Source: Pontiella desulfatans (lineage in GTDB: Bacteria; Verrucomicrobiota; Kiritimatiellia; Kiritimatiellales; Pontiellaceae). Taken from it: a DNA stretch of 64,000 bases. Both the position numbers and the translations under genes were made by a program. The notes under the pieces are model-generated. The model ran no database searches. It was not told where the DNA came from and worked only from the letters and a program-made list of their open reading frames with translations. The stretch lies in contig NZ_CAAHFG010000005.1 of the NCBI RefSeq assembly GCF_900890425.1, positions 248,001 through 312,000 on the forward strand, given 5' to 3'. This document shows positions 1-64,000 of the stretch, in pieces; position 1 is the first letter of the stretch; each line of letters opens with the position of its first letter.

Positions 1-2
1 CG

Positions 3-728
3 GTTTCCAAACTGCGGATCGGCTTGAAGTGCGGCGGATCCGATGCCTTTTCCGGACTGACGGCGAATGCGTTGGTCGGGGCGGCTTCGGACCGGTTGAT
101 TGCGCGTGGCGGCTCGGCGGTGCTGACCGAAATCCCCGAGGCCTTCGGCGCCGAAACCATCCTGTTCAACCGCTGCGTGAACGAAGCGGTTTTCGACCGC
201 GCGGTGGCGGTGGTGAACGATTTTAAAAACTATTTCATTTCGCATGGCGAACCCGTTGGCGAAAACCCGTCGCCGGGAAACAAGCAGGGCGGGATTAGCA
301 CTCTGGAGGACAAATCGCTCGGGTGTGTGCAGAAGGGGGGCACGGCACCCTTGGCCGATGTGATTCGATACGGTGAACGAATCAAGAGCGATGGGCTGAC
401 GCTGCTGGAAGGCCCGGGGAACGACATTGTTGCGGTCACGGCTTTGGCGGCGGCCGGTTGCCAGATGGTGCTCTTCACGACCGGCCGCGGAACGCCGCTG
501 GGCGGGCCGGTGCCGGTGGTGAAGATTTCCTCGAACAGCGCGTTGGCGGAGCGGAAGAAAAACTGGACCGACTATAACGCCGGGGTGTTGCTGGAGGGCG
601 CGGCGATGGATGACGTGGGCGATGCCTTCTTCGAGTATCTGGTGGATGTGGCGTCCGGCTTCAAAACCCGCAGCGAGGAAAATGGATACCGCGATTTTGC
701 AATATGGAAACAGGGCGTGACGCTATAA
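3..728 (+). CDS. uxaA: UxaA-family altronate dehydratase-like hydro-lyase, C-terminal part
   Basis: The frame is open from the first bases of the window, so the 5' end lies outside it; the first ATG at 24 is internal. The visible 241 residues match the C-terminal domain of the altronate/galactarate dehydratase family: an early CGGSDAFSGLTANA stretch, then an FTTGRGTPLGGPVPVVK stretch near the middle, both typical of UxaA/GarD. These enzymes dehydrate sugar acids to 2-keto-3-deoxy acids in the cytoplasm. It is the first of a run of plus-strand sugar genes and probably acts on an acid released by the neighbouring enzymes. The true substrate cannot be read from this fragment. Confidence 0.85.
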   Translation, partial: VSKLRIGLKCGGSDAFSGLTANALVGAASDRLIARGGSAVLTEIPEAFGAETILFNRCVNEAVFDRAVAVVNDFKNYFISHGEPVGENPSPGNKQGGISTLEDKSLGCVQKGGTAPLADVIRYGERIKSDGLTLLEGPGNDIVAVTALAAAGCQMVLFTTGRGTPLGGPVPVVKISSNSALAERKKNWTDYNAGVLLEGAAMDDVGDAFFEYLVDVASGFKTRSEENGYRDFAIWKQGVTL

Positions 729-742
729 CAGGAATGATTTGA

Positions 743-805
743 TGACCGCGAAGGCGCAAAGAAACAAAGATTTAAAGGCTTTGCGACTTAGCGCCTTTGC
801 GGTCA
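743..805. repeat. Imperfect palindrome, ACCACAGAG-like family variant
   Basis: The arms TGACCGCGAAGGCGC and GCGCCTTTGCGGTCA pair over 15 bp with one mismatch around a loop of about 33 nt. It fills the gap between the UxaA-like stop and the GH2 start, and could stop or slow readthrough. Confidence 0.75.
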
Positions 806-828
806 AAAACAGTGCAGGTGATATTAAT

Positions 829-3648
829 ATGAAAAAATGGATGATTAGTTTAGTTGCCGGGCTGGCGGTTTCTCCTTTTGGAGCACCGGGTGCGGAGCGG
901 ATTTATCTTTCGGGCCAGGGGCCGTCGGACGCGGTGGAGTGGGACTTCATCTGTTCCAAAGGCCGCAAGAGCGGGGAGTGGACGAAGATCCCGGTGCCGT
1001 CCAACTGGGAGCAGGCGGGGTTTGGCAATTATAACTATGGCCACGACGACCCCGCGACAAAACATGATGAGACCGGCACCTACCGCACCTCCTTCATGGT
1101 TCCCAAGGATTGGCAGGAAAAGCATGTGCGCCTGGTCTTTGAAGGTTCCATGTCGGAAACCTCGATCAAGATCAACGGCAAGAGCGTAGGGACTCCAAAC
1201 CTCGGGGGCTACCTGCCGTTCCGCTACATTCTGAATAAAAAATCCAATTTGAAATATGGTGGGGAAAACACACTCGAAGTATTGGTGAAGAAAAAACCGG
1301 AGAACAGCAGCCTCGACCAGGCGGAACGCAAGGGCGACTACTGGGTGTTCGGCGGCATCTACCGGCCGGTCTATCTGGAGGTGCAGCCGAAGGAATTTGT
1401 CAATCGCTTGGCGATTGATGCCAGGGCCGACGGCACGCTGCGCCTCGATGTTTTTCCCCAGGTGCAGCATGAGAGCCGGTTCTGGAAAAAATCGAAGGGT
1501 TACGTTGACGAGCTCGTCGCGCAAGTCCAGACGCTGGAAGGCGAAAATGTGGGCCAACCCATGACGGCGGAAATGCACAATGGCACCGGCCGGATTCGTT
1601 TAAACACCAAAATCAAAAACCCGAACCTTTGGTCGCCGGAATATCCGAATCTCTACCAGGTCAAGGTCACCCTGAAGAAGGACGGGGAAATCCTGTCGGA
1701 AAAAACGGAGCGCTTCGGCTTCCGGACATTCGAGCTCCGGCCTCGGGATGGCCTATATCTGAATGGAAAGAAAATCATGGTTCAAGGCGTGAACCGCAAT
1801 GTCTTTGATCCCCGGCATGGCCGCGCCGTGGATGCCGAAAAGGTTTGGAACGATGCCCGTGCGATCAAGGCGATGAATGCCAACCTGGTGCGTTCCCACA
1901 TGCCGCCGACGACGGAGTTCATGCGGGCCTGCGATGAGCTGGGCCTGATGGTGATCACCGAGCTGTGCAACTGGCACGATCCCTATATCGACACGCCGAT
2001 TGCGCGGAACATCGCCTATGAAATGGTGGTCAAATACCAGAACCATCCGTCGGTTGTTCTCTGGGCGAACGGCAATGAAAACGGGTTCAACCTGGAGATT
2101 GACGAGCTGTATCCGCTCTATGATCTTCAAGATCGCCCGGTGATTCACCCATGGACCTATTTTGACGGGATCAATACGTTCCACTATCCGGATTGGAAAG
2201 CGTTGCAGGTGCAGCTCAACCGACCGGCGGTCTATCTGCCGACCGAGTTCCTGCATGGCCTTTACGACGGCGGGCACGGCGCCGGGCTGGAGGACTATTG
2301 GAACGCCATGCGCGCAACTCCGACCTCGGCCGGTGGCGTGCTGTGGTGCTGGGGCGATGCCGCACTCATGCGTACCGACCAGGATGGCGAGCTGGACACG
2401 GCCGGCAACCAATCGGCCGATGGCATCGTTGGCCCTTACGGGGAAAAGGAGGCATCCTATTATTCCGTCCGCGAAATCTGGTCGCCGATCCAAATGGCGA
2501 TGCCCCCGGATTTCGAAGGCAAGCTGGAACTTGAAAACCGCTACCATGAAACCGGCCTCGAGGAATGTTTGTTTGAATGGCGCTTGGTGAACTTTGCGGC
2601 ACCGTTCGCCACCACCGTCGAAACCACGGTGGTTGCCGAAGGGAAGCTCCAGGGGCCGAAGATCAAACCCGGCAAAGTGGGAGCTCTCCAGCTTCCGCTT
2701 CCCAAGGATTGGAAAGAGGTCGACGGCCTGGAGTTGCGAGCACTCGGCAGCAACGGAGTGGAAATCATGCAGTGGGCATGGCCGTTGAAGGTAGCTCGCA
2801 TATCTGATGCGAGTTTGTCCGAACGCGGATCGGATATCCGCGCTACACAGGGTGCAGAAACCGGGTTCCATTTTAAAATTGGCGATACCGAATGGAGGTT
2901 TTCCAAAACAACCGGACAGTTGCTGGGCGCTTCAGTCGATGGAAAAGATGTCGGACTTGGGATGGGGCCGATCCTCTATGCCGGCACGCTGGATGAAGTG
3001 CTGGAATTTTCCACGGACTGGAAGGCCGAGGTTTCGGAAAAGGATGGGGCGGTGGGCATCCAATCCGGGAATTCGGACGGTTCATCCTTCAAATGGACGC
3101 TTTCGGACGACGGCACCGTGGCGCTCGATTATTCGTTTGCCGCACTGACCAACGAGCTGGCCTATTGCGCGGTCGGCTTTGATCTCGCCGAGGAGAAGGT
3201 GGTCTCGAAACGCTGGCTGGGGCAGGGGCCGCACCGCATCTGGGGCAATCGGCTGAAGGGGCCGCAATTCGGATTGTGGGAAAATGAATACAACGATCGC
3301 ATTACCGGCGTGGACTGGGGCGAGCCGGAATTCAAGGGCATTTTCGGGAACGTGGACTGGATGCAGATAGGCCTTTTGGATAATTCCTCGCTGCTGGTTG
3401 ATCCTGATAGGTTCTCGTCCGTTGGTGTGTTGCTGCCGAGAAATGCGGAGGGCGAGCGCAATAAGAAAACATACACCAGTCCGATCCACGCCTGGTGGCA
3501 CTATCCGGAAGCGGGCGGGCTGCATCTGTTCCACAAGCTTCCGGGAATTGGAACCAAGTTCGCGAACGCCTGGGAGCTCGGCCCGCAGGGGTCGCCAAGC
3601 GTGGTCGAGGGACCGATCAAAGGACGGGTTGTGTTTCGGGTGAGATGA
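829..3648 (+). CDS. Exported GH2 beta-galactosidase-like glycosidase
   Basis: A 939-residue glycoside hydrolase family 2 protein. The start at 829 is chosen because it opens a signal peptide ([21 protein letters not shown]) and has an AGGTG site upstream; a longer in-frame start at 739 would read through a palindromic repeat. Sugar-binding, immunoglobulin-like and TIM-barrel domains follow in the usual GH2 order. The acid/base Glu is about residue 417 (in WANGNENG) and the nucleophile Glu about 473 (in LPTEFLHG). The C-terminal third is a LacZ small-chain-like beta-sandwich. Oddly, residues 655-673 are encoded by an intergenic-type repeat lying in frame. Likely role: removal of beta-linked galactose from galactan fragments outside the cytoplasm. 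Confidence 0.9.
2791..2846. repeat. Twin-hairpin repeat copy 1, inside the GH2 gene
   Basis: It begins GTAGCTCGCATATCTG and ends GATATCCGCGCTAC, matching the intergenic copies at 7496, 20404 and 34491. It holds two 7-bp hairpins (CTCGCAT/ATGCGAG and CGCGGAT/ATCCGCG) with 5-nt loops ATCTG and CGGAT, which can pair with each other including one G-U. It is read through in frame as [19 protein letters not shown]. Confidence 0.92.
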
Positions 3649-3725
3649 GTAAACACAAAGGCACAAAGTTCACAAAGCTTGGTGCTCTGCGTGCCTTGGG
3701 CACGGCGGGTGTTGAAGGAGTTTTG

Positions 3726-4143
3726 ATGACGTGTTCTGGATTAGCGATGGTGCTGTTGTGTGTTGGGAGTTCCGCGCTCGCCGTGGCGGGCAAGCCGAAT
3801 GTGGTGCTTATCCTGTTGGACGATGTCAGCCATTATTCAGTGTCCGCGTATGGTGCGGAATCGATCAGCTGCGACCATCCAACGGAGCCATTCGAAAATG
3901 TGCCATTCGCGACGCCCCGCATGGATAGCTTGGCTGAAGAAGGCGTCCGGTGTGATTTGGGCAAGCGGCAATCCGGAAATCGCCACCGTGGATAAATTCG
4001 GCGTGCTGCATGCGCACCAGGCGGGCGAGGTCATCATCAACACCTATTCCTGGGACGATGCCAACCCCTCCGCAAAGAACGAAGGGGAGACCTATTCAAC
4101 GTCCGGCATTAAAGGTGAGGTGCGGATCGTCATCGCGGAGTAG
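3726..4143 (+). pseudogene. Sulfatase N-terminus joined out of frame to a Big2-like domain end
   Basis: From ATG 3726 a signal peptide and a sulfatase start are clear ([17 protein letters not shown], then [13 protein letters not shown]), but the frame closes at 3995 before any CxPxR active site. In the next frame, from about 3945 to 4143, the sequence turns into a bacterial Ig-like (Big2) end: [20 protein letters not shown], then a beta-rich tail ending EVRIVIAE. The simplest reading is a deletion that joined the first 70 or so codons of a sulfatase to the last 65 of a surface or adhesin-type protein, with a frame break at the join. No functional product is expected. Confidence 0.8.
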
Positions 4144-4243
4144 GTTTTAATGAGGGATGGTCCCGTCCTTTTAGCCAAGTGACAACGTTCGGCCGATATG
4201 GGACGTTGTGGGCTGATTGCGAAGGTTATGGAGGAAAGAGTCT

Positions 4244-5824
4244 ATGAAGCATCTGTTTATCTTGATCGCGGCATCGCTGTCTGCGGGGCCTGCATGGGTT
4301 TCCGCCGCGCCATCGGGGCAACCCAATATCGTGGTGATTCTGGCCGATGATATCGGTTCCGGCGATATCAGTTTTTATCGGGAACGTTTCATGAAAATGG
4401 AACCCGTTCTGGAAACGCCGAACATTGATGCGTTGGCGGAAAACGGCATGTGGTTCACCGATGCCCATTCGTCGACTTCGCTTTGTGCGCCGACGCGCTA
4501 TGCCATCATGAGCGGCAAGAACAACTACCGTTCGGTCGCGCCATGGGGCGTGTGGAACTCGTTTCTTGAAGGCGCGATCAAGGTGGGCGACACGACGCTT
4601 GGAACCGTTGCGCGCGATGCGGGCTATGCAACCGGCTTTGTCGGCAAATGGCACCTGGGGCTCAGTTTCAAGCGCTTGGATGGCAACGGATGCTATCGCG
4701 GTAACGACAAAGATCCGAAACCGGTTCCGGCGGACATGATGCAGATTGCCTACGGCGGCCCCAAGGACATGGGCTTTGATTATGGCTATGCGCTGCCGAC
4801 CGGTGTGCAGGGGCCGCTCTATATGGCCTACGAAAATGAAAAGTGGGCGCCGTTCGAAGCGGATTCAAAAATGATCTGCTGGAATGAGCAAACGGCCACG
4901 GATCCGGCCACGGTTACCGCGGAAGATAAAAAGGCGCTGAACATCGAGGGCAACATGACGATCTCCGACAAGGGACCTGGCATGGGCGACTCCAACTGGG
5001 ATACCTCGAAGATTCCGGACATTATCTCCCGCAAGGCGGTTGGCTTCATCAACGAGCATGCCAACAAGAAACCGTTCTTCCTCTACTACTGCAGCCCCGA
5101 GGCACACCGCCCGCACATGCCACCCGCGGAGATGGACGGCCAGAAAATCCGCGGCACGTTGCCGTCGCGCCACATGGAATGCATCAAGGTGCTGGATCTT
5201 GAGGTAAAACGCATTGTCGACGCGCTGAAAAAAAACGGTGTGTTGGATAACACGCTGGTCATCTTCACGGCCGACAATGGCGGCCTGACCTGGAATGTGC
5301 CGGGCACGATGGAGTCCGGACACAGGCCGAGCGGGCTATACCGCGGCGCCAAGAGCGCCCCGCACGAAGGCGGGCACCGTGTGCCGTTCATTGCCCACTG
5401 GCCGAAAAAGGTGAAGGCCGGAGCCATGACCGACGAGCTGGTGATCACCCACGACCTGATGGCGACGGTCGCCAAAATCGCCGGCACGAAAATGAAGGAC
5501 GAGGAGACGCTCGACTCCACGAACATTCTCCCGGTGCTGCTCGGGGAAGGAAAATTCAACCCGCGCGATAAGCTGATCTGGCAGGCGGGCGCAAGCTTCG
5601 AGGTCATGTACCGCGAAGGCGGCTGGAAGCTGATCATCCAGAGCAGCCATCAGCTGGATAAATGGGAGCCGATCGCTCTGTTCAATTTGGAGTCCAACCA
5701 GGCGGAGAATGAAGAACGGAACCTGATCACACATCCTGAATACAAAGCCCGTGCAGAAAAAATGTTTAATGAATATATGCGCATCCGCGAGAGTGGTGTG
5801 CGAACGGCTCCGATGAACCCCTAA
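4244..5824 (+). CDS. Exported S1-type sulfatase
   Basis: A 526-residue formylglycine-dependent sulfatase. ATG 4244 is preferred over 4217: it follows GGAGGAAAG and opens a Sec signal (MKHLFILIAASLSAGPAWVSA). The metal-binding stretch NIVVILADDIGSGD follows, then the active-site motif CAPTR with Cys about residue 81, the residue a formylglycine-generating enzyme would convert. Further family marks are GKWHLG, TADNGG and a C-terminal EEGGWK-type region. It should remove sulfate esters from polysaccharide fragments outside the cytoplasm. It is followed at 12 bp by another sulfatase, suggesting co-transcription. The exact sulfate position and S1 subfamily cannot be told by eye. Confidence 0.92.
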   Translation: MKHLFILIAASLSAGPAWVSAAPSGQPNIVVILADDIGSGDISFYRERFMKMEPVLETPNIDALAENGMWFTDAHSSTSLCAPTRYAIMSGKNNYRSVAPWGVWNSFLEGAIKVGDTTLGTVARDAGYATGFVGKWHLGLSFKRLDGNGCYRGNDKDPKPVPADMMQIAYGGPKDMGFDYGYALPTGVQGPLYMAYENEKWAPFEADSKMICWNEQTATDPATVTAEDKKALNIEGNMTISDKGPGMGDSNWDTSKIPDIISRKAVGFINEHANKKPFFLYYCSPEAHRPHMPPAEMDGQKIRGTLPSRHMECIKVLDLEVKRIVDALKKNGVLDNTLVIFTADNGGLTWNVPGTMESGHRPSGLYRGAKSAPHEGGHRVPFIAHWPKKVKAGAMTDELVITHDLMATVAKIAGTKMKDEETLDSTNILPVLLGEGKFNPRDKLIWQAGASFEVMYREGGWKLIIQSSHQLDKWEPIALFNLESNQAENEERNLITHPEYKARAEKMFNEYMRIRESGVRTAPMNP

Positions 5825-5836
5825 TGGACCAATGGT

Positions 5837-7480
5837 TTGAAAAAGCAGATAATTCTCGCAATGATTATGGTGGTTGCCGTTCTTTCGGGAACGGCCGAGA
5901 CACGCAAACCCAATGTGGTGATCATTTATACGGACGATCAGCCGATGGATTCGTTTGGGTTCATCCGGGGCAAGGCGCATACGCCGAACATTGACCGGCT
6001 GGCCAAGGAGGGCGCGTATTTTTCGAAGGCGTATGCAACGAGCAGCGTCTGTTCCCCGAGCCGCTATTCCGCCCTGACCGGGCAGTATGCGAGCCGCTGC
6101 CAGTCTCCCGAGTTCCGCCGGGAAATCAGCGAGGAAGGGGTAACCAAGGTGCTGTGGAACATGGGCATGTCGGAAGACCAATGGAATTTCCCGCGCGTGA
6201 TGCAGGCGAATGGATACAAGACCGGCATGATCGGAAAGTGGCATGTGGGATCGAGCGGGAAACATGGCCATCGGAAAACCGTTCCGAATAACGATCCGAA
6301 AAACCCCGAGGTGAAAAAAGTCCTTCAATACAACCAGGAATATTACTGCAAGGACATCGCCGAGTTCGGCTTTGACTACGTGGGCGCGGCTTTTCATGGA
6401 AACCCGAACGACGATCCCAACCTGGTTAAAACCGGATGCAACGTGCACCTGCCGGAGTGGCAGACCAAGCATGCGCTGGAGTTCATCGAAACGTACAAGG
6501 ATGAGCCGTTTGTGCTCTACTATGCGAGTACGTTGCTGCATGTGCCGGACTGCACGGCCGATCTGAAGAAAGACCCGCGCCTGACCCCGCTGGGCTGGAT
6601 GGACGAACCGATCGCCCCGGGGGTTCTGCCGCCGCGCGAGGATGTGCTGCGCCGGGCCCGCGAAGCGGGCGTTCCGGACAGCCAGAATGGAAAGCTGATT
6701 GCGGCGACGTGGCTGGACGATGTGGTCGGCGCCGTGCAGGACAAGCTGATGGCGCTGGGTCTGGACGACAATACGCTGATCCTTTATTTCAACGACAACA
6801 GCACGGATGACCAAGGCAAAGGGTCGTGCTACCAAGGCGGCGCGCACGTGCCGATGATGGCCTATCTGCCGGGGGTGGTGGAGCCCGGCGAGCGCAAGGA
6901 GCTGGTGGCCAATATTGACATTGCGCCGACCATCTTCGACTACTGCGGGGTAACGCCGCCCGAAGAGATGCAACTGGACGGCGCCAGCCTGATGCCGTTG
7001 TGCCGCAATGAAACGGTGGAGTGGCGCGATTCCATGTTCCTCGAAATCGGCATCACCCGCGCGGTGGTCAGCGACGACGGCTTCAAGTATCTGGCGTTCC
7101 GTGTTCCGGAGAGCTACACCAACCGTCCGAAGGAGGAGATCCAACAGGAGCACCGCGAAGCATTGGCGAACATCCACAAGACGTTTCCATGGACGCAGGA
7201 CCTGTGGCACGAGGAGGAACATCCCCGATACATGCACATGGGCATGGCGCCCGGCGGGCATCATATGGAGCGCTTCCAGCTCTACCTGAACCATCCGCCG
7301 TTCGAAAAAAACTATTTTGATCCGGACCAACTCTACGACCTGAATCGCGATCCGCGCGAAACCACCAACCTCGCCAGCAATCCCGAATACCAGGCCAAGT
7401 TGGAACGGATGCAGAAAAAACTCAAAAAGCTGCTGGCCGATGTGCCGGGCACGTTTGCCGATTTGAAGCCAACTGAATAG
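5837..7480 (+). CDS. Exported S1-type sulfatase, TTG start
   Basis: A 547-residue sulfatase. The only start that keeps the full signal peptide (MKKQIILAMIMVVAVLSGTA) is TTG at 5837, because the nearby ATG at 5832 runs straight into a stop; translation is probably coupled to the sulfatase 12 bp upstream. The metal-ligand stretch NVVIIYTDDQ and the active-site motif CSPSR (Cys about 72) are present, as is GKWHVG. The C-terminus has YDLNRDPRETTNLA, the usual sulfatase tail. It belongs to the sulfated-galactan locus and acts outside the cytoplasm; its regioselectivity is unknown. Confidence 0.9.
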   Translation: MKKQIILAMIMVVAVLSGTAETRKPNVVIIYTDDQPMDSFGFIRGKAHTPNIDRLAKEGAYFSKAYATSSVCSPSRYSALTGQYASRCQSPEFRREISEEGVTKVLWNMGMSEDQWNFPRVMQANGYKTGMIGKWHVGSSGKHGHRKTVPNNDPKNPEVKKVLQYNQEYYCKDIAEFGFDYVGAAFHGNPNDDPNLVKTGCNVHLPEWQTKHALEFIETYKDEPFVLYYASTLLHVPDCTADLKKDPRLTPLGWMDEPIAPGVLPPREDVLRRAREAGVPDSQNGKLIAATWLDDVVGAVQDKLMALGLDDNTLILYFNDNSTDDQGKGSCYQGGAHVPMMAYLPGVVEPGERKELVANIDIAPTIFDYCGVTPPEEMQLDGASLMPLCRNETVEWRDSMFLEIGITRAVVSDDGFKYLAFRVPESYTNRPKEEIQQEHREALANIHKTFPWTQDLWHEEEHPRYMHMGMAPGGHHMERFQLYLNHPPFEKNYFDPDQLYDLNRDPRETTNLASNPEYQAKLERMQKKLKKLLADVPGTFADLKPTE

Positions 7481-7495
7481 CTGGGCGCCGGGGCG

Positions 7496-7558
7496 GAGCT
7501 CGCATATCTGATGCGAGTTTCCGCCGAGTGGGAAACGCGGATCGGATATCCGCGCTAC
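7496..7558. repeat. Twin-hairpin repeat copy 2
   Basis: It begins GAGCTCGCATATCTG and ends GATATCCGCGCTAC, 16 bp after the sulfatase stop. It has the two hairpins with complementary 5-nt loops (ATCTG/CGGAT) seen in copy 1, joined by a 14-15 nt linker that differs between copies. Confidence 0.92.
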
Positions 7559-7595
7559 GTCGGCCAACATGCCCACATGGAAGTAGGAAATGATA

Positions 7596-7845
7596 ATGTT
7601 TAAGAGGCCAGTATTATTGTTGTCAGCGGCAATCGTTTTCGGTGCGTCCGTTGAAGCGGCCGACTCGCCGTGGACGCGCGGCAACCGCATTGCGATCAGT
7701 ACGGATGGAAATCCGGATGCCGATGCGGATGACGTCGGCGCGACCCCGTTTACGCTGACGGTGCTGGCCAAGGCCGGGCTGCAGGACATCCTGGTGCATT
7801 ACGACTTCAACAACTCTCTGGAGTACAAGCGCATAGAGCCGGATC
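7596..7845 (+). pseudogene. Truncated 5' copy of the nucleoside-hydrolase-like gene
   Basis: A start at 7596 with a signal peptide (MFKRPVLLLSAAIVFGAS) leads into VEAADSPWTRGNRIAI and on to EYKRIEP. This is almost the same as the mature N-terminus of the gene at 11515. DNA from 7650 to 7842 matches 11584 to 11776 with about 12 differences in 193 bases, and the first 80 or so bases are identical. After 7845 the similarity stops and the frame ends at 7928 in unrelated residues. It is a leftover of a duplication or insertion that split the locus; no function is expected. Confidence 0.9.
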
Positions 7846-8014
7846 ATCTGTGTTTAGCAGAGTTCATCCATAGTTTGTTTCCGATTGAAGAATATAGAAT
7901 AAAGAGATCCAAAACGATCGGTTGGTGATATAGGTCATTTGGCCAGTAGGCTATGAGAATGTTATCATAATACAGTCGGGATTGATGGTAAATCCGGCTT
8001 TTAAGGAGGCCTCA

Positions 8015-11000
8015 GTGAAAGCATTCATTATTTCAGTCGCTATGATATTGGCTGCCGATTTGACCGTTTTGGCCCAGATCGCAGTAATTGATGAGAATTT
8101 TGATTCCCTTTCTCTGGGGGATATAACGGGCATTAACCAGGAGATTGCCGGTGCGGGGCTGCGGCTTCATAACCACGTTGTGGGTGAAGTGGTTACTCCT
8201 CATCCGGCTTTCACATCCTCGTCCGGAAATGCCTTCCAGCTGACAACTGGAACCAATCCAAGCGGCGGCTGGGGACTGTTATCCGCAGATAACAGCCCTC
8301 GCTCGGTCTCGCTGACCGTTGGAGAGGAAATCACTTTGTCGTTCGATATGTATGTCCAGGCTGTTCCGGGAAGCTCGACGGAGCCGGAACTGCAAATGAT
8401 GCTGGACGGTTCCGAGGCCGCGGTACGCGAGTTTACTGAGCTTGCCGGGGCTTCCGTTGGCGATGTCATTCAAGTGAGCTGGGCGGTGCCCGTTTCCCCG
8501 ACCATGGAATCTGCATCGGCTATCAGCCCCCGGATCGGCCTTGAAGGGCATAACAACAACTTTATAGATCCCGGGACCAATGTTGATGTAATCCAGATTG
8601 ATAACCTTAAACTTTCTGTCGTAGCGGCAACACCGAACACCTATTATCTGGATGCCGATGGAGGAAATGATGGTAATTCAGGAACCTCGCCGGGTAATGC
8701 CTGGGCATCGCTGAGTAAAGCAGGCTCTTTTGCATTCAGTGCCGGAGAACAATTGCTGCTGCAACGCGGTGATACCTTTAACGGAAAGCTTGTACTGAGT
8801 GCGGATAGCGGAGCGAATGGAAATCCGGTTGTTATCGGGGCATACGGTTCAGGAAACCGGCCGGTCATCGATGCCGCCGGTTATCTGGCGGGCATTCAAA
8901 TTACCAGCTGCGACCATCTTCTTATCCAGGATCTGGAAATTACGGGCGATGGCGGTGCGCATGTAGACGGATCAGACGGCACCGACCGTTATGGCATTTA
9001 TATCAATAATACCAGCGGTAATGATTCCGATCACATAACGATCAGCAATGTCTATTTCCATGCGATTTATCCTTTCCTTGCGTCATCGCATGAGGGGCAC
9101 AATCCGACGACCTATACCGGCTATGGTATCCTGGCGAGCGGACAGAATGGAAATCATTCGGAATACCTGACCGTGGTGAATTGTCACTTTGAAAACCTGG
9201 GGATGAGCTGCATCAACATGAGCCGCCAGAACAATATGTCGGTGCTCAAGAACCTTATGGAAAATATCGGTGGTCCGGCCATGGTGCCGAACCGGTGCGA
9301 TGACCTGTTGGTGCGCGGCAATACGGTGGACGGTTCCGGGCAGTATACTGATCCGCGTATGCACGGACGCGGCAGCGGAATCTGGCCGATCAACTGTAAC
9401 GGCGTGTTAATTGAAAAGAACGCCTTTATGCATGCGCGCGGCCGTTATGATTCCTGCGGCGTGCACCTCGATATCGGGAATACGGATGCCATCGTTCAGT
9501 ATAACCTAAGCATGGATAACGAAGGCGGTTTTGTTGAAATCCTTGGCGTGAATGCGAACTGTTCCTATCGCTACAACATCAGCATCAATGATGGAAACCG
9601 CCGGCCGGGTGTGAACGAAAACGGTCTAACGCAGGGCAGTGGTCATACGATCCTCTTCAGCAGCCACAACTTCAGCGAGCAACCGCGGCATGGCCCCTAT
9701 AACAGCTATATCTACAACAACACCATCTTCGTGAAGGATGGACAGCACGCTTCCTTCTCCATCGAGCAGGGTACGAAGGGTATCCTGATGGCCAACAACC
9801 TGTTTTATATCGAAGGAGAATTGGAAGATGAAAATCCTTATTGGCGCGGTGCCTATACCAACCTTCTGCCGGGAACCGCCATCTGGACCAACAACCTCTA
9901 TCAGCGCGGCGGCATTTACCCGGAGAACTGGATTTTTGAGGAAGGAAATCCAATGTATGGAAATCCGCAGTTCCCGAATGCAGGGGGTTTTACACCGGAA
10001 GATTATATTCCAATGCCTGGAAGTATGGTTGAAGGGCGGAGCGTTGATATTCCGGTAATCCCTGGTGATCCGATCGGACTCGCAGTCGGTTTCGGGGTGA
10101 CGGAGGACTTTTTCGGTAATCCGATTATCGGTCAGCCGGATATCGGCGCAGTCGAGATCGGTGGCGGCCTCTCAACGGAAATCGGTTCGGCGTTTGATCA
10201 CTGGCCGGAAGAGCATGACGGCACGGTTGAAATGCATGCGGTTCCGAGACCAACCGGGGCCGAGTATTATTTTTCTGAAACCTCAGGGAATGCCGGTGGC
10301 GAGGATTCAGGATGGCAGATCTCGCCCAGCTATACAGACACCGGACTGCTGCCGAATACGCTATATACGTATACGGTCACCACACGCGATGCCGGAGACA
10401 TGGTGTTCGGAACCAGTGTTGTTGAGGAGGTCATGCCGGTTTCCTTTTCGCCATACCCGAGTCACATTATGCTGGAAGAGGACTTTTCCTCTACGGTTGA
10501 CCCGGATAACCACAGCTCGCCGTTCCCTGAAAATACCTGGTATCTGGTCGACGGCAGCGTAGGCCAGGAAAACCAGGATTCGTCGGTTGTTACCACAGAC
10601 GGCGGACTGCAGCTTGGATTCGGCTATGAAGAAATGCTGGTTCAGTATTATTCGGACCAGACCTGGACCCTGAACCGCGATTATCAGTTTTCCGGCGACT
10701 GGGAAATTAAAACCCTCTTTGAAAACCACCTCGGCATAAAGGTAGGCTTCGGTGAATTCGATCCCGTTACCGGTGCGCTGATAAACAAATTCGGTGAAAC
10801 CGATTTAGGCGACACGGTTTCGCCAACGGCAGGAGAAACCGGTTCATTCAACCTGACTGTGACATCCGCTGAACTGCAGACCGAAGGGGTTAATCCTGCC
10901 AACCGGGTTGGGATCTATTTCTACCGGGATAACGACGGCATTGTAGGAGCACAGACGGAAAATGCAAAAAACGATATCTACCTTGTGGATAACCTGGTCC

Positions 11001-11392
11001 TGCAGCAGGATGGAGCCGGCGTAGATACGGACGGCGACAGTATTCCGGACAGCATCGAGGACAGCCTCGGAGGCCTGGACCCCGAGGGAGACTACGACGC
11101 AGACGGTCTGCTGAATGCCGAGGAGATCCTGGTCGGGCAGCCCATTGATGTTGCGGGTTCACCGGTTATGGCCGGCATGACCAATGGCACTCAAATTGTG
11201 GTTTATGATCCGTGGGTGCTCTCCAATCGCGTCTATATTCTGGAACACAAAGAGGCGCTGCTCTCTTCCAATGCCTGGAAAGCGGTGGATGCCATGAGCG
11301 GATCGGCCGAAGCCGATAATGGCGATTATGCATTTCCAAACACTGGAACCGATACCCAGGCCTTCTATCGCATCCGTGTAGAGTGGGAATAA
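8015..11392 (+). CDS. Large exported right-handed beta-helix protein, probable polysaccharide-active enzyme
   Basis: GTG at 8015 follows AAGGAGG at the right spacing and opens a signal peptide (MKAFIISVAMILAADLTVLA), giving 1125 residues. Residues about 22-205 look like a beta-sandwich (DENFDSLSLG onward). From about 208 (YYLDADGGNDGNSGT) to about 715 lies a right-handed parallel beta-helix, the fold of many polysaccharide lyases and epimerases. A fibronectin-III-like stretch follows (about 716-800), then a second beta-sandwich. At about 1003-1040 there is a calcium-binding stretch of the thrombospondin type 3 kind (DTDGDSIPDS, DYDADGLLNAEE). The fold and secretion are well supported; the reaction is not. 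It sits inside a split duplication, so it may have arrived by insertion. Confidence 0.75.
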   Translation: MKAFIISVAMILAADLTVLAQIAVIDENFDSLSLGDITGINQEIAGAGLRLHNHVVGEVVTPHPAFTSSSGNAFQLTTGTNPSGGWGLLSADNSPRSVSLTVGEEITLSFDMYVQAVPGSSTEPELQMMLDGSEAAVREFTELAGASVGDVIQVSWAVPVSPTMESASAISPRIGLEGHNNNFIDPGTNVDVIQIDNLKLSVVAATPNTYYLDADGGNDGNSGTSPGNAWASLSKAGSFAFSAGEQLLLQRGDTFNGKLVLSADSGANGNPVVIGAYGSGNRPVIDAAGYLAGIQITSCDHLLIQDLEITGDGGAHVDGSDGTDRYGIYINNTSGNDSDHITISNVYFHAIYPFLASSHEGHNPTTYTGYGILASGQNGNHSEYLTVVNCHFENLGMSCINMSRQNNMSVLKNLMENIGGPAMVPNRCDDLLVRGNTVDGSGQYTDPRMHGRGSGIWPINCNGVLIEKNAFMHARGRYDSCGVHLDIGNTDAIVQYNLSMDNEGGFVEILGVNANCSYRYNISINDGNRRPGVNENGLTQGSGHTILFSSHNFSEQPRHGPYNSYIYNNTIFVKDGQHASFSIEQGTKGILMANNLFYIEGELEDENPYWRGAYTNLLPGTAIWTNNLYQRGGIYPENWIFEEGNPMYGNPQFPNAGGFTPEDYIPMPGSMVEGRSVDIPVIPGDPIGLAVGFGVTEDFFGNPIIGQPDIGAVEIGGGLSTEIGSAFDHWPEEHDGTVEMHAVPRPTGAEYYFSETSGNAGGEDSGWQISPSYTDTGLLPNTLYTYTVTTRDAGDMVFGTSVVEEVMPVSFSPYPSHIMLEEDFSSTVDPDNHSSPFPENTWYLVDGSVGQENQDSSVVTTDGGLQLGFGYEEMLVQYYSDQTWTLNRDYQFSGDWEIKTLFENHLGIKVGFGEFDPVTGALINKFGETDLGDTVSPTAGETGSFNLTVTSAELQTEGVNPANRVGIYFYRDNDGIVGAQTENAKNDIYLVDNLVLQQDGAGVDTDGDSIPDSIEDSLGGLDPEGDYDADGLLNAEEILVGQPIDVAGSPVMAGMTNGTQIVVYDPWVLSNRVYILEHKEALLSSNAWKAVDAMSGSAEADNGDYAFPNTGTDTQAFYRIRVEWE

Positions 11393-11414
11393 GCTGATTA
11401 TTCGGATAGACGAG

Positions 11415-11588
11415 ATGATGAAAAAGGCGGTTGGGCTTTTACTGCTGCTTGGATGCGGTCCGGCGGTTTGGTGGAAGCACCTTACGGAGCTGTTTGCGCA
11501 GACTGGAGAAGCAGATGAAAATAAAAAATCAGGCGATATGGGTATATGCCGTAATTCTTTTTACTTCGGCACATTTCAATGTTGTTGA
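11415..11588 (+). CDS. Short possible lipoprotein-like leader ORF
   Basis: A 57-codon frame from ATG 11415 (second ATG at 11418) starts MMKKAVGLLLLLGCG, which resembles a lipoprotein signal with a cysteine after LLG. It runs through the start of the downstream gene at 11515 in another frame and ends at 11588. It may be the cut-off start of a lost lipoprotein gene, left at the edge of the inserted block, or a short upstream frame coupled to the next gene. I would not assume a working protein. Confidence 0.3.
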   Translation: MMKKAVGLLLLLGCGPAVWWKHLTELFAQTGEADENKKSGDMGICRNSFYFGTFQCC

Positions 11589-13005
11589 AGCGGCCGACTC
11601 GCCGTGGACGCGCGGCAACCGCATTGCGATCAGTACGGATGGAAATCCGGATGCCGATGCGGATGATGTCGGTGCCACCCCGTTTACGCTTGCGATGCTG
11701 GCCAAGGCCGGGCTGCAGGACAACCTGGTGCATTACGACTTCAACAACTTTCTGGAATACAAGCGGATTGAACCGGCCGACAACCGCATGTGGCTGAGCG
11801 CCATGGGCGGGCAGGGCCGCTGGGGATTTGACCGCCGCCGGTTTTTTGATGCCTCCATTGATCCGGAAGGCGCCGTGGCGCATCTGGCGGCGGAAATCAA
11901 TAAATCCACGCCCGACGATCCGTTATATCTGATTGCCGCCGGCCCGTTGGAATTGGTTTACCAATCGTTGGAGGCTGCCGATCCTGCGGCTCGGAAGCAT
12001 GCCATCATCGTTTCGCATCATAACTACAATGAATATTTCAAGCCCCGCCTGTGGCAACGCAACTGGAACGATGTTCAAGATCTTGTTCCAGGCATTGGGT
12101 ATCTGCGAATCAAGGACCAGAACGGTTGGAACGGCAATGGCCTCAAGGGGAAGGACGACTCGGACTTCCATTGGCTGCGGGACCATGCGGACCCTAACCT
12201 GAACTGGGTGTATGAGCGGGTGGTTGCCGGGAAACCCGATGTTTCGGATGCGGGGATGCTTTCGTGGCTGATCGGGATTAATGGCGACGACGAAATGGTC
12301 TCGATTGCGGAAATGCAGCGCTGGTTCGGAGCAGATCCGCTTCCCATGAATGGGAAGCGTTCAGCCATGCCGGACGTGCCGGCCGGCGTTGCTCCAAAAG
12401 TGGTTCCCCCGGAAACCCAGCATGTTTTTGCAGAGGTGGATGGAAGGATTGTGATCGAGGCCGAGCGCGTTCCGCTTTCGGATGCGTGGGAATTGGCGAC
12501 AACGAAACCGGGATATAGCGGTTCTGGATATATCCAATGGATGCCTCGGGAAAACCATGCCGTCAGTCATCAGCATCAAGGTGTTTTGACCTACAAGCTG
12601 CGGATTACCAATGCCGGCAACTATCGCATGGCTCTGAAATCCGCGCACGATCGTGACGGTGTGCAGGATCAATGGAGCAGCTGCTTCACGGTCGTTGGAC
12701 TCAACCCGGTAAGCCCCTATGGAATTACCCGCAAGACCGGATTCCAGGCCGGTCGGGGTGCGGGATTCAACTGGGTTGCCACCCATAACAATTATGGTTC
12801 CGTGCGGCATAAAGAGGGCGCGATGTCCGAACCCCTTTACGACTTGACTGAGGGCGATCACTATTTCTGGATCTGCGGCCGTTCCAGTGGATTCCGGATT
12901 GATAAAATCCATTTCTTTAAAGAGGGCGTTGACGGGTTTCAAAATGACGCAGTCCCGGAAACCCCCATCCTGCCGGGAGGCCCGGTGGATTTAAAACAGG
13001 AATAA
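11515..13005 (+). CDS. Exported nucleoside-hydrolase-like protein with C-terminal carbohydrate-binding region
   Basis: ATG 11515 opens a signal peptide (MKIKNQAIWVYAVILF), giving 496 residues. The mature protein begins AADSPWTRGNRIAISTDGNP, and the Asp-rich DGNPDADADD recalls the calcium-binding N-terminus of the inosine-uridine nucleoside hydrolase fold. Residues about 25-280 form this domain. From about 305 (VIEAERVPLSDAWEL) the sequence looks like a beta-sandwich sugar-binding module of the CBM6/35 kind. A truncated copy of the 5' part lies at 7596 with a different signal peptide, so this gene seems to have gained its present leader from the inserted block. It lies 12 bp before a sulfatase and may act on a decorated glycan; the reaction is unknown. 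Confidence 0.65.
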   Translation: MKIKNQAIWVYAVILFTSAHFNVVEAADSPWTRGNRIAISTDGNPDADADDVGATPFTLAMLAKAGLQDNLVHYDFNNFLEYKRIEPADNRMWLSAMGGQGRWGFDRRRFFDASIDPEGAVAHLAAEINKSTPDDPLYLIAAGPLELVYQSLEAADPAARKHAIIVSHHNYNEYFKPRLWQRNWNDVQDLVPGIGYLRIKDQNGWNGNGLKGKDDSDFHWLRDHADPNLNWVYERVVAGKPDVSDAGMLSWLIGINGDDEMVSIAEMQRWFGADPLPMNGKRSAMPDVPAGVAPKVVPPETQHVFAEVDGRIVIEAERVPLSDAWELATTKPGYSGSGYIQWMPRENHAVSHQHQGVLTYKLRITNAGNYRMALKSAHDRDGVQDQWSSCFTVVGLNPVSPYGITRKTGFQAGRGAGFNWVATHNNYGSVRHKEGAMSEPLYDLTEGDHYFWICGRSSGFRIDKIHFFKEGVDGFQNDAVPETPILPGGPVDLKQE

Positions 13006-13017
13006 TAGGAGAGAGGT

Positions 13018-14916
13018 ATGATGAAGAAACTTAAATGTCTAGTGGTGGGCGGGGTGTTGGCCGCGCTGGCGGCGAACGCAGCGGATAAACGCCCGAATAT
13101 CTTGTGGATCGTTACGGATGATCAGCGGGCGGATTCATTGAGCTGTTTTAACCGGGCAGTCTATGGAACCGATGAAAACCTACTGGGTTATGTGGAGTCG
13201 CCGAACATCGATGCCCTGGCGAAGGAAGGGGTGCTGTTTACCCGCGCCATCTGCAACTCCCCGGCCTGCGGGCCATCGCGCGGTTCGATGCACAGCGGGC
13301 GCTACCCGTTCCGCAATGGCCACTATGCGTTTGAGCTGACGCACCAGAAGGCGGAGTTCGTGAAACCCATCGTTCACCAAACCATCCGCGAATACGGCTA
13401 CAGCACGGGGGCCTTTGGCAAGATGGATTCCTATATCTACACGGTTCCGAACGCCTACAATACGGATGGGCTCTTTGGCACGCGCATCCATTTCAAGCAT
13501 GACCTGCAGGCGAATGGCGTTGGCGACATCTACTCCCATGTGGCCGGGGGCAATGTCGATGGGCAATATACCGTTCTTGGGAACCAGGAAAAGGTCATGT
13601 ATGCCGACGGTACGGTGCGTGAATACTTCATCAATCGAAAAGATGCCGAGCTCACTGCGGAAGATGTCGCCCACCAGAAGCAGACCGACCGCGAATTCGA
13701 TTTGCTGCGCGCCTATCCCGAGGGCTTTTATTCGAAGACGCTGATCTATGGGGGGCGCAATCCGCAGACGGCCGATAAAACGCTCGATGCCTATATCGTC
13801 AAGGAGTTCAAGGACTACCTTGCCAACGCGGACAAACCGTATACCACCTCCTATGGCGAAACGTTGACGGGCGTGCCCTCGGATAAGCCGTTTATGATTG
13901 ATGTCGGCCTGCGCCTGCCCCACACCCCCGTGTTGCCGCCGCAGTCGTGTCGCGACCGTTTCAAAGACAAGACCTACAACGTGCCGGAATTCGAACCTGC
14001 GGATCTGGAAAAGCTCCCGCCGCAGTTGCAGCAGATTTGTAAAAACATGAAAATCATCGCCACCACACCGGAAGATGTCGAAGCCAAGCGGGCCTATTCC
14101 GCTGAAGAGGTACAGAAGGCCATGCGCGACTACTTTGCCTTTTGTGCCCATGGCGATGCGGTGATCGGCGATGCCGTAAAAGCCTTCAAGGAATATTGCG
14201 CCAAGAACAAGCGGGACTATCTGATCATCTACACGGTCGGCGACCACGGTTGGCAGCTCGGCGAACAGGGCATTGAGACCAAGTTCACCCCGTGGCGGCA
14301 GTCCATCCATAATGCGGCGATCGTGGTGTCCTCCGACAAAACCAAGTTTCCCCCCGGCAAGGTCTATGACGGTATTGTTGAATACGTTGACTTCATGCCG
14401 ACGATTCTGGCCGCCGGAGGGGTGAACATCCATGACGCCCAATATGATTATCTGGACGGCTATGATCTGGCCGAGGTCATCGCCGGCAAAGCCATCGACC
14501 GAGCGTATGCGCTGGGCGAAATGAACCTGATCTACGGGCCGCGCGCTTACCTGCGTTCCAAGGAGTTCGGATTCTCCATGCGCACCCGTCCCGGCAACGC
14601 ACTCGCCAAGGAAGGCAACCTGAACAAAAACATCAAGTGGGCGCTGGAATGCCCGGTTAAAGCGGCGGAGCTCGCTCTCTATGACCTGCGGCAGGACCCG
14701 CTCGAACGCAACAATGTGGCCGCCGATCCGGAATACCGGGCGCTGGCCGAATGGTTCCGCCGGAAGCTCGGCAACATTGTGCTGGGCGATGGCCGTGTGG
14801 AGTGCGACTGGAGCAAGATGAACAGCTACAACATCAGCCTCTTTGCCAAGGGCGCGGATAACAAGAAACTCGATATTCCCGCCGGCCTGGTTCCAACGGT
14901 TAAAGGCGTGGAGTAA
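13018..14916 (+). CDS. Exported S1-type sulfatase, long form
   Basis: A 632-residue sulfatase, longer than its neighbours. An AGGAGAGAGG site precedes two successive ATG codons (13018 and 13021); either could be the start. The signal peptide is MMKKLKCLVVGGVLAALAANA, then NILWIVTDDQRADS carries the metal-ligand Asp pair and CGPSR is the active-site motif (Cys about 84). TVGDHGWQLGEQG in the second half is typical of choline- or iduronate-sulfatase-like subgroups. It follows the nucleoside-hydrolase-like gene at 12 bp, so the two are probably co-transcribed. The substrate is likely a sulfated sugar in the target polysaccharide. Confidence 0.92.
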   Translation: MMKKLKCLVVGGVLAALAANAADKRPNILWIVTDDQRADSLSCFNRAVYGTDENLLGYVESPNIDALAKEGVLFTRAICNSPACGPSRGSMHSGRYPFRNGHYAFELTHQKAEFVKPIVHQTIREYGYSTGAFGKMDSYIYTVPNAYNTDGLFGTRIHFKHDLQANGVGDIYSHVAGGNVDGQYTVLGNQEKVMYADGTVREYFINRKDAELTAEDVAHQKQTDREFDLLRAYPEGFYSKTLIYGGRNPQTADKTLDAYIVKEFKDYLANADKPYTTSYGETLTGVPSDKPFMIDVGLRLPHTPVLPPQSCRDRFKDKTYNVPEFEPADLEKLPPQLQQICKNMKIIATTPEDVEAKRAYSAEEVQKAMRDYFAFCAHGDAVIGDAVKAFKEYCAKNKRDYLIIYTVGDHGWQLGEQGIETKFTPWRQSIHNAAIVVSSDKTKFPPGKVYDGIVEYVDFMPTILAAGGVNIHDAQYDYLDGYDLAEVIAGKAIDRAYALGEMNLIYGPRAYLRSKEFGFSMRTRPGNALAKEGNLNKNIKWALECPVKAAELALYDLRQDPLERNNVAADPEYRALAEWFRRKLGNIVLGDGRVECDWSKMNSYNISLFAKGADNKKLDIPAGLVPTVKGVE

Positions 14917-15043
14917 TACCAAATTAAACTGATTTGTATTTTTTACCACAGAGTTCACTGAGACGCAGAGGGTGGCAGATATATTGGTTGCTCTGTGCCT
15001 CCGTGCGCTCTGTGGTGAGACTCTTCAGGTTAATTGCCTATAA
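14916..15043. repeat. ACCACAGAG-family palindromic element
   Basis: It starts ATACCAAATTAAACTGATT, carries ACCACAGAGTTCACTGAGAC and its approximate reverse GCGCTCTGTGGTGAGAC, and ends CAGGTTAATTGCCTATA. The layout matches 21859-21985, so this is a copy of a roughly 125-bp element with weak terminal inverted repeats. It begins right at the sulfatase stop codon. Confidence 0.85.
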
Positions 15044-15064
15044 CCCGGCGGTTGGAGGTTTGAT

Positions 15065-16324
15065 ATGAAAAGGCTGGCTGCGATATTGATCGGCATTTCC
15101 GGAGCGGCAGGGTGGAGCCTGGCGGAAGACGTTTCCGGTGCATTCCCGTTTTTAATCCCGCCGGAAAAACCGGGCCGCCCATTGAGCGCCGCCGTTGAGC
15201 GGGCGTATGATGAATACGGAGGGTTCCGGCCGGAAAGCAACGAGCTGTTCACCGAGTTTAAATACACGGAGCTGAAAGGCTTCGACTATAACGGCGGCGA
15301 TGCAACGGTATCGCGGCGCGATCCCTCCAAGGTCATCTTCGCCAACGGGAAATATTATGTGTGGTACACCGGCCGCAAAACACCCGTTAAGCCGGCCGGT
15401 ATGTCCCGGGCGCATCTGGCGACGGATGAAGTCCCGTCGGCGGACTGGGATCTGGCCGACATTTGGTATGCCACCTCGACGGATGGCTTCACCTGGGAAG
15501 AGCAGGGGATTGCCGTGCCGCGCCCGCCCAAGCCGCAGCCCGGTTGGCGGTCGGTCACGACCACGGATATCCTGGAATGGGAGGGGAAATATTATCTCTA
15601 CTACCAAGCCTTCATGGAGGCCAGCGGAACGCGGGGCGACTTCTGCCCGGTCGCCGTTTCCTATGCCGATTCCCCCGACGGCCCCTGGACGCCGCACGGG
15701 AAGATTGTCATCCCCAACGGCGCGCCCGGGGAGTGGGACCAGTTTTCCATCCACGATCCCTATCCGCTGGTGCACGACGGAAAAATCTACCTCTACTACA
15801 AGGCCGACTTCGACAAGCGGCCTGAGCTGAAACCGTCGAAGGTTCGGATGCAGGGGCTTGCAATCGCGGACAATCCTTTGGGACCATTCAAGAAACATCC
15901 GCTGAACCCGGTGATCAACTCCGGGCATGAAACCACCTTGTTCCCGTTCAAGGAGGGCGTGGCGGCCTTGGTCATCAAGGATGGGATGGAACGCAACACC
16001 ATCCAGTATGCCGAGGATTGGGTAAACTTCGAGATCGCCTCCATGGTCGAACTCATGCCCGTTGCGGCGGGGCCATTCGTTCCCGATGCATTCACCGGCA
16101 CCAAGGACGGCCGGGGCATCACCTGGGGGCTAGCCCACTTCGTGAATGCCGCTGACGACTGGCGCACTAACTATTCGATCCTGACCCGTTTCGACTGCGA
16201 CCTGAGCCTCGATCTAGATGACCAGGAGATGAAGGGGCATTTCAAGCAATACAGCCCCGAGCACTATTATCGGCATGGGTTGTCCGGGAAACAGCGCGAG
16301 CGGCATTCGCTCGGGCGACCCTAA
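15065..16324 (+). CDS. Exported GH117-like exo-glycosidase
   Basis: A 419-residue protein with a signal peptide (MKRLAAILIGISGAAGWSLA) and GGAGG upstream of ATG 15065. After the signal comes SAAVERAYDEYGGF, close to the N-terminal SxAxxR helix motif of GH117 enzymes, followed by RRDPSKVIFANGKYYVWYTG and HDPYPL, as expected for a five-bladed beta-propeller. GH117 enzymes release 3,6-anhydro-galactose from the non-reducing end of agar- or carrageenan-type oligosaccharides. This fits the GH2 and sulfatase genes around it. The last codons run through a small palindrome (CGAGCG and CGCTCG at 16297-16313), so the C-terminal SLGRP may be repeat-derived. The family assignment comes from motifs recalled, not from a search. 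Confidence 0.65.
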   Translation: MKRLAAILIGISGAAGWSLAEDVSGAFPFLIPPEKPGRPLSAAVERAYDEYGGFRPESNELFTEFKYTELKGFDYNGGDATVSRRDPSKVIFANGKYYVWYTGRKTPVKPAGMSRAHLATDEVPSADWDLADIWYATSTDGFTWEEQGIAVPRPPKPQPGWRSVTTTDILEWEGKYYLYYQAFMEASGTRGDFCPVAVSYADSPDGPWTPHGKIVIPNGAPGEWDQFSIHDPYPLVHDGKIYLYYKADFDKRPELKPSKVRMQGLAIADNPLGPFKKHPLNPVINSGHETTLFPFKEGVAALVIKDGMERNTIQYAEDWVNFEIASMVELMPVAAGPFVPDAFTGTKDGRGITWGLAHFVNAADDWRTNYSILTRFDCDLSLDLDDQEMKGHFKQYSPEHYYRHGLSGKQRERHSLGRP

Positions 16325-16365
16325 ATAATATACGCGAGTCAATTGTTGAAATTGGAGAGATGAAT

Positions 16366-17376
16366 ATGGAACAAAAAGAAAACAAACGGCCGGAAGTGGT
16401 GTCTGGGTTCTGCGAACGGTTGACCGGCGTTGGCCGGATTCTCGAGGATCCCGGCCACCATGTGTGGGGTTGCTCGCCGATCTACGGTCCGGACGGAAAG
16501 GTGCACGTCTTTTATTCCCGCTGGAAAAACGAAGCCAACCATGAAGGCTGGCTGTCCGTCAGCGAAATCGCGCACGCGGTGGCCGACGATCCCGCCGGGC
16601 CGTACGAAACCGTGGATGTGCCGATCAGCGGCCGCGGCGGCGACTGGTGGGACTCGATGACCTGCCACAACCCGACGATCCACCAGGTCGGCGATCAATA
16701 CGTGTTGTTCTACATGGGGAATTCAGACGGGCAGCCGGGGACAAAGCGCGTGGGCATGGCTACGGCCGATTCGTTACATGGCCCCTGGAAGCGTTCGGAT
16801 GCCCCGATCATCGAACCGGATCCCGATCCGAATGCATGGAACTCCATGGTGACTTCTAATCCGGCCTTCCTTCAGCATCCGAACGGTGAACTGTGGCTCT
16901 ACTACAAGTCGTGGCGCATTGCCGATTGGGAGCTGGACAAGGCGACCAACGATTGGCGCAACACCAACCGCCAATACGGCCTGACGATTGCGAAAGACCT
17001 GAACGGCCCATGGGTGAAGCAAGGCGATGGGCCGATGATCGATCTCCGCAAGGACGTTGAAAATGCGCAGAGCGAAGACGCCTATATCTGGGTGGAGGAC
17101 AATACGTTTAAAATGATCATGCGCGACATGGGCTTCTGGAACCATGAATACGGGTTGTATTTCGAGTCGGACAACGGGGTGGATTGGAGTCCGCCCAAGA
17201 TTGCGTTCTGGGATGCCTTCCGCTACTTCGACGAGCCGTCGACCGGCGCGTGGGGCGAAGGCCGTTTCGAGCGCCCGCAGCTGTTGATGCGCGGCGGGAA
17301 ACCGGAATATCTGTTTGCCGCCTTCCGCGGCGGGAAATACGGCACCTCATCCGGCGCCGTGCTGAAGCTAAACTAG
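16366..17376 (+). CDS. GH43-like five-bladed propeller glycosidase, apparently cytoplasmic
   Basis: About 336 residues; ATG 16366 is preferred to 16360 because the GGAGAG site is too close to the first ATG. There is no signal peptide, unlike the neighbours. Repeated blade motifs are visible (VWGCSPIYGPDGKVHVFYSRW, then QYVLFYMGNS, ELWLYYKSW and YGLYFESDNGVDWS), which is the GH43/GH117-type five-bladed beta-propeller. It probably trims short oligosaccharides inside the cell after uptake. It follows the GH117-like gene by about 40 bp and is likely in the same transcript. Confidence 0.7.
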   Translation: MEQKENKRPEVVSGFCERLTGVGRILEDPGHHVWGCSPIYGPDGKVHVFYSRWKNEANHEGWLSVSEIAHAVADDPAGPYETVDVPISGRGGDWWDSMTCHNPTIHQVGDQYVLFYMGNSDGQPGTKRVGMATADSLHGPWKRSDAPIIEPDPDPNAWNSMVTSNPAFLQHPNGELWLYYKSWRIADWELDKATNDWRNTNRQYGLTIAKDLNGPWVKQGDGPMIDLRKDVENAQSEDAYIWVEDNTFKMIMRDMGFWNHEYGLYFESDNGVDWSPPKIAFWDAFRYFDEPSTGAWGEGRFERPQLLMRGGKPEYLFAAFRGGKYGTSSGAVLKLN

Positions 17377-17400
17377 TGCTATGAAAAGTGTGTGGCTACG

Positions 17401-17506
17401 TCAGTTTAACCACAGAGCACTCAGAGACACAGAGGAGCGGGGTTGGCATATTTCTCTGTGCCTCCGTGTCCTCTGTGGAGAGACCATTCAAGTCAAGTTC
17501 CTGTGA
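17401..17506. repeat. ACCACAGAG-family palindromic element
   Basis: Arms AACCACAGAGCACTCAGAGA and CCGTGTCCTCTGTGGAGAGA pair around GGGGTTGGCATATTTC; the end CATTCAAGTCAAGTTCCTGT matches the copy ending near 21985. Confidence 0.85.
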
Positions 17507-17681
17507 GGCAGCGCCGGAAAGGTTCCCGGTTGCCAAGCGGGGCACCTGTTGGGCGGCTTTTGCTTTGTCCGGTTTTTCGGTGGCGGAATGGCGCATGTAT
17601 TTTGCGCATTCGAGGGTGGCCGCGCTGTCCTGCATGGGGCCATTGCGACGTTTTGTTGCTTTTTCAATGAGGAGTTTGCTG
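17507..17681. other. Leader region before the propeller enzyme
   Basis: With the repeat before it this makes a gap of about 300 bp without a gene. It contains a short dyad GGCGCATG-TATTTTGCGCAT near 17585-17605 that could be an operator, and the GAGGAG ribosome site at 17669-17674. Nothing else is recognisable. The frame is open upstream, but the leader would lie inside the repeat. Confidence 0.5.
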
Positions 17682-20330
17682 ATGAAGACGTTGCTGCTGA
17701 TGGTTGCGCTGCTGTGCGCGTTTGGGGTGCTGGCAAAGGATTTCGAGACGGCCGGGAACGGGATACGCAACTTGGTTCCCGGCACGGTCAAGGGAACGCC
17801 GGTGTTGTTCGTTTCCGAGATCGACGGAGCGGTTTCGTGTTACAAGGCGGATGGCTCGTTGCTTTGGCGCAACCCCTCCGAAGATCCGGCGGTGATGTTC
17901 GAGATCGAAGCGGTGGATCTCGATGCCGACGGACGCGACGACTTGCTGGCGGCCAGTGGCGATGGCCATATCCATTGTTGGAATGCGGATGGAACGCTGA
18001 AGTGGAAATTCAATCCGGGCCACAAGGTGCGCTTTTCCGAAGTCGCCGTGGTTGGAACGGGCCAGCGCGCCCAAATCTTTGCGGGCGGCAACGACTCCAC
18101 CCTCTATGAGCTCGATGCAACCGGCAAGCTGCGGTCCGAAACCCCGATCGACGGGGTGGTGCGCAAGATCGAGGCGGGCCATTTCCTGAACCGGAACAAA
18201 CCCTCGCTTTTCGTAATGACCTACTCCCACGATAAGTTCCGCTGGGAGTTCATGGGCTTGCTCGATCCCGAAACAAAGAAGGTGCAGCGGCAATTGGATG
18301 GCAAGAATCCGCCTTCCAAGGATTGGGGAACGTTGATGGTCACCGATCTTTCCGTTGCCGACCTGGATCGGGATGGCCTCGACGACCTGCTCTTCTTCGG
18401 ATCGTCGAAGGATGGGCTGGGCACGTTCATTGCCCTGGATGCCGGTTTCCGGGAACAGGCAAAACAGGTCGGGAGCCGGAAGCACAAACAGCGCTATGCC
18501 CACGTGCAGGGTCAATGCCTGCTGCCGGTCCGCGAGGAAGTGGCTTTCCAGTATGGCGGCGTGCTTTATGTCTGCGACCTGAAAGGCAACCTGATCGAAA
18601 CCACGGGCGAAAAATACCGCGGACTCCTGTTCAACGATTTTGCGCTCGAACCGGTAACGGGGACGCTTTTTGCCGGTGGCCAGATCGGTGGCGGAAACAC
18701 GGTCTATTCCTATCCCCTCAAGGGCGACGGCTGGTGGAAGGCGGAACATGTGCTCCGGGGCCGCCTGGCCGAGGTGGAACGGAACCTCGAAACGCTCTAC
18801 CGCCAGGCGCTCGACTTTAAGCCGCCGACCTACCAGCAACCCGCCAAAAAAGAGTGGGTCATGATTACGGGCGTCGATGAATTGCCGGAGGTGGCCAGGC
18901 TGGACGCCGCCAAAATCACATTTGTCCAGCAGGTCGGCATGCAGGAAAACACCGACCGCGCCGAGCTGGTGGCGGCCATGGGCGAGGAGGCGTTGAAACG
19001 CGACAAGCGGATGGGCTACGACCAAACCCGCGAAGAGATCGTGGCACTGGCCCGCGAACTCGAAAAGAACGGCGAACCGTTTGTCGCCTGGGCGGGGCAT
19101 GGCAACGACCCGTTCATTACGCAGATCGATACGATGGAGCAGGTGCTTGAGGTTGCGCCGAACACCTGCTACGGCTTCATCTACGCCGAGATGCACGACA
19201 TCCACGATCCGCGCGTGCACCACTTCATCAACGAATATGTGCCGCGCCTGGCCAAGGCCTGCCGGAAGCACGGACGGGCGAAGCTCTACTTCCGCTACAA
19301 GAACGTGTTCTGGGCGGCCAGCTCGCACCAGGAGCCATGGAAGGATTTGTTCTTTTCGGGCAAGTATAACGACATCCTCGTGCCCTCCGCCGAGGATACC
19401 AACTCCCGCACGCAGGACATCAACTTCACCGGCCGCGTCGGCATGCTCGTTGCCGGCTACATCGACGATTTCGCCACGCGCCTGGTGGACGACAACCCAA
19501 CCAGTTGGCGCCCACTCTCGCCGGGCGGGCAGCGGTCGGTCTCGCCCTACTTGCGCAACGGCGCGCTGCTCGCCGCCTATGGTGCGCGCTACGGCATCCT
19601 GTTCGGTATCGGCTATCTCGAAGACCCGGGCATGAACATCCTTTTCGCGCTGATGAAGTCCGGCGTGCTGCCGGTGGTCGATAAGGAGGACATTCTCTCG
19701 ATTAGCTCATGGCACCTGATCCAGGAGGCCGACGAGGATCACATCCACACCATCGACGACGGCCACAACATGAAGACCTATTCGAAGGAAAACGAAGATG
19801 CCGTCCTTTCGGTCGCCCAGGTGGCCTGGTGCGGCGCGAGCCTGCCGGACCATGACTATTCCAAACAGGCGCTCGGTGTTGCATACCGCTGGCTCAACTT
19901 CCTGCCCGAAATGCCCAACGGCCTCGTGCCGATCGTGCCCGTGGAATATGCGCCGAAGCTCATCGAGCGCAAAACGCCGTTCACCGTCAGCGATACCAAG
20001 GTGGGTTTTGTGGATGGCGAAAAGGTTTCCGCCAAGGCGTTCGGCCCCCTCATCGGCAACGCCGCCAGGGAAGGGGCCGCCAAGATGCCCGTTGTTGTGA
20101 AGGGCGCTTCCTGGAGCGCGATCCGTCTCGATGCCAAACACATCCGCGTGGTGCTGATCGACCCCGGCTACATCGACCCGCAGGAGCGCGCCGCCACGAT
20201 CCATTTCAATGGGAAGGCGCCCGCGAGCGCACTGGACATCCTCTCCGGCGAAAACCTATCGGTTGATGGTGCGTCCACCCAACTCACCGTACCGGCCGGT
20301 TCCATGCGCTTCATCGATTTGAGCTATTGA
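17682..20330 (+). CDS. Exported beta-propeller plus catalytic-domain protein, GH150 lambda-carrageenase-like layout
   Basis: ATG 17682 follows GAGGAG and opens a signal peptide (MKTLLLMVALLCAFGVLA), giving 882 residues. Residues about 20-370 form a beta-propeller of the PQQ/FG-GAP kind, with calcium-type loops DLDADGRDDLLAAS (about 79) and DLDRDGLDDLLFFG (about 226). From about 390 (KEWVMITGVDELPEVARLD) an unfamiliar large domain begins, with conserved-looking AWAGHGNDPF, YAEMHDIHDPRVHHF and PSAEDTNSRTQDINFTGRVG stretches, and a beta-rich C-terminus. The size and the propeller-then-catalytic order recall lambda-carrageenase (GH150, about 940 residues). This rests on memory of that architecture and on the sulfatase-rich setting, not on an alignment. 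It is probably an endo-acting enzyme on a sulfated galactan. Confidence 0.5.
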   Translation: MKTLLLMVALLCAFGVLAKDFETAGNGIRNLVPGTVKGTPVLFVSEIDGAVSCYKADGSLLWRNPSEDPAVMFEIEAVDLDADGRDDLLAASGDGHIHCWNADGTLKWKFNPGHKVRFSEVAVVGTGQRAQIFAGGNDSTLYELDATGKLRSETPIDGVVRKIEAGHFLNRNKPSLFVMTYSHDKFRWEFMGLLDPETKKVQRQLDGKNPPSKDWGTLMVTDLSVADLDRDGLDDLLFFGSSKDGLGTFIALDAGFREQAKQVGSRKHKQRYAHVQGQCLLPVREEVAFQYGGVLYVCDLKGNLIETTGEKYRGLLFNDFALEPVTGTLFAGGQIGGGNTVYSYPLKGDGWWKAEHVLRGRLAEVERNLETLYRQALDFKPPTYQQPAKKEWVMITGVDELPEVARLDAAKITFVQQVGMQENTDRAELVAAMGEEALKRDKRMGYDQTREEIVALARELEKNGEPFVAWAGHGNDPFITQIDTMEQVLEVAPNTCYGFIYAEMHDIHDPRVHHFINEYVPRLAKACRKHGRAKLYFRYKNVFWAASSHQEPWKDLFFSGKYNDILVPSAEDTNSRTQDINFTGRVGMLVAGYIDDFATRLVDDNPTSWRPLSPGGQRSVSPYLRNGALLAAYGARYGILFGIGYLEDPGMNILFALMKSGVLPVVDKEDILSISSWHLIQEADEDHIHTIDDGHNMKTYSKENEDAVLSVAQVAWCGASLPDHDYSKQALGVAYRWLNFLPEMPNGLVPIVPVEYAPKLIERKTPFTVSDTKVGFVDGEKVSAKAFGPLIGNAAREGAAKMPVVVKGASWSAIRLDAKHIRVVLIDPGYIDPQERAATIHFNGKAPASALDILSGENLSVDGASTQLTVPAGSMRFIDLSY

Positions 20331-20349
20331 TCGCTGCAAGAATACTAGG

Positions 20350-20377
20350 TTTGTTCCTGGGCTGCGCCCGGAACAAA
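20350..20377 (+). terminator. Probable terminator hairpin after the propeller enzyme
   Basis: TTTGTTCC and GGAACAAA flank GGGC and GCCC, making a stem of about 12 bp with one bulge, 20 bp after the stop. There is no T-run, so it may be a rho-aided stop or an mRNA-end protector. Confidence 0.5.
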
Positions 20378-20403
20378 AGGCCTTCGGCAGCCGATGCAAA
20401 GCC

Positions 20404-20467
20404 GTAGCTCGCATATCCGATGCGAGTTCACGCTGCCCAGGAAACGCGGATCGGATATCCGCGCTAC
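20404..20467. repeat. Twin-hairpin repeat copy 3
   Basis: It begins GTAGCTCGCATATCCGATG and ends CGGATATCCGCGCTAC. Hairpin loops are ATCCG and CGGAT, exactly complementary. The linker between hairpins has its own sequence. Confidence 0.92.
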
Positions 20468-20512
20468 GCCGAACAACATGTTGTGCTGGCCCTTCGGGGA
20501 AGGGCCTAAACT

Positions 20513-20543
20513 GGAGGGACGGGTTCCACCCCGTCCGCCGCTC
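20513..20543. repeat. GGAGGGACGGG hairpin repeat
   Basis: GGAGGGACGGGTTCCACCCC then GTCCGCCGCT; GGACGGG pairs with CCCGTCC. A near-identical unit is at 29066. Confidence 0.75.
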
Positions 20544-20692
20544 GTGGGGGAACAAGGGTGTGGCAAGGCGTTGGCGGAAATCCACATATTTAATGTTGGA
20601 TCCCATATATACGGGAGGGCGGGGGCATCATAGCGTATCGACTTGAATTGGGCGCTTTGTGGCTCCCTCATGCCGAGAAAAAAGGGAAACCA

Positions 20693-21481
20693 ATGAAAAT
20701 GAAAAAACAGATTGTTTTACTGGCGATGTCAGCTGCCATGCTCAGCGCACAGGCTGTTGTGATTGATTTTACAGACAACTCCGCGTATCCGGTTGGCAAC
20801 CGCCTGCACGACCACTCGGACTGGTGGAGCCACGGCGCGGGTGCCGCCGAAAGTGTAACCAATACCGCCAGCGGTGCTTTGGTTTCCGGCAATGCCGACG
20901 CCGCATGGGACTCCTACCGCTACCTGGGCGAAGTCTACACGCCGGATATTGGCGACACGATTACCTCCAGCATCGATTTCACGTTCAATCTGACCGGTGG
21001 CAATGGCTGGGCGGAGGTGATAAACACAGGAATACGCAGTTCGGCCAACGACAACCTCATTGCCAATTTCAGCCGCGCAGGAAACGGCAACGGCCCAACC
21101 TCCGAATTCTCCCTTGAGTTTGGCGGTGGCGAAACCATCTTCTACGGTTCCGATCTTGGCTTTACCGGCTTGAACCAAGCCAGCGCTCTGCTGACGCTGA
21201 CCTATGCAATGACAAAGACGGCCGATGACACCTGGGATGGAACCGCGACGATCTTTAGTGCCGCGACGTTATTCACCACGAATCGAACCGTAACCGGGAT
21301 AAACTTTGCCGACACCGCATCGAACTATGGCGTTTGGGGCACGGGACGCGAAGACGGTGCCATCGGCCTCAATAGCCGCACCGTGAGTGAATTCACTGTG
21401 ATCCCGGAACCGGCCACGCTTGGCCTGGTGGTTGCCGTGGGAACCGGCGTACTCTTTATCCGCCGCCGCTTCATGCTCTGA
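20693..21481 (+). CDS. PEP-CTERM sorted exported protein
   Basis: ATG 20693 opens a signal peptide (MKMKKQIVLLAMSAAMLSAQA) of a 262-residue protein. The C-terminus has the PEP-CTERM sorting signal: VIPEPATLGLVV, a hydrophobic helix, and an Arg cluster (RRR) before the end. Proteins with this tail are handled by an exosortase and usually end up on or outside the cell surface. The middle is beta-rich (LTGGNGWAEV, SEFSLEFGGGETIFYGSD) and looks like a lectin-like jelly roll. No exosortase gene is in the window. It may bind the sulfated polysaccharide or form extracellular material. Confidence 0.85.
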   Translation: MKMKKQIVLLAMSAAMLSAQAVVIDFTDNSAYPVGNRLHDHSDWWSHGAGAAESVTNTASGALVSGNADAAWDSYRYLGEVYTPDIGDTITSSIDFTFNLTGGNGWAEVINTGIRSSANDNLIANFSRAGNGNGPTSEFSLEFGGGETIFYGSDLGFTGLNQASALLTLTYAMTKTADDTWDGTATIFSAATLFTTNRTVTGINFADTASNYGVWGTGREDGAIGLNSRTVSEFTVIPEPATLGLVVAVGTGVLFIRRRFML

Positions 21482-21615
21482 TCAAATCCCGCCCCGGCAA
21501 AGCCGGAACCTGATATAAGCCACGGAAGAACACGGACAAACGCGGATGTATAACAGAAAAACGCTAAAGCATTTCCCGCTTATTTGACGCATTGCACTGA
21601 CTCGTAAAAAAGAGC

Positions 21616-21686
21616 AGCAACGAATGTAGGTAAAACAACGAATCCGGCGTGCCGTGCTATTCGATGTTTTTCCTACATTCGTTGCT
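21616..21686. repeat. 71-bp near-perfect palindrome
   Basis: AGCAACGAATGTAGG at the left and CCTACATTCGTTGCT at the right extend to 28-bp arms with two mismatches around a 15-nt loop. It looks like a small non-autonomous element or REP-type sequence. Confidence 0.85.
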
Positions 21687-21858
21687 GATAATAATACAGT
21701 TTGGCCGATGGCACGTTTGCGACAAACTAAACCGAAGTTGCTTTTAAGATAGCGAAGCCAAGCAAACACATGCCTTTGTGCTTTTTCAGTGCGCAATTGC
21801 CACCGAAATTCCAACAGGATTGAACTCCCTGCCCATTCACTTCTCAGGGTGCGGAAGT

Positions 21859-21985
21859 GATACCAAATTAAACTGATTCGTTTTTTTACCACAGAGGGCA
21901 CTGAGGCACAGAGGAGCGGGGTTGCTATATTTCTCTGTGCCTCAGTGTCCTCTGTGGTGAGACCATTCAAGTTAAGTTCCTATGA
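21859..21985. repeat. ACCACAGAG-family palindromic element, fullest copy
   Basis: Starts GATACCAAATTAAACTG, core ACCACAGAGGGCACTGAGGC pairing with GCCTCAGTGTCCTCTGTGGT, ends CAAGTTAAGTTCCTATGA. The outermost parts are weakly inverted (11 of 16 positions), so the unit may be a miniature mobile element. Confidence 0.85.
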
Positions 21986-22009
21986 TTCGTGCAATAACTT
22001 GCCACATCC

Positions 22010-22192
22010 GTACTACTATCCGTCAATTTCTTGTTTTCCTGGCAAATTTTTTACCACCCGCTGCGCTAGAGGACTCTGAGGCACAGAGGGTTAGGATGCT
22101 CTGTGTCTCTGAGATCTCTGTGGTAAAAAATCCGTGTCTTCGGTGTTCATCTGTAGCTTCATATAATTTGGTTGCGGCACCGCTGCTCCAGG
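22010..22192. repeat. 183-bp segment duplicated at 52979-53162
   Basis: From GTACTACTATCCGTC to CACCGCTGCTCCAGG the two copies differ by one inserted C and one A/T change. It contains a CTCTGAGGCACAGAG / CTCTGTGTCTCTGAG palindrome, so it is a larger member of the ACCACAGAG family or carries one. Confidence 0.95.
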
Positions 22193-22221
22193 TTTATCAG
22201 TGTTCATCTGTGGCCCATTCC

Positions 22222-22441
22222 CGCATCTAGGATAAAGCATTTCCGTTTTGTTGACGCAGGTGAAAGGCCGTGCCGCAGGCATCCTGCCTGCCCCGCCGCC
22301 AAGCCGCACCGTCGCCGCCTCGCCTGCCCGCCGCCAGTCCGTACCAAGGCGTCGCCAAGTCGTACCGCAGGCGGCCCGCCTGCCACGTCGCCATGCCCCG
22401 TCGCCTCCGGCATCCGGCAAAAACACATTCTATAGATGCGG
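22222..22441. repeat. GC-rich element with inverted ends, left of the higBA module
   Basis: The left end CCGCATCTAGGATAAAGC and the right end TCTATAGATGCGG are inverted relatives. In between are degenerate units of about 36 bp with GCAGGCATCCTGCCTGC hairpins. The right end (CCGGCAAAAACACAT then TAGATGCGGTA) recurs at 23466-23492. Confidence 0.7.
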
Positions 22442-22683
22442 TAACTAAATAGAGTGAGGATAACCACAAAGTTGCCCTTCCATATGCAAATTTTGCATAT
22501 CCCCCGAATCCGTCGTTCAACTATGCCTGCTACCGCGCTTAATCAAGCTTTAAATCGACGGGTGGAACGGTACGCATTATGGTGTTTCCCTGTTTCAATC
22601 CTATAAAGACGACGTTCGTTCATTCAACGTTCGCCAGAAAACAACCTTGCCCTATAACGATATGCGTTATACCCTGCATTCCA

Positions 22684-22965
22684 ATGATTGAAACATTCAA
22701 ATGCAAAGAGACTGAAAAGATATATTCCAGGCAATACTCAAAGAAGTTGCCCACGAAAATTCAGCAAATTGCGTTTAGAAAACTACGCATGCTGAATCGA
22801 AGCTCAAATATTGATGATTTGCGAATACCTCCAGCTAATAGATTGGAGGCCCTATCCGGAAACAGAAAAGGACAGCACAGCATCAGAATTAATCAACAGT
22901 GGCGAATCTGTTTTCAATGGAAAGATGGTAATGCATTCAATGTTGAAATTGTTGACTATCATTGA
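22684..22965 (+). CDS. higB: HigB-type RelE-fold toxin
   Basis: A 93-residue toxin. ATG 22684 is chosen because the longer frame from 22579 adds residues unlike the family. Family marks are YSKKLPTKIQQIAFRKLRML, LRIPPANRLEALSGNRKGQ and the C-terminal SIRINQQWRICFQW. These ribosome-dependent mRNA interferases cut mRNA until the partner antitoxin binds them. The antitoxin follows at 9 bp, the toxin-first order usual for higBA. The region is AT-richer than the enzyme genes around it and is bracketed by related GC-rich repeats, suggesting arrival as a unit. Confidence 0.88.
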   Translation: MIETFKCKETEKIYSRQYSKKLPTKIQQIAFRKLRMLNRSSNIDDLRIPPANRLEALSGNRKGQHSIRINQQWRICFQWKDGNAFNVEIVDYH

Positions 22966-22974
22966 GGTTATAAC

Positions 22975-23271
22975 ATGAGAAAAATTGCTCCAGTACATCC
23001 GGGAGAAATCCTGAACGAAGAATTCCTGAAACCAATGGAAATCAGCCAGAATAAATTAGGTAGAGATCTTGCCGTATCTCCCAGACGAATTAACGAAATC
23101 GTTCATGGGAAAAGAAGTGTAACTGCAGATACAGCATTACGTCTTTCTGTCTATTTTGGAAATTCAGCATCTTTCTGGCTAGGTCTTCAGATGGATTATG
23201 ATCTCGATGTGGCAGAAGACACCGTGTCCGACAAAATTCATAAAGAAGTCCACCAGCTTGCCGTTGCATAA
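22975..23271 (+). CDS. higA: HigA-type antitoxin with XRE helix-turn-helix
   Basis: A 98-residue antitoxin. It opens with the HigA signature HPGEILNEEFLKPMEISQNK, and RINEIVHGKRSVTADTALRL is the recognition part of the helix-turn-helix, with FWLGLQ closing the domain. It should bind HigB and repress the shared promoter. It starts 9 bp after higB. It is a distant relative of the minus-strand HigA at 45020, which shares HPG, RVNEIVRGKR and FWLNLQ, so the two modules came from a common stock rather than one recent duplication. Confidence 0.9.
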   Translation: MRKIAPVHPGEILNEEFLKPMEISQNKLGRDLAVSPRRINEIVHGKRSVTADTALRLSVYFGNSASFWLGLQMDYDLDVAEDTVSDKIHKEVHQLAVA

Positions 23272-23312
23272 TAATCGGCGAGCCAGGTTGGACTTTACGT
23301 GAAAAACGCAGG

Positions 23313-23500
23313 CTGATTCTTAACGACAGGCATCCCGCCCGCCCCGTCGCAAGTCCATACCGCGGGCGTCCCGCCTGCCCCGCCGCCAAGCCGTCCCGCA
23401 GGCATCCTGCCTGCCCCGTCGCCAGTCCGTACCAAGTCGTCTCGCCTGCCCCGCCGCCGGCCTCCGGCAAAAACACATGCTTTAGATGCGGTATCCCGTC
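23313..23500. repeat. GC-rich array right of the higBA module
   Basis: About 3.5 degenerate units of 35-37 bp built on AGGCATCCTGCCTGCCCCG, ending CCTCCGGCAAAAACACAT then TTTAGATGCGGTA. Same orientation as the element at 22222-22441, so the toxin-antitoxin pair lies between direct copies. The rest of the gap to the next gene at 23715 holds a small hairpin at 23566 and nothing else recognised. Confidence 0.75.
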
Positions 23501-23565
23501 AAAAAAATTCTAGCTGATACCTTTTGGGTACGGGATGAGCTCGCGCCAGCAGACGTGGCCGCCGC

Positions 23566-23590
23566 GGACGGGTGGGACACTCGTCCCTAC
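23566..23590. repeat. GTGGGACAC hairpin repeat
   Basis: GGACGGGTGGGACACTCGTC followed by CCTAC; GGACG pairs with CGTCC. A cleaner copy is at 45761 (GGACAAGTGGGACACTTGTC). Confidence 0.6.
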
Positions 23591-23714
23591 CTCATTCACC
23601 TGTCTGGCAAAATGGCGTATGTTTTAAACGCATCGTTGCCTATTGTTGCCGGTGCGCAGGGTGTACACATACTGTTCTCTATAACTATTTAGGAATCGTG
23701 AAGGAGCAGGTGTG

Positions 23715-25109
23715 ATGAAAAGGGCTTTATGGGTGGCTGTAGCGATGTTGGCGGCGGTTGTGGTGGATGCGCGCAAACCGAACGTGATCTTTATCCTGGC
23801 CGACGACCTCGGCTATGGCGACCTCGGTTGCTATGGGCAGACGATGTTCGAAACGCCGAACATCGATGCGCTGGCGAAGCGCGGGATGAAGTTCACCAAC
23901 CATTATTCCGGATCGACCGTTTGCGCGCCGTCGCGCTGCGCGCTGTTGACGGGCTATCACATGGGCAACGCGGTCGTGCGCGGCAATGCCGAGATGAAAC
24001 CCGAGGGCCAGCAGCCGATGCCGGCCGACACCTACACCGCCGCGCACCACTTCAAGAAGTCCGGCTACAAGACGGGCGTGTTTGGCAAGTGGGGGCTTGG
24101 CATGACCGGCTCCGGCAGCGACCCGATGCAGATGGGCTTCGACCGTTTCTACGGCTACAACTGCCAGCGTATTGCCCACTGCTACTATCCGGCCTGGATG
24201 TGGAGCAACGGCGAGCGCGAGTTCCTGTGGGGCAACGTGTCGTCGTTCAGCAAAGACTATGCGCCGGACTTCATCCACCAGGAGACGCTCAAGTTTATCC
24301 GCGAAAACAAGGACGAGCCATTCTACTGCTACTATGCCCTCGTGCAACCGCACGCCGACATGATTGCCCCCGAGGAATACATGCAGAAGCATCGCGGAAA
24401 ATATTTGCCGGAACTCAACTATGAAGAGGACTACTACATTGGGCAGCCGGAAGGCCACGCCGCGTTTGCGGCCATGGTCAACATTCTCGACGACTATGTT
24501 GGCGAAGTGATGGCCGAGCTCGACAAGCTGGGCATCGCCGACGACACGCTCGTTATTTTTACGTCCGACAACGGCGCGCACGAAGAGGGTGGGGCCGACC
24601 CGGAATACTTCGACTCCAACGGCGTCTGGAAAGGCTTCAAGCGCGATCTCTACGAAGGCGGCATCCACGTCCCGATGATTGCCACCTGGCCGGGCAGGAT
24701 TCAGGAAGGCGTCGTGAGCGACCACATTTCCGCCTTCTGGGATTTCCTGCCCACCGTAGCCGAGCTGACCGGCGAGCCATTGCCGAAGCCGGTGGATGGA
24801 AAATCCTACCTGCCGACGCTGTTGGGCCAGGATATCCAGGCCGAGCACGACTATCTCTATTGGGAGTTCGCCATGAAGGGCGGGCGCAAGGCGATCCGCA
24901 AAGGCAAGTGGAAGGGCGTCGTCTACGACATCCTTAAGCGGACCGACGCACCACTGGAACTCTACGACCTCGAAAAGGATCCCGGCGAAACCACCGACCT
25001 GGCCGGCGAGTTCCCCGAAGTGGCCTCCGAGTTGAGCACGCTTATCAAGCAGGCCCGCAAACCGTCGCACCTCGACAAATGGAACTTCCCCGAATTAAAA
25101 AAGAAGTAA
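23715..25109 (+). CDS. Exported S1-type sulfatase, arylsulfatase A-like
   Basis: A 464-residue sulfatase with AAGGAG upstream; ATG 23715 is preferred to GTG 23712. The signal peptide is MKRALWVAVAMLAAVVVDA. NVIFILADDLGYGDLGCYGQ is a textbook metal-ligand region, and CAPSR followed by CALLTG is the active-site motif (Cys about 70). GKWGLG, TSDNGAHEEGG and YDLEKDPGETTDLA complete the family pattern. Together with the next gene it forms a two-sulfatase unit separated only by a palindrome. It acts outside the cytoplasm on sulfated sugars. Confidence 0.94.
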   Translation: MKRALWVAVAMLAAVVVDARKPNVIFILADDLGYGDLGCYGQTMFETPNIDALAKRGMKFTNHYSGSTVCAPSRCALLTGYHMGNAVVRGNAEMKPEGQQPMPADTYTAAHHFKKSGYKTGVFGKWGLGMTGSGSDPMQMGFDRFYGYNCQRIAHCYYPAWMWSNGEREFLWGNVSSFSKDYAPDFIHQETLKFIRENKDEPFYCYYALVQPHADMIAPEEYMQKHRGKYLPELNYEEDYYIGQPEGHAAFAAMVNILDDYVGEVMAELDKLGIADDTLVIFTSDNGAHEEGGADPEYFDSNGVWKGFKRDLYEGGIHVPMIATWPGRIQEGVVSDHISAFWDFLPTVAELTGEPLPKPVDGKSYLPTLLGQDIQAEHDYLYWEFAMKGGRKAIRKGKWKGVVYDILKRTDAPLELYDLEKDPGETTDLAGEFPEVASELSTLIKQARKPSHLDKWNFPELKKK

Positions 25110-25189
25110 ACCACGGAATACACTGAATACACGGAACTGACTCGGCATCTGGTTTCCGTGTATTCCGTGTATTCAGTGTATTCCGTGGT
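25110..25189. repeat. Perfect 27-bp inverted repeat between two sulfatases
   Basis: ACCACGGAATACACTGAATA (continuing CACGGAA) at 25110-25136 is exactly reversed at 25163-25189, around a 26-nt loop. It starts at the base after the sulfatase stop codon and ends 17 bp before the next ATG. It is an extreme form of the ACCACAGAG-type family. Confidence 0.95.
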
Positions 25190-25206
25190 CAAAATGGAGT
25201 TTGATC

Positions 25207-26586
25207 ATGAGAATCGTAAAGTTGCTGAGTGTGTTTCTTTTGTCCGTGGTTGCGGTGCAGGCGGAGAAGAAGCCGAACATTATCATCCTGCTGGTTGATG
25301 ACATGGGCTATGGCGATCTGGGTTGCTATGGGCAGGAAGTCATCAAGACGCCCAATCTCGATGCGCTGGCCGCAAAGGGGCTGCGCTTTACGGATTTCTA
25401 TGCGGGGTGTTCGGTTTGCTCGCCGTCGCGCGGCGTGCTGATGACCGGCATCCACGCCGGGCATGCAACCATCCGTGGCAACAAAGGTTTCATTCCGGTG
25501 GATGGAAGCTGGGATCGGATTGCGCTGAAAAAATCCGAAGTCACCCTGGCCGAAATGCTGAAGGGTGCCGGATACCAAACGGCGTTTGTCGGCAAGTGGC
25601 ACCTGGGCATTCCGCAGGATGTATCCACCTGGGCGACCGGGCGCGGGTTCGATTTTGCGGTGCAGGAACAGTGGGGGCCAACCCCCGAGGGCGGCCAATA
25701 CGATGAACGCGACCATTGGGTGAATGGCTGCACCGAAAGCATCTTCCACGACTACACCCAGCACGACTGCCTGGATGAGTTCCGCACCGATATTGTTCTG
25801 GATTTTTTGAAGAAGGATCGCGATTCGGATAAGCCGCTCTTCCTGTTCATGTCCTACCGCAGCCCACATGCGCACGAATTCCATCTGCGCGAAACGGAGC
25901 GCTACAAGGAATTCGGTTGGCCGGAGATCGAGCGCCGCCACGCTTCGCGCATCACCATGCTCGATGAACAGATCCAGCGTCTGCTGGATCGGCTGGAGGC
26001 CATGGGCGAGCTCGACAATGCCTTCATTCTCTTCACCTCCGACAACGGCCCCCATGCGGAAGGCCCCAAGGGCGGCCCAAAGCATGATCCGCTGTTCTTC
26101 AAGAGTTCGCACGGATTGAAAGGGCACAAGCGCGATATGTATGAAGGCGGCATCCGAGTTCCCGGCTTTGTCTATTGGAATGGCAAATCCATCCAGGGGA
26201 CGACCAGCCACCCGGCGACCTTCTACGATGTGATGCCGACGCTGGCGGAAGTGGCCGGCATCGAAGCGCCGGAGCAGACGGATGGCATCTCCTTCCTCCC
26301 CACCGTGCTCGGCAAGCAGCAAAAGAAGCATGACCATCTCTATTGGGAAATTGCGGAATCCAATTCGGCCAAGGCCTTCCGCCAGGCGACGCGCCGCGGC
26401 GACTGGAAAGCCGTGCGCTATGGACAACATGCAGACGTTGAGCTCTACTATCTTAAGGATGATCTTTATGAAACAAACGACGTCGCCAAGAAATATCCGG
26501 AGATCGCCGAACGCATGGAAAAAATCCTCAATGCGGAAACGACGAAGAGCGTGAACTATCCGTACGCGGGGGGGGGGGGTAAATGA
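25207..26586 (+). CDS. Exported S1-type sulfatase with G-tract at the 3' end
   Basis: A 459-residue sulfatase. ATG 25207 follows GGAG; the TTG at 25201 is also in frame but less likely. The signal peptide is MRIVKLLSVFLLSVVAVQA, then NIIILLVDDMGYGDLGCYGQ and CSPSR (Cys about 71). GKWHLGIPQD and TSDNGPH are also present. The protein ends AGGGGK because a run of 12 G sits just before the stop; slippage there would change the last residues only. It probably pairs with the upstream sulfatase to remove two different sulfate groups. Confidence 0.93.
   Translation: MRIVKLLSVFLLSVVAVQAEKKPNIIILLVDDMGYGDLGCYGQEVIKTPNLDALAAKGLRFTDFYAGCSVCSPSRGVLMTGIHAGHATIRGNKGFIPVDGSWDRIALKKSEVTLAEMLKGAGYQTAFVGKWHLGIPQDVSTWATGRGFDFAVQEQWGPTPEGGQYDERDHWVNGCTESIFHDYTQHDCLDEFRTDIVLDFLKKDRDSDKPLFLFMSYRSPHAHEFHLRETERYKEFGWPEIERRHASRITMLDEQIQRLLDRLEAMGELDNAFILFTSDNGPHAEGPKGGPKHDPLFFKSSHGLKGHKRDMYEGGIRVPGFVYWNGKSIQGTTSHPATFYDVMPTLAEVAGIEAPEQTDGISFLPTVLGKQQKKHDHLYWEIAESNSAKAFRQATRRGDWKAVRYGQHADVELYYLKDDLYETNDVAKKYPEIAERMEKILNAETTKSVNYPYAGGGGK
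26568..26579. repeat. 12-base G homopolymer at the sulfatase 3' end
   Basis: Twelve consecutive G, followed by TAAATGATGA. It encodes the Gly run before the stop. Length errors in sequencing are also possible here. Confidence 0.85.
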
Positions 26587-26717
26587 TGATCGGTGACGCC
26601 GGTTTGCGGAAGGTGTCGTGAAACATGGGGCTGCATCACATGCTGACTGTGTAGTGCCTTTGGCACATTGACTGTTGTTGGGTTTTATGCGGATATGAAA
26701 AAGGAAGGATGGAAGAA

Positions 26718-29054
26718 ATGAAAAAGATATGGATTGTTGCGGCGTTACTGGTGGCCTTGGGTCTGGCGGGGTGCAAAGAGGTTTCGGAAAACACCATCAG
26801 CGTGAATGCGGATTGGAAGTTCCAGCGGTTGGAGAATCCCGAGGCGGACACCGCCGGATTCGAGGCGGTTGTGTTCGACGATTCCGCCTGGGAGATCGTA
26901 AGCCTGCCGCACTCGGCCTATCTGGAGCCGCTGGTCATCACCGATCAATGGCAAGGCGTCTGCTGGTACCGCAAGGATTTCGATGTTGATAAAGAATTAC
27001 TCGGGAAAAAAATCATCCTCACGCTCGAAGGCGCGATGAGCCAGTCGCAGGTTTGGATCAATGGCAAACTGGCTAAGGAACGCGCGGGCGGCTATCTGCC
27101 GGTGGTGGTCGACGCGTCGGACTTCGTGAAGGAAGGCAGGAACCAGCTGGCGATCCGCCTCGACAGCCGCGACAATCCGTTAACCGGGCCCAAGCCGGTC
27201 AAGCGCCTCGATTTCTGCATGTACAGTGGTCTCTACCGCAATGTGCTCATTACCCTCAAGGATGAGCTGCACATCTCGCATCCGGTGCTGGCCGACAAGG
27301 TTGCCGGCGGTGGCGTGTTTGTCACCTTCCCGAAGGTGTCCGAGGATGAGTCGGTCGTGAAGGTGAAGACCCATGTCGTTAATGGGGACGACGAGGCCGA
27401 GACCGCAATCGTGCTCCACGAACTGTTTTTCGACGGCAAGCTGGTCGCCAAGCAATCGTCCGCGCCGGTTGAAATCAAGGCTGGCGGCGATGCCGAATTC
27501 GTTCAAGAGATCAAGGTGGCCGGCGCCCAGCTGTGGTCGCCCGATGCACCGAATCTCTACACGCTGAAAACCTCCGTGCTGGAAGGGGACGAGGTGGAGG
27601 ATGTGGTAACCTGCCGGATCGGTATCCGCGCGTTCGAGTTTCGCAACGGCCACGAACTTTTCCTCAACGGCGAAAAGATTTTCCTGCGCGGCACCAACCG
27701 CCACCAGGACTATCCCTACATCGGCTACGCGCTCTCCGACAACGCGCAGTGGCGCGACGCCAAGCTGATCAAGGATGGCGGCTTCAACTGCATCCGCCTC
27801 TCGCACTATCCGCATTCGCCGGCCTTCATGGATGCCTGCGACGAATTGGGCCTGATCACGATCGATGCCATCATGGGCTGGCAGTATTACAACGACGACG
27901 ACCGCTTCCGCGAATATTGCTACCGCTCCGCCCGCGAGCTGATCCGCCGCGACCGCAACCACCCCTGCGTGCTGACCTGGGAGGTTTCGCTGAACGAAAC
28001 CAAGATGCCGGAATTTTTCATGGACGAGCTGCACCGCATCACCCATGCCGAGTATCCGGGGAACAACACGTTCTCCTGCGGTTGGATGGACTATGCCTAC
28101 GACATCTTTTTCCAGGCGCGCCAGCACCGCATTCTGCATGGCTTCCATCCCAAGCTCGAAAAGCCCTACTTTGTTTCGGAATACGGCGACTGGGAATATT
28201 TTTCCAACAACGCCGGGCTCAACCAGGACCAGCTGGACAAGGCCCGCCGCCTCGAGACCAGCAGCCGCCAGGCGCGCGGCTTCGGTGAAAAGCGCCTGCT
28301 GCAGCAATGCTACAACCTGCAGGAATCGCACAACGACAACCTCGGCACCTACGCCTTCGGCGATGGCTACTGGGTGTGGAACGACTACAACCGCGGCTAT
28401 GCCCAGGACATTGAATATTCCGGCGTCGTCGATCTCTTCCGCATCCCGAAGTTTGCCTATTATTTTTATCAGAGCCAGCGCGATCCCGCGCAGGGCGCCA
28501 TGGTCAACGTAGCCAGCTGGTGGACGCCGGAATCCGCAACCGACGTGAAAGTGCATTCCAACTGCGAAGAGGTTGAGCTGCTCCTGAACGGCAACTCCGT
28601 TGCAAGGCAGAAGCCCGACTCGAATAAAAACACTACGAAACTTGGGCATCCGCCGTTCACCTTCACGGTGGTCACGTTTACACCCGGCACGCTCAAGGCG
28701 GTCGGCTACATTGGTGGCAAGCCCGTCGCCGAGCACGTCGTCCAAACGCCCGGCAAGGCCGTGGCGCTCAAGGTGTGGCTTGGCGAAAACGGCAAGGCGC
28801 CGGAAGCGGGCGTCAGCGACACCGTCTTTGCCTACATCGCCGCCGTCGATGAAAACGGAACCGTGGTTCCAACCTTCTCCGATGAAGTCAGTCTGAAGCT
28901 GACGGGGGATGTGAAGCTGATGAACGTCGATTGCATCATGGCCGAAGCCGGCATCGCCACCGCGCTGCTGCAGATCGGTGCGGAGGACGGAGCCATAAAT
29001 TTGTCAGCCGAGCATGGTGACATGAAAGGAAGCCTCACCTTCCACGCGGAGTAG
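26718..29054 (+). CDS. GH2 beta-galactosidase-like lipoprotein
   Basis: ATG 26718 lies 9 bp after AAGGAAGG and opens a lipoprotein signal with lipobox LAGC (Cys 19), giving 778 residues anchored to a membrane. The GH2 sandwich domain starts at ISVNADWKFQRL, and RGTNRHQDYPYIGYAL is typical of the barrel start. The acid/base Glu is about 427, in WEVSLNET where most relatives read WSLGNE. The nucleophile Glu is about 488, in FVSEYGDW. The C-terminus is a DUF4982-like and Ig-like region. It likely cleaves beta-galactosyl, or a related, linkage at the cell surface or in the periplasm. The altered acid/base motif suggests a substrate unlike that of the other two GH2 enzymes. Confidence 0.88.
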   Translation: MKKIWIVAALLVALGLAGCKEVSENTISVNADWKFQRLENPEADTAGFEAVVFDDSAWEIVSLPHSAYLEPLVITDQWQGVCWYRKDFDVDKELLGKKIILTLEGAMSQSQVWINGKLAKERAGGYLPVVVDASDFVKEGRNQLAIRLDSRDNPLTGPKPVKRLDFCMYSGLYRNVLITLKDELHISHPVLADKVAGGGVFVTFPKVSEDESVVKVKTHVVNGDDEAETAIVLHELFFDGKLVAKQSSAPVEIKAGGDAEFVQEIKVAGAQLWSPDAPNLYTLKTSVLEGDEVEDVVTCRIGIRAFEFRNGHELFLNGEKIFLRGTNRHQDYPYIGYALSDNAQWRDAKLIKDGGFNCIRLSHYPHSPAFMDACDELGLITIDAIMGWQYYNDDDRFREYCYRSARELIRRDRNHPCVLTWEVSLNETKMPEFFMDELHRITHAEYPGNNTFSCGWMDYAYDIFFQARQHRILHGFHPKLEKPYFVSEYGDWEYFSNNAGLNQDQLDKARRLETSSRQARGFGEKRLLQQCYNLQESHNDNLGTYAFGDGYWVWNDYNRGYAQDIEYSGVVDLFRIPKFAYYFYQSQRDPAQGAMVNVASWWTPESATDVKVHSNCEEVELLLNGNSVARQKPDSNKNTTKLGHPPFTFTVVTFTPGTLKAVGYIGGKPVAEHVVQTPGKAVALKVWLGENGKAPEAGVSDTVFAYIAAVDENGTVVPTFSDEVSLKLTGDVKLMNVDCIMAEAGIATALLQIGAEDGAINLSAEHGDMKGSLTFHAE

Positions 29055-29065
29055 GTAGTATGAAT

Positions 29066-29132
29066 GGAGGGACGGGTTTCACCCCGTCCGCCGCTTGAGC
29101 GGAGCCGGGCAAGGTGGAACTTGCCCCTCCAA
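29066..29132. repeat. GGAGGGACGGG hairpin repeat, longer copy
   Basis: GGAGGGACGGGTTTCACCCC with CGTCC pairing back, then a second hairpin GCAAGGTGGAACTTGC, closed by CCCCTCC that pairs with the opening GGAGGG. It follows the GH2 stop by 11 bp and may serve as its terminator. Confidence 0.75.
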
Positions 29133-29138
29133 TCAGCT

Positions 29139-29220
29139 GTTGAGTTCAATCGTAGGCGCAATCTTTTCCTGCACGGGCTTGGGGAATTCCTGGGTGATCC
29201 ATTCGAGGGCGGAGCGGAAC
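29139..29220 (-). pseudogene. Remnant of the regulator 3' end
   Basis: Bases 29155-29220 are identical to 30126-30191, which encode the C-terminal residues of the regulator at 30104 (FRSALEWITQEFPKPVQEKI). The similarity continues weakly to 29139. No start or upstream part of a second regulator is present, so this is a stranded tail. Confidence 0.9.
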
Positions 29221-29273
29221 TCGCACGGGTTTCCTGAATTGACGGATATGGCACTAGGTGCTATACATAGGGT

Positions 29274-29642
29274 ATGAAAGATTTAATGACCCGACGGTTC
29301 AGCAAGTGGGTTTCCAAGCAGCCGATACAATCCGGCGAGTTGGCAAACGCCTTGGACGAGCTGAAAAGCGGGACGTTTGATGCCGCCCTCGGCGGGCACC
29401 TCTACAAAAAGAGGATTCGCTTCAAGGGCCGGGGAAAGAGCGGAAGCGGCAGGACCATTGTTTGCTACAAGAAAGGCAAGCGAGCCATTTTCATCCATGG
29501 CTTTGCCAAGAATGAAAAGGACAATCTCTCAACCAAGGAGCTGCTGGCATTGAAGGAATTCGCGGGAATACTCACAGCCCTGACCGAGGAACAGATCGCA
29601 ACAGCGATCGAAAACGGAGACTTTAAGGAGGTCGCACCATGA
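29274..29642 (+). CDS. RelE-family toxin (PF06296-like)
   Basis: A 122-residue protein matching the RelE-type toxins that pair with an XRE antitoxin: RFSKWVSKQPIQSGELANAL, then LGGHLYKKRIRFKGRGKSGS and GRTIVCYKKGKRAIFIHGFAKNE. Such proteins are ribosome-associated mRNA interferases. Its stop overlaps the antitoxin start by 4 bp (29639-29642), so the pair is co-translated. It is a different family from the higB pairs at 22684 and 45326. It lies between a regulator-tail remnant and another gene remnant, a position typical of an inserted module. Confidence 0.85.
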   Translation: MKDLMTRRFSKWVSKQPIQSGELANALDELKSGTFDAALGGHLYKKRIRFKGRGKSGSGRTIVCYKKGKRAIFIHGFAKNEKDNLSTKELLALKEFAGILTALTEEQIATAIENGDFKEVAP

Positions 29643-29944
29643 GAAGCTCAATCGCAAAATCCATTACCGAAACCGTATCCGACTTGAATAAAAGCGGAAT
29701 CGTCGACGAGATTACCATGAAAAACATCAACTCCCTCTGCATTCCCGATGTCCATGACTATCCCCCGGAAAAAATCATTTCCATCCGCAAGGCAAACCAT
29801 CTCAGCCAGGCCGCACTGGCCGCCGTCTTGAACATCAGCCCCTCCACCGTCCAAAAGTGGGAGCGGGGAACGAAAAAGCCCGCCGGTGCTGCCAGAAAGC
29901 TGCTCGATATCGTCGAGCGCAAGGGCATTGAAGTGCTTGTGTAG
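29639..29944 (+). CDS. XRE-family antitoxin
   Basis: A 101-residue partner of the RelE-type toxin. The helix-turn-helix is at about residues 48-90: ISIRKANHLSQAALAAVLNI, then SPSTVQKWERGTKKPAGAA, a classic XRE/Cro fold ending KLLDIVERKG. The N-terminal half probably wraps the toxin. The ATGA overlap with the toxin gene points to coupled translation, and the antitoxin should autoregulate the operon. Confidence 0.87.
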   Translation: MRSSIAKSITETVSDLNKSGIVDEITMKNINSLCIPDVHDYPPEKIISIRKANHLSQAALAAVLNISPSTVQKWERGTKKPAGAARKLLDIVERKGIEVLV

Positions 29945-29973
29945 AGCAGCTCCATGAACGGAAAACATCCGCG

Positions 29974-30093
29974 CTATTGCTCGAAGGCCTTGTAGAACAT
30001 GCAATGGTTGGTCAGGCTGATGGGAATTTCCAGAACGGTGTTGGCGGCCTGCTGGTATTCGGTGGCGTTGACCCGCTCCGTTAGGGCGGCTGC
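29974..30093 (-). pseudogene. C-terminal remnant of an unknown gene
   Basis: Read leftward, codons give LTERVNATEYQQAANTVLE, then IPISLTNHCMFYKAFEQ and a stop at 29974-29976. The codon use is like that of real genes here, and nothing upstream continues it beyond the regulator stop. It is probably the end of a gene that once followed the regulator. Confidence 0.5.
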
Positions 30094-30103
30094 ACCGCAG
30101 GTC

Positions 30104-31105
30104 CTACGTGTTGATTTCAATTCCCGGCGCAATCTTTTCCTGCACGGGCTTGGGGAATTCCTGGGTGATCCATTCGAGGGCGGAGCGGAACATGGTGTTC
30201 CAATCCTGCCGGATGCAGATCAGGCCGGGGGTGTCGTCGGGCGCTTCGTTCCAGTCGGAGGTGATCAGGTGGATATCGCGCCCGTGCTTCAGGCCGCGTT
30301 CGTACATGCCGGCCATCACGTAGGGCGTCATGTAGTGGTCGGGGATGAACCAGCAGTCGGCCTTCAGGTCGAGCGCGCCGGAGACGGCCTGCATGATGCC
30401 GCTTTGGTCGCGCGCGGTCTTGCGCGGGCCGGAGACGAGCTTGAAGCCGTGGCGCGTGGCGGATTCATAGAAACAGATTTCGCGTTCGCTTAGATAGTAT
30501 TCCAGCGGATTAAGGAAGGCCGGCATGATGCCCAGCGTGGCATCGGGCATCCGTTCTTTCAGCGCGTCGAGCGCGGTCTCCATCCCGTGCATGGTGTCGG
30601 TGGCGAACCAGTTGTGTTCCGGCACGGCGCGGTTGATGAGCGCCTGGGTATAGCCGGCCTTGCGCAGCTCCTCGATCACCCCGAAGCTGCTCAGGGCAGG
30701 GCGGTTCCAGACGATGCGCGCCATGCGATCCTTGCGGATGAGGTGCAGGTGTTTTTCCAGTTCGTGGCAACCGACCATGGTGAGGTTTTGCTGAAGGCCA
30801 AGTTCGCCGATCAGCATGTTCCATTGCCGCTCCATGAATTGGCTGTGCACGCACAAGAGTTCGGTGTTGAGGATCAAGTAGAGGTTGGGCGTCTCCCGGC
30901 CTCCAGCCACATAGGTTCCCGAGCCTTTGATGGAGACGAGCATGCCGTCGGCGCAAAGCTCGCCAACCAGCTTATCGACCGAGGCGCGGGCCAGTCCCAG
31001 CTCCGCCATCAGTTCGTGGCGCGTGGGCAGCCGGGCGCCCGGCGCATAGTCGCCGCGCTGGATTTTGCGGATGATCGCGGTCTTGGCCTGTTCAAGTTTG
31101 CTCAT
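30104..31105 (-). CDS. GntR-headed, LacI-type sugar regulator (AraR-like)
   Basis: A 333-residue repressor or activator; ATG 31105 (MSKLEQAKTAII) is preferred to 31129. Residues about 1-72 form a GntR winged helix (GDYAPGARLPTRHELMAELG, then SIKGSGTYVAGG). The rest is a LacI/periplasmic-binding-like sugar sensor. This combination is known in AraR-type regulators. It is transcribed away from the sugar operon that starts at 31228, and the 120-bp space between them holds nested inverted repeats. It likely controls that operon and itself in response to a sugar released from the polysaccharide. A copy of its last codons is stranded at 29139-29220. Confidence 0.87.
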   Translation of the reverse strand: MSKLEQAKTAIIRKIQRGDYAPGARLPTRHELMAELGLARASVDKLVGELCADGMLVSIKGSGTYVAGGRETPNLYLILNTELLCVHSQFMERQWNMLIGELGLQQNLTMVGCHELEKHLHLIRKDRMARIVWNRPALSSFGVIEELRKAGYTQALINRAVPEHNWFATDTMHGMETALDALKERMPDATLGIMPAFLNPLEYYLSEREICFYESATRHGFKLVSGPRKTARDQSGIMQAVSGALDLKADCWFIPDHYMTPYVMAGMYERGLKHGRDIHLITSDWNEAPDDTPGLICIRQDWNTMFRSALEWITQEFPKPVQEKIAPGIEINT

Positions 31106-31138
31106 TCGAATGGATTTAGGGGTATGCAAATAAAAATA

Positions 31139-31203
31139 TGCCTATACCTATTTCGGATTAATTCACGCTTGTCAAATAGGAAGTTTGCGAATAAACCTAG
31201 GCA
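31139..31203. promoter_or_regulatory. Nested inverted repeats, probable regulator operator
   Basis: TGCCTA (31139) pairs with TAGGCA (31198), and inside it CCTATTT (31147) pairs with AAATAGG (31174). The site is AT-rich and lies between the divergent regulator and sugar operon, where a dimeric GntR/LacI-type protein would bind. Confidence 0.55.
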
Positions 31204-31227
31204 GATTGGTTCATAAAGGTGCCTGAT

Positions 31228-32058
31228 ATGAATATATATATGCCTAGCATGTTTGGTAGGTTGCTCGCGGTGCTGCTGTGTTGTGTGGCCGTGCGGGCGG
31301 AGCGGCCGTTCTTTCCGTTCGACAACGGGCTGACGGATGTGAAGTCGGTTGAGGAGCAGGCGAAGCTGCTCAAGGAGCTGGGCTATGACGGCATCTGCAC
31401 GCGGCCGCCAAACTGCACGCCCGAGCTGTTGGAGGCGTTCGACCGGCATGGCGTGAAAATCATGGCCAGCTATGTGACGCTCGCCCCCGATCCGGACAAG
31501 TTTCCCGGGAATCTGGAACAGCATTTCATGCAGCTCCAGGGGCGCGGCACCCTGGTTTGGCTGGGGATCAGCAATGCGAAGGCCAACGAAACGCCGGCGG
31601 TGGAAACCATCCGGAAAACGTGCGACCTGGCAAAGAAGTATGGGTTGGAGGTGGTGCTCTATCCCCACATTAATTTCCGCACCGATACCGTTGAACGCAC
31701 GGCGCATCTGATGAAGTTGGCTGGCCGCGATAACCTGGGAATCAGTTTTAACGTTTGTCATTTCCTGGCCCAGAGCCCTGACGGGAAGCTGGAGGAAACC
31801 ATCCAGTCAATCGCCCCCAACCTCAAACTGGTGCAGGTGAGCGGGGCCAACATGATTCCCGAACCAAAATCCGACTGGAACCAGCTGATCCTGCCGTTGG
31901 GCGAGGGCGACTTCGATATGAAGCGTGTTTTCAAAACCCTGGACGAGGTGGGGTATGCCGGGCCGGTCAATCTGCAGTGCTACCGGGTGCCGCTGCCCGC
32001 GAAGGAACAGTTGAACAAATCAATGAACGCTTGGAGAAAATACCATGAACAACCGTAG
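31228..32058 (+). CDS. Exported xylose-isomerase-like TIM-barrel protein
   Basis: About 276 residues. ATG 31228 has AAAGG upstream; later ATGs at 31240 and 31249 would shorten the leader. The N-terminus is a signal peptide (FGRLLAVLLCCVAVRA). The body is a sugar phosphate isomerase/epimerase (AP endonuclease 2) barrel, with KLLKELGYDGICTRPP, VLYPHIN, SFNVCHF and GEGDFDMKRVFKTL supplying strand ends and metal-ligand positions. It would isomerise or epimerise a free sugar. It overlaps the next gene by 14 bp and heads the operon facing the regulator. Confidence 0.8.
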   Translation: MNIYMPSMFGRLLAVLLCCVAVRAERPFFPFDNGLTDVKSVEEQAKLLKELGYDGICTRPPNCTPELLEAFDRHGVKIMASYVTLAPDPDKFPGNLEQHFMQLQGRGTLVWLGISNAKANETPAVETIRKTCDLAKKYGLEVVLYPHINFRTDTVERTAHLMKLAGRDNLGISFNVCHFLAQSPDGKLEETIQSIAPNLKLVQVSGANMIPEPKSDWNQLILPLGEGDFDMKRVFKTLDEVGYAGPVNLQCYRVPLPAKEQLNKSMNAWRKYHEQP

Positions 32059-33358
32059 AACCCTTCTGAAAACATCGGCGGTCGCCGGAACCGCTTTCTC
32101 GATTCTTCCCGCCTGGGGGCAGGCCGCACCTTCGAAGCGCGTCAACATGGCGATGATCGGGGTCGGGCGCCAGGGAACCAACGCCAACATGGGAACCTTT
32201 CTTGGGATGGACAACGTCCGGGTCGTCGCCGTTTGCGATGTCGATCGCCTGCGCATGGTTCACGCCAAGAAAAAGGTGGACGAACGCTATGGCGACACCG
32301 CCTGCAAAATCTTCGGCGACTTCCGCGAGGCACTTGAACTGCCGGGGCTGGACGCCGTCATGGTTTCCACCACCGACCATTGGCATGCCATCATTGCGCT
32401 CGCCGCCATGAAGAAGGGACTGCACGTCTGCTGCGAAAAGGCGATGACGCGCTATTTCGACGAAGGCCGCGCGCTGGCCGACATGGCGAAAAAGAGTGGC
32501 GTGGTTTTCCGCCTCGATAGCGAATGCCGTTCGCACGCCTACATGCAGAAGACCGCCAACCTGGTGAAGAACGGATACATCGGAAACATTACCCGAATGG
32601 AAGTGGGGGTTCCGGTTGAATTCCAAAAGGGCGGTGGTGATCCCGCAGTGGTTCCCGTTCCCGAATATCTGGATTATGAAATGTGGCAGGGGCCGGCGCG
32701 GTTGCGGCCCTATTCGGTGGATCGCGTCCACAAGACCAATCCCGAAACCGGCGCGTGGATGGGGCGTCCCGGCTGGTTGCGTCTCCAGGACTATTGCTCC
32801 GGCATGATCTGCAATTGGGGAGGGCACCTGATCGATGTCGCCAACTTCATCAATGGTACCAGCCACACGGGCCCCGTTAGTTGCGAAGGGGCGGGATCGT
32901 TTGATTCGGGAGGTCTATGGGACACCATCAACGCGTTCGAGCTGCAATATAAATATGCCAACGGCGTGGTCATGGATTACAAGATCAAGGTGCCGTATCT
33001 GCGCATCGAAGGCGACGAGGGCTGGATCCAGGCGCATTGGCACAGCGAAGGCGGCCTGCAGGCGCACAACAAGGAAATTTTCCGCACCAAGTTCAGGGAG
33101 ACCGACACGATGGTTCCGAGTCGTTCCGATAAGCGCGACTTCATCTCCGCCATTACCGAAGGCACGCCGGTCATGATCGATGCCGAGGCTGGGCACCGCG
33201 TCAACTCGCAATGCCTGCTCGGCCTCGCCACCGTCAAGGCCGGGACGCGGCTCGAGTGGGATCCGAAAACCGAGAAGGTGACCAACAGCGCCAAGGGCGA
33301 AGCGGCCATGAAGGAAACCTATCACCGCGGCGAATGGAAGCTGGAGAACTTCATTTGA
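32045..33358 (+). CDS. Gfo/Idh/MocA-family oxidoreductase with Tat-like signal
   Basis: A 437-residue NAD(P)-dependent sugar dehydrogenase-type protein. The N-terminus has a twin-arginine-like leader (NNRRTLLKTSAVAGTAFSIL), usual for PVC members of this family. The nucleotide-binding fold follows (NMAMIGVGRQGTNANMGTF, VVAVCDVD). TTDHWHAIIALAAMKKGLHV and CCEKAM replace the usual EKP motif region, with Lys retained. GGHLIDVANF gives the conserved His. It overlaps both neighbours (14 bp upstream, 4 bp downstream) and is tightly co-expressed. It probably oxidises or epimerises the sugar handled by this operon. Confidence 0.88.
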   Translation: MNNRRTLLKTSAVAGTAFSILPAWGQAAPSKRVNMAMIGVGRQGTNANMGTFLGMDNVRVVAVCDVDRLRMVHAKKKVDERYGDTACKIFGDFREALELPGLDAVMVSTTDHWHAIIALAAMKKGLHVCCEKAMTRYFDEGRALADMAKKSGVVFRLDSECRSHAYMQKTANLVKNGYIGNITRMEVGVPVEFQKGGGDPAVVPVPEYLDYEMWQGPARLRPYSVDRVHKTNPETGAWMGRPGWLRLQDYCSGMICNWGGHLIDVANFINGTSHTGPVSCEGAGSFDSGGLWDTINAFELQYKYANGVVMDYKIKVPYLRIEGDEGWIQAHWHSEGGLQAHNKEIFRTKFRETDTMVPSRSDKRDFISAITEGTPVMIDAEAGHRVNSQCLLGLATVKAGTRLEWDPKTEKVTNSAKGEAAMKETYHRGEWKLENFI

Positions 33359-34494
33359 AAATCGAAACGGTAGAGGTCTTCCCGCTCGAATATCCAACCA
33401 AGGGCTACTTTAAGTTTTTCACCACGCCGCTCGGCCATTCCGGCCGCCCGGCGGTGATGATCAAGTTGACGACGGCTGACGGGCTGGTCGGTTGGGGGCA
33501 GGCGGTGCCCATTGCAACATGGTGTTCGGAAACATTGGAAGCTTCGGTCATTGCCCTGAAAAACTATTATGCACCGTCGCTGATCGGGCAGGAGATCGAA
33601 ACCATTGCCGATGCCCACCTGATCATGGAAAAGGCGATCCGCCCCGAATTTTCCACCAGCATGCCGTTGACGCGCGCCGGGATCGACATGGCGCTGCACG
33701 ACCTCTTCGGCAAGGCGCAGGGCCAATCGTTGGCCGAACTGTGGGGGCGTCCGCGCCGCGGCAGGATGGAGTTAAGTTGGACGGTCAATGTGACCTCGCT
33801 CGACGGTGTCGGGGAATCGGTCAACGCAGGCAAGCGCTTGGGCTACCGCCACTTCAACGTCAAGGTTGCCCCCGATCCCGTGTTCGACCTCGAGGTGGTG
33901 AAAATGGTGCGCGATGCCGCGCCCGACGGTTTCTTGTGGACCGATGCGAATACGGCCTACACGGTCGACGACGCCTTGTCGGTTGCGCCCAAACTGGCCG
34001 ACCTCGGCGTACAGGTTTTTGAATCCCCGCTGCCGCCCAACCGCATTAGCGGCTATCAGGCGCTGAAGAAACAGGGGGCACTGGATGTCTACATGGATGA
34101 GGGCGTTGTCAGCCCCGTCGAGTTGGAGGAGTTCATCAAACTCGGCATGCTCGACGGCATGGCGATGAAGCCCTCGCGCTGCGGGGGGCTGACCTCCAAC
34201 AAGCGGCAGATCGAACTCTGCATGGAGCACGGCCTCAAGTGGGTGGGCAGTGGCCTGTGCGATCCCGACCTCTCGCTCGGCGCGGCGCTCTCTCTCTACG
34301 ATGCCTTCGGCCTGCCCGAAGCCGCGGCGCTCAACGGCCCGCAGTTCCTCGATGCCTCGGTGCTCAAGAATCCCGTCGTGATCGAAAACGCGGTCGCCGA
34401 AGTTCCCGACGGCCCCGGCCTGGGACTGGAAGTGGACGAAGAAAAACTAAATGCCCTGTCTGCCGAAACGGCGGAGAGGTGGGGATTGAAGTAG
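33355..34494 (+). CDS. Enolase-superfamily (mandelate racemase-like) dehydratase or cycloisomerase
   Basis: TTG 33355 overlaps the previous stop (TTGA) and has GGAG upstream, giving 379 residues. KIETVEVFPLEYPTKGYF is the capping-domain start. The barrel has HFNVKVA where the superfamily has KxK (first Lys replaced by Asn, catalytic Lys kept). The metal ligands are Asp in LWTDANTAY, Glu in QVFESPLP and Asp-Glu in VYMDEG. Lys in MAMKPSRCGG sits where MLE-type enzymes have a catalytic residue. Family members dehydrate sugar acids or isomerise their lactones; a 3,6-anhydro-galactonate cycloisomerase role would fit the galactan setting but is inferred. The stop codon is supplied by the repeat at 34491. 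Confidence 0.85.
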   Translation: MKIETVEVFPLEYPTKGYFKFFTTPLGHSGRPAVMIKLTTADGLVGWGQAVPIATWCSETLEASVIALKNYYAPSLIGQEIETIADAHLIMEKAIRPEFSTSMPLTRAGIDMALHDLFGKAQGQSLAELWGRPRRGRMELSWTVNVTSLDGVGESVNAGKRLGYRHFNVKVAPDPVFDLEVVKMVRDAAPDGFLWTDANTAYTVDDALSVAPKLADLGVQVFESPLPPNRISGYQALKKQGALDVYMDEGVVSPVELEEFIKLGMLDGMAMKPSRCGGLTSNKRQIELCMEHGLKWVGSGLCDPDLSLGAALSLYDAFGLPEAAALNGPQFLDASVLKNPVVIENAVAEVPDGPGLGLEVDEEKLNALSAETAERWGLK

Positions 34495-34553
34495 CTCGCA
34501 TATCCGATGCGAGTTGTTGCAGGCAGGGAACGCGGATCGGATATCCGCGCCAC
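34491..34553. repeat. Twin-hairpin repeat copy 4, overlapping a stop codon
   Basis: It begins GTAGCTCGCATATCCGATG and ends GGATATCCGCGCCAC. Loops ATCCG and CGGAT are complementary. The TAG of the upstream gene (34492-34494) lies in the first bases of the repeat. Confidence 0.92.
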
Positions 34554-34570
34554 GAAAAAGGATGGATTGA

Positions 34571-35542
34571 ATGGAAGTGTCACCCTCGGTTTATGAACAT
34601 GCCGCTCGATTGATCGGGCGCACGCCGTGGGAGGTGTCGCGCGAGGGCGAGCTGGTTTTTCAGGCGCATGCGGCGGCCTATGAATTCTACCGGCATGCGC
34701 CGGTCATGCCGGGCATCGATATCTACAACCTGGAGCCGGAAGCCTATGGCGCGGTGGTATCGGAACCATCGGGGCACAATATTCCCGCCATCGGAACCCA
34801 TCCATTGGAGTGCGTTGCGGATCTTTTGCAATTGGCGCCCTTGAACCCGGAAACGGACGGACGGATTCCGATGCAGATCGAGGTGGCGCGGTGGTTGAAG
34901 GACCGCTTTCCCGAAGCCGACATCCGGGTGCCGGTGAGCGGCCCCTTTTCCATTGCCAGCAACCTGGTGGGTTTCAACAACCTGCTGCTGGAGGCGGCGC
35001 TGGAGCCGGCGCTGGTGGCCAAGGCGATGCTGCATCTGGTGGATGGACAGGTGGCCTTTGCCCGGGGCATCAAAGAGGCCGGCGTGGATGTGGCCTTCTT
35101 CGAATCGGCCGCCTGCCCGCCGATGCTCTCGCCCGATCAATTCCGCGCCATCGAGCTTCCCGCGTTGCAGGAAACCATGCGCCGCATCAGCGAGGTGACC
35201 GGCACTCCCGTGCCCTGCATCATCGGCGGCAACACCGCGCCGATTGTCGATGCCATGCTCGAAACGGGCACGGGCTATCTGATTGCTCCGTTTGAAACCG
35301 ACCAGGAGCTTTTCCTACAGCGCGTCGCGCAGCGCGAGGATGTTCGCATCCGCGTCAACATCGACCTGCGGCTCGTGGCATCGGGCTCCCATGCCGAGAT
35401 CGAGGCCGAGGCCGACCGGGTATTGGCGCTTATCGGCGACCGGCCCAATGTTTGTCTGGGTACGGGGGCATTGCCCTACGAAACCGAGCCGGACAATGTG
35501 ATTCACTTAATGGACTATGTTGGGAGAGTGGCAGGTGGCTAG
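34571..35542 (+). CDS. Uroporphyrinogen-decarboxylase-family (MtaA/URO-D-like) protein
   Basis: A 323-residue cytoplasmic protein with the URO-D barrel pattern: RVPVSGPFSIASNLVGFNN, AGVDVAFFESAA, PVPCIIGGNTAPIVDAMLE and GTGALPYETEPDNV. The early PxxDIYNLEPEA stretch and the absence of a haem biosynthesis neighbour point to the corrinoid methyltransferase branch (MtaA/CmuA-like) rather than HemE. It lies between the enolase-type gene and the symporter, so it belongs to sugar use. Removal of a methyl group from an O-methylated sugar is a possible role, unproven. Its actual substrate is unknown. Confidence 0.72.
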   Translation: MEVSPSVYEHAARLIGRTPWEVSREGELVFQAHAAAYEFYRHAPVMPGIDIYNLEPEAYGAVVSEPSGHNIPAIGTHPLECVADLLQLAPLNPETDGRIPMQIEVARWLKDRFPEADIRVPVSGPFSIASNLVGFNNLLLEAALEPALVAKAMLHLVDGQVAFARGIKEAGVDVAFFESAACPPMLSPDQFRAIELPALQETMRRISEVTGTPVPCIIGGNTAPIVDAMLETGTGYLIAPFETDQELFLQRVAQREDVRIRVNIDLRLVASGSHAEIEAEADRVLALIGDRPNVCLGTGALPYETEPDNVIHLMDYVGRVAGG

Positions 35543-35587
35543 GGGATTCCCTTGCCACCCGCCACTCGACACTATGGGAGTTGAACG

Positions 35588-37234
35588 ATGTTTTTAGGTT
35601 TGGACATTATTATTTGGATCATTCTGGTGGTCTACTTTGCCGGCATGCTGCTGATGGGGTGGTGGAGCAAAAAAAGCGCCGGTTCGCAGGAAGGCTACCT
35701 GCTGGGCAATCGCCAGTTCGGGATTTGGATGATGATCATGCACGCCTTCGGCGCCGGTACCAATCCGGGCGACGCCGCAGGGGTGGTGACCAAAACCACC
35801 GCCACCGGCGCTTCGGGCATCTGGGTGTCGTGGATGTGGCTGTTCGGCACGCCGTTCTACTGGTTGATCGCGCCGGTCATCCGGCGCATGCGCTGCCTGA
35901 CGATGGCCGACTTTTTCGAGGAGCGCTTCGGCAAGGCTTCGAGCGTGCTTTATATTTTCGTGGCCAGCACCGGCATGGCGATCTGCCTGGCGTCGGTCAT
36001 GCTCGCCACCGTCCGCACCGTGCAGGGCATGATGGGCAAGCCGGGCGATCCCTGGTTCTTCGGCATCCTTCTCGTCACCACCATCACCTTCATGGTCTAT
36101 GGCTATTGGGGCGGTATTGTTGCCGCGGTGCGTACCGACATGGTGCAGGGCATCATGATTATTGTCCTCTCCATTCTTGCCGTACCCGCCGCCTTCAAGC
36201 TCGAGGAGGTCGCCGGGTTTGGTGGCATGCTCGAAACCTTGAGAAGCACCGACCCAAGCCTGCTAAGCCTCTTTGATCCAAAGTCGTTCCAGCTGAGCAG
36301 TGTGATCCTGCTGTGCATCAGCGCACCGCTCACCGCGCTGGCCCTGCCGCACCTCGTTAGTGTTTGCGGAGCCGGCAAGACGGAATGGGAGGGCCGCATG
36401 GGCTTCACCTGCGGCAACATGCTCAAGCGCATCTGCACCTTGGGGTGGTCGGTGCTCGGTCTTGCCTGGCTGGCCTATCTCATTAAATCCGGTTCGCCCA
36501 TCAATCCGGAAACCGCTTTTGGCGACTCCATCCGCGCGCTGCTCTCCCCGCCGCTGCAAGGGCTTATGCTCGCCTGCGTCATGGCCGCCGCCATGTCGTC
36601 GGGCGATGCGTTCCAGGTCACCGTGGCTGGATTGTTTTCGCAGAACATCTACAAGACCTTCATCAATCCCAAGGCCGAGGACAAGCAGCTGCTGGGCGTT
36701 ACCAAGATCACGGGCCTGATCATCGTGATGGTCTCGCTGGTCATTGCCATCCTGATGCGCAAGAGCATGGTGAAGGCGATCCTCGACTATTTCAACATTC
36801 TCGGCCTCGTCGGCATTTCAGTGGCCATGGGCATGGTCTGGCGGCGCATGAACACCACCGGCATGTTTGCCTGCACGCTCTCGGCCATTTCGATCTTCGT
36901 CGTCTGTCGCTACGCGCTCGACCTTCCGCGCAATTTCACCGTGGGCCTGCCGCTGCTGGCCGGCATCCTTGGCGGTATCGTCGGCAGCCTTGCCACCCCG
37001 CCGCCGGAAAAGGAAAAGTCCGATGCCTTCTACCGAAAAATCTGCACCCCCATCGGCCAGGAGCATAAGCTGGGCCTCTCGCTCGATGAAGCCGTTCCCG
37101 AATCGGAGCGCCTCTGCACCGCCGCCGGCCTCTTCATCCTGAAACCCTCCCGCCAGACCTGGGGCGGTTTCCTTTTTTTCCTGACCGCCAGCTTTGCCTG
37201 CGTCCTTCTGATGGTTGTTCTGCTGAAGGTATAA
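35588..37234 (+). CDS. Sodium/solute symporter (SSS family)
   Basis: A 548-residue membrane protein with about 13-14 hydrophobic helices, starting IIIWIILVVYFAGMLLMGWW and continuing with SQEGYLLGNRQFGIWMM, the usual SSS TM1-TM2 region. MADFFEERFGK is another family mark. SSS transporters use the sodium gradient to bring in sugars, amino acids or vitamins. It closes the operon that begins with the barrel protein at 31228 and has no nearby TonB-type partner, so it is the best candidate here for uptake of the released mono- or oligosaccharide. Confidence 0.9.
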   Translation: MFLGLDIIIWIILVVYFAGMLLMGWWSKKSAGSQEGYLLGNRQFGIWMMIMHAFGAGTNPGDAAGVVTKTTATGASGIWVSWMWLFGTPFYWLIAPVIRRMRCLTMADFFEERFGKASSVLYIFVASTGMAICLASVMLATVRTVQGMMGKPGDPWFFGILLVTTITFMVYGYWGGIVAAVRTDMVQGIMIIVLSILAVPAAFKLEEVAGFGGMLETLRSTDPSLLSLFDPKSFQLSSVILLCISAPLTALALPHLVSVCGAGKTEWEGRMGFTCGNMLKRICTLGWSVLGLAWLAYLIKSGSPINPETAFGDSIRALLSPPLQGLMLACVMAAAMSSGDAFQVTVAGLFSQNIYKTFINPKAEDKQLLGVTKITGLIIVMVSLVIAILMRKSMVKAILDYFNILGLVGISVAMGMVWRRMNTTGMFACTLSAISIFVVCRYALDLPRNFTVGLPLLAGILGGIVGSLATPPPEKEKSDAFYRKICTPIGQEHKLGLSLDEAVPESERLCTAAGLFILKPSRQTWGGFLFFLTASFACVLLMVVLLKV

Positions 37235-37546
37235 AGCACGAAGCGCCAGCACCGATGCCGCTCTTCCGGTGGTACATGCGCTGCTAAATTTGCCGGAACG
37301 AGCGGGCAACCCTCTCCGCATGAGGGCGGCTTAGCGTCTTCAGCTTGCCGTGTTTTCGAACCATTGGTTCCTTGCCTGCGCCACGCATCTCGCGACGGCC
37401 GTCGTGAGATGCGTGGCATGGCTGGGGAGGTGGTGCTTATGGCTGGCATGGCAATAATCCGCACATGATTTACGCAATGTCATGTTTCATGCGTCCGGTG
37501 GTCTAGGGTATAACTCGTCCTTCAATTTATAGCCGAGGAACGATAC
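37235..37546. other. Gene-free gap after the symporter
   Basis: It holds the strong hairpin at 37380-37417 and, near the right end, AGGGTATAACT that could be a promoter -10 for the GH2 gene, plus GAGGAA as ribosome site at 37533-37538. Nothing else is seen. Confidence 0.6.
37380..37417. terminator. Strong hairpin, probable terminator of the sugar operon
   Basis: GCCACGCATCTC and GAGATGCGTGGC pair perfectly, extended by CGAC/GTCG around one mismatch. No T-run follows, so termination may need Rho or the stem may protect mRNA ends. Confidence 0.55.
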
Positions 37547-40500
37547 ATGAAAAGGACGACGATTTTGGCCTTGCTGGGCTTGGCGCTTGGGGCGCAGGCC
37601 GGGCGTGAGCGGATGGATTTCGACTTGGGTTGGAAATTTGCGTTGGGCGATCGTGCCGGCGCGGAAGCGGTCGGTTACGACGATGCCTCGTGGCGTATGC
37701 TGAACCTGCCGCACGACTGGAGCATCGAGGGCGAATACGACGAAAGCAACCCGATGGGCGACACCTGCGGCTACCTGCCGGCCGGCATTGGATGGTACCG
37801 CAAGACCATCGCCGTGGATCCGGCCTGGAAAGGCCGGCATGTCGAGATTGCGTTCGACGGCGTGTTCATGAACAGCACCGTCTGGGCCAACGGAAAGAAG
37901 CTGGGCGACCGCCCATACGGCTGGATCTCCTTCGCCTACGATGTCAGCGAGGTGATCGGGGAATCGGACTCGATCACCTTCGCGGTGCGGGTGGACAACG
38001 ACAAGCAGCCGTCCGCGCGCTGGTACACCGGCAGCGGGATCTATGCCCACACCTGGCTCGACGTTAAGGAAAAAGTGCATGTCCAGCGCGACGGAATTTT
38101 TATCCGCACCCAAGGCGACACCGTTGAAGTCGATACCGAAGTGGTCAACGGCTGCGAGAAGATGGGAAAGATGGAGATTCGCACCTCGATCATTGATCCA
38201 TCGAACACCGTGATTGCCAACGTGCAGGCCGAGTTGGATGTCCCCTGTGGGGAAACCGGCGTTTCCAAGCAAAAGATTGCGCTTTCAAACCCGGCGCGCT
38301 GGTCGGTTGAGCATCCCGTGCTCTACACCGCCATGAGCGAGGTTTTCATTAACGGGGTCCTTGTGGATTGCGTAACGACCCGCTTCGGTGTGCGCGATGT
38401 TGAATGGAATCCGAAGACCGGCCTGTGGATCAACGGCAAGAACGTCAAGTTGCAGGGCGTCTGCAACCATCAGGACGCCGGCGCGCTGGGGGCCGCGGTG
38501 CCGGACAAGATCCTGCGCTTCCGCATCGGGCAGTTGAAGGCGATGGGTTGCAACGCCATCCGCACCGCGCACAATCCGCAAACGCCGGTCTTCTACGAAA
38601 TCTGCGACGAGCTGGGCATGCTGGTGATGGACGAGATTTTCGACGGGTGGAAGCGCAAGGCCTTCGAGGACTATGGGGCGCACGCCTTCGATGAATGGTG
38701 GGAACGCGACGTCACCGACTGGATCCGGCGCGACCGCAACCATCCTTCGATCGTCATCTATAGCGTCGGCAACGAAACCCATGGCGATGTTGCGCCCGAG
38801 CTGGTGGCCAAGTGCCACGAGCACGATCCAACCCGACCGGTCACCTCCGGCCACTCCAATTCGGAAGACATGGATATCGTTGGCGTGAACGGCCACAGCG
38901 AAAAGATGGGCTGGTTCGACGAGATTGGCGACCGTACCTGGATCGGAACCGAGAACACCCACACCTGGCAGGTGCGCGGCTTCTACCGCACCAAGACCTG
39001 GTTCCGCGACGGCTTCCCGAACGCCAAGCAAAAACCCTATCCGTGCCCCGACCTCACCGACGAGGAAATCTTTACCTACGACTGGATCATCGATGCCGAC
39101 CGCTCAAACCGGAAACAGATCTTCAACTCCAGTTATGACAACGCGATGGTGCGCCTGACCGCCCGGCAAAACATCGAGCAGATCCGCGACAACCCGAACT
39201 ATGCCGGCTCCTTCCGCTGGACGGGCTACGACTATATCGGCGAGGCCGGCTATGTGCATGGCGGCTGGCCCTTTAAATCGTTCATGGGGGGCGCGATCGA
39301 CATGGCCAACTTCGAGAAGGATCTTTACTACCTCTACCAAAGCCAGTGGACGGACAAACCGATGGTTCACATGCTTCCGCACTGGACGCACCCGTCCATG
39401 AAGCAAGGTACGCTCGTTCCGGTGCAGGTCTATTCCAATTGCGACCAGGTGCAACTGTTCGTCAATGGCAAAGGGCTCGATAAGCAGGCGCCCGGCACAG
39501 CCTGGGACAAGATGCAGTGCCAGTGGATGGTGCCGTGGCAGCCGGGCGAGCTGAAGGCCGTCGGTACGAAAGACGGAAAGCGATTTGAAGAGACGATTCG
39601 CACCGCCGGCGCACCGGCGAAGATTGCCCTTTCCGTCGATGGCGAGCCGCTGGCCACCCAGGGCAAAGACATTGTTCAGGTTCGCGTCACCACGCAGGAC
39701 AAGGATGGCGAATTCTATCCCTACGGCGAAAACCGCACCTGGTTCCATGTGGTTGGCGCCGGTCGCATCAAGGCGCTCGACAACGGTAGCCCGGTGGACG
39801 TCGAGCCGCACTTCGGCACCGACAACCGCATTGCCTTCTACGGCCTTACCCGTGCCTACATCGAATCGACCGGCGAGGGCGATGTCGCGTTGCTGGCCAG
39901 CTGCATCCTCGGCGAAAAGAAACTGGTTTATTCCGATCGGGTGAGCATCGATGCCCGGTTGCTGGCATTGCGCGGCGCGTTGCCGAAGCCGAAGGTTGAA
40001 ATCTTTTACACGACCGATCAGTCGGAACCGACCGATCAATCGACTCCCTACACCGGTGCGTTCAAGGTTGAGCCGGGCACCACGGTCAAGGCGCTGGTGG
40101 TGCTCAACGGCCAGCTGGTTCAGCGGCTGGAGGAACGCTTTGCCGCCGACGAAGGTTTCATCTGGGAAGGGGGCGGCCAGCCTTCGGGCACCCCGCCCGG
40201 CGAACAGGCCGAGACGGCCGCCTTCAAGGGGGCGGAGGTTATGGGCAACGGCGAATATTTCCGGGGCAAGGGGTTTCTGCGCTTCGGCAAGGATAAGGGG
40301 GCCTATGTCGAGTGGTATCAGGAAAACGATGGCGGCGCCGGCGAGGCCGACCTGTCGATCCGCTATGGCGGAAAGATCAAGACCGAAAAAGGCCACTTGG
40401 TGAAGGTCACGGTGAACGGCGCGGTTGCGCACGAAGAACTCCTGCTGCCGAACACCCGAAACCCGGGGCGCGAATGGGCAAAGATCACGGTACCGATCCA

Positions 40501-40582
40501 GATGGGCCGCGGCGCAAACACCATCCGCATCGAACCGCTCTCCGGCGGCGGCCTCTGCATCGACGAAATCCTGGTTCGCTAG
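37547..40582 (+). CDS. Exported multidomain GH2 beta-galactosidase-like enzyme
   Basis: A 1011-residue GH2 enzyme with signal peptide MKRTTILALLGLALGAQA. The sandwich domain (NLPHDWSIEGEYDESNPMG) is followed by the immunoglobulin-like and barrel domains. Acid/base Glu is about 410 (YSVGNETHGD) and nucleophile Glu about 469 (WIGTENTHTW). After the barrel come DUF4982-like and Ig-like regions (QVYSNCDQVQLFVNGK, IVQVRVTTQDKDG), a chitobiase C-terminal-like stretch (PKPKVEIFYTTDQSEP) and a carbohydrate-binding-type beta-sandwich at the end. It begins a set with the next two genes, 3 bp and about 27 bp apart. It probably removes beta-galactose from desulfated oligosaccharides outside the cytoplasm. 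Confidence 0.92.
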   Translation: MKRTTILALLGLALGAQAGRERMDFDLGWKFALGDRAGAEAVGYDDASWRMLNLPHDWSIEGEYDESNPMGDTCGYLPAGIGWYRKTIAVDPAWKGRHVEIAFDGVFMNSTVWANGKKLGDRPYGWISFAYDVSEVIGESDSITFAVRVDNDKQPSARWYTGSGIYAHTWLDVKEKVHVQRDGIFIRTQGDTVEVDTEVVNGCEKMGKMEIRTSIIDPSNTVIANVQAELDVPCGETGVSKQKIALSNPARWSVEHPVLYTAMSEVFINGVLVDCVTTRFGVRDVEWNPKTGLWINGKNVKLQGVCNHQDAGALGAAVPDKILRFRIGQLKAMGCNAIRTAHNPQTPVFYEICDELGMLVMDEIFDGWKRKAFEDYGAHAFDEWWERDVTDWIRRDRNHPSIVIYSVGNETHGDVAPELVAKCHEHDPTRPVTSGHSNSEDMDIVGVNGHSEKMGWFDEIGDRTWIGTENTHTWQVRGFYRTKTWFRDGFPNAKQKPYPCPDLTDEEIFTYDWIIDADRSNRKQIFNSSYDNAMVRLTARQNIEQIRDNPNYAGSFRWTGYDYIGEAGYVHGGWPFKSFMGGAIDMANFEKDLYYLYQSQWTDKPMVHMLPHWTHPSMKQGTLVPVQVYSNCDQVQLFVNGKGLDKQAPGTAWDKMQCQWMVPWQPGELKAVGTKDGKRFEETIRTAGAPAKIALSVDGEPLATQGKDIVQVRVTTQDKDGEFYPYGENRTWFHVVGAGRIKALDNGSPVDVEPHFGTDNRIAFYGLTRAYIESTGEGDVALLASCILGEKKLVYSDRVSIDARLLALRGALPKPKVEIFYTTDQSEPTDQSTPYTGAFKVEPGTTVKALVVLNGQLVQRLEERFAADEGFIWEGGGQPSGTPPGEQAETAAFKGAEVMGNGEYFRGKGFLRFGKDKGAYVEWYQENDGGAGEADLSIRYGGKIKTEKGHLVKVTVNGAVAHEELLLPNTRNPGREWAKITVPIQMGRGANTIRIEPLSGGGLCIDEILVR

Positions 40583-40585
40583 CAA

Positions 40586-42925
40586 ATGAAGATGACTCTA
40601 CATCGACGGAATTTTATTGGTGGCCTGGTGGTTGGCGGGACGGTGCTGCCCCGGTTGGGCATGGCCAACGAGGCCGAATGGAAGCATCTGGTTCAGCGGC
40701 TTGCGGCGAAGAAGGAGCGGCTCGCGTCAATGATCGACGAAGCGCAGCGCAAGCAACTGTGCATCGATTATGCGGAAACCTCGTTCAACGTGATTACGCT
40801 ATTCCAGCAGGCGGCGCAGCACGACCATGACCACATGGACCGGGTGCGCGAAATCTTCAAGACGTATGGCCGCTACCCGAAAATCGATCCCGTCCACACG
40901 GAGCGCCTGCCGCTGACCGAGTTGGAGGGGTGCATCGACGTGGCCGAAAGCGCGATGGCCGAACTCGAACTGCAGCTTGCGCGGAAGGCGCGGCCGGCCG
41001 CTCCGCCGGATCTGGGCCAAGGCCAAATGGAACTGGCGCCGTTTGCCTACAGGTTGGATGGCAAACCCGTGTTTCCCAGCTCGCTGGTTTGGGCGCCGGA
41101 AACCGACATCCATCGGCAGGCGTTCGGCCACATGGGCGGCGGCTATCTGCAGATTTCCCAGCTGGAACCGGATGGAACCCCCGACCCGCGCAATCTGCAG
41201 CGTTCGATTGAACGCACCCGGGAGCAGGTTGAAAAGAACGTGGCGCCGATCGTCTATCTGATGGGGCACTCCCCCGGCAAATGGCAGCAGGAAAAGCATC
41301 CGGAAATCCTGCACGGCGGCCGCAACTTTACCCAGTACGACATCGACAGCCCGTTGGTCCGCGGTTGGATCAAGAACCTGTGCGAGGGCATGCTGCCGGC
41401 ATTGTCCAAGGCCTGCGGCGACCAGCCGATGATGCACCTCGTGGCGAACGAGCCGCACTTTGCCACGGCCAAGGGCGGGTGGAAGGCCTCGAATGGTCTC
41501 TCGGATATCACTCTCGAAAAGTTCCACCGCTGGCTGGAGGCGAAGTATGAAAGCATTGCCGCGCTGAACCAGGTTTATGGAACCTCCCATTCCGGGTGGG
41601 ACGAGGTGTTGTTCCACAACCAGCCGGTTGGGAATCGGCAGATCGATCCGAGGCTGCGCGGCACCCCGGTCTGGTACGACTGGAACCGCTTCAACCAGGA
41701 ACGGGTGAGCGATTGGTTCACCTATCTAAAGGAACAAAGCCAAGCCAACGACGCCGGGCGCAAGGCGCCGATGTCGATCAAGATGCTCGGCTTCACCCTC
41801 TCGCGCAACACGCGCGACGGCGGTATGGATATTGAATATCTCACCAAGCTGCAGGATGTGATGGGCGCCGATCTGCGCGTCGCCCCCAGCGGTGCCCAGT
41901 TTTTCGGCAAGCACGAAGAGGGGATGGATCCGGAAACGGGGTGGCAAGCGCACTATGCCTACGACTGGAGCGAACAGTCGATGTATCTCGATTTCTCGAA
42001 ATCGCTCTGTCCGGAAAAGGTCTTCTACGATTCCGAGTGGCACGGCTTCGGCGCGGTGAGCTGGCGACACTTCGGCATGGGCCGCGCCTATGTGCGCTCC
42101 GCGCTTTGGCTGGCGTTCACCCATGGCATGGGCGTCATCAAACCGTGGCTGTGGGGGCGCGGCGAGGACGGTGCCTTGAGCTCCAAGACCGACCATGTCG
42201 GCGAGCTTGCCACACAGCCCATTGCAGTCGATGCCTTCGGCCGCACCATGAAGGAACTCAATGCGCATGCGGAGCATGTGGTTGCCCTGGTGCCGGCGCG
42301 GCGCGATTTCCTGATCTATTATTGCGAGGAATCCGCCATCCAGGATGAAGGCTACACGGCCGGATTCAAGGAACTCTACGAGGCGCTCAAACTGCTGAAT
42401 CTCAACGTGGGGTTCACCACCCCGAACGAGATGGGCCGGTTGGATGCCGCAACACAAACCGTGCTCGTCCCGCCCACGCCGTTTATTTCCACCAATAGCC
42501 TTGAACGGCTAAAGGCGTTCAAGGGGCGGGTGGTGCTGGTTGGCGAAAGCTTCGGTAAAAACGAAGTGGGGGCGCCGCGCGCCGCCGGGGGCATTCCTGC
42601 GCCGTTTGCAACCCTGAAGCACGACCACTCCTTTGCGCTGGTGCAACCCCTGGAGACCGTGCTGTCCCCTGTTGCGCCGAAGCCCTTGGTTGCGGTTGCC
42701 GTAACCGACAAGGGCGGACGCAAGGCCGTGGGGGTGGCCATGGGCCAAGCGACGGATGCGAAGAGCGGAAACATGTTGCTCGTGCTCAACAACCTCGGCA
42801 AGGATCCCCGCGTCGTCTCGATTGATCCGGATCTAAAGGTTGCCGATTTGATCCACCACCGTAAAATACAGAACCGCATTAAACTCCAACCGTGCGATGT
42901 GCGGTTGCTGATGGTGGCGATGTAG
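40586..42925 (+). CDS. GH42-like (clan GH-A) glycosidase with Tat-like leader
   Basis: A 779-residue protein starting 3 bp after the GH2 stop, with a twin-arginine-like leader (LHRRNFIGGLVVGGTVLP). Residues about 20-130 are helical. The central barrel has HLVANEPHFATAKGGW, where Asn-Glu-Pro fits a GH-A acid/base, and KVFYDSEWHGFG, where Glu fits the nucleophile. The later VALVPARRDFLIYYCEES region looks like the GH42 trimerisation domain. The nearest families I can recall are GH42 and GH167-type beta-galactosidases active on galactans; the exact family is not settled. It likely works with the upstream GH2 enzyme on the same oligosaccharides. Confidence 0.65.
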   Translation: MKMTLHRRNFIGGLVVGGTVLPRLGMANEAEWKHLVQRLAAKKERLASMIDEAQRKQLCIDYAETSFNVITLFQQAAQHDHDHMDRVREIFKTYGRYPKIDPVHTERLPLTELEGCIDVAESAMAELELQLARKARPAAPPDLGQGQMELAPFAYRLDGKPVFPSSLVWAPETDIHRQAFGHMGGGYLQISQLEPDGTPDPRNLQRSIERTREQVEKNVAPIVYLMGHSPGKWQQEKHPEILHGGRNFTQYDIDSPLVRGWIKNLCEGMLPALSKACGDQPMMHLVANEPHFATAKGGWKASNGLSDITLEKFHRWLEAKYESIAALNQVYGTSHSGWDEVLFHNQPVGNRQIDPRLRGTPVWYDWNRFNQERVSDWFTYLKEQSQANDAGRKAPMSIKMLGFTLSRNTRDGGMDIEYLTKLQDVMGADLRVAPSGAQFFGKHEEGMDPETGWQAHYAYDWSEQSMYLDFSKSLCPEKVFYDSEWHGFGAVSWRHFGMGRAYVRSALWLAFTHGMGVIKPWLWGRGEDGALSSKTDHVGELATQPIAVDAFGRTMKELNAHAEHVVALVPARRDFLIYYCEESAIQDEGYTAGFKELYEALKLLNLNVGFTTPNEMGRLDAATQTVLVPPTPFISTNSLERLKAFKGRVVLVGESFGKNEVGAPRAAGGIPAPFATLKHDHSFALVQPLETVLSPVAPKPLVAVAVTDKGGRKAVGVAMGQATDAKSGNMLLVLNNLGKDPRVVSIDPDLKVADLIHHRKIQNRIKLQPCDVRLLMVAM

Positions 42926-42952
42926 CACGGTTTAAATGGGAAAGGAAACGTG

Positions 42953-44803
42953 ATGATGAATAGACTTGTATGGTGTTGCTTCGCGATGGTGGTTTCGGGC
43001 GTGGCCTGGGGCGGGGAGGTTCCGGAACTCGACAACCCGATGTCGGTGGAATATTTGGAGGCGAACCTTCGCTCGGGGCATCCGCGGTTGGTTTTCACGC
43101 CGGAGCTTGTTGCCGACCTGAAAGCGAAAACAAAGACCGACCCGGTTTTGCGGAACCTGTATGCGGCCATCAAGCTGAACGCCGAAAAGATCCATGGCCA
43201 ACCGTTGCTGGAGCGGAAGATGGTGGGCCGGCGTTTGCTGGGAACCTCGCGCGAAATGCTCTACCGAATCAATATGCTCGGGGTGGTCTACCTGGTCGAT
43301 GGCGACCCGCGAACCCTGGGGCGGATCAATGACGAGCTGTTGGCGGTTTGTGCCTTCAAGGATTGGAACCCGAAACATTTCCTCGATGTGGCGGAAATGT
43401 CGCTGGCGGTGGCGCTGGCGCTGGACTGGACCGACGGCAACCTGCCGGCGGAAACCATCAAGACGGCGGAGGCGGCCTTGTTGAGTAAAGGTCTTCTGGC
43501 CGATGGAAAGCCGCAGGCGCGCATTTTTCAGAACGACAACAACTGGAACCAGGTGTGCAATGGCGGAATGATTGCCGCATCGATCGCCTTGGCGGACACG
43601 CATCCCGAACTGGCCGCGGAAACCATCCGAAGGGCAATCGATGCATTGCCCAACGCGCTCAAGGAATACATGCCGGATGGCGTCTATCCGGAAGGTTCAA
43701 CCTATTGGGCGTATGCCACAAGCTATTCCACCGTGACGGCGGCCATGCTCGAAAGCGCGCTGGGCTCCGACTTTGGCCATCTCGACTATCCCGGCTTCAA
43801 GGAGAGCGCGGTCTTCCGCGCTTTGTGCAACGCGCCGTCGGGCATGTACTACAACTATGCCGACTGCGGTGATGGGCGTAACCGGAACGGGGATGTGGCC
43901 TTGGCCTGGTTCGCCGCCAAAACCGGCAACAAAACCTTTTTTGAAAAAGAGCGGTTCCTGCGAGCCCCGGAGGGGATGGACAAACTCGCGCGGTTGGATG
44001 GCGCGGGCATGGCCTGGCTTTGCCAGTATGAAGAGCGGGCCGAGGAAGCGGTGCCGACCGCCTGGAAGGGGGAGGGCGCGAACCCGATCGTGATCTTCAG
44101 GGGGGCGGAAGGCGATCCGCGTCAATACTACTTCGGTGGCAAGGGCGGCAAGGCCACCACCAGCCACGGCAACATGGATGCCGGCTCGTTCGTCTTCGAA
44201 CTCGATGGCGTCCGCTGGGTGGTGGATCCCGGCAACCAAAGCTACCACGCATTGGAACAGACCGGTTTCAATCTGTGGGATCGCGGGCAGGGCAGCGATC
44301 GCTGGACACTACTGACCAAAAACAACTTTGGGCACAGCACCATTACCGTGAACGACGAGTTGTTTGTGAACGAGGGTTTTGCACCGCTGGTTGAATTCAA
44401 GGATGGCGACACGCCGCAGGCGGCGTTCGACCTCACTGCGGTCCATGGCAAAAACCTCAAGGGCGCCAAGCGGACGTTTGTGAAGGAGGGCCCGGCCGCG
44501 CTGGTAATTGCCGACTCGATCGAAATCTCCGAAACGACAAAGACGGTCACCTGGCAGCTCATGACCACGGCGGAGGTCGAGGTTGTGGATGGGGGCGCCG
44601 TATTGCGGCAGGCTGGCAAGACCCTGAAGGTGGAAAACATGACACACCCGCAGCATTCCATGTCGGTGGTGCCGCTCGATCCGCCGCCGCTGGAGCTGGA
44701 TCGCCGGATCGAAGGCCTGAAGCGGCTGGAGCTGCGTCTTCCCGCCCGTGCGGCAAGCCAGCGGCTAATCAACCTGAAGGTTCGCTTGTCCGCGATGGAC
44801 TAG
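42953..44803 (+). CDS. Exported heparinase II/III-like polysaccharide lyase
   Basis: About 616 residues; GGAAAGGAAAC precedes GTG 42950 and ATG 42953/42956, and I take 42953. Signal peptide: NRLVWCCFAMVVSGVAWG. The N-terminal half is an alpha-toroid (NNWNQVCNGGMIAASIALAD, YPEGSTYWAYATSYS), and the C-terminal half is the heparinase II/III-like beta-sandwich (SHGNMDAGSFVFELDG, WVVDPGNQSYH). Asn, Tyr and His of these stretches fit the lyase active site. Family members cleave uronic-acid-containing polymers by beta-elimination. That suggests the target polymer has uronates or that this gene serves a second substrate. Confidence 0.85.
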   Translation: MMNRLVWCCFAMVVSGVAWGGEVPELDNPMSVEYLEANLRSGHPRLVFTPELVADLKAKTKTDPVLRNLYAAIKLNAEKIHGQPLLERKMVGRRLLGTSREMLYRINMLGVVYLVDGDPRTLGRINDELLAVCAFKDWNPKHFLDVAEMSLAVALALDWTDGNLPAETIKTAEAALLSKGLLADGKPQARIFQNDNNWNQVCNGGMIAASIALADTHPELAAETIRRAIDALPNALKEYMPDGVYPEGSTYWAYATSYSTVTAAMLESALGSDFGHLDYPGFKESAVFRALCNAPSGMYYNYADCGDGRNRNGDVALAWFAAKTGNKTFFEKERFLRAPEGMDKLARLDGAGMAWLCQYEERAEEAVPTAWKGEGANPIVIFRGAEGDPRQYYFGGKGGKATTSHGNMDAGSFVFELDGVRWVVDPGNQSYHALEQTGFNLWDRGQGSDRWTLLTKNNFGHSTITVNDELFVNEGFAPLVEFKDGDTPQAAFDLTAVHGKNLKGAKRTFVKEGPAALVIADSIEISETTKTVTWQLMTTAEVEVVDGGAVLRQAGKTLKVENMTHPQHSMSVVPLDPPPLELDRRIEGLKRLELRLPARAASQRLINLKVRLSAMD

Positions 44804-44915
44804 CCCCGATGCTCCACGATTCCGTGTTCGCCATGCCGCTCGAAGAATGGCATCCCGTTCCAGCTTATACCATCTTCACTTTGTATTCGGCCAAAACTTC
44901 CCTGTCGGATTGATC

Positions 44916-44990
44916 CCTCGCAGAGTCGCTGAGGTCGCAGAGCCATACAGATTAGAAAGAATTCTCTGCGCTCTCTGCGCCTCAGCGAGG
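44916..44990. repeat. CGCAGAG-type palindromic element
   Basis: CTCGCAGAGTCGCTGAGG and CCTCAGCGAGG with CTCTCTGCGC pair around an AT-rich middle. It is a variant of the ACCACAGAG family, in the 216-bp gap between the lyase and the next toxin-antitoxin pair. Confidence 0.75.
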
Positions 44991-45019
44991 AATATACCGA
45001 TAGCTAACTGAATGTGGTA

Positions 45020-45307
45020 TTACGCCGGCTTTGCAAGCGGTTGGATGTGTTTTTGTGGGCGTTGTTTGGATAGTTCGTGGGTGGTCTGGAGGTTCAGCCA
45101 GAACTCAGGCGAAGTGGAAAGCGCTTCAGAGAGTAGCCAGGCCGTGTCCGGCGTTACGCCACGCTTGCCGCGAACGATTTCATTCACCCGTTGCACCGGA
45201 ATGCCGATATGCTCCGCCAGCGCCTTTTGGCTGATGCCCAGCGGTTGCAGGAACTCGTTCAAAAGGATCAAGCCCGGATGGGTCGCTATTCTGTTTGTCG
45301 GGATCAT
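45020..45307 (-). CDS. higA: HigA-type antitoxin with XRE helix-turn-helix
   Basis: A 95-residue antitoxin of the HigA family: HPGLILLNEFLQPLGISQKA, then IPVQRVNEIVRGKRGVTPDT and FWLNLQTTHEL. It should bind the toxin encoded just upstream (45326-45616, 18 bp apart) and repress the shared promoter. The order is toxin first, as in the pair at 22684. The C-terminus is slightly longer and basic. It is one of three XRE-type antitoxins in the window. Confidence 0.9.
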   Translation of the reverse strand: MIPTNRIATHPGLILLNEFLQPLGISQKALAEHIGIPVQRVNEIVRGKRGVTPDTAWLLSEALSTSPEFWLNLQTTHELSKQRPQKHIQPLAKPA

Positions 45308-45325
45308 GTTGTCCTACCTTCCGTT

Positions 45326-45616
45326 CTAATGATAATCGACGATGGCTACGTCGGTTGCATTCACTTCCTGCCATCGGAAAACAATCCGCCATTGCGAATT
45401 GATGCGTATGCTGTGGAATCCTTTGTAATCACCTTTCAGGGCTTCCAGCCGGTTTCCGGGTGGGGAGCGCAGATCCTCCAGCGACGTTGCGGCGTTCAAC
45501 AAATCAAGTTTGTACAAGGCCTGTTGGATGATGCTCACGGGAATCCGCCGTGCCTTGGAACTTGAGTGCCCATGAAACAGATCCGACGTTGCCCGGTCTC
45601 CAAACGAAACGATCAT
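45326..45616 (-). CDS. higB: HigB-type RelE-fold toxin
   Basis: A 96-residue toxin from ATG 45616 (MIVSFGDRATSDLFHGHSSS), the usual HigB start; the longer frame adds only MF. LRSPPGNRLEALKGDYKG and SIRINSQWRIVFRWQ are family hallmarks. VAIVDYH closes the protein, as VEIVDYH does in the pair at 22684. It degrades mRNA on the ribosome when the antitoxin is lost. Repeats lie on both sides of the pair (44916 and 45761-45856). Confidence 0.9.
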   Translation of the reverse strand: MIVSFGDRATSDLFHGHSSSKARRIPVSIIQQALYKLDLLNAATSLEDLRSPPGNRLEALKGDYKGFHSIRINSQWRIVFRWQEVNATDVAIVDYH

Positions 45617-45760
45617 GAACATGGCTTAACGGATTCACGGTATCCATGCAAGCATGGGGTTGTAATATTGTGGAGGACGGGGGAATCGCTTCGCCGGGCG
45701 AAATGATTTCCGAGCTACGGTTTCCCGCTCTGTAGCCAGACCGGAACCATGCCGAAGGGC

Positions 45761-45786
45761 GGACAAGTGGGACACTTGTCCCTACC
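45761..45786. repeat. GTGGGACAC hairpin repeat, cleaner copy
   Basis: GGACAAGTGGGACACTTGTC followed by CCTACC; the arms GGACAAGTG and CACTTGTCC pair fully. Related to 23566. Confidence 0.7.
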
Positions 45787-45791
45787 CGATT

Positions 45792-45856
45792 GGAGCGAGA
45801 GGCTCTGTCTGAGCCAAACCGTTGCAGCGCATGGCTCGGACAGAGCCTCGCCCTCC
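45792..45856. repeat. GAGGCTCTGTC palindrome
   Basis: GAGGCTCTGTCTGAGCC pairs with GGCTCGGACAGAGCCTC with one mismatch, and the outer GGAG pairs with CTCC. The loop is about 15 nt. Confidence 0.75.
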
Positions 45857-45963
45857 AGTTGTTTACATCCTTTTCCCCTGATTTTCCTGTGACTTTCCCT
45901 TGGGTTTATGGCTAAATGCGCGCTTTTCATTCCAAAGTAAAAGATTCCTGCATTGGGGAAACT

Positions 45964-47169
45964 ATGAATATTGAAGAACAATTGGATTTTCTGGCATCGC
46001 GCGCCGTTGATTTCATCAACCGCGACGACCTGAAGAAAAAGCTCGAGAAATGCGCCGCCGAAGGGCGTGGCTTGCGCGTGAAATATGGCGCCGACCCGTC
46101 CGCTCCGGACATCCACCTCGGCCACGTGGTCGGGCTCAACAAGCTTCGCGAATTCCAGGATGCCGGCCACACCGTCGTCTTCATCATCGGCGATTTTACC
46201 GGCATGATCGGCGACCCCTCGGGCAAGTCGGCCACGCGCCCCGCGCTCTCGAAGGAGCAGGTGGCGAAAAATGCCGAGAGCTACAAGGAACAGGTGTTCA
46301 AGATTCTCGACCCGGAAAAAACCGAAGTCCGCTTCAACTCGGAGTGGCTTGGGGAAATGAAGTTCGAAGATGTGATCCGCCTGACCGCCCACGTTACCGT
46401 GGCGCAATTGCTCGCCCGCGACGACTTTTCCAAGCGCTATGCGGATAACCGTCCGATTTCGCTGGTGGAGTTCCTCTACCCGCTCGTGCAGGCCTACGAT
46501 TCCGTGATGGTCGAGGCCGACATCGAGCTCGGCGGTACCGACCAGCTGTTCAACCTGCTGCTCGGTCGCGAGCTGCAGAAGGTGATGGGGCAGGAGCCGC
46601 AGTGCGTCATGACCCTCCCGCTGATCGAAGGCCTCGATGGTGTCCAGAAAATGTCGAAGAGCCTCCACAACTATGTGGGAGTCGATGAAGCGCCGCGCGA
46701 CATGTACGGCAAGCTCATGAGCGTTCCGGACGATCTGATGTGGAAATATTTCGAATACATCCTCTGCTGGCCGAAGGACAAGGTGCAGGAAACCCATGCA
46801 AAGGTCGCCGGAGGCGAGCTGCACCCGCGCGTCGTGAAGGATATGCTCGGCCAGGAAGTGGTTGCGCGCTTCATCGGAGCCGACGAGGCGAAGGCCGCCT
46901 CGGAAGAATTTACGCGCATCTTTGCGCAGAAGGAATTGCCGGATGAGATTCCGGAAGTGGTCGTGCCCGCCGAAGAGATCGGCCTGCTGAACCTGATGGT
47001 TCTGGCCGGCCTCTGCAAAAGCAACGGCGAGGCCCGGCGCCTCGTCAAGCAAGGCGCGGTGAAGATCAACGACGAAAAGGTAGACGACGAACGCGCGCAA
47101 ATCATACCCGAGGACGGAATGATCATCCGTTCCGGCAAGCGCGGCTTCGCTCAAGTGACGATTGGATAA
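45964..47169 (+). CDS. tyrS: Tyrosine-tRNA ligase
   Basis: A 401-residue class I synthetase. ATG 45964 (MNIEEQLDFLASRAVDF) is the family start; the frame is open further upstream without conserved sequence. The ATP-binding HIGH motif reads HLGH at about 51-54, GGTDQLFNLLLGREL contacts the substrate, and KMSKS lies at about 229-233. The C-terminus has an S4 RNA-binding domain (KSNGEARRLVKQGAVKIN). It attaches tyrosine to its tRNA in the cytoplasm. It is a housekeeping gene marking the end of the accessory region. Confidence 0.97.
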   Translation: MNIEEQLDFLASRAVDFINRDDLKKKLEKCAAEGRGLRVKYGADPSAPDIHLGHVVGLNKLREFQDAGHTVVFIIGDFTGMIGDPSGKSATRPALSKEQVAKNAESYKEQVFKILDPEKTEVRFNSEWLGEMKFEDVIRLTAHVTVAQLLARDDFSKRYADNRPISLVEFLYPLVQAYDSVMVEADIELGGTDQLFNLLLGRELQKVMGQEPQCVMTLPLIEGLDGVQKMSKSLHNYVGVDEAPRDMYGKLMSVPDDLMWKYFEYILCWPKDKVQETHAKVAGGELHPRVVKDMLGQEVVARFIGADEAKAASEEFTRIFAQKELPDEIPEVVVPAEEIGLLNLMVLAGLCKSNGEARRLVKQGAVKINDEKVDDERAQIIPEDGMIIRSGKRGFAQVTIG

Positions 47170-47170
47170 C

Positions 47171-47234
47171 AACGTGAAGAGTGACGATTGAGTCGTGAAG
47201 GGAAATCACGCCTCACGTTTCACGTCTCACGAAA
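47171..47234. repeat. TCACG-rich intergenic repeat
   Basis: Short TCACG/CGTGA motifs recur: CGTGAAGGGAAATCACG, then CTCACG, TTCACG, TCTCACG. It fills the gap between tyrS and the yebC-family gene and can fold into alternative hairpins. Confidence 0.5.
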
Positions 47235-47253
47235 GCAACACGGAGGTTTAGAC

Positions 47254-48009
47254 ATGGCCGGACATAGTAAATGGGCAAACATCAAGCATCGTAAAGGCAA
47301 GGCCGACGCAGCGCGCGGCAAGGTCTTCAGCAAACTCGCCAAGGAAATAATGGTTGCGGCATCGGCGGGCGGCGGAAACGTGGACGACAACATATCCTTG
47401 CGCGCATTGGTGCAGAAAGCCAAGGGCGTCTCGATGCCGAAGGACAACATCGACCGCGCCATCCTCAAGGGCACCGGCGAGCTCGAGGGCGGCCAGCTGA
47501 CGGAAGGTTCCTACGAAGGCTACGCCGCCGGCGGCATCGCCGTGGTGGTCAAGGTTTTGACCGACAACAAGAACCGCTCGATCGCGGAAGTGCGCCATGC
47601 CTTCACCAAGGCCAATGCCAGCATGGCCGACCAAGGTGCCGTCAGCCGCATGTTCCAGCGCAAGGGGCAGATCTACATTGATAAAGAGCTGGTCTCGGAA
47701 GACAAGCTGATGGGCATTGTGCTTGAAGCCGGCGCCGAAGACCTCAAGACCGATGGCGACCAGTTTGAAATCATCACCGATCCAAACGATTTTGATAATG
47801 TATCCGATGCCATCACCAAGGCCGGCATCGACATGGCCGAGTCCGAAATCACCCTGATCCCCGATCTGGTCGTTGAGGTAACCGACCTTTCGCAGGCGCA
47901 GTCGATCATGAAGTTTGTCGAAGCCCTCGAAGAGCTTGACGATGTCCAGGATGTCTATACCAACTTCGACATTTCCGACGAAATCGCCGCCCAACTCGAA
48001 GCAGAGTAG
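47254..48009 (+). CDS. YebC/PmpR-family DNA-binding regulatory or translation-assisting protein
   Basis: A 251-residue protein beginning MAGHSKWANIKHRKGKADAA, the invariant start of the family; ATG 47254 follows GGAGG. SYEGYAAGGIAVVVKVLTDN and QGAVSRMFQRKGQI are the other signature stretches. Members bind DNA and regulate genes, and recent work links relatives to relief of ribosome stalling. It is about 85 bp after tyrS and ends in a clear terminator. Confidence 0.95.
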   Translation: MAGHSKWANIKHRKGKADAARGKVFSKLAKEIMVAASAGGGNVDDNISLRALVQKAKGVSMPKDNIDRAILKGTGELEGGQLTEGSYEGYAAGGIAVVVKVLTDNKNRSIAEVRHAFTKANASMADQGAVSRMFQRKGQIYIDKELVSEDKLMGIVLEAGAEDLKTDGDQFEIITDPNDFDNVSDAITKAGIDMAESEITLIPDLVVEVTDLSQAQSIMKFVEALEELDDVQDVYTNFDISDEIAAQLEAE

Positions 48010-48031
48010 GTAACCACGAGCGCTTGAGAAT

Positions 48032-48057
48032 GCCCGCCTTTCGAGGCGGGCTTTTTT
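48032..48057 (+). terminator. Rho-independent terminator
   Basis: GCCCGCC and GGCGGGC around TTTCGA, followed by TTTTTT, 22 bp after the yebC-family stop. Confidence 0.95.
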
Positions 48058-48062
48058 GCTAT

Positions 48063-48458
48063 CTAGTCAACCCGCACATCGTGTTTCGCTGCCAGCATTT
48101 TCAATGCACCATCCCGGGTCAGTAGCAGGGCGTTGTTGCGGCGGGCGAGGACGAGGTAGAGCATGTCGTATACCGGGTGCCGGGTGCGGCATGCCATTGC
48201 AAAAGCTTCCGTATAAAGTTCACGGACATCGGCCAGAGAGTCAGGAAGCTCCAGTGCCAGCTCCATGGCCGCCTCGGCATGTTCCATCGGCATGTTTTGG
48301 AACGCATGGTATTTCCAGAAGACATTGGCGACTTCTGAAGCAAACAGGTCTGGGGCAATCACCCATTTTCCTTCAGCCTGAAGATGGCTCTCTGTTTCTC
48401 TTTCGGATGGGTGAAGAACCAGGTCAACCGCGGCCGAGGGTTCCAGAACAATCCTCAT
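48063..48458 (-). CDS. vapC: VapC-type PIN-domain ribonuclease toxin
   Basis: A 131-residue PIN-domain protein. The first acidic residue is Glu (MRIVLEPSAAVDLVL) where most relatives have Asp. The remaining acidic positions are visible in LFASEVANVFWK, HPVYDMLYLVLARR and LLTRDGAL. Such toxins cut specific RNAs with Mg ions. The start overlaps the antitoxin stop by 4 bp, so translation is coupled. The altered first acidic residue might weaken activity. Confidence 0.85.
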   Translation of the reverse strand: MRIVLEPSAAVDLVLHPSERETESHLQAEGKWVIAPDLFASEVANVFWKYHAFQNMPMEHAEAAMELALELPDSLADVRELYTEAFAMACRTRHPVYDMLYLVLARRNNALLLTRDGALKMLAAKHDVRVD

Positions 48459-48697
48459 CGGGCTCGGTCTTCCTTTACCATGTCCGCCGCATCCGGAAGC
48501 TCCAACGCAGGTAGATGAGCCTCTTTTATGCGGGCCAAAAGGGCCTGCCGACGCTCGCGCGGATCTACCGTCAACTCCATTCCCCGGGCCAGGGTAACCA
48601 CCGCCTGTTGAGCCAGGCTTCGGTGTTCGCGTTTAGCATGTTCCTGCAAGGTGCCATAAAGCACTGCGGGCATTTCCCTTACTTGTAACGAGGGCAT
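48455..48697 (-). CDS. vapB: VapB/FitA-type ribbon-helix-helix antitoxin
   Basis: An 80-residue protein whose first 45 residues (MPSLQVREMPAVLYGTLQEH, then HRSLAQQAVVTLARGM) match the FitA/VapB ribbon-helix-helix DNA-binding fold. The rest (LPALELPDAADMVKEDR) is the acidic tail that blocks the toxin. The palindrome 34 bp upstream is a good operator candidate. It overlaps vapC by 4 bp. Confidence 0.83.
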   Translation of the reverse strand: MPSLQVREMPAVLYGTLQEHAKREHRSLAQQAVVTLARGMELTVDPRERRQALLARIKEAHLPALELPDAADMVKEDRAR

Positions 48698-48997
48698 CGT
48701 GGGCCTCCTGTTCTTTCACTTATCGGGAGAGTTCTGCATTTTGCATGCAGAATGCAAGCGCCGTCCTGCTGGGCCGCGTTCCGGTTGTTCCGTGCTTCTT
48801 CCCATTGCCCGGTTGCGGAGACCTGGACACGGCTTTGCCCGCATCCCCTGCGACCACTGAAAAAAATCCATGCGCCAATCTGTAATCGTGCCGTGCCCAT
48901 GCCGTTGTAATGGGTGGAAGAAAACAAATGAAGCACCAGGTTTGAAGCCGCTGACCGGGAGCTTCCGTGTTGAGCGGCATAAGCAGAGGAAATAGGC
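48698..48997. other. Gap between vapB and the lipoprotein gene
   Basis: It contains the vapBC promoter side with the palindrome at 48732 and the AGGAAA ribosome site of the lipoprotein gene near 48986. No gene is recognised in the middle. Confidence 0.55.
48732..48752. promoter_or_regulatory. Palindrome upstream of vapBC, probable operator
   Basis: TTCTGCAT and ATGCAGAA form perfect 8-bp arms around TTTGC, about 35 bp upstream of the vapB start (minus strand). Ribbon-helix-helix antitoxins usually bind such sites. Confidence 0.6.
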
Positions 48998-49423
48998 ATG
49001 AAAATGGATGGTGGAATTGAAAAAGTTGTACGGCGGACGGTAATCTTTGCCCTGATCATTATTGGCACGTTCGGGTTAACTGGCTGCAATGGTGATGGTG
49101 GAGATGATGGGGGTTATGGAGACCTGGATTCCTCCCACCTTGGCGAATGGGTTATTGTTGAAGTTGAAGACGAAGATGGAACCCGCACCAGTTTCCCCCA
49201 TGGGACTGGCCTGTCCATAGGATTTAACGACGGTTACTGCTATCTATATTTGGGTAACGTGGCCGGAACTGGAGCTCCGTATACTGCTTCCGGCAATACC
49301 GTTGAGGCAACGTGGACTGGCGATACGCTCTTCAGGGGGACGATCAGCGGCAATACAATGACCGGCACGCTTACAGATTTGGACGACGGGGGAGTCACAA
49401 GGTTCAAGGCGACCAAAGCTTAG
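48998..49423 (+). CDS. Small hypothetical lipoprotein
   Basis: A 141-residue protein with a lipoprotein signal ending in lipobox LTGC (Cys about 30), then a Gly/Asp-rich linker (NGDGGDDGGYGD) and a short beta-rich domain (HLGEWVIVEVEDEDGTRTSF, TVEATWTGDTLFRGTISGN). The last part resembles the lipocalin-like small domains that report a fit to YTASGNTV and TMTGTL repeats. No function is assigned. It is alone, with a terminator after it. Confidence 0.75.
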   Translation: MKMDGGIEKVVRRTVIFALIIIGTFGLTGCNGDGGDDGGYGDLDSSHLGEWVIVEVEDEDGTRTSFPHGTGLSIGFNDGYCYLYLGNVAGTGAPYTASGNTVEATWTGDTLFRGTISGNTMTGTLTDLDDGGVTRFKATKA

Positions 49424-49451
49424 GTCGCATTCCAACGGCATCATCAACAAA

Positions 49452-49484
49452 TGGCACTTGCTGAACCTTTCTGCAAGTGCCTTT
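49452..49484. terminator. Hairpin terminator, possibly shared
   Basis: GGCACTTGC and GCAAGTGCC with an 11-nt loop, followed by TTTT on the plus strand. It lies between the convergent lipoprotein gene and cysK. Confidence 0.85.
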
Positions 49485-49520
49485 TGGCTTCTTTCCGAAC
49501 CCGGAATACCGGGCAGCTTT

Positions 49521-50426
49521 TCAAATCAGCGCCGTGCTGAAGTAGCGCTCGGCGCGGTCGGGCAGGACGGTGACGATGTTCTTATCCTTGCCGATCTTGT
49601 GGGAGAGCTGGATGGACGACCAAATGTTGGCGCCGGACGAGGTGCCCACCAGCGCGCCCTCTTTCAGCGTGAGGTTCCGCGCGGTTTTGATGGCATCGTC
49701 GTCGGTAACGGTGATGACGTCGTCGATCATGGAAACATCCAGCACGTCGGGTATGAAGCCATCGCCGATGCCCTCGATTTTATGCAGGCCGGGTTCATGG
49801 CCGAGCAGGGCGGACACGTTGGCGGGCTCGACGGCAACAACCATGATGTCCGGATCTTTTTCCTTCAGGAATTTTCCGACGCCGGCCAGCGTTCCGCCGC
49901 TGCCGATTCCCGCGACGAATGCATCGACCTGCCCCTCCATCTGTTTCCAGATTTCGGCGGCGGTCGTCTTGTAGTGGATTTCCGGATTTCCGGGATTGGT
50001 GAATTGGCCGGGGATGTAGAGGTTGGGAATCTCCTGCTTCAACTCTTCCAACTTGGCCAGGCAGCCGTTGAGGCTCTCTTCGGCCGGCGTGCAGATCAGT
50101 TCGCCACCGAAGGCCTGGATAATCTTGCGGCGTTCCTCGCTCATGTTTTCGGGCATGACGATAATGACGCGGTAGCCCTTTTGAACGCCCACGAACGTCA
50201 CGCCGATACCGGTGTTGCCGGAGGTCGCCTCCGCAATGACCATGCCCGGTTTCAGTTCGCCGCTCTTCTCGGCTTGCTCGATCAGGTGCCGGGCCACGCG
50301 ATCCTTCACGCTACCAGCCGGGTTCAGGTATTCCGCCTTGGCATAGATGGGAAAGTCGGTGATTTTTTCAAGGCGCAACATCGGCGTGTTGCCGATCGTG
50401 TTCAAGATGTTGGTGTAATATTCCAT
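49521..50426 (-). CDS. cysK: Cysteine synthase A (O-acetylserine sulfhydrylase)
   Basis: A 301-residue PLP enzyme. ATG 50426 (MEYYTNILNTIGNTPML) is the usual start. The PLP Lys is in LNPAGSVKDR, the phosphate loop is SGNTGIG, and GIGSGGTLAGVG binds PLP phosphate. It makes cysteine from O-acetylserine and sulfide. The sulfide source could include sulfate freed by the many sulfatases, though no link is shown here. It is convergent with the lipoprotein gene. Confidence 0.95.
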   Translation of the reverse strand: MEYYTNILNTIGNTPMLRLEKITDFPIYAKAEYLNPAGSVKDRVARHLIEQAEKSGELKPGMVIAEATSGNTGIGVTFVGVQKGYRVIIVMPENMSEERRKIIQAFGGELICTPAEESLNGCLAKLEELKQEIPNLYIPGQFTNPGNPEIHYKTTAAEIWKQMEGQVDAFVAGIGSGGTLAGVGKFLKEKDPDIMVVAVEPANVSALLGHEPGLHKIEGIGDGFIPDVLDVSMIDDVITVTDDDAIKTARNLTLKEGALVGTSSGANIWSSIQLSHKIGKDKNIVTVLPDRAERYFSTALI

Positions 50427-50635
50427 TCCCAGTTCCCCAAAAGGAAACACGTTACGGCGGACAGGGCATGTTAGGCAAAATGATTATGAGCTAAATGAGG
50501 AAGCGGCCCAGGTTCTTGGAGCGTTCAAAATGCTGCATGAAATGTTTTGCCGATTATTCCGTTCCACAGAACCTTGGTTGACACCCATCGCTTCCTGCTG
50601 GATATTCGTGCGGATACGTGGAGATGGGTGGCGAT

Positions 50636-51148
50636 ATGGCAAAACAAACGGTCAGGATTTTGGGGATTGATACGTCGCTTCGTTCGACGGGCGTCGGGAT
50701 TATCGAGGTGCGGGGCGCGGAGATGCGGGCACTGGCCTATGGCCGGATCCAGAACAAGCCCAAGGTGCCGCACTCCGAGTGCCTGGAAAACATCTACAAG
50801 ACCATCTCCGACCTGATCGAGGATCATAAACCCGATTGCGCCGCGATCGAGGGGGCCTTCTTTGCCAAAAATCCGAAGACGGCCATGGTGCTGGGACAGG
50901 CGCGCGGGGCGGCCATTGCCGCCTGCGCCGTCCAGCAGTTGACCATTTCCGAGCACACGCCGCGCAAGGTGAAGTCGGCCGTTGTCGGAACCGGTACGGC
51001 CGATAAAACGCAAGTGGCCAAGATGGTGATGCGCCTGCTGAATTTAAAAGAGCAACCGCAGGAAGACGCGGCCGATGCGCTCGCCATCGCCATCTGCCAC
51101 CACCACCAACTCGCCCTTCCTAAAGAGATGCAGGCAAAAACCATTTAA
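50636..51148 (+). CDS. ruvC: Crossover junction endodeoxyribonuclease RuvC
   Basis: A 170-residue Holliday junction resolvase. ATG 50636 (MAKQTVRILGIDTSLRSTG) is chosen over 50618. The catalytic acids are Asp in GIDTSLRSTG, Glu in AIEGAFFAKN, and Asp residues in QEDAADALAIA. It cuts Holliday junctions moved by RuvAB. Its stop codon lies at the left edge of a palindromic repeat that separates it from the thioesterase gene. Confidence 0.95.
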   Translation: MAKQTVRILGIDTSLRSTGVGIIEVRGAEMRALAYGRIQNKPKVPHSECLENIYKTISDLIEDHKPDCAAIEGAFFAKNPKTAMVLGQARGAAIAACAVQQLTISEHTPRKVKSAVVGTGTADKTQVAKMVMRLLNLKEQPQEDAADALAIAICHHHQLALPKEMQAKTI

Positions 51149-51219
51149 CCACAAAGCCACGAAGGACTCGAAGAAACCGCTTTGAGACTCTTGGTGCACT
51201 TCGTGACTTTGTGGTTTAA
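51145..51219. repeat. ACCACAAAG-type palindrome
   Basis: TTAACCACAAAGCCACGAAG pairs with CTTCGTGACTTTGTGGTTTA, around a middle of about 34 nt. It overlaps the ruvC stop codon. Confidence 0.85.
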
Positions 51220-51226
51220 TTTTCCC

Positions 51227-51967
51227 ATGTCCGATCAAGTAAAACCCGAGTGGCACGCGGAGCATTTGATTGCATCCTACGACGTGGATCCCAATTGCGT
51301 TGCGCGTTTGCCGGTGTTCTGCCGGTTCATGCAGGAGGCGGCCTATTTCCATGCCGAGCATCTCGGGGTGGGGCACTCGCAGCTTTCACCGTCCGGTATC
51401 TCGTGGGTGTTGGCGAGAATGCGCATCGAGATCGGACGGTTGCCGAAATGGGGCGAATCCATCCGCTTGCGGACGTGGCCCTCGAACCGCGACCGCCTGT
51501 TCTACCACCGGGATTTCGAAATTACGGATGGGGACGGCAAGCTTCTGCTACTGGCCAGCACGGCTTGGTTCGTTATCGATATCCGAAAGCGGCAGCGTAT
51601 CATTCCGGACTGGTGGGAGACGGCGAATTTTCCGGTTGGGGCCAAGGTGTTCCGCTCGAAGCTGGAACGGTTGAAAAGCTACGGATGCGAGGGGGGAGAA
51701 CCCATGGCCGTCAACTATGGCGACCTCGACCAAAATGGGCACGTCAACAATGTCCGCTACATGGAATGGATCCTAAACAGCCTTCCCCGCGAGTTCCATC
51801 AGTCAAACCGGCTCCAATCCATCGAGGTCAACTATCTTGCGGAAGCGGTGTACGGCCACCAGGTTTCTATTTGTGCATCGGAACCCGAACCGTTGGTTTT
51901 CGATCACGCCATCCGTGCGGATGGTGCCGACCTGTTCCGGGCAAGGTCTGTCTGGAAACCCGTTTAA
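51227..51967 (+). CDS. Acyl-ACP thioesterase (FatA/B-like)
   Basis: A 246-residue double hot-dog protein. ATG 51227 lies just after a palindrome; the upstream frame is repeat-encoded. ASYDVDPNCVARLPVFCRFM is the family start, SGISWVLARMRIEIGRLPKW continues the first hot-dog, and NYGDLDQNGHVNNVRYMEW is the catalytic-region signature (Asn and His). It releases fatty acids from acyl carrier protein in the cytoplasm. No fatty-acid genes are adjacent. Confidence 0.88.
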   Translation: MSDQVKPEWHAEHLIASYDVDPNCVARLPVFCRFMQEAAYFHAEHLGVGHSQLSPSGISWVLARMRIEIGRLPKWGESIRLRTWPSNRDRLFYHRDFEITDGDGKLLLLASTAWFVIDIRKRQRIIPDWWETANFPVGAKVFRSKLERLKSYGCEGGEPMAVNYGDLDQNGHVNNVRYMEWILNSLPREFHQSNRLQSIEVNYLAEAVYGHQVSICASEPEPLVFDHAIRADGADLFRARSVWKPV

Positions 51968-52015
51968 GTTTCGTCTATTTTGCTGAATCACCAAACCAAG
52001 GGAAGGAAGGGCACA

Positions 52016-52933
52016 ATGAACCGAAAAAACTTCATCAATACCGTGGCAGCCGCCTCTGCCGTATCCGCATTGGGAGCCCGGGCCGCAGGCCATGCACCCA
52101 AGTCCGAATTCAAGATTTCGCTCGCGCAATGGTCGATCCGCAACCTGCATCGCGGAAAAGAGCCGGGGGCGGATCTGCTCGATCCGCTCGATTTCGCGAA
52201 GTATGCCAAGAACACGTGCGGCATCGATGGCATTGAATATGTCAACTCCTTCTATTTCGGGAAAGAGGGCGACGCAACCTATTTCGCCGAACTCAAGAAG
52301 CGCGCCGAGGGCGAAGGGGTCAAGAGCCTGTTGATCATGTGCGACGGTTGCGGCCGCGTTGGCGATCCAAAGGAAGCCTCCCGCATTGAAACGGTTGAAA
52401 AACACAAGCCATGGATGGCCGCCGCCGCGCAGCTCGGCTGCCACTCCATCCGCGTTAACGCCGGTAGCACCGGCAGCTTCGAGGAGCAGCAAAAGCTGGC
52501 GGCCGACGGCCTGGCCAAGCTGGCCGATGCGGCCAAGCCCTACGGCCTGAACGTCATCGTCGAAAACCATGGCGGGCTGTCGAGCAACGGTGCCTGGTTG
52601 GCGGGTGTGATGAAGATGGTCGACCTGCCGACGGTTGGAACGCTTCCGGACTTTGGGAACTTTAAGATCGATCGTAAAACCGGCGAAGAATACGACCGCT
52701 ATCTGGGCATGAAGGAACTCATGCCGTTTGCCAAAGGGGTCAGTGCCAAGAGCCACGCGTTCGATGCCGAAGGCAACGAAACCAAGAGCGACTATTTCCG
52801 CATCATGAAGATCGTGGCCGACTCCGGCTACCGGGGTTATGTTGGTGTCGAGTGGGAAGGCTCCAAGCCCGGTGCCACGGAAGGCATCCTGCTGACCAAG
52901 GCGCTGATCGAGCGCGCCGTCGCGGAACTTTAA
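52016..52933 (+). CDS. Exported sugar phosphate isomerase/epimerase-like TIM barrel
   Basis: A 305-residue protein from ATG 52016, with GGAAGG upstream and a leader MNRKNFINTVAAASAVSALG of the Tat- or Sec-like kind. The barrel pattern is the same family as the 31228 gene but divergent: ISLAQWSIRN, GIDGIEYVNSFYFG, LNVIVENHGGLSSNG, GTLPDFGNFK and YVGVEWEGSKPG, with Glu, Asp and His metal-ligand candidates. It likely isomerises an exported sugar. It stands alone after the thioesterase. Confidence 0.8.
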   Translation: MNRKNFINTVAAASAVSALGARAAGHAPKSEFKISLAQWSIRNLHRGKEPGADLLDPLDFAKYAKNTCGIDGIEYVNSFYFGKEGDATYFAELKKRAEGEGVKSLLIMCDGCGRVGDPKEASRIETVEKHKPWMAAAAQLGCHSIRVNAGSTGSFEEQQKLAADGLAKLADAAKPYGLNVIVENHGGLSSNGAWLAGVMKMVDLPTVGTLPDFGNFKIDRKTGEEYDRYLGMKELMPFAKGVSAKSHAFDAEGNETKSDYFRIMKIVADSGYRGYVGVEWEGSKPGATEGILLTKALIERAVAEL

Positions 52934-52937
52934 TTTT

Positions 52938-53190
52938 TTTACCACAGAGGGCGCCGAGATCACCGAGGAAAAGCCTCTGTACTACTATCCGTCAATTTCT
53001 TGTTTTCCTGGCAAATTTTTTCACCACCCGCTGCGCTAGAGGACTCTGAGGCACAGAGGGTTAGGATGCTCTGTGTCTCTGAGATCTCTGTGGTAAAAAA
53101 TCCGTGTCTTCGGTGTTCATCTGTAGCTTCAAATAATTTGGTTGCGGCACCGCTGCTCCAGGCTCTCCGTGTCCTCTAGCGAAGCGGGAG
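52938..53190. repeat. Repeat block including the second copy of the 183-bp segment
   Basis: It begins TTTTACCACAGAGGGCGCCG, then at 52979-53162 carries the near-identical copy of 22010-22192, and ends with CTCTCCGTGTCCTCTAGCG, the far arm of an ACCACAGAG palindrome. The duplicated segment therefore sits inside another family member. Confidence 0.93.
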
Positions 53191-53192
53191 GT

Positions 53193-53696
53193 TTAATTAT
53201 TTTTCGCTTTGCCATAGACAAAGCAGTCGCAGGTTTCGCCGTTGAGCATGAGTTTACCTTTGGCGATGCCTTCTTTGCGGTAGCCGGATTTTTCTGCAAC
53301 CCGCGCGCTGGCTTTATTGGCTTTTATCATGTTGATTTCGATACGTGTGATGCCGAACTCTTCAAAGGCCATCTTTTCGATGAGCTTCACGGCTTCAACT
53401 GCGATGCCTTTACCCCAGTATTCTTCATCTACAAAATAACCGACCTCTCCGCAGTAGGGCCGGTGCGACTCCCGGTGCACGCCGACAGCACCGACAATTG
53501 TATCTCCGTATAGGATCGTGAAGTTGAACCAGACCTTCTGCTCGCGCCATTCCTTGTTCTTTCGCAGGAAGTCCCGCTCTTCCTTGATGGTCTTAGGTTT
53601 GGCCGGGAAGTAGGTGAAGTTCTGGCTGTTCAGGATTTCATAAAACCGCTTGGCATCCCCGAGCTGCTGGTATCGTATGGTTACGCTCTTTTTCAT
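53193..53696 (-). CDS. GNAT-family N-acetyltransferase
   Basis: A 167-residue acetyltransferase from ATG 53696 (MKKSVTIRYQQLGDAKRFYE); the longer frame upstream runs through a terminator and rubrerythrin antisense. GEVGYFVDEEYWGKGIAVEA is the acetyl-CoA-binding loop, and INMIKANKASARVAEKSGYR is the RimJ-like ending. Substrate unknown. It lies downstream of a rubrerythrin terminator, so it is probably a separate unit. Confidence 0.85.
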   Translation of the reverse strand: MKKSVTIRYQQLGDAKRFYEILNSQNFTYFPAKPKTIKEERDFLRKNKEWREQKVWFNFTILYGDTIVGAVGVHRESHRPYCGEVGYFVDEEYWGKGIAVEAVKLIEKMAFEEFGITRIEINMIKANKASARVAEKSGYRKEGIAKGKLMLNGETCDCFVYGKAKNN

Positions 53697-53713
53697 GGAT
53701 GGAATATGAGCAA

Positions 53714-53744
53714 AGAAAAAGCCGAGGTCAATGACCCCGGCTTT
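53714..53744 (-). terminator. Rho-independent terminator of rubrerythrin
   Basis: Read leftward: AAAGCCGGGGTCA and TGACCTCGGCTTT form the stem, followed by TTCTTTG. It lies 26 bp after the rubrerythrin stop. Confidence 0.88.
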
Positions 53745-53769
53745 ACTGTTTTCCAATGGTTGGAAACGC

Positions 53770-54345
53770 TTAGTAGTTTTCGCCCAGGACTTCGAAGTGC
53801 GCCTGCGGGTGTGCGCAGGCCGGGCACATGCCGGGAGCCTCTGCCGCCTCGTGGATGAAGCCGCAGTTACGGCACTGCCAGATGACCACGCCGTCTTTCT
53901 TGAAGACCTTTCCGGCTTCGAGGTTGGCCAGCAGATCGCGGTACTGTTTTTCATGCTGTTTTTCGGCAATGGCGATCTTTTCCCAGATCACGGCCGCGGC
54001 TTCGAATCCTTCCTCGCGGGCCTTGGCCGCGAAGGCCGGATAGAGCTCCGTCCACTCTTCGTTTTCGCCATCGGCCGAAGCTTTCAGGTTTTCAGCCGTG
54101 GTGCCGATCACACCGGCCGGGAACATGGCCGTGATCTCCACGCCGCCGCCTTCGAGCTGTTTGAAGAAACGCTTGGCGTGTTCCTTTTCCTGGTCCGCGG
54201 TTCTTTCGAACATGGCGGAAATCTGCACGAGGCCTTCCTTTTTCGCGGCGGATGCGAAGTAGGTGTAGCGGTTGCGCGCCTGGGATTCCCCCGCGAAGGA
54301 TTTCAGCAGGTTCTGTTCGGTTTCCGTGCCTTTGAGGCTTTTCAT
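53770..54345 (-). CDS. rbr: Rubrerythrin
   Basis: A 191-residue non-haem iron peroxidase. The N-terminal four-helix ferritin-like domain carries Glu ligands in NLLKSFAGESQARNRYTYF and RTADQEKEHAKRFF. The C-terminal rubredoxin-like domain has CRNCGF and CPACAHP. It reduces hydrogen peroxide using electrons from reduced rubredoxin or similar. It follows katG in the same direction, after an 8-bp stem at 54384, and ends at a terminator. It is typical of anaerobes and microaerophiles. Confidence 0.95.
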   Translation of the reverse strand: MKSLKGTETEQNLLKSFAGESQARNRYTYFASAAKKEGLVQISAMFERTADQEKEHAKRFFKQLEGGGVEITAMFPAGVIGTTAENLKASADGENEEWTELYPAFAAKAREEGFEAAAVIWEKIAIAEKQHEKQYRDLLANLEAGKVFKKDGVVIWQCRNCGFIHEAAEAPGMCPACAHPQAHFEVLGENY

Positions 54346-54383
54346 GTTTTTCTCCTTGGTTAGTTAGTTCTGTTAATCCCGAA

Positions 54384-54411
54384 CGCTTCGGCTGCCCCTG
54401 CAACCGAAGCG
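54384..54411 (-). terminator. Hairpin between katG and rubrerythrin
   Basis: CGCTTCGG and CCGAAGCG are perfect 8-bp arms with a 12-nt loop. No T-run follows on the minus strand, so it may be a partial terminator letting some transcripts reach rbr. Confidence 0.5.
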
Positions 54412-54425
54412 ATTCATATACTCTC

Positions 54426-57065
<2,640 letters not shown>

Positions 57066-57073
<8 letters not shown>

Positions 57074-58475
57074 GTTCGATATTCGTGTGGTTCGAGATTT
57101 CCGAGTTGGTGGTGAACAGCGATTTGCTGTTCAGCCCGTGCACGTCGGCGTTGCCGGTGATGCGGGCGAAGGTTTTGAGCTCTTCGGTGCAGACGGTCAG
57201 ATAGTTGGCCAGACGCTGGGCCGATTGGTCGATGTTGAGCCGCTTGCGCAGCTCGGGTTCCTGGGTGGCGATGCCCATGGGGCACTTGCCGGAGTTGCAC
57301 ATGCGGTATTGCTGGCAACCGATCGCCATCATTGCCGCGCTGGCGATGGCAACGGCGTCGGCCCCCATGGCGAGCGCCTTGGCCATGTCGGACGAAACGC
57401 GGAGGCCGCCGGTGATGATCAGGTCGACGGTGGCGTTGTTTGCATCGAGGAATTTCCGGGCGCGGTGGAGGGCATGGATGGTCGGAACCGAGGTGGCGGC
57501 CTTGATGTGTTTTGGTGCCGAGCCGGTTGCTCCCGCGCGCCCGTCGAAGGTGATGAAATCCGGGCCGGCCGACAGCGCGAATTCAAGATCGGCCTCAATG
57601 TTGCCGGCCGCCATCTTGATGCCGATGGGCCGCCCTCCGGAACGTTCGCGCAGCCAGTCCACCTTGGTCTTCAGGTCTGTTGCCGATTGAATGTCGCTGA
57701 AGGAGGAAGGACTGATGATATCCAGCCCTTTTTCACGTCCGCGAACCGCCGCAATTTCATCCGTCACCTTGTTGCCGGGCAGGTGGCCGCCCATACCGGG
57801 CTTGGCCGACTGGCCGATCTTGATTTCGATGGCGTCGGCGTTCCGGAGGTTTTCCTCGGTCACGCTGTATTGGTTCGGGACGTATTCGAAAATATATTTG
57901 TGCGCCAGCGCGCGGCTTTCGGGCAGGATGCCGCCTTCGCCGGAACACATGCCGGTGCCGACCATGCCGCTCCCCTTGGCCAGCGCCATTTTGGCCTCTT
58001 TCGAGAGCGCGCCGTACGACATGTGCGAGACCATCACCGGGGTATCCAGCTCCATCGGCCTGGCCGCATTTTTCCCGATGATGGTCTTGGTGGAAACGTC
58101 GGCATCGTGCGCCAGCGGCATCGGGTTGAGCTGCGCGCCTTTAATCAGGATATCGCCCCACGAAACCACCGGCAGCTTCGTGCGCATCGGCTCATGGATG
58201 GAATGGCCGGTTTGCGCCATTTCGTGGATATCCTTCATCCAGTCTTCCGTGTCGTCGGAGGGCCGCTCCCAGTCTTTCAGATAGGTGGACGGATCCTGTT
58301 CCTTGGGTTTGTCGGACGGAATCAGTTGGGTTGAATGGCCGACCGGTTCGCCTTCGGCCGGCTTCTTATTGAACAGCGCCTTGCTGGCTCCGCAGACCGG
58401 GCAGGCCCAATCGTCGGGCAGCTCGTTGCTGTCGCTGTGTTCAAAACCGCAAACTGTGCAAACGTAAGTGACCAT
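57066..58475 (-). CDS. Rubredoxin fused to glutamate-synthase-like FMN domain
   Basis: A 469-residue protein. Residues 1-40 are a rubredoxin ([20 protein letters not shown] then [10 protein letters not shown]) with two CxxC pairs for one iron. The rest is the FMN/Fe-S barrel of the GltB synthase domain: [55 protein letters not shown] and the cluster region [12 protein letters not shown]. There is no amidotransferase domain. It resembles archaeal-type GltB proteins. In this operon (next genes perR and katG) it may pass electrons rather than make glutamate; that is inference. Confidence 0.88.
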
Positions 58476-58553
58476 TCTTTTCCTCGTTGTTCGGGGTGCG
58501 AATTAAAGCCCTATCGACCCCGTCTGTAAAACCTTGTTCATTGTTTTGCCTAT

Positions 58554-58570
58554 TTAGGATTGAATCCTAA
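58554..58570. promoter_or_regulatory. Palindrome before the perR operon, candidate PerR/Fur box
   Basis: TTAGGAT and ATCCTAA form perfect 7-bp arms around TGA, about 80 bp upstream of the rubredoxin-GltB start. The known PerR box has 7-1-7 symmetry, so this 7-3-7 site is only a candidate. Confidence 0.5.
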
Positions 58571-58581
58571 TAGTGGAGTTC

Positions 58582-60333
58582 CTAGACCAACTCCGGGTCG
58601 CACATGATCTCCACCAGGGCTGCTCCTTCATGGGCCAATGCCGCTTTCACGGCTTCGGCAATCTCTTCGGGTTTTTCCACGCGGAATCCTTTTGCGCCGC
58701 AGATCTCGGCATATTCCGCGAAGTTTGGATTATGCAGTCCGGTTTCCCAGACTTCCATTTCGGCCATGCGTTGCTCGGTGCTGATTTTGCCAAGCTCATT
58801 GTTGTTGATCAGGATATGGGTGATGTTCATGTTGTATTTGACCGCCGTGCACAACTCGCCCATGTACTGGCCGAAGCCGCCGTCGCCGGTGAGCGCAACG
58901 ATCGGCCGTTCCGGCGCGGCCGCCCAGGCGCCCATGGCGGCGGGATAGCCGAAGCCGATGGAGCCGAGGTAGCCCGACATCAGAACCGGCTGGCCCTTGC
59001 TCTCGAAATATCGACCGAACGAATAGGTGTTGTTGCCCACGTCCACGGCGATCACCGCATTGTCTGGGATCAGCTCGCTGAGTTGGGCAAAGACGGAGGA
59101 TGCGTTGAGCCCCTTGCCGTTATCTTTTGTTGCGCGGTTTTCCTTCTCGGCTTTCCACTCCGCCTTCTTCGCCGCGATCTCTTCGCGCCGGTCGATGCTC
59201 TTCGGGTTTTCCAACCCTTTGGAAAGGAGGTTGGCTGTAATCCCGATTTCTCCGACCACCGGAACATCCACGGAATGGAACTTGCCCAGTGTGATCGGAT
59301 CGAGGTCGACCTGGATCGTTGGGATGTCTTTATTGATGCCGGTGTGCTGCGAGAACGACGCGCCGAATACAACCAGCAGGTCGGCGCTGTTCATGAAGTG
59401 CGCCGAAACCAACGTTCCGCTACGGCCGAGAACGCCGCAACCCAGCGGGTCGTCATCGCGGATCAGCCCTTTGCCTTTAAAGGTGGTGATGACCGGGCAG
59501 TTCAGTTCATTGGCCAGTCTTTTCACGGCATCCATCTGGAAGCGTGCGCCGTGGCCGACGATGATGGCCGGGCGTTTCGCTTGGTTCAACCGTTCCAGTG
59601 CTTGGGACAGCGCGCTTTCCGGTGGGGTAATGTCGAGGGCGGGAAGCCGGCCTTCCGGGGTGCCGGCTTCTTGATCCGGCGCAGGGAGGGTCTGCACTTC
59701 GTTGGGATAGATCAGGTGGCCAACGTCGCGCTGGAGGATCGCGTTTTTCAGCGCCAGGTTCATCAACTCTGCGTGGTGGCTGGTATCGAGCACGGTCTGG
59801 CTCCAGCAGGCGACGCTGGAAAAGGCCGAGGCTAGATCGACCTCCTGGAACGCGCCGGGGCCGAGCACCTGCGTGTCGATCTGTCCGGTCAGCGCGAGGA
59901 TCGGTATCCGATCCATCCGCGCATCCCACAGTCCCGTCAGCAGGTTGGTTGCGCCGGGGCCGGCGATGGAGAGGCAGGCGGCGGGCTTGCCGGTCAGCTT
60001 GCCGAAGGCCGAAGCGGCGAACGAGGCCGCACCCTCGTGGCGGATGCCGATATACTTCAATTTGCCGGCCTCGCACTGTTTGCGGATGGCATCGGCGAGT
60101 CCAAGGTTGGAGTGGCCCACCATTCCGAAGACCGTGGTGACGCCCCAGTTGATCATGGTTTCGACCATCACGTCCGAAACGGTCGGTTGCTCGGTGGATT
60201 CCGGCACCGTCTCTTCAGGGGTCTCGGAAGTCATCGGCGAAAACTCGGAGGCGGGGACGCCGCAGACGGGGCAGGTTTCCGGAGGTTCGGGGCCATCGTG
60301 TTCATAGCCGCAGACATTGCATTTCCATTTCAT
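58582..60333 (-). CDS. Rubredoxin-fused thiamine-diphosphate enzyme (pyruvate oxidase/acetolactate synthase-like)
   Basis: ATG 60333 follows GGAG at 7 bp spacing (TTG 60339 is possible), giving 583 residues. Residues about 1-32 form a short rubredoxin (CNVCGYEHDGPEPPETCPVC). Then a linker rich in Glu, Pro and Thr, and the three ThDP-enzyme domains: IRHEGAASFAA with the activating Glu, a central FAD/NAD-like domain (VDLDPITLGKFH), and the ThDP-binding GDGGFGQYMGE with ILINNNELGK. Family members act on pyruvate or similar 2-oxo acids. The rubredoxin head is unusual for the family and suggests electrons leave through iron. It lies between a methyltransferase and the perR operon, all one way. Confidence 0.83.
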   Translation of the reverse strand: MKWKCNVCGYEHDGPEPPETCPVCGVPASEFSPMTSETPEETVPESTEQPTVSDVMVETMINWGVTTVFGMVGHSNLGLADAIRKQCEAGKLKYIGIRHEGAASFAASAFGKLTGKPAACLSIAGPGATNLLTGLWDARMDRIPILALTGQIDTQVLGPGAFQEVDLASAFSSVACWSQTVLDTSHHAELMNLALKNAILQRDVGHLIYPNEVQTLPAPDQEAGTPEGRLPALDITPPESALSQALERLNQAKRPAIIVGHGARFQMDAVKRLANELNCPVITTFKGKGLIRDDDPLGCGVLGRSGTLVSAHFMNSADLLVVFGASFSQHTGINKDIPTIQVDLDPITLGKFHSVDVPVVGEIGITANLLSKGLENPKSIDRREEIAAKKAEWKAEKENRATKDNGKGLNASSVFAQLSELIPDNAVIAVDVGNNTYSFGRYFESKGQPVLMSGYLGSIGFGYPAAMGAWAAAPERPIVALTGDGGFGQYMGELCTAVKYNMNITHILINNNELGKISTEQRMAEMEVWETGLHNPNFAEYAEICGAKGFRVEKPEEIAEAVKAALAHEGAALVEIMCDPELV

Positions 60334-60433
60334 CGCCAATCTCCAGATTAAGGATGGTTCCTATATCGGAGATGGTCGCAATAAGCCAGAAATAAAACCC
60401 TTACATCAATATACGTATTTTATCTAAAAAGGG

Positions 60434-61024
60434 CTAGGCCTTGCGGGCAATGAACTGGACGACGGCGGCGGGGCCGGAGTGTTTGGTGCCTTCGTTGACT
60501 TCGCGTTCGGTTTCCAGCGCCTGCACGATGTCCAGCGCCTGGAAATCCTGCTTAAGCATTTCAGCCGAGAACAACAACTCCGGAACCGGGGGGCCACCTG
60601 TGCCGGAGGTTTTGAGCTGTTCCACGGTATAGGCTTCGAGCAGGAAGACCCCGCCGTCGGTCAGGCTCTTTGCGGAAGCTTCGTGCACTTTTTGGCGCAA
60701 AGATTCCGGCAGGTGGCAAAAGATGGATACGACGTTGTCCCAGCGATTCGGCTCGATCGCAAAGTCGTTCAGATCGGCATGGACGGTTTCAATTTCCACC
60801 CCGTTATCGGATGCAAGCTTCCGGGCTTTTTCCAGCCCCACCAAGGACATATCGACGGCGGTAACATTGAAGCCCTGCTTGGCGAGATACACGCTGTTTC
60901 TCCCTTCGCCATCCGCCAGGCAAAGCACGCTGCCCGGTTTAAGTTTGCCGACATTGGTACCTAGAAAATCATTCGGCTCGGTGCCGAAAATATATTCATC
61001 GGCTGAATAGCGTTCGTCCCACAT
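60434..61024 (-). CDS. Class I SAM-dependent methyltransferase (TehB-like)
   Basis: A 196-residue protein starting at the base after the ahpF stop (TAG-ATG), hence translationally coupled. SAM-binding parts are SVLCLADGEGRNSVYLAKQG and FNVTAVDMSLVGLEKAR, followed by VHADLNDFAIEPNRWDNVVS. It resembles TehB-type and thiol or tellurite-stress methyltransferases. Residues about 138-148 (SGTGGPPVPE) are encoded by a small palindrome that looks inserted. Substrate unknown; its place after ahpF suggests a stress role. Confidence 0.82.
   Translation of the reverse strand: MWDERYSADEYIFGTEPNDFLGTNVGKLKPGSVLCLADGEGRNSVYLAKQGFNVTAVDMSLVGLEKARKLASDNGVEIETVHADLNDFAIEPNRWDNVVSIFCHLPESLRQKVHEASAKSLTDGGVFLLEAYTVEQLKTSGTGGPPVPELLFSAEMLKQDFQALDIVQALETEREVNEGTKHSGPAAVVQFIARKA
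60578..60608. repeat. Palindrome within the methyltransferase gene
   Basis: CTCCGGAACCGG at the left and GTGCCGGAG at the right pair with a few mismatches. The frame stays open, adding TSGTGGPPVPE-type residues on the minus strand. Confidence 0.55.
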
Positions 61025-62578
61025 CTATTTTTCCAAGGGTTGTATGTTGCCACGCGCGAAATCCTCGAAGGCGGAAAGCCCGGCTTTGGCTCCTTCGCCC
61101 ATGGCGATGATAATCTGCTTGTAGGGCACGGTGGTCAAGTCCCCGGCGGCATAAACGCCGGTCTTGTTTGTACGGCAATGGCCATCGACCACGATCTCGC
61201 CCATGGGATTGAGTTCCACCAAATCCGCAAACGGTGCGCTGTTGGGTACGAGCCCGATCTGCACGAAGATGCCATCGGCCACGACCGTTTCGAGTTGGCC
61301 AGAAGCCCGGTTTTCGAATTCGATGCCCGTCACTTTGTCGCCATTGTCGATCACTTTGGCTGCGGCGGCGTTGGTGTGGATGGTTACATTTTCCAAAGAC
61401 TGGGCTTTCTCGACCAGAACGCCGTCGGCTTTTAGCTGGTCGGCGAATTCGAGCAGGGTGACCTTGGAACAGATGCCCGCCAAATCGATGGCCGCCTCGA
61501 CGCCGGAGTTGCCACCGCCGACCACGACGACGGGTTTGTCTTTATAGAAGGGGCCGTCGCAGTGCGGGCAGAAGGCCACGCCGCGGCCAATGTTTTCTTT
61601 TTCGCCGGGAATGCCGAGCTGTCGCCACTTGGCACCGGTGGCCAGAACCAATGCGCCGGTGGTGACCACTTCGCCGCCTTTCATCTGCAGCGTTTTGCGG
61701 TCGCCATCTACGATGCGTTCCACGCGGCGGTGTTCGAGAATATCGATCGGATATTCGCTGATGTGCTCGAACAGGCTGTTGGCCAGGTGCGGCCCTTCGG
61801 TGTAGGGGATCGAGATCAGGTTTTCAATGCCCTTGGTCTCGTTGACCTGGCCGCCGATCTTCTCGGCAATGATGGCGGTCTTGAGGCCCTTGCGGGCGGT
61901 GTAGATCGCGGCCGATGCTCCGGCCGGGCCGCCACCGATGATCGCCACGTCGTATTGCTTGGTTTCGGTGGTCTCGATTTCGCCGGCACCATAGTGCGCT
62001 TCCAGCTTGTCGAGCAGCTCGGCCAGATCCGCTTTCCCGGCATGCAGCAACGTATCGCCCGCAACGACGGCGGGTACGCCCTGGATTTTTCGCTCGGAAA
62101 TCTCGGGTTGGAAATGGGTGCCTTCCACCATCTCGTGCTGGAAGTCGGGATGGATCAGCGCCATCTGGTTGAGCGCCTGCACCACGTCCGGGCAGTTGAC
62201 GCAGCCGGTGGAGACATAGCTAACGAGCTTGATCGGCCCTTTGAGGGCGGCGATCCGGTTCTTGATTCCATCATCCGGCCACTTGCCTTTTCCGTCGGCG
62301 TTGAGGATGGCAAGAATCAGCGTCGTGAATTCGTGGCCCCCGGGAACGCCGCGGATGACGATGGGCAGCGCCTCGCCATTGCGCTCGAAGCGGGTTTCAA
62401 AGCCTTCGGCATCCTGCTCAACGAGTTCGATCTTATCGGAGACCGACGCCACGTCGTGCATCATTCCAACCAGTTCCTTCTCCGCCGCATGGCCCTTGGC
62501 GGAAACCAGCAGTCGGTAGGATGATTCGAGATCGGCATATACGGTTTTGAGTTGGTTGAGTGTGGCTTGGTCGAGCAT
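61025..62578 (-). CDS. ahpF: AhpF-type NADH-peroxiredoxin reductase
   Basis: A 517-residue flavoprotein from ATG 62578 (MLDQATLNQLKTVYADLESS). Residues about 1-195 are the double-thioredoxin domain with CVNC. Then FAD-binding GGGPAGASAAIYTARKG, the redox CPHC in FCPHCDGPF, NADH-binding VGGGNSGVEAAIDLAG and the closing TNKTGVYAAGDLTTVPYKQI. It reduces AhpC in the cytoplasm. It lies downstream of ahpC behind a terminator-like stem, so less ahpF than ahpC mRNA is expected. Confidence 0.95.
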   Translation of the reverse strand: MLDQATLNQLKTVYADLESSYRLLVSAKGHAAEKELVGMMHDVASVSDKIELVEQDAEGFETRFERNGEALPIVIRGVPGGHEFTTLILAILNADGKGKWPDDGIKNRIAALKGPIKLVSYVSTGCVNCPDVVQALNQMALIHPDFQHEMVEGTHFQPEISERKIQGVPAVVAGDTLLHAGKADLAELLDKLEAHYGAGEIETTETKQYDVAIIGGGPAGASAAIYTARKGLKTAIIAEKIGGQVNETKGIENLISIPYTEGPHLANSLFEHISEYPIDILEHRRVERIVDGDRKTLQMKGGEVVTTGALVLATGAKWRQLGIPGEKENIGRGVAFCPHCDGPFYKDKPVVVVGGGNSGVEAAIDLAGICSKVTLLEFADQLKADGVLVEKAQSLENVTIHTNAAAAKVIDNGDKVTGIEFENRASGQLETVVADGIFVQIGLVPNSAPFADLVELNPMGEIVVDGHCRTNKTGVYAAGDLTTVPYKQIIIAMGEGAKAGLSAFEDFARGNIQPLEK

Positions 62579-62618
62579 GGGATTTCTCTTATATGTGAAT
62601 TGTTTTGCTAAAGAAAAT

Positions 62619-62656
62619 GCCGCCCCCCGCAAAAGGGAGGAGTAGCGGGGGGCGGC
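62619..62656 (-). terminator. Strong GC-rich hairpin between ahpC and ahpF
   Basis: GCCGCCCCCCGC and GCGGGGGGCGGC pair perfectly over 12 bp. On the minus strand ATTTTCTTT follows, so it likely stops part of ahpC transcription. Confidence 0.85.
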
Positions 62657-62680
62657 GGGTGTTGCGGGGTGGGGGATTGA

Positions 62681-63244
62681 TTAGATTTTGCCGACGAGAT
62701 CGAGGCCGGGCTTCAGGGTGTCGCCGCCGGGCGTCCAGTTTGCCGGGCAAACCTGGTCTCCGTTCTCGTGCACAAACTTGGCGGCTTCCAGCTTGCGCAG
62801 CGCTTCGGCGGCGGAGCGGCCGATGCCGAGGTCGTGGATCTCTGCGGTTTTCAGGTTGCCGTCGGGATCGATGATGAAGGTGCCGCGCAGCGCCAGACCT
62901 TCTTCTTCGATGTATACGCCGAACTGCTTGGAAACCGCGCCCGTCGGATCGGCGCCCATCGGATAGTCCACCTTGCCGATGGCGGGCGACTCGTCGTGCC
63001 AGGCCTTGTGGACGAACGCGGTGTCGGTGGAAACGGAGATGACTTCCGCGCCGGCTTCCTGGAATTTCGGGTAGAGAGCGGCCAGGTCTTCAAGCTCGGT
63101 CGGGCAGACGAAGGTGAAGTCGGCCGGGTAGAAAGCCAGCACGACCCACTTGCCCTTGTAGTCGGACAGTTTGATGTCCTTGATTTCGTCGTTCTGGAAG
63201 GCGGCCATTTTGAACTCTTCTACGGGTTGTCCTACTTTGATCAT
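62681..63244 (-). CDS. ahpC: AhpC-type 2-Cys peroxiredoxin
   Basis: A 187-residue peroxiredoxin. ATG 63244 (MIKVGQPVEEFKM) follows AGGAGA; the longer frame is arginine-rich and unlikely. Peroxidatic Cys47 is in DFTFVCPTE and resolving Cys166 in GDQVCPANW. ADPTGAVSKQFGVY is typical of the AhpC branch. It reduces peroxides, taking electrons from AhpF encoded next. It is the first gene of the leftward defence block. Confidence 0.96.
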   Translation of the reverse strand: MIKVGQPVEEFKMAAFQNDEIKDIKLSDYKGKWVVLAFYPADFTFVCPTELEDLAALYPKFQEAGAEVISVSTDTAFVHKAWHDESPAIGKVDYPMGADPTGAVSKQFGVYIEEEGLALRGTFIIDPDGNLKTAEIHDLGIGRSAAEALRKLEAAKFVHENGDQVCPANWTPGGDTLKPGLDLVGKI

Positions 63245-63381
63245 TTTCTTTCTCCTGTGTTGGTTGGTGTTTCTGGTCAGTTTTCTCTTCGTTTTCATCT
63301 CTAAACTACTTCTCTTGATTGGGGGTTGATGCCTTCGGCGTCTTCTCCCCTGTTTTATCCCGAGTTTTGATTGGATAAGAT

Positions 63382-63432
63382 GGGGTCGTTCCAAGCCCTT
63401 TTGCCGCACGCAAAAAAAACAGGGAAGACCCC
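63382..63432. repeat. Inverted repeat just before the transposase start, possible IS left end
   Basis: GGGGTCGTTCC and GGGAAGACCCC pair imperfectly around a region with A-runs. The right arm abuts the transposase ATG. Confidence 0.4.
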
Positions 63433-64000
63433 ATGAAAAATGATCTAAGGAAACTGCTTCGCTGGGTATGTCGCAAGCTTACCTACAACGATCTGGCTTC
63501 GGTGGTGCCGGTGCTGCTCGAAGTACTCAACGGTTCAAGGCAGGATATCGAACTCAAGCCGCAGGAAGTGCGGCCTCCGCACTATCGCCAGTTCCGGGTC
63601 GATCCTCAACCGCCGCTATGCGAACCATTGCTGCCGCACGCACCGCAAAAGGACTGGGAGGAGCTTCAGGCCGACCATTTGCGCGCCACGGGAAAAACAA
63701 TCGCCAAGGTAGCGCGTCGGACGGGTTCGCCCATGCCGCCTGAAAAATGCCGATGCCGGCACTGCCATGCCCCCGTGCGCTATCTCTACCTCAACAACGG
63801 AAAGCTTGGGTCGCAGGTTCAGTGCAAGATCTGCAAAAGGACTTCGCCAACCGACAAGCCCCGGCGCGAAAGCAAGGCGCGCTACTGGTGCCCGCATTGC
63901 GGCTATGCACTCTTTCGATGGAAGGAGGATGGCCTGTGCACCGCCTTCAAGTGCCCGAACGACCACTGCCCCGTCTACGTACGGAACCTCGCCCAGCTCA
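63433..64000 (+). CDS. Zinc-ribbon transposase-like protein, N-terminal part
   Basis: The frame from ATG 63433 runs off the window end (189 residues visible). Residues 1-25 are basic (NDLRKLLRWVCRKLTYNDLA). Pairs of cysteines form zinc ribbons: CRCRHCH with CKIC, then CPHCGYALFRW with CPNDHCPVY. This arrangement of an N-terminal basic segment and ribbons recalls the leader of DDE-type IS transposases, but the catalytic domain is outside the window, so the family is uncertain. It is the only sign of an insertion sequence here. Confidence 0.6.
   Translation, partial: MKNDLRKLLRWVCRKLTYNDLASVVPVLLEVLNGSRQDIELKPQEVRPPHYRQFRVDPQPPLCEPLLPHAPQKDWEELQADHLRATGKTIAKVARRTGSPMPPEKCRCRHCHAPVRYLYLNNGKLGSQVQCKICKRTSPTDKPRRESKARYWCPHCGYALFRWKEDGLCTAFKCPNDHCPVYVRNLAQL

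Follow-up and report, generated by a model that had tools for sequence, protein, structure and literature searches.

An in-frame REPIN at a predicted inter-domain loop of a GH2 glycoside hydrolase gene in Pontiella desulfatans

What happens to a protein when a repeat that normally lies between genes is read as part of it? The question is raised by a GH2 glycoside hydrolase gene at one end of a stretch of 64,000 nucleotides from Pontiella desulfatans (contig NZ_CAAHFG010000005.1, positions 248,001 to 312,000), referred to here as the window. An earlier note on this DNA had reported a full twin-hairpin repeat lying in frame within the gene. Its coordinates, 2791-2846, are exact, and the repeat makes up codons 655-673. 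Very probably, a repeat of the REPIN type moved by a RAYT transposase landed in the loop between domains 4 and 5 of the enzyme, where its 19 codons stand in place of about 12-15 and are tolerated.

The repeat is complete and consists of two inverted REPs with GTAG feet, an arrangement known as a REPIN (Bertels and Rainey 2011, PMC3116915) or BIME. Its 56 nt read GTAGCTCGCATATCTGATGCGAG-TTTGTCCGAA-CGCGGATCGGATATCCGCGCTAC. Both arms have the GTAG foot, 7-bp stem and 5-nt loop that define a GTAG-type REP. When folded, a single strand forms a pair of hairpins with an energy of -16.1 kcal/mol (z -3.4), which beats 200 of 200 shuffled sequences. At up to 3 mismatches each half has 4 matches in the window, against 0 expected from shuffles. 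The element begins precisely at a codon boundary, and the 19 residues read from it include VARISDAS...DIRAT. Because the reading frame passes through the foot as GTA-GCT, the TAG of GTAG is avoided.

Table 1. Features of the GH2 locus, other REPINs in the window and the RAYT locus elsewhere in the same genome (G000).
Feature	Position	Strand	Evidence
GH2 glycoside hydrolase, LacZ-like, 939 aa	829..3648	+	Pfam PF02836, PF02837, PF00703; fold matches
Variable linker W651-F680	2780..2867	+	alignment, residue counts, low pLDDT
REP arm 1, T-type, GTAGCTCGCATATCTGATGCGAG	2791..2813	+	GTAG foot and hairpin CTCGCAT-ATCTG-ATGCGAG; exact family consensus
Spacer TTTGTCCGAA, 10 nt, shortened	2814..2823	+	comparison of 32 two-arm copies
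REP arm 2, G-type, inverted, GTAGCGCGGATATCCGATCCGCG	2824..2846	-	GTAG foot and hairpin CGCGGAT-ATCCG-ATCCGCG; exact family consensus
REPIN, intergenic	7495..7558	+	matches to both arms
REPIN, intergenic, within composite repeat of roughly 175 bp	20404..20467	+	matches to both arms
REPIN whose GTAG gives the TAG stop of gene 33211-34494	34491..34553	+	matches to both arms, orthologue
RAYT-like gene	G000:C1:389732-390319	-	tblastn with known RAYTs on REPIN loci
Split REPtron, REP arrays on both sides	G000:C1 about 387.2-390.8 kb (L094)		RAYT cut by IS66-family element

The same arms recur throughout the genome, which comprises 8.66 Mb in 6 contigs. Arms of the form GTAGCKCGNATRTCYGATNCGMG have 54 exact matches and 92 within 3 mismatches, compared with 2 for a reversed-pattern control; the Y-variant pattern of arm 1 alone has 32 exact matches. 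They build about 35 multi-arm loci with one arm order throughout. Clean two-arm inverted elements of the REPIN or BIME form number 32, each with a T-type arm first and an inverted G-type arm second. Fifteen of these are 64 nt long and five are 63 nt, with a spacer that in most copies measures 17-18 nt and has the form TTCCCG...GGAA. The GH2 copy is only 56 nt long because its spacer is shortened. Since both of its arms equal the family consensus, it is plausible that this copy is recent.

The host gene is uninterrupted from its ATG to its stop, so the observation that the protein stays open to its end holds. Its 2_C, 2_N and GH2 domains exceed the Pfam cut-offs, and both expected catalytic glutamates are found, in GNEN and PTEF. 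An AlphaFold2 model of the protein (19 sequences) has a mean pLDDT of 80, and its top structural matches are the beta-galactosidases 6sd0, 3bga and 1dp0, LacZ among them. In this model, one beta-sandwich ends with strand 645-652, 680-684 is the first long strand of its successor, and residues 655-673 sit between these two strands. Confidence falls below a pLDDT of 50 at residues 660-668 and is low also at 674-677. The model thus agrees with the earlier placement of the repeat between two beta-sandwich parts. Given the LacZ-type beta-galactosidase fold match, the site would correspond to the loop joining domains 4 and 5 in the domain naming used for LacZ.

Orthologues of the gene from seven members of the same genus (77, 76, 69, 68, 68, 59 and 57% identity) were compared, together with others from bacteria further removed; none of this set carries REP DNA in the gene. 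Because no orthologue carries the REPIN, the comparison supports its arrival in the GH2 gene after the split from the nearest relatives. The earlier note had left open whether the repeat was tolerated as a surface loop or was recent. Both halves are favoured to some degree: a late arrival in a tolerant loop is supported by the orthologues and the low pLDDT, and recency is plausible.

How much the linker has changed can be seen by counting residues between the fixed positions W651 and F680, which avoids any choice of alignment. The GH2 protein has 28 residues here, compared with 21-24 in the seven nearest orthologues and 24-31 in outgroups. Only 9 of the 28 lie outside the REPIN. No linker as short as 9 residues was found in any of 18 relatives, whose range is 21-31. 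With the REPIN codons left out, a tree places the GH2 protein with those of genomes G016 and G021 within a short-linker clade (7-row clade 100/99). Taken together, these counts and the tree position indicate that the REPIN stands where relatives have about 12-15 linker residues, with a net gain of 4-7. Relatives had been expected to show a gap of about 19 residues; alignment and counts give the smaller net difference, and a plain 19-residue insertion does not describe a site at which they have 12-15 other residues.

A copy of the REPIN would have entered the DNA coding for the domain 4-5 loop, and the end state is 19 REPIN-derived codons in place of about 12-15 original ones, reached either in one step or by insertion combined with an earlier or later deletion. 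At the 76-77% identity of the nearest orthologues, either route would fit. About equally probable with a direct replacement is a path with the same end state, in which the REPIN was simply inserted into a linker already about 9 residues long, or flanking codons were lost later. Deletions have occurred at the site, given that the GH2 copy has lost about 8 nt of spacer relative to the usual element of 63-64 nt, and linker length is free to drift, as the spread among relatives illustrates; the plain insertion, however, starts from a linker length that none of those relatives has.

Whichever path was taken, replacement of loop codons by a REPIN seems to have been tolerated for three reasons. The domain 4-5 loop already varied in both length and sequence. 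On either strand of the element, the two frames that avoid the TAG of GTAG tend to be open; of the six frames, three or more are open in 30 of the 32 two-arm elements, and four in most. Finally, the net change in length is divisible by three. A full 64-nt copy at this site would move the frame by one, while the present 56-nt state is in frame. An enzyme carrying the REPIN codons would then still work.

Two other readings concern what the insertion means for the gene, and both are improbable. The REPIN might have been kept because it is useful, for instance as an mRNA hairpin or a better linker. The gene is indeed open and both hairpins are intact, but a recent copy would equally have intact arms, and the loop is unconserved. 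The chance is just as slim that the gene has been inactivated and its decay is yet to come, a reading that nothing but the insertion itself favours. Against it stand the open frame of 939 codons, the retained catalytic glutamates and the number of lineage-specific changes 3' of the repeat (2 in the GH2 gene compared with 1-5 in five nearby orthologues), which shows no excess. The GH2 protein looks intact.

Elsewhere in the genome the family behaves differently. By a codon-usage gene call, under which 86% of the window is coding, 34 of the 35 multi-arm loci are intergenic, in keeping with the earlier note's term for the repeat, and the GH2 copy is the sole intragenic one. The family is strongly depleted from genes and predominantly extragenic. 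At about 15 loci, single-arm loci counted, the TAG of GTAG is the exact stop codon of a neighbouring gene. An example for this can be found in the window at 34491-34494, where the gene and its nearest orthologue (66% identity) end within a few residues of each other, which puts the repeat at the end of the gene as the source of its stop; the orthologue uses a TGA of its own. The family is therefore biased toward DNA between genes and toward gene ends, many copies being found at the 3' ends of genes. That insertion is actively targeted to inter-domain linkers, a question that the earlier note had raised, is unsupported and very improbable: the GH2 copy does sit between two domains, but only this one locus among about 35 is intragenic, about 15 start or end exactly at a gene stop, and selection against insertions elsewhere in genes accounts for a single surviving linker case.

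A more general proposal is that REPIN insertion in the Pontiella lineage is an exchange, in which a few tens of target bases are removed on entry. This is rather unlikely. If it were true, the element would bring a ready-made loop of 19 codons to replace the one in a gene and, at a gene end, would put in its own TAG stop.

Several other copies were considered as intragenic cases. A second in-frame candidate, close to the N-terminal end of a secreted protein (L108, C1:3394141), was rejected, because homologues do not cover the first residues and the start codon may follow the repeat. Intragenic single arms at L103 and L112 (3 mismatches each) and L129 (2 mismatches) were dropped because the reversed-pattern control gives matches at about that level; the gene hit at L112 reads like one for a threonyl-tRNA synthetase. 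In genome G012, REP pairs adjoin another GH2 gene (L042) but are not in frame with it. Separately, the REPIN at L126 (G000:C4:726017-726080) stops 3 bases 5' of a likely start codon, at the expected ribosome-binding site.

Some copies lie within a longer repeat of roughly 175 bp, with the layout CTAGGTTTTTTCC...GATGCMAAGCC-REPIN-GCCGRACAACATGTTGTT...GGAAGGGCCTA. It occurs at window 20404-20467 and at L110, L117, L119, L123 and L106. Because the REPIN is contained in this repeat, a longer element may have carried some copies along as it spread.

A REPIN is non-autonomous and would be moved in trans, as a single-stranded hairpin, by a RAYT (REP-associated tyrosine, HUH-type) transposase. In other REPtrons, RAYTs have been shown to recognize the GTAG foot and to cleave and join single-stranded REP DNA (PMC8266576). 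A search near 19 Y1_Tnp loci found none with the GH2-type REP family, which suggested that the family was an orphan. This idea was dropped when tblastn found a divergent RAYT-like gene that Pfam had missed. A 12-arm array of GH2-type REPs lies directly upstream of it. A C-terminal remnant of it, found at a distance of 2.3 kb, contains the tyrosine helix RKYIRENP and is directly followed by a 3-arm copy of the repeat. The two pieces are parted by an IS66-family element of 2331 nt with an 8-bp target duplication, AGAGTTGG, so that an HVH motif is seen in the RAYT fragment and the tyrosine helix lies beyond the insertion. The fragment scores under the curated cut-offs (57 of 80 for NCBIfam NF047646, 19.4 of 23 for Pfam Y1_Tnp).

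Relatives carry comparable genes. The RAYT of genome G012 is 65% identical, unsplit in one frame and has HUH and tyrosine motifs; it falls below the NF047646 cut-off (72 of 80) and passes that of Pfam Y1_Tnp (30.6 of 23). Copies of GTAGCGCGGATATCCGATCCGCG flank it on both sides. The REPs that flank those of G007 and G021 (60% and 56%) are related in sequence. A REPtron, that is, a RAYT flanked by the same REPs, is thus found in G000 and G012, and the pairing of RAYT and REP in four genomes supports a RAYT-driven spread of the family, which would include the insertion of the GH2 copy. The split gene is the probable mobiliser. Being cut by an IS66-type element, it is probably inactive now, which has probably left the family stranded. 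The genome holds other RAYTs, so a rescue in trans may be possible. One of them (L084, G000:C1:3786435) has its own, unrelated GTAG REP array, GTAGGGACGACTGTCCTCAGTCGTCC.

Like the REPINs and BIMEs described previously (PMC3116915), the family consists of inverted GTAG palindromes with a variable spacer, is dispersed in moderate copy number and is linked to a RAYT. It differs in forming about 35 loci in a Pontiella-like genome, with arms of two types (T and G), and in having a RAYT split by an IS66 element and one intragenic copy.

REP dimers inside genes have been described before. Di Nocera et al. (2013, PMC3733652) found GTAG REP dimers within ORFs, with the highest numbers in Opitutus terrae (Verrucomicrobia); these dimers code for about 20-30 aa, and linkers or loops were suggested to tolerate them. 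The authors also noted that REP termini often give the TAG stop of a neighbouring gene. The GH2 REPIN resembles these dimers in lying wholly inside an ORF, where it codes for 19 aa, and the same genome has TAG stops formed by GTAG elsewhere. In-frame intragenic REP pairs are therefore already published, Verrucomicrobia included, and the GH2 case is a further example. It goes beyond the published dimers in that orthologues and a structure model place it in an inter-domain loop and show it standing where relatives have about 12-15 other residues.

Rickettsia palindromic elements (RPE) are an older example of in-frame palindromic repeats, found in many unrelated genes (PMC10969869, PMC3733652). 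The likeness is one of behaviour only, namely in-frame palindromic insertion. RPE are described as about 150 bp long, and RPE-4/6 are tagged by CGTC; judged from these descriptions, the GH2 REPIN, with 56 nt and a GTAG rather than a CGTC foot, lies outside both RPE-4/6 and the longer RPE-1.

The GH2 case adds resolution from orthologues and structure, a length shortfall and a split REPtron. With orthologues to compare on either side, it illustrates the traits of an intragenic insertion that is tolerated: a flexible loop, an open frame, a net length divisible by three, and loss of the original linker. Together with its unsplit relative, the IS66-split RAYT provides a usable system for studying REPIN insertion and the fate of REPINs after loss of the transposase.

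Two further features of the window lie outside this family. At 3726-4143, a sulfatase-like N terminus (signal peptide plus about the first 60 residues) breaks off and gives way, in another frame, to a coding-like stretch unrelated to it; the region resembles what is left of a gene. A separate family of intergenic inverted repeats, ACCACAGAG...CACAGAG / CTCTGTG...TGTGGT, occurs at 14938-14971, 17403-17435, 21882-22131 and 52935-53101.

Follow-up and report, generated by a model that had tools for sequence, protein, structure and literature searches.

The window, a stretch of 64,000 nucleotides from Pontiella desulfatans, carries a sugar-degradation locus in which the gene of a URO-D-fold protein is embedded (Table 1). 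The genes follow the order xylose-isomerase-like TIM barrel, Gfo/Idh oxidoreductase, MR_MLE enzyme of the enolase superfamily, URO-D protein, SSF symporter, GH2 and GH42-like enzymes and, after the latter, a heparinase II/III-like protein. Upstream of the URO-D gene lie genes coding for a lambda-carrageenase, five sulfatases, two more GH2 enzymes and GH43-like proteins. The preliminary description had recognised a URO-D/MtaA-like protein in a sugar operon, flanked by an enolase-type enzyme and a symporter. Profile searches confirm both the protein and its neighbours, and the operon can now be described more sharply by its lambda-carrageenase, sulfatases and GH2, GH43 and GH42 enzymes. Red-algal galactan, proposed there as the substrate class, is supported by the lambda-carrageenase, which features all three CGLA domains. 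Lambda-carrageenases are known from only a few marine bacteria.

Table 1. Features of the locus and of the corrinoid-related cluster encoded elsewhere in the genome.
Feature	Coordinates	Strand	Basis or remark
Three further sulfatases	4217-5824, 5837-7480, 13018-14916		
Lambda-carrageenase	17388..20330	+	propeller, middle and C-terminal domains
Two sulfatases	23712..26586	+	
GH2	26709..29054	+	
GntR-type regulator	30104..31129	-	divergent
Xylose-isomerase-like TIM barrel (AP_endonuc_2)	31219..32058	+	signal-peptide-like N-terminus
Gfo/Idh/MocA oxidoreductase	32045..33358	+	Pfam; twin-arginine-like N-terminus
MR_MLE enolase-superfamily enzyme	33211..34494	+	Pfam; upstream of URO-D gene
URO-D-fold protein, zinc-less family	34571..35542	+	ORF, Pfam and model; ATG start, 323 aa
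SSF sodium:solute symporter	35588..37234	+	Pfam; downstream of URO-D gene
GH2	37547..40582	+	best scores with beta-galactosidase GalA/GalB models, below their cut-offs
GH42-like	40586..42925	+	
Corrinoid-to-formate cluster	G000:C1:1918040-1927875 (L101:10041-13735 + L014:1756-7876)		

The MR_MLE enzyme belongs to the muconate-cycloisomerase type (137 bits against a cut-off of 335). This type includes the anhydrogalactonate cycloisomerases of agar and carrageenan pathways, and the enzyme could be one of them. Judging from locus L027, its gene probably has its true start near 33355, in overlap with the end of the Gfo/Idh gene. Elsewhere in the window, two small genes at 29274-29944 (122 and 101 aa) resemble by eye a RelE/HigB-type toxin and HTH antitoxin pair, and a thiamine-pyrophosphate enzyme with an N-terminal rubredoxin-like domain is encoded at 58582-60339. 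The genome amounts to 8.66 Mb in 6 contigs with a G+C content of 56.6% over 0.32 Mb. Strain F1 of P. desulfatans, a cultured anaerobe from anoxic Black Sea sediment that grows on kappa-carrageenan, is given 8.6 Mbp and 56.0% G+C in the available text of its description (PMC7356697).

Residues 9-318 of the URO-D protein match Pfam URO-D (PF01208) with 109.2 bits (cut-off 23.9, E 2.8e-31). The best NCBIfam model is that of MtaA/CmuA (TIGR01463), whose 62.2 bits lie below the cut-off of 235.4; the protein is thus MtaA-like in a weak sense. A sequence search of the PDB gave MtaA (4ay7) as sole significant match. The AlphaFold model (pLDDT 92.5, pTM 0.90) also has MtaA as its nearest structure (Z 31.9, rmsd 2.4, 309 residues aligned, 21% identity, TM 0.84), followed by HemE chains (Z 28.5-30.1), and the predicted structure places the protein among the URO-D/MtaA barrels. 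O-demethylases such as MtoB or CdmB were not among the matches listed in the structure searches, which excludes nothing. Relatives that are ~59-75% identical in several phyla indicate that 34571-35542 is far from a chance ORF.

It is extremely improbable that the protein is a uroporphyrinogen decarboxylase (HemE) or a decayed copy of one, a reading that can be regarded as nearly refuted. The Pfam fold is shared and HemE structures come only slightly behind MtaA, but the hemE model (TIGR01464) gives only 27.1 bits for a cut-off of 302.95. The N-terminal RQAGR-like motif, which we take to be the HemE signature and which is seen in the genome's own HemE, is found in none of the 34 family sequences. 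HemE identity was rejected on these grounds and because a bona fide hemE gene is present elsewhere (L012, G000:C3:189521, 366.7 bits). A decayed copy is excluded by the strong conservation of the family over several phyla.

A single scan of a species-genome collection yielded 28 loci, 27 of them with clear relatives at ~59-75% identity. Their hosts are Planctomycetes, Hydrogenedentes, one other Kiritimatiellales MAG and one Akkermansiaceae MAG. The family gene is present in 2/43 genomes of the window's own order and in 14/296 genomes of the order of G058, where members go down to 49% identity. The P. desulfatans genome has 16 other URO-D matches, only two of which are recovered in a search with the window protein, at 23-25% identity. 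Sequence comparison delimits a tight and distinct family common to several phyla, uncharacterised and without a name, that is neither HemE nor MtaA.

Conserved residues were counted over 34 rows (the window, L027-L052 and L084-L090), the 60-residue L053 being left out. The motifs YEHA and DIYNLE are found in 34/34 rows, FFESA in 33/34, C-(I/V)-x-GG-(N/D)-T in 32/34 and GT-(G/A/S)-A-(L/M)-P in 31/34; the rows that lack one of the last three are cut by contig ends. The zinc ligands of MtaA, which we take to be a His-x-Cys pair and a later Cys, are missing. The H-x-C-G motif occurs in 0/34 rows, its position reading mostly I-x-G within C-I-I-G-G, and the later Cys position reads Thr. The own-genome paralogs L013 and L015 keep both zinc motifs. 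Membership in MtaA was rejected on the sub-threshold score and the absence of zinc ligands from all rows. New invariant residues of the family include C216, E178, E242 and N263 (window numbering). A substitute metal site formed by C182, C216 and C295 was considered and is unlikely because C216 alone is constant: C182 is Ala in 6/33 covering rows (L085-L090) and C295 is replaced by Ser or another residue in some.

In a tree of 46 rows the family forms one clade with 100/100 support and a long stem. CmuA and URO-D proteins from corrinoid operons served as references in place of MtvB, OdmB, MtoB and CdmB. AU tests reject neither HemE (p 0.32) nor the corrinoid-linked proteins (p 0.31) as sister group, and long branches weaken the deep order. 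The preliminary description had proposed such a tree, with clustering with HemE speaking against a methyltransferase: the family stands as a clade apart from HemE, while a position as its sister is still compatible with the data.

Loss of the zinc site does not by itself exclude methyl transfer, since the UroD-superfamily methyltransferase CdmB, and likewise a Moorella O-demethylase, work without zinc according to the available part of PMC13222342. The loss argues against a thiol as methyl acceptor, and the sugar-related genes that accompany the family (see below) speak for a sugar-derived substrate. Both observations fit just as well a corrinoid-independent lyase, decarboxylase or isomerase that uses the URO-D barrel to act on a sugar acid or keto-sugar. 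Its substrate would be made by the proteins encoded next to it (Gfo/Idh oxidoreductase, isomerase-like barrel, enolase-type enzyme), and the missing zinc would reflect a change of chemistry away from methyl transfer. The new invariant residues and the long stem of the clade agree with it; that MtaA is the best match in both sequence and structure, and that zinc-less methyltransferases are known from the superfamily (PMC13222342, as far as its available text goes), do not. This reading is conceivable without being probable, and ranks equal to that of a corrinoid-dependent methyltransferase I.

The preliminary description had suggested looking for a corrinoid protein and its activating enzyme, and both are present; the lack of corrinoid proteins that would have spoken against its proposal is not observed. 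Profile searches detect one copy of the activase RACo and two B12-binding cap domains, one in a frame of 1275 aa, the size of MetH, the other in a stand-alone corrinoid protein (G000:C1:1924659-1925285, L014:4660-5286) whose gene adjoins that of RACo (L014:5395-7032). The two belong to a cluster of genes in the same direction that codes for FolD, a fusion of MetF, DUF5981 (MetV) and pterin-binding domains, a formate transporter, formate-THF ligase, the corrinoid protein, RACo and a DUF1638 protein. Corrinoid protein, activase and THF methyltransferase are thus encoded together in one cluster, which is read, from its gene content, as a route from methyl-corrinoid via methyl-THF to formate. The 824-aa fusion of MetF, MetV and a pterin-binding methyltransferase looks rare. 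A PocR/AraC-like regulator, its PocR match just under the cut-off, is encoded upstream on the opposite strand. Beyond an integrase-like gene lie those of an MtaA-like protein with a C-terminal thioredoxin-like domain (G000:C1:1931639-1933015, L014:11640-13016) and of a CobW protein. Setting aside this thioredoxin fusion, no clear donor-specific methyltransferase was seen in the cluster. The only other carrier of the family in the order, genome G008 (= G044, source of L028), has the same cluster (L095) at 77-87% identity, together with the thioredoxin fusion; inserted in the cluster there are genes of an SSF symporter and of one more URO-D protein.

Co-occurrence with corrinoid genes is broad: RACo is present in 24/26 and the B12 cap domain in 25/26 of the genomes carrying the family gene (counts that leave out L045, which shares an assembly prefix with L036, and L054, a 30% partial match). 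In the order of G058, RACo is found in 70/296 genomes, namely 14/14 with the gene versus 56/282 without it (Fisher 5.8e-10, kinship ignored). Seven of these 14 carriers were already known from the first scan; without them the figures are 7/7 versus 56/282 (p 1.8e-5). RACo matches above 300 bits separate the groups further (7/14 versus 1/282); they are labelled Wood-Ljungdahl-type from the CODH/ACS genes adjoining in the two loci examined, of eight such genomes. CODH/ACS genes lie beside RACo in L079 and L081, the two scanned among the loci of Pirellulales-type MAGs (L077-L083 and L093), and the others are alike by gene sizes; these MAGs are possibly Wood-Ljungdahl Planctomycetes, to judge from their genes. 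In L079, ACS and CdhD domains are fused in a protein of 1245 aa.

The association is tempered by a control. NRDD is a marker of anaerobes without a tie to corrinoids. It is found in 29/296 genomes, 22/29 of which have RACo (RACo, family-gene and NRDD counts are taken to cover the same 296 genomes from their identical numbers and labels). As this control gene is also tied to RACo, the link of the family with RACo is only suggestive, and anaerobic life may explain much of it. Set against NRDD, RACo is present in 14/14 family-gene genomes versus 21/28 (p 0.075). Within the window's own order the figures are 2/2 with the gene and 15/41 without (p 0.15, kinship ignored).

Across the 34 family loci beyond the window (L027-L053 and L084-L090), not one corrinoid-protein match was found next to the gene. 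This counts in favour of the corrinoid-free enzyme; the RACo co-occurrence counts against it. RACo is the adjacent gene in 1/34 loci (L044); the two genes are convergent and therefore do not form one operon, though their adjacency is a further point against an enzyme independent of corrinoids. In L042 a B12-binding radical-SAM protein, which is another kind of protein, is encoded two genes on. The best plasmid relative sits in an operon of corrinoid protein, URO-D and RACo genes. Plasmid EAL2_808p of Peptoclostridium acidaminophilum (L099) has sugar ABC transporter genes, DUF4091, a corrinoid protein and a URO-D protein in a row. The URO-D protein of this plasmid, which a different query recovered, is no more than distantly related, and the gene row suggests that it is possibly another sugar-linked corrinoid methyltransferase.

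The commonest companion of the family is a Gfo/Idh gene. It occurs on the same strand at most three genes away in 15/35 loci (the window, L027-L053 and L084-L090) and within 300 bp in 9/35, with many contigs ending early; in a comparison set of loci around RACo genes such a match was found in 1/11. All 11 Gfo/Idh companions inspected have a twin-arginine-like start. Genes in these neighbourhoods were called with an in-house ORF scorer that had a training accuracy of 0.90, and their boundaries are accordingly approximate. Other companions are MFS transporters (L027, L028, L088), isomerase-like barrels (L029, L040), an enolase-type relative (L027), a sulfatase (L033), an alpha-L-fucosidase and an arabinofuranosidase (L029) and a PL8 lyase (L028). 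The Gfo/Idh genes and, in some loci, the barrels and the enolase-type enzyme count in favour of the corrinoid-free enzyme. The enolase-type gene of the Akkermansiaceae MAG (L027:7540-8700) is seemingly frameshifted near its end. A second URO-D protein is found in L028, L048 and L049: in L049 a different one (8878-9936) lies just upstream of the family gene, and in L048 (9656-10876) it follows downstream, one Gfo/Idh gene away. Sugar context is missing from some loci: L034 offers, besides its Gfo/Idh gene, only housekeeping genes (RNase R, sigma-54), and in L043 and L046 the family gene adjoins GidB, with no sugar gene around. Ten genes beside other own-genome URO-D paralogs comprise two Gfo/Idh, two sulfatases, one sugar transporter, one beta-helix protein, one LptF/G, one desaturase-Rieske protein and two without match; judged from these ten, the genome repeatedly has URO-D genes placed in sugar loci, though not in every case.

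Several described systems are close to the family. MtaA and CmuA (methylcobamide:CoM and chloromethane methyltransferases) share its fold and are its best sequence match, and differ in the zinc motifs and in a model score that the family does not reach. HemE likewise shares the fold and differs in score and motif. MtvB, OdmB, VdmB, MtoB and CdmB belong to the UroD superfamily, which has zinc-free members (PMC13222342, available part), and depend on three partners for which this genome has genes, namely corrinoid protein, RACo and THF methyltransferase. Their substrates are aromatic ethers or haloalkanes, and the likeness is drawn from their description, not from sequence. In the accessible descriptions, systems of the MtvB/OdmB/MtoB/CdmB kind are clustered with their own corrinoid protein, which the window family is not in any of the 34 loci. 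Mlp proteins of type 1 mlp clusters are URO-D paralogs from bacteria with a link to corrinoid proteins and to activases of the RACo type; they differ as relatives of CoM methyltransferases that are clustered with the corrinoid protein (PMC10418091, in the text available). The two Mlp-like proteins compared here (L094) keep the zinc motif, unlike the window family.

These systems raise the alternative of a corrinoid methyltransferase that is carried along in sugar loci, with methyl-sulfur, methyl-selenium, methylamine or an aromatic ether as donor or acceptor. In the portions available, mlp clusters are proposed to handle methyl-sulfur compounds or methyl selenide (PMC10418091), and MtvB and MtoB act on aromatic ethers (PMC8630106). 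The genome's own corrinoid cluster, with its MtaA-like protein fused to a thioredoxin domain, could be read in the same sense. We regard this alternative as unlikely: the lost zinc ligands argue against a thiol acceptor, and sugar companions recur around the family.

The explanation that we tentatively favour, while holding it to be short of probable, sees in the protein a methyltransferase I without zinc, which hands the methyl group of an O-methylated sugar on to a shared corrinoid protein. The carrageenase, the sulfatases and the GH2 enzymes would free a sugar from red-algal galactan, and this would enter through the SSF symporter. The URO-D protein would be cytoplasmic and would accept this sugar, or a sugar acid derived from it, if it bears an O-methyl group. 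Methyl would pass to Co(I) of the single stand-alone corrinoid protein of the genome, encoded elsewhere and kept active by RACo, and then to tetrahydrofolate, to be oxidised by MetF/MetV and FolD to formate with gain of ATP. Formate would be exported, and the demethylated sugar would join normal catabolism. The sequences establish the fold, the loss of the zinc ligands, the galactan locus and the corrinoid-to-formate cluster; methyltransferase activity, use of a corrinoid protein encoded elsewhere and an O-methyl sugar as donor are all inferred, and oxygen-free removal of methyl groups from algal sugars by this system is possible.

Several lines of evidence favour this zinc-free methyltransferase I: the proximity of MtaA in sequence and fold and the existence of zinc-free UroD methyltransferases; the corrinoid/RACo/THF-to-formate cluster, in which no clear donor enzyme was seen and which recurs in the L095 genome; the RACo counts over the 26 and the 296 genomes, the enrichment of Wood-Ljungdahl-type RACo and the adjacency in L044; the corrinoid operon of the plasmid relative; and the lambda-carrageenase locus with the sugar genes near several relatives. 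Against it stand the lack of a corrinoid neighbour in 34 loci, the NRDD control, the weak separation in the own order, the absent zinc ligands, the AU tests that reject neither sister group, the convergence of the L044 genes and the lack of sugar context in L034, L043 and L046. The corrinoid-linked demethylation advanced in the preliminary description is therefore borne out in part: the corrinoid-to-formate cluster and the carrageenase lend it substance, while the missing zinc ligands, the lack of a corrinoid neighbour and the unspecific co-occurrence weigh against it.

The occurrence of O-methyl sugars in red-algal galactans, on which that proposal was built, agrees with the literature: galactose of carrageenan may be methylated and agar carries 6-O-methyl-galactose (PMC4483632, available text). 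In aerobic marine bacteria 6-O-methyl-galactose is demethylated by a P450 that needs oxygen (PMC10033563, available text). It would share with the present protein a purpose in red-algal galactan use but is an unrelated enzyme and makes formaldehyde. No report of the idea of oxygen-free O-demethylation of algal sugars was found in the one open library searched. By word search of the text available, "corrinoid" does not occur in the Pontiella papers PMC7356697 and PMC10880615, nor "uroporphyrinogen" in PMC10880615.

A wider possibility, which we consider speculative and somewhat less likely than the role proposed for the window protein, is that URO-D proteins of sugar loci are methyltransferases, each specific for its donor, and all charge a single central corrinoid protein, from which methyl groups would be converted, free of oxygen, to formate with ATP. 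The zinc-free family would then be one entry point, and other URO-D paralogs of the genome, several of which lie by Gfo/Idh, sulfatase or sugar transporter genes, would be others. This would explain the expansion of URO-D proteins in an anaerobic polysaccharide specialist, and would tie methylated polysaccharides to acetogenesis in those Planctomycetes that have Wood-Ljungdahl genes. Algal and plant polysaccharides commonly contain methylated sugars, and the idea is testable at the bench because P. desulfatans F1 is a cultured anaerobe that grows on kappa-carrageenan. Should the methyl idea fail, the family would still be worth assaying as a strictly conserved group of URO-D proteins that is devoid of the zinc site, spans several phyla and is often located among sugar genes.
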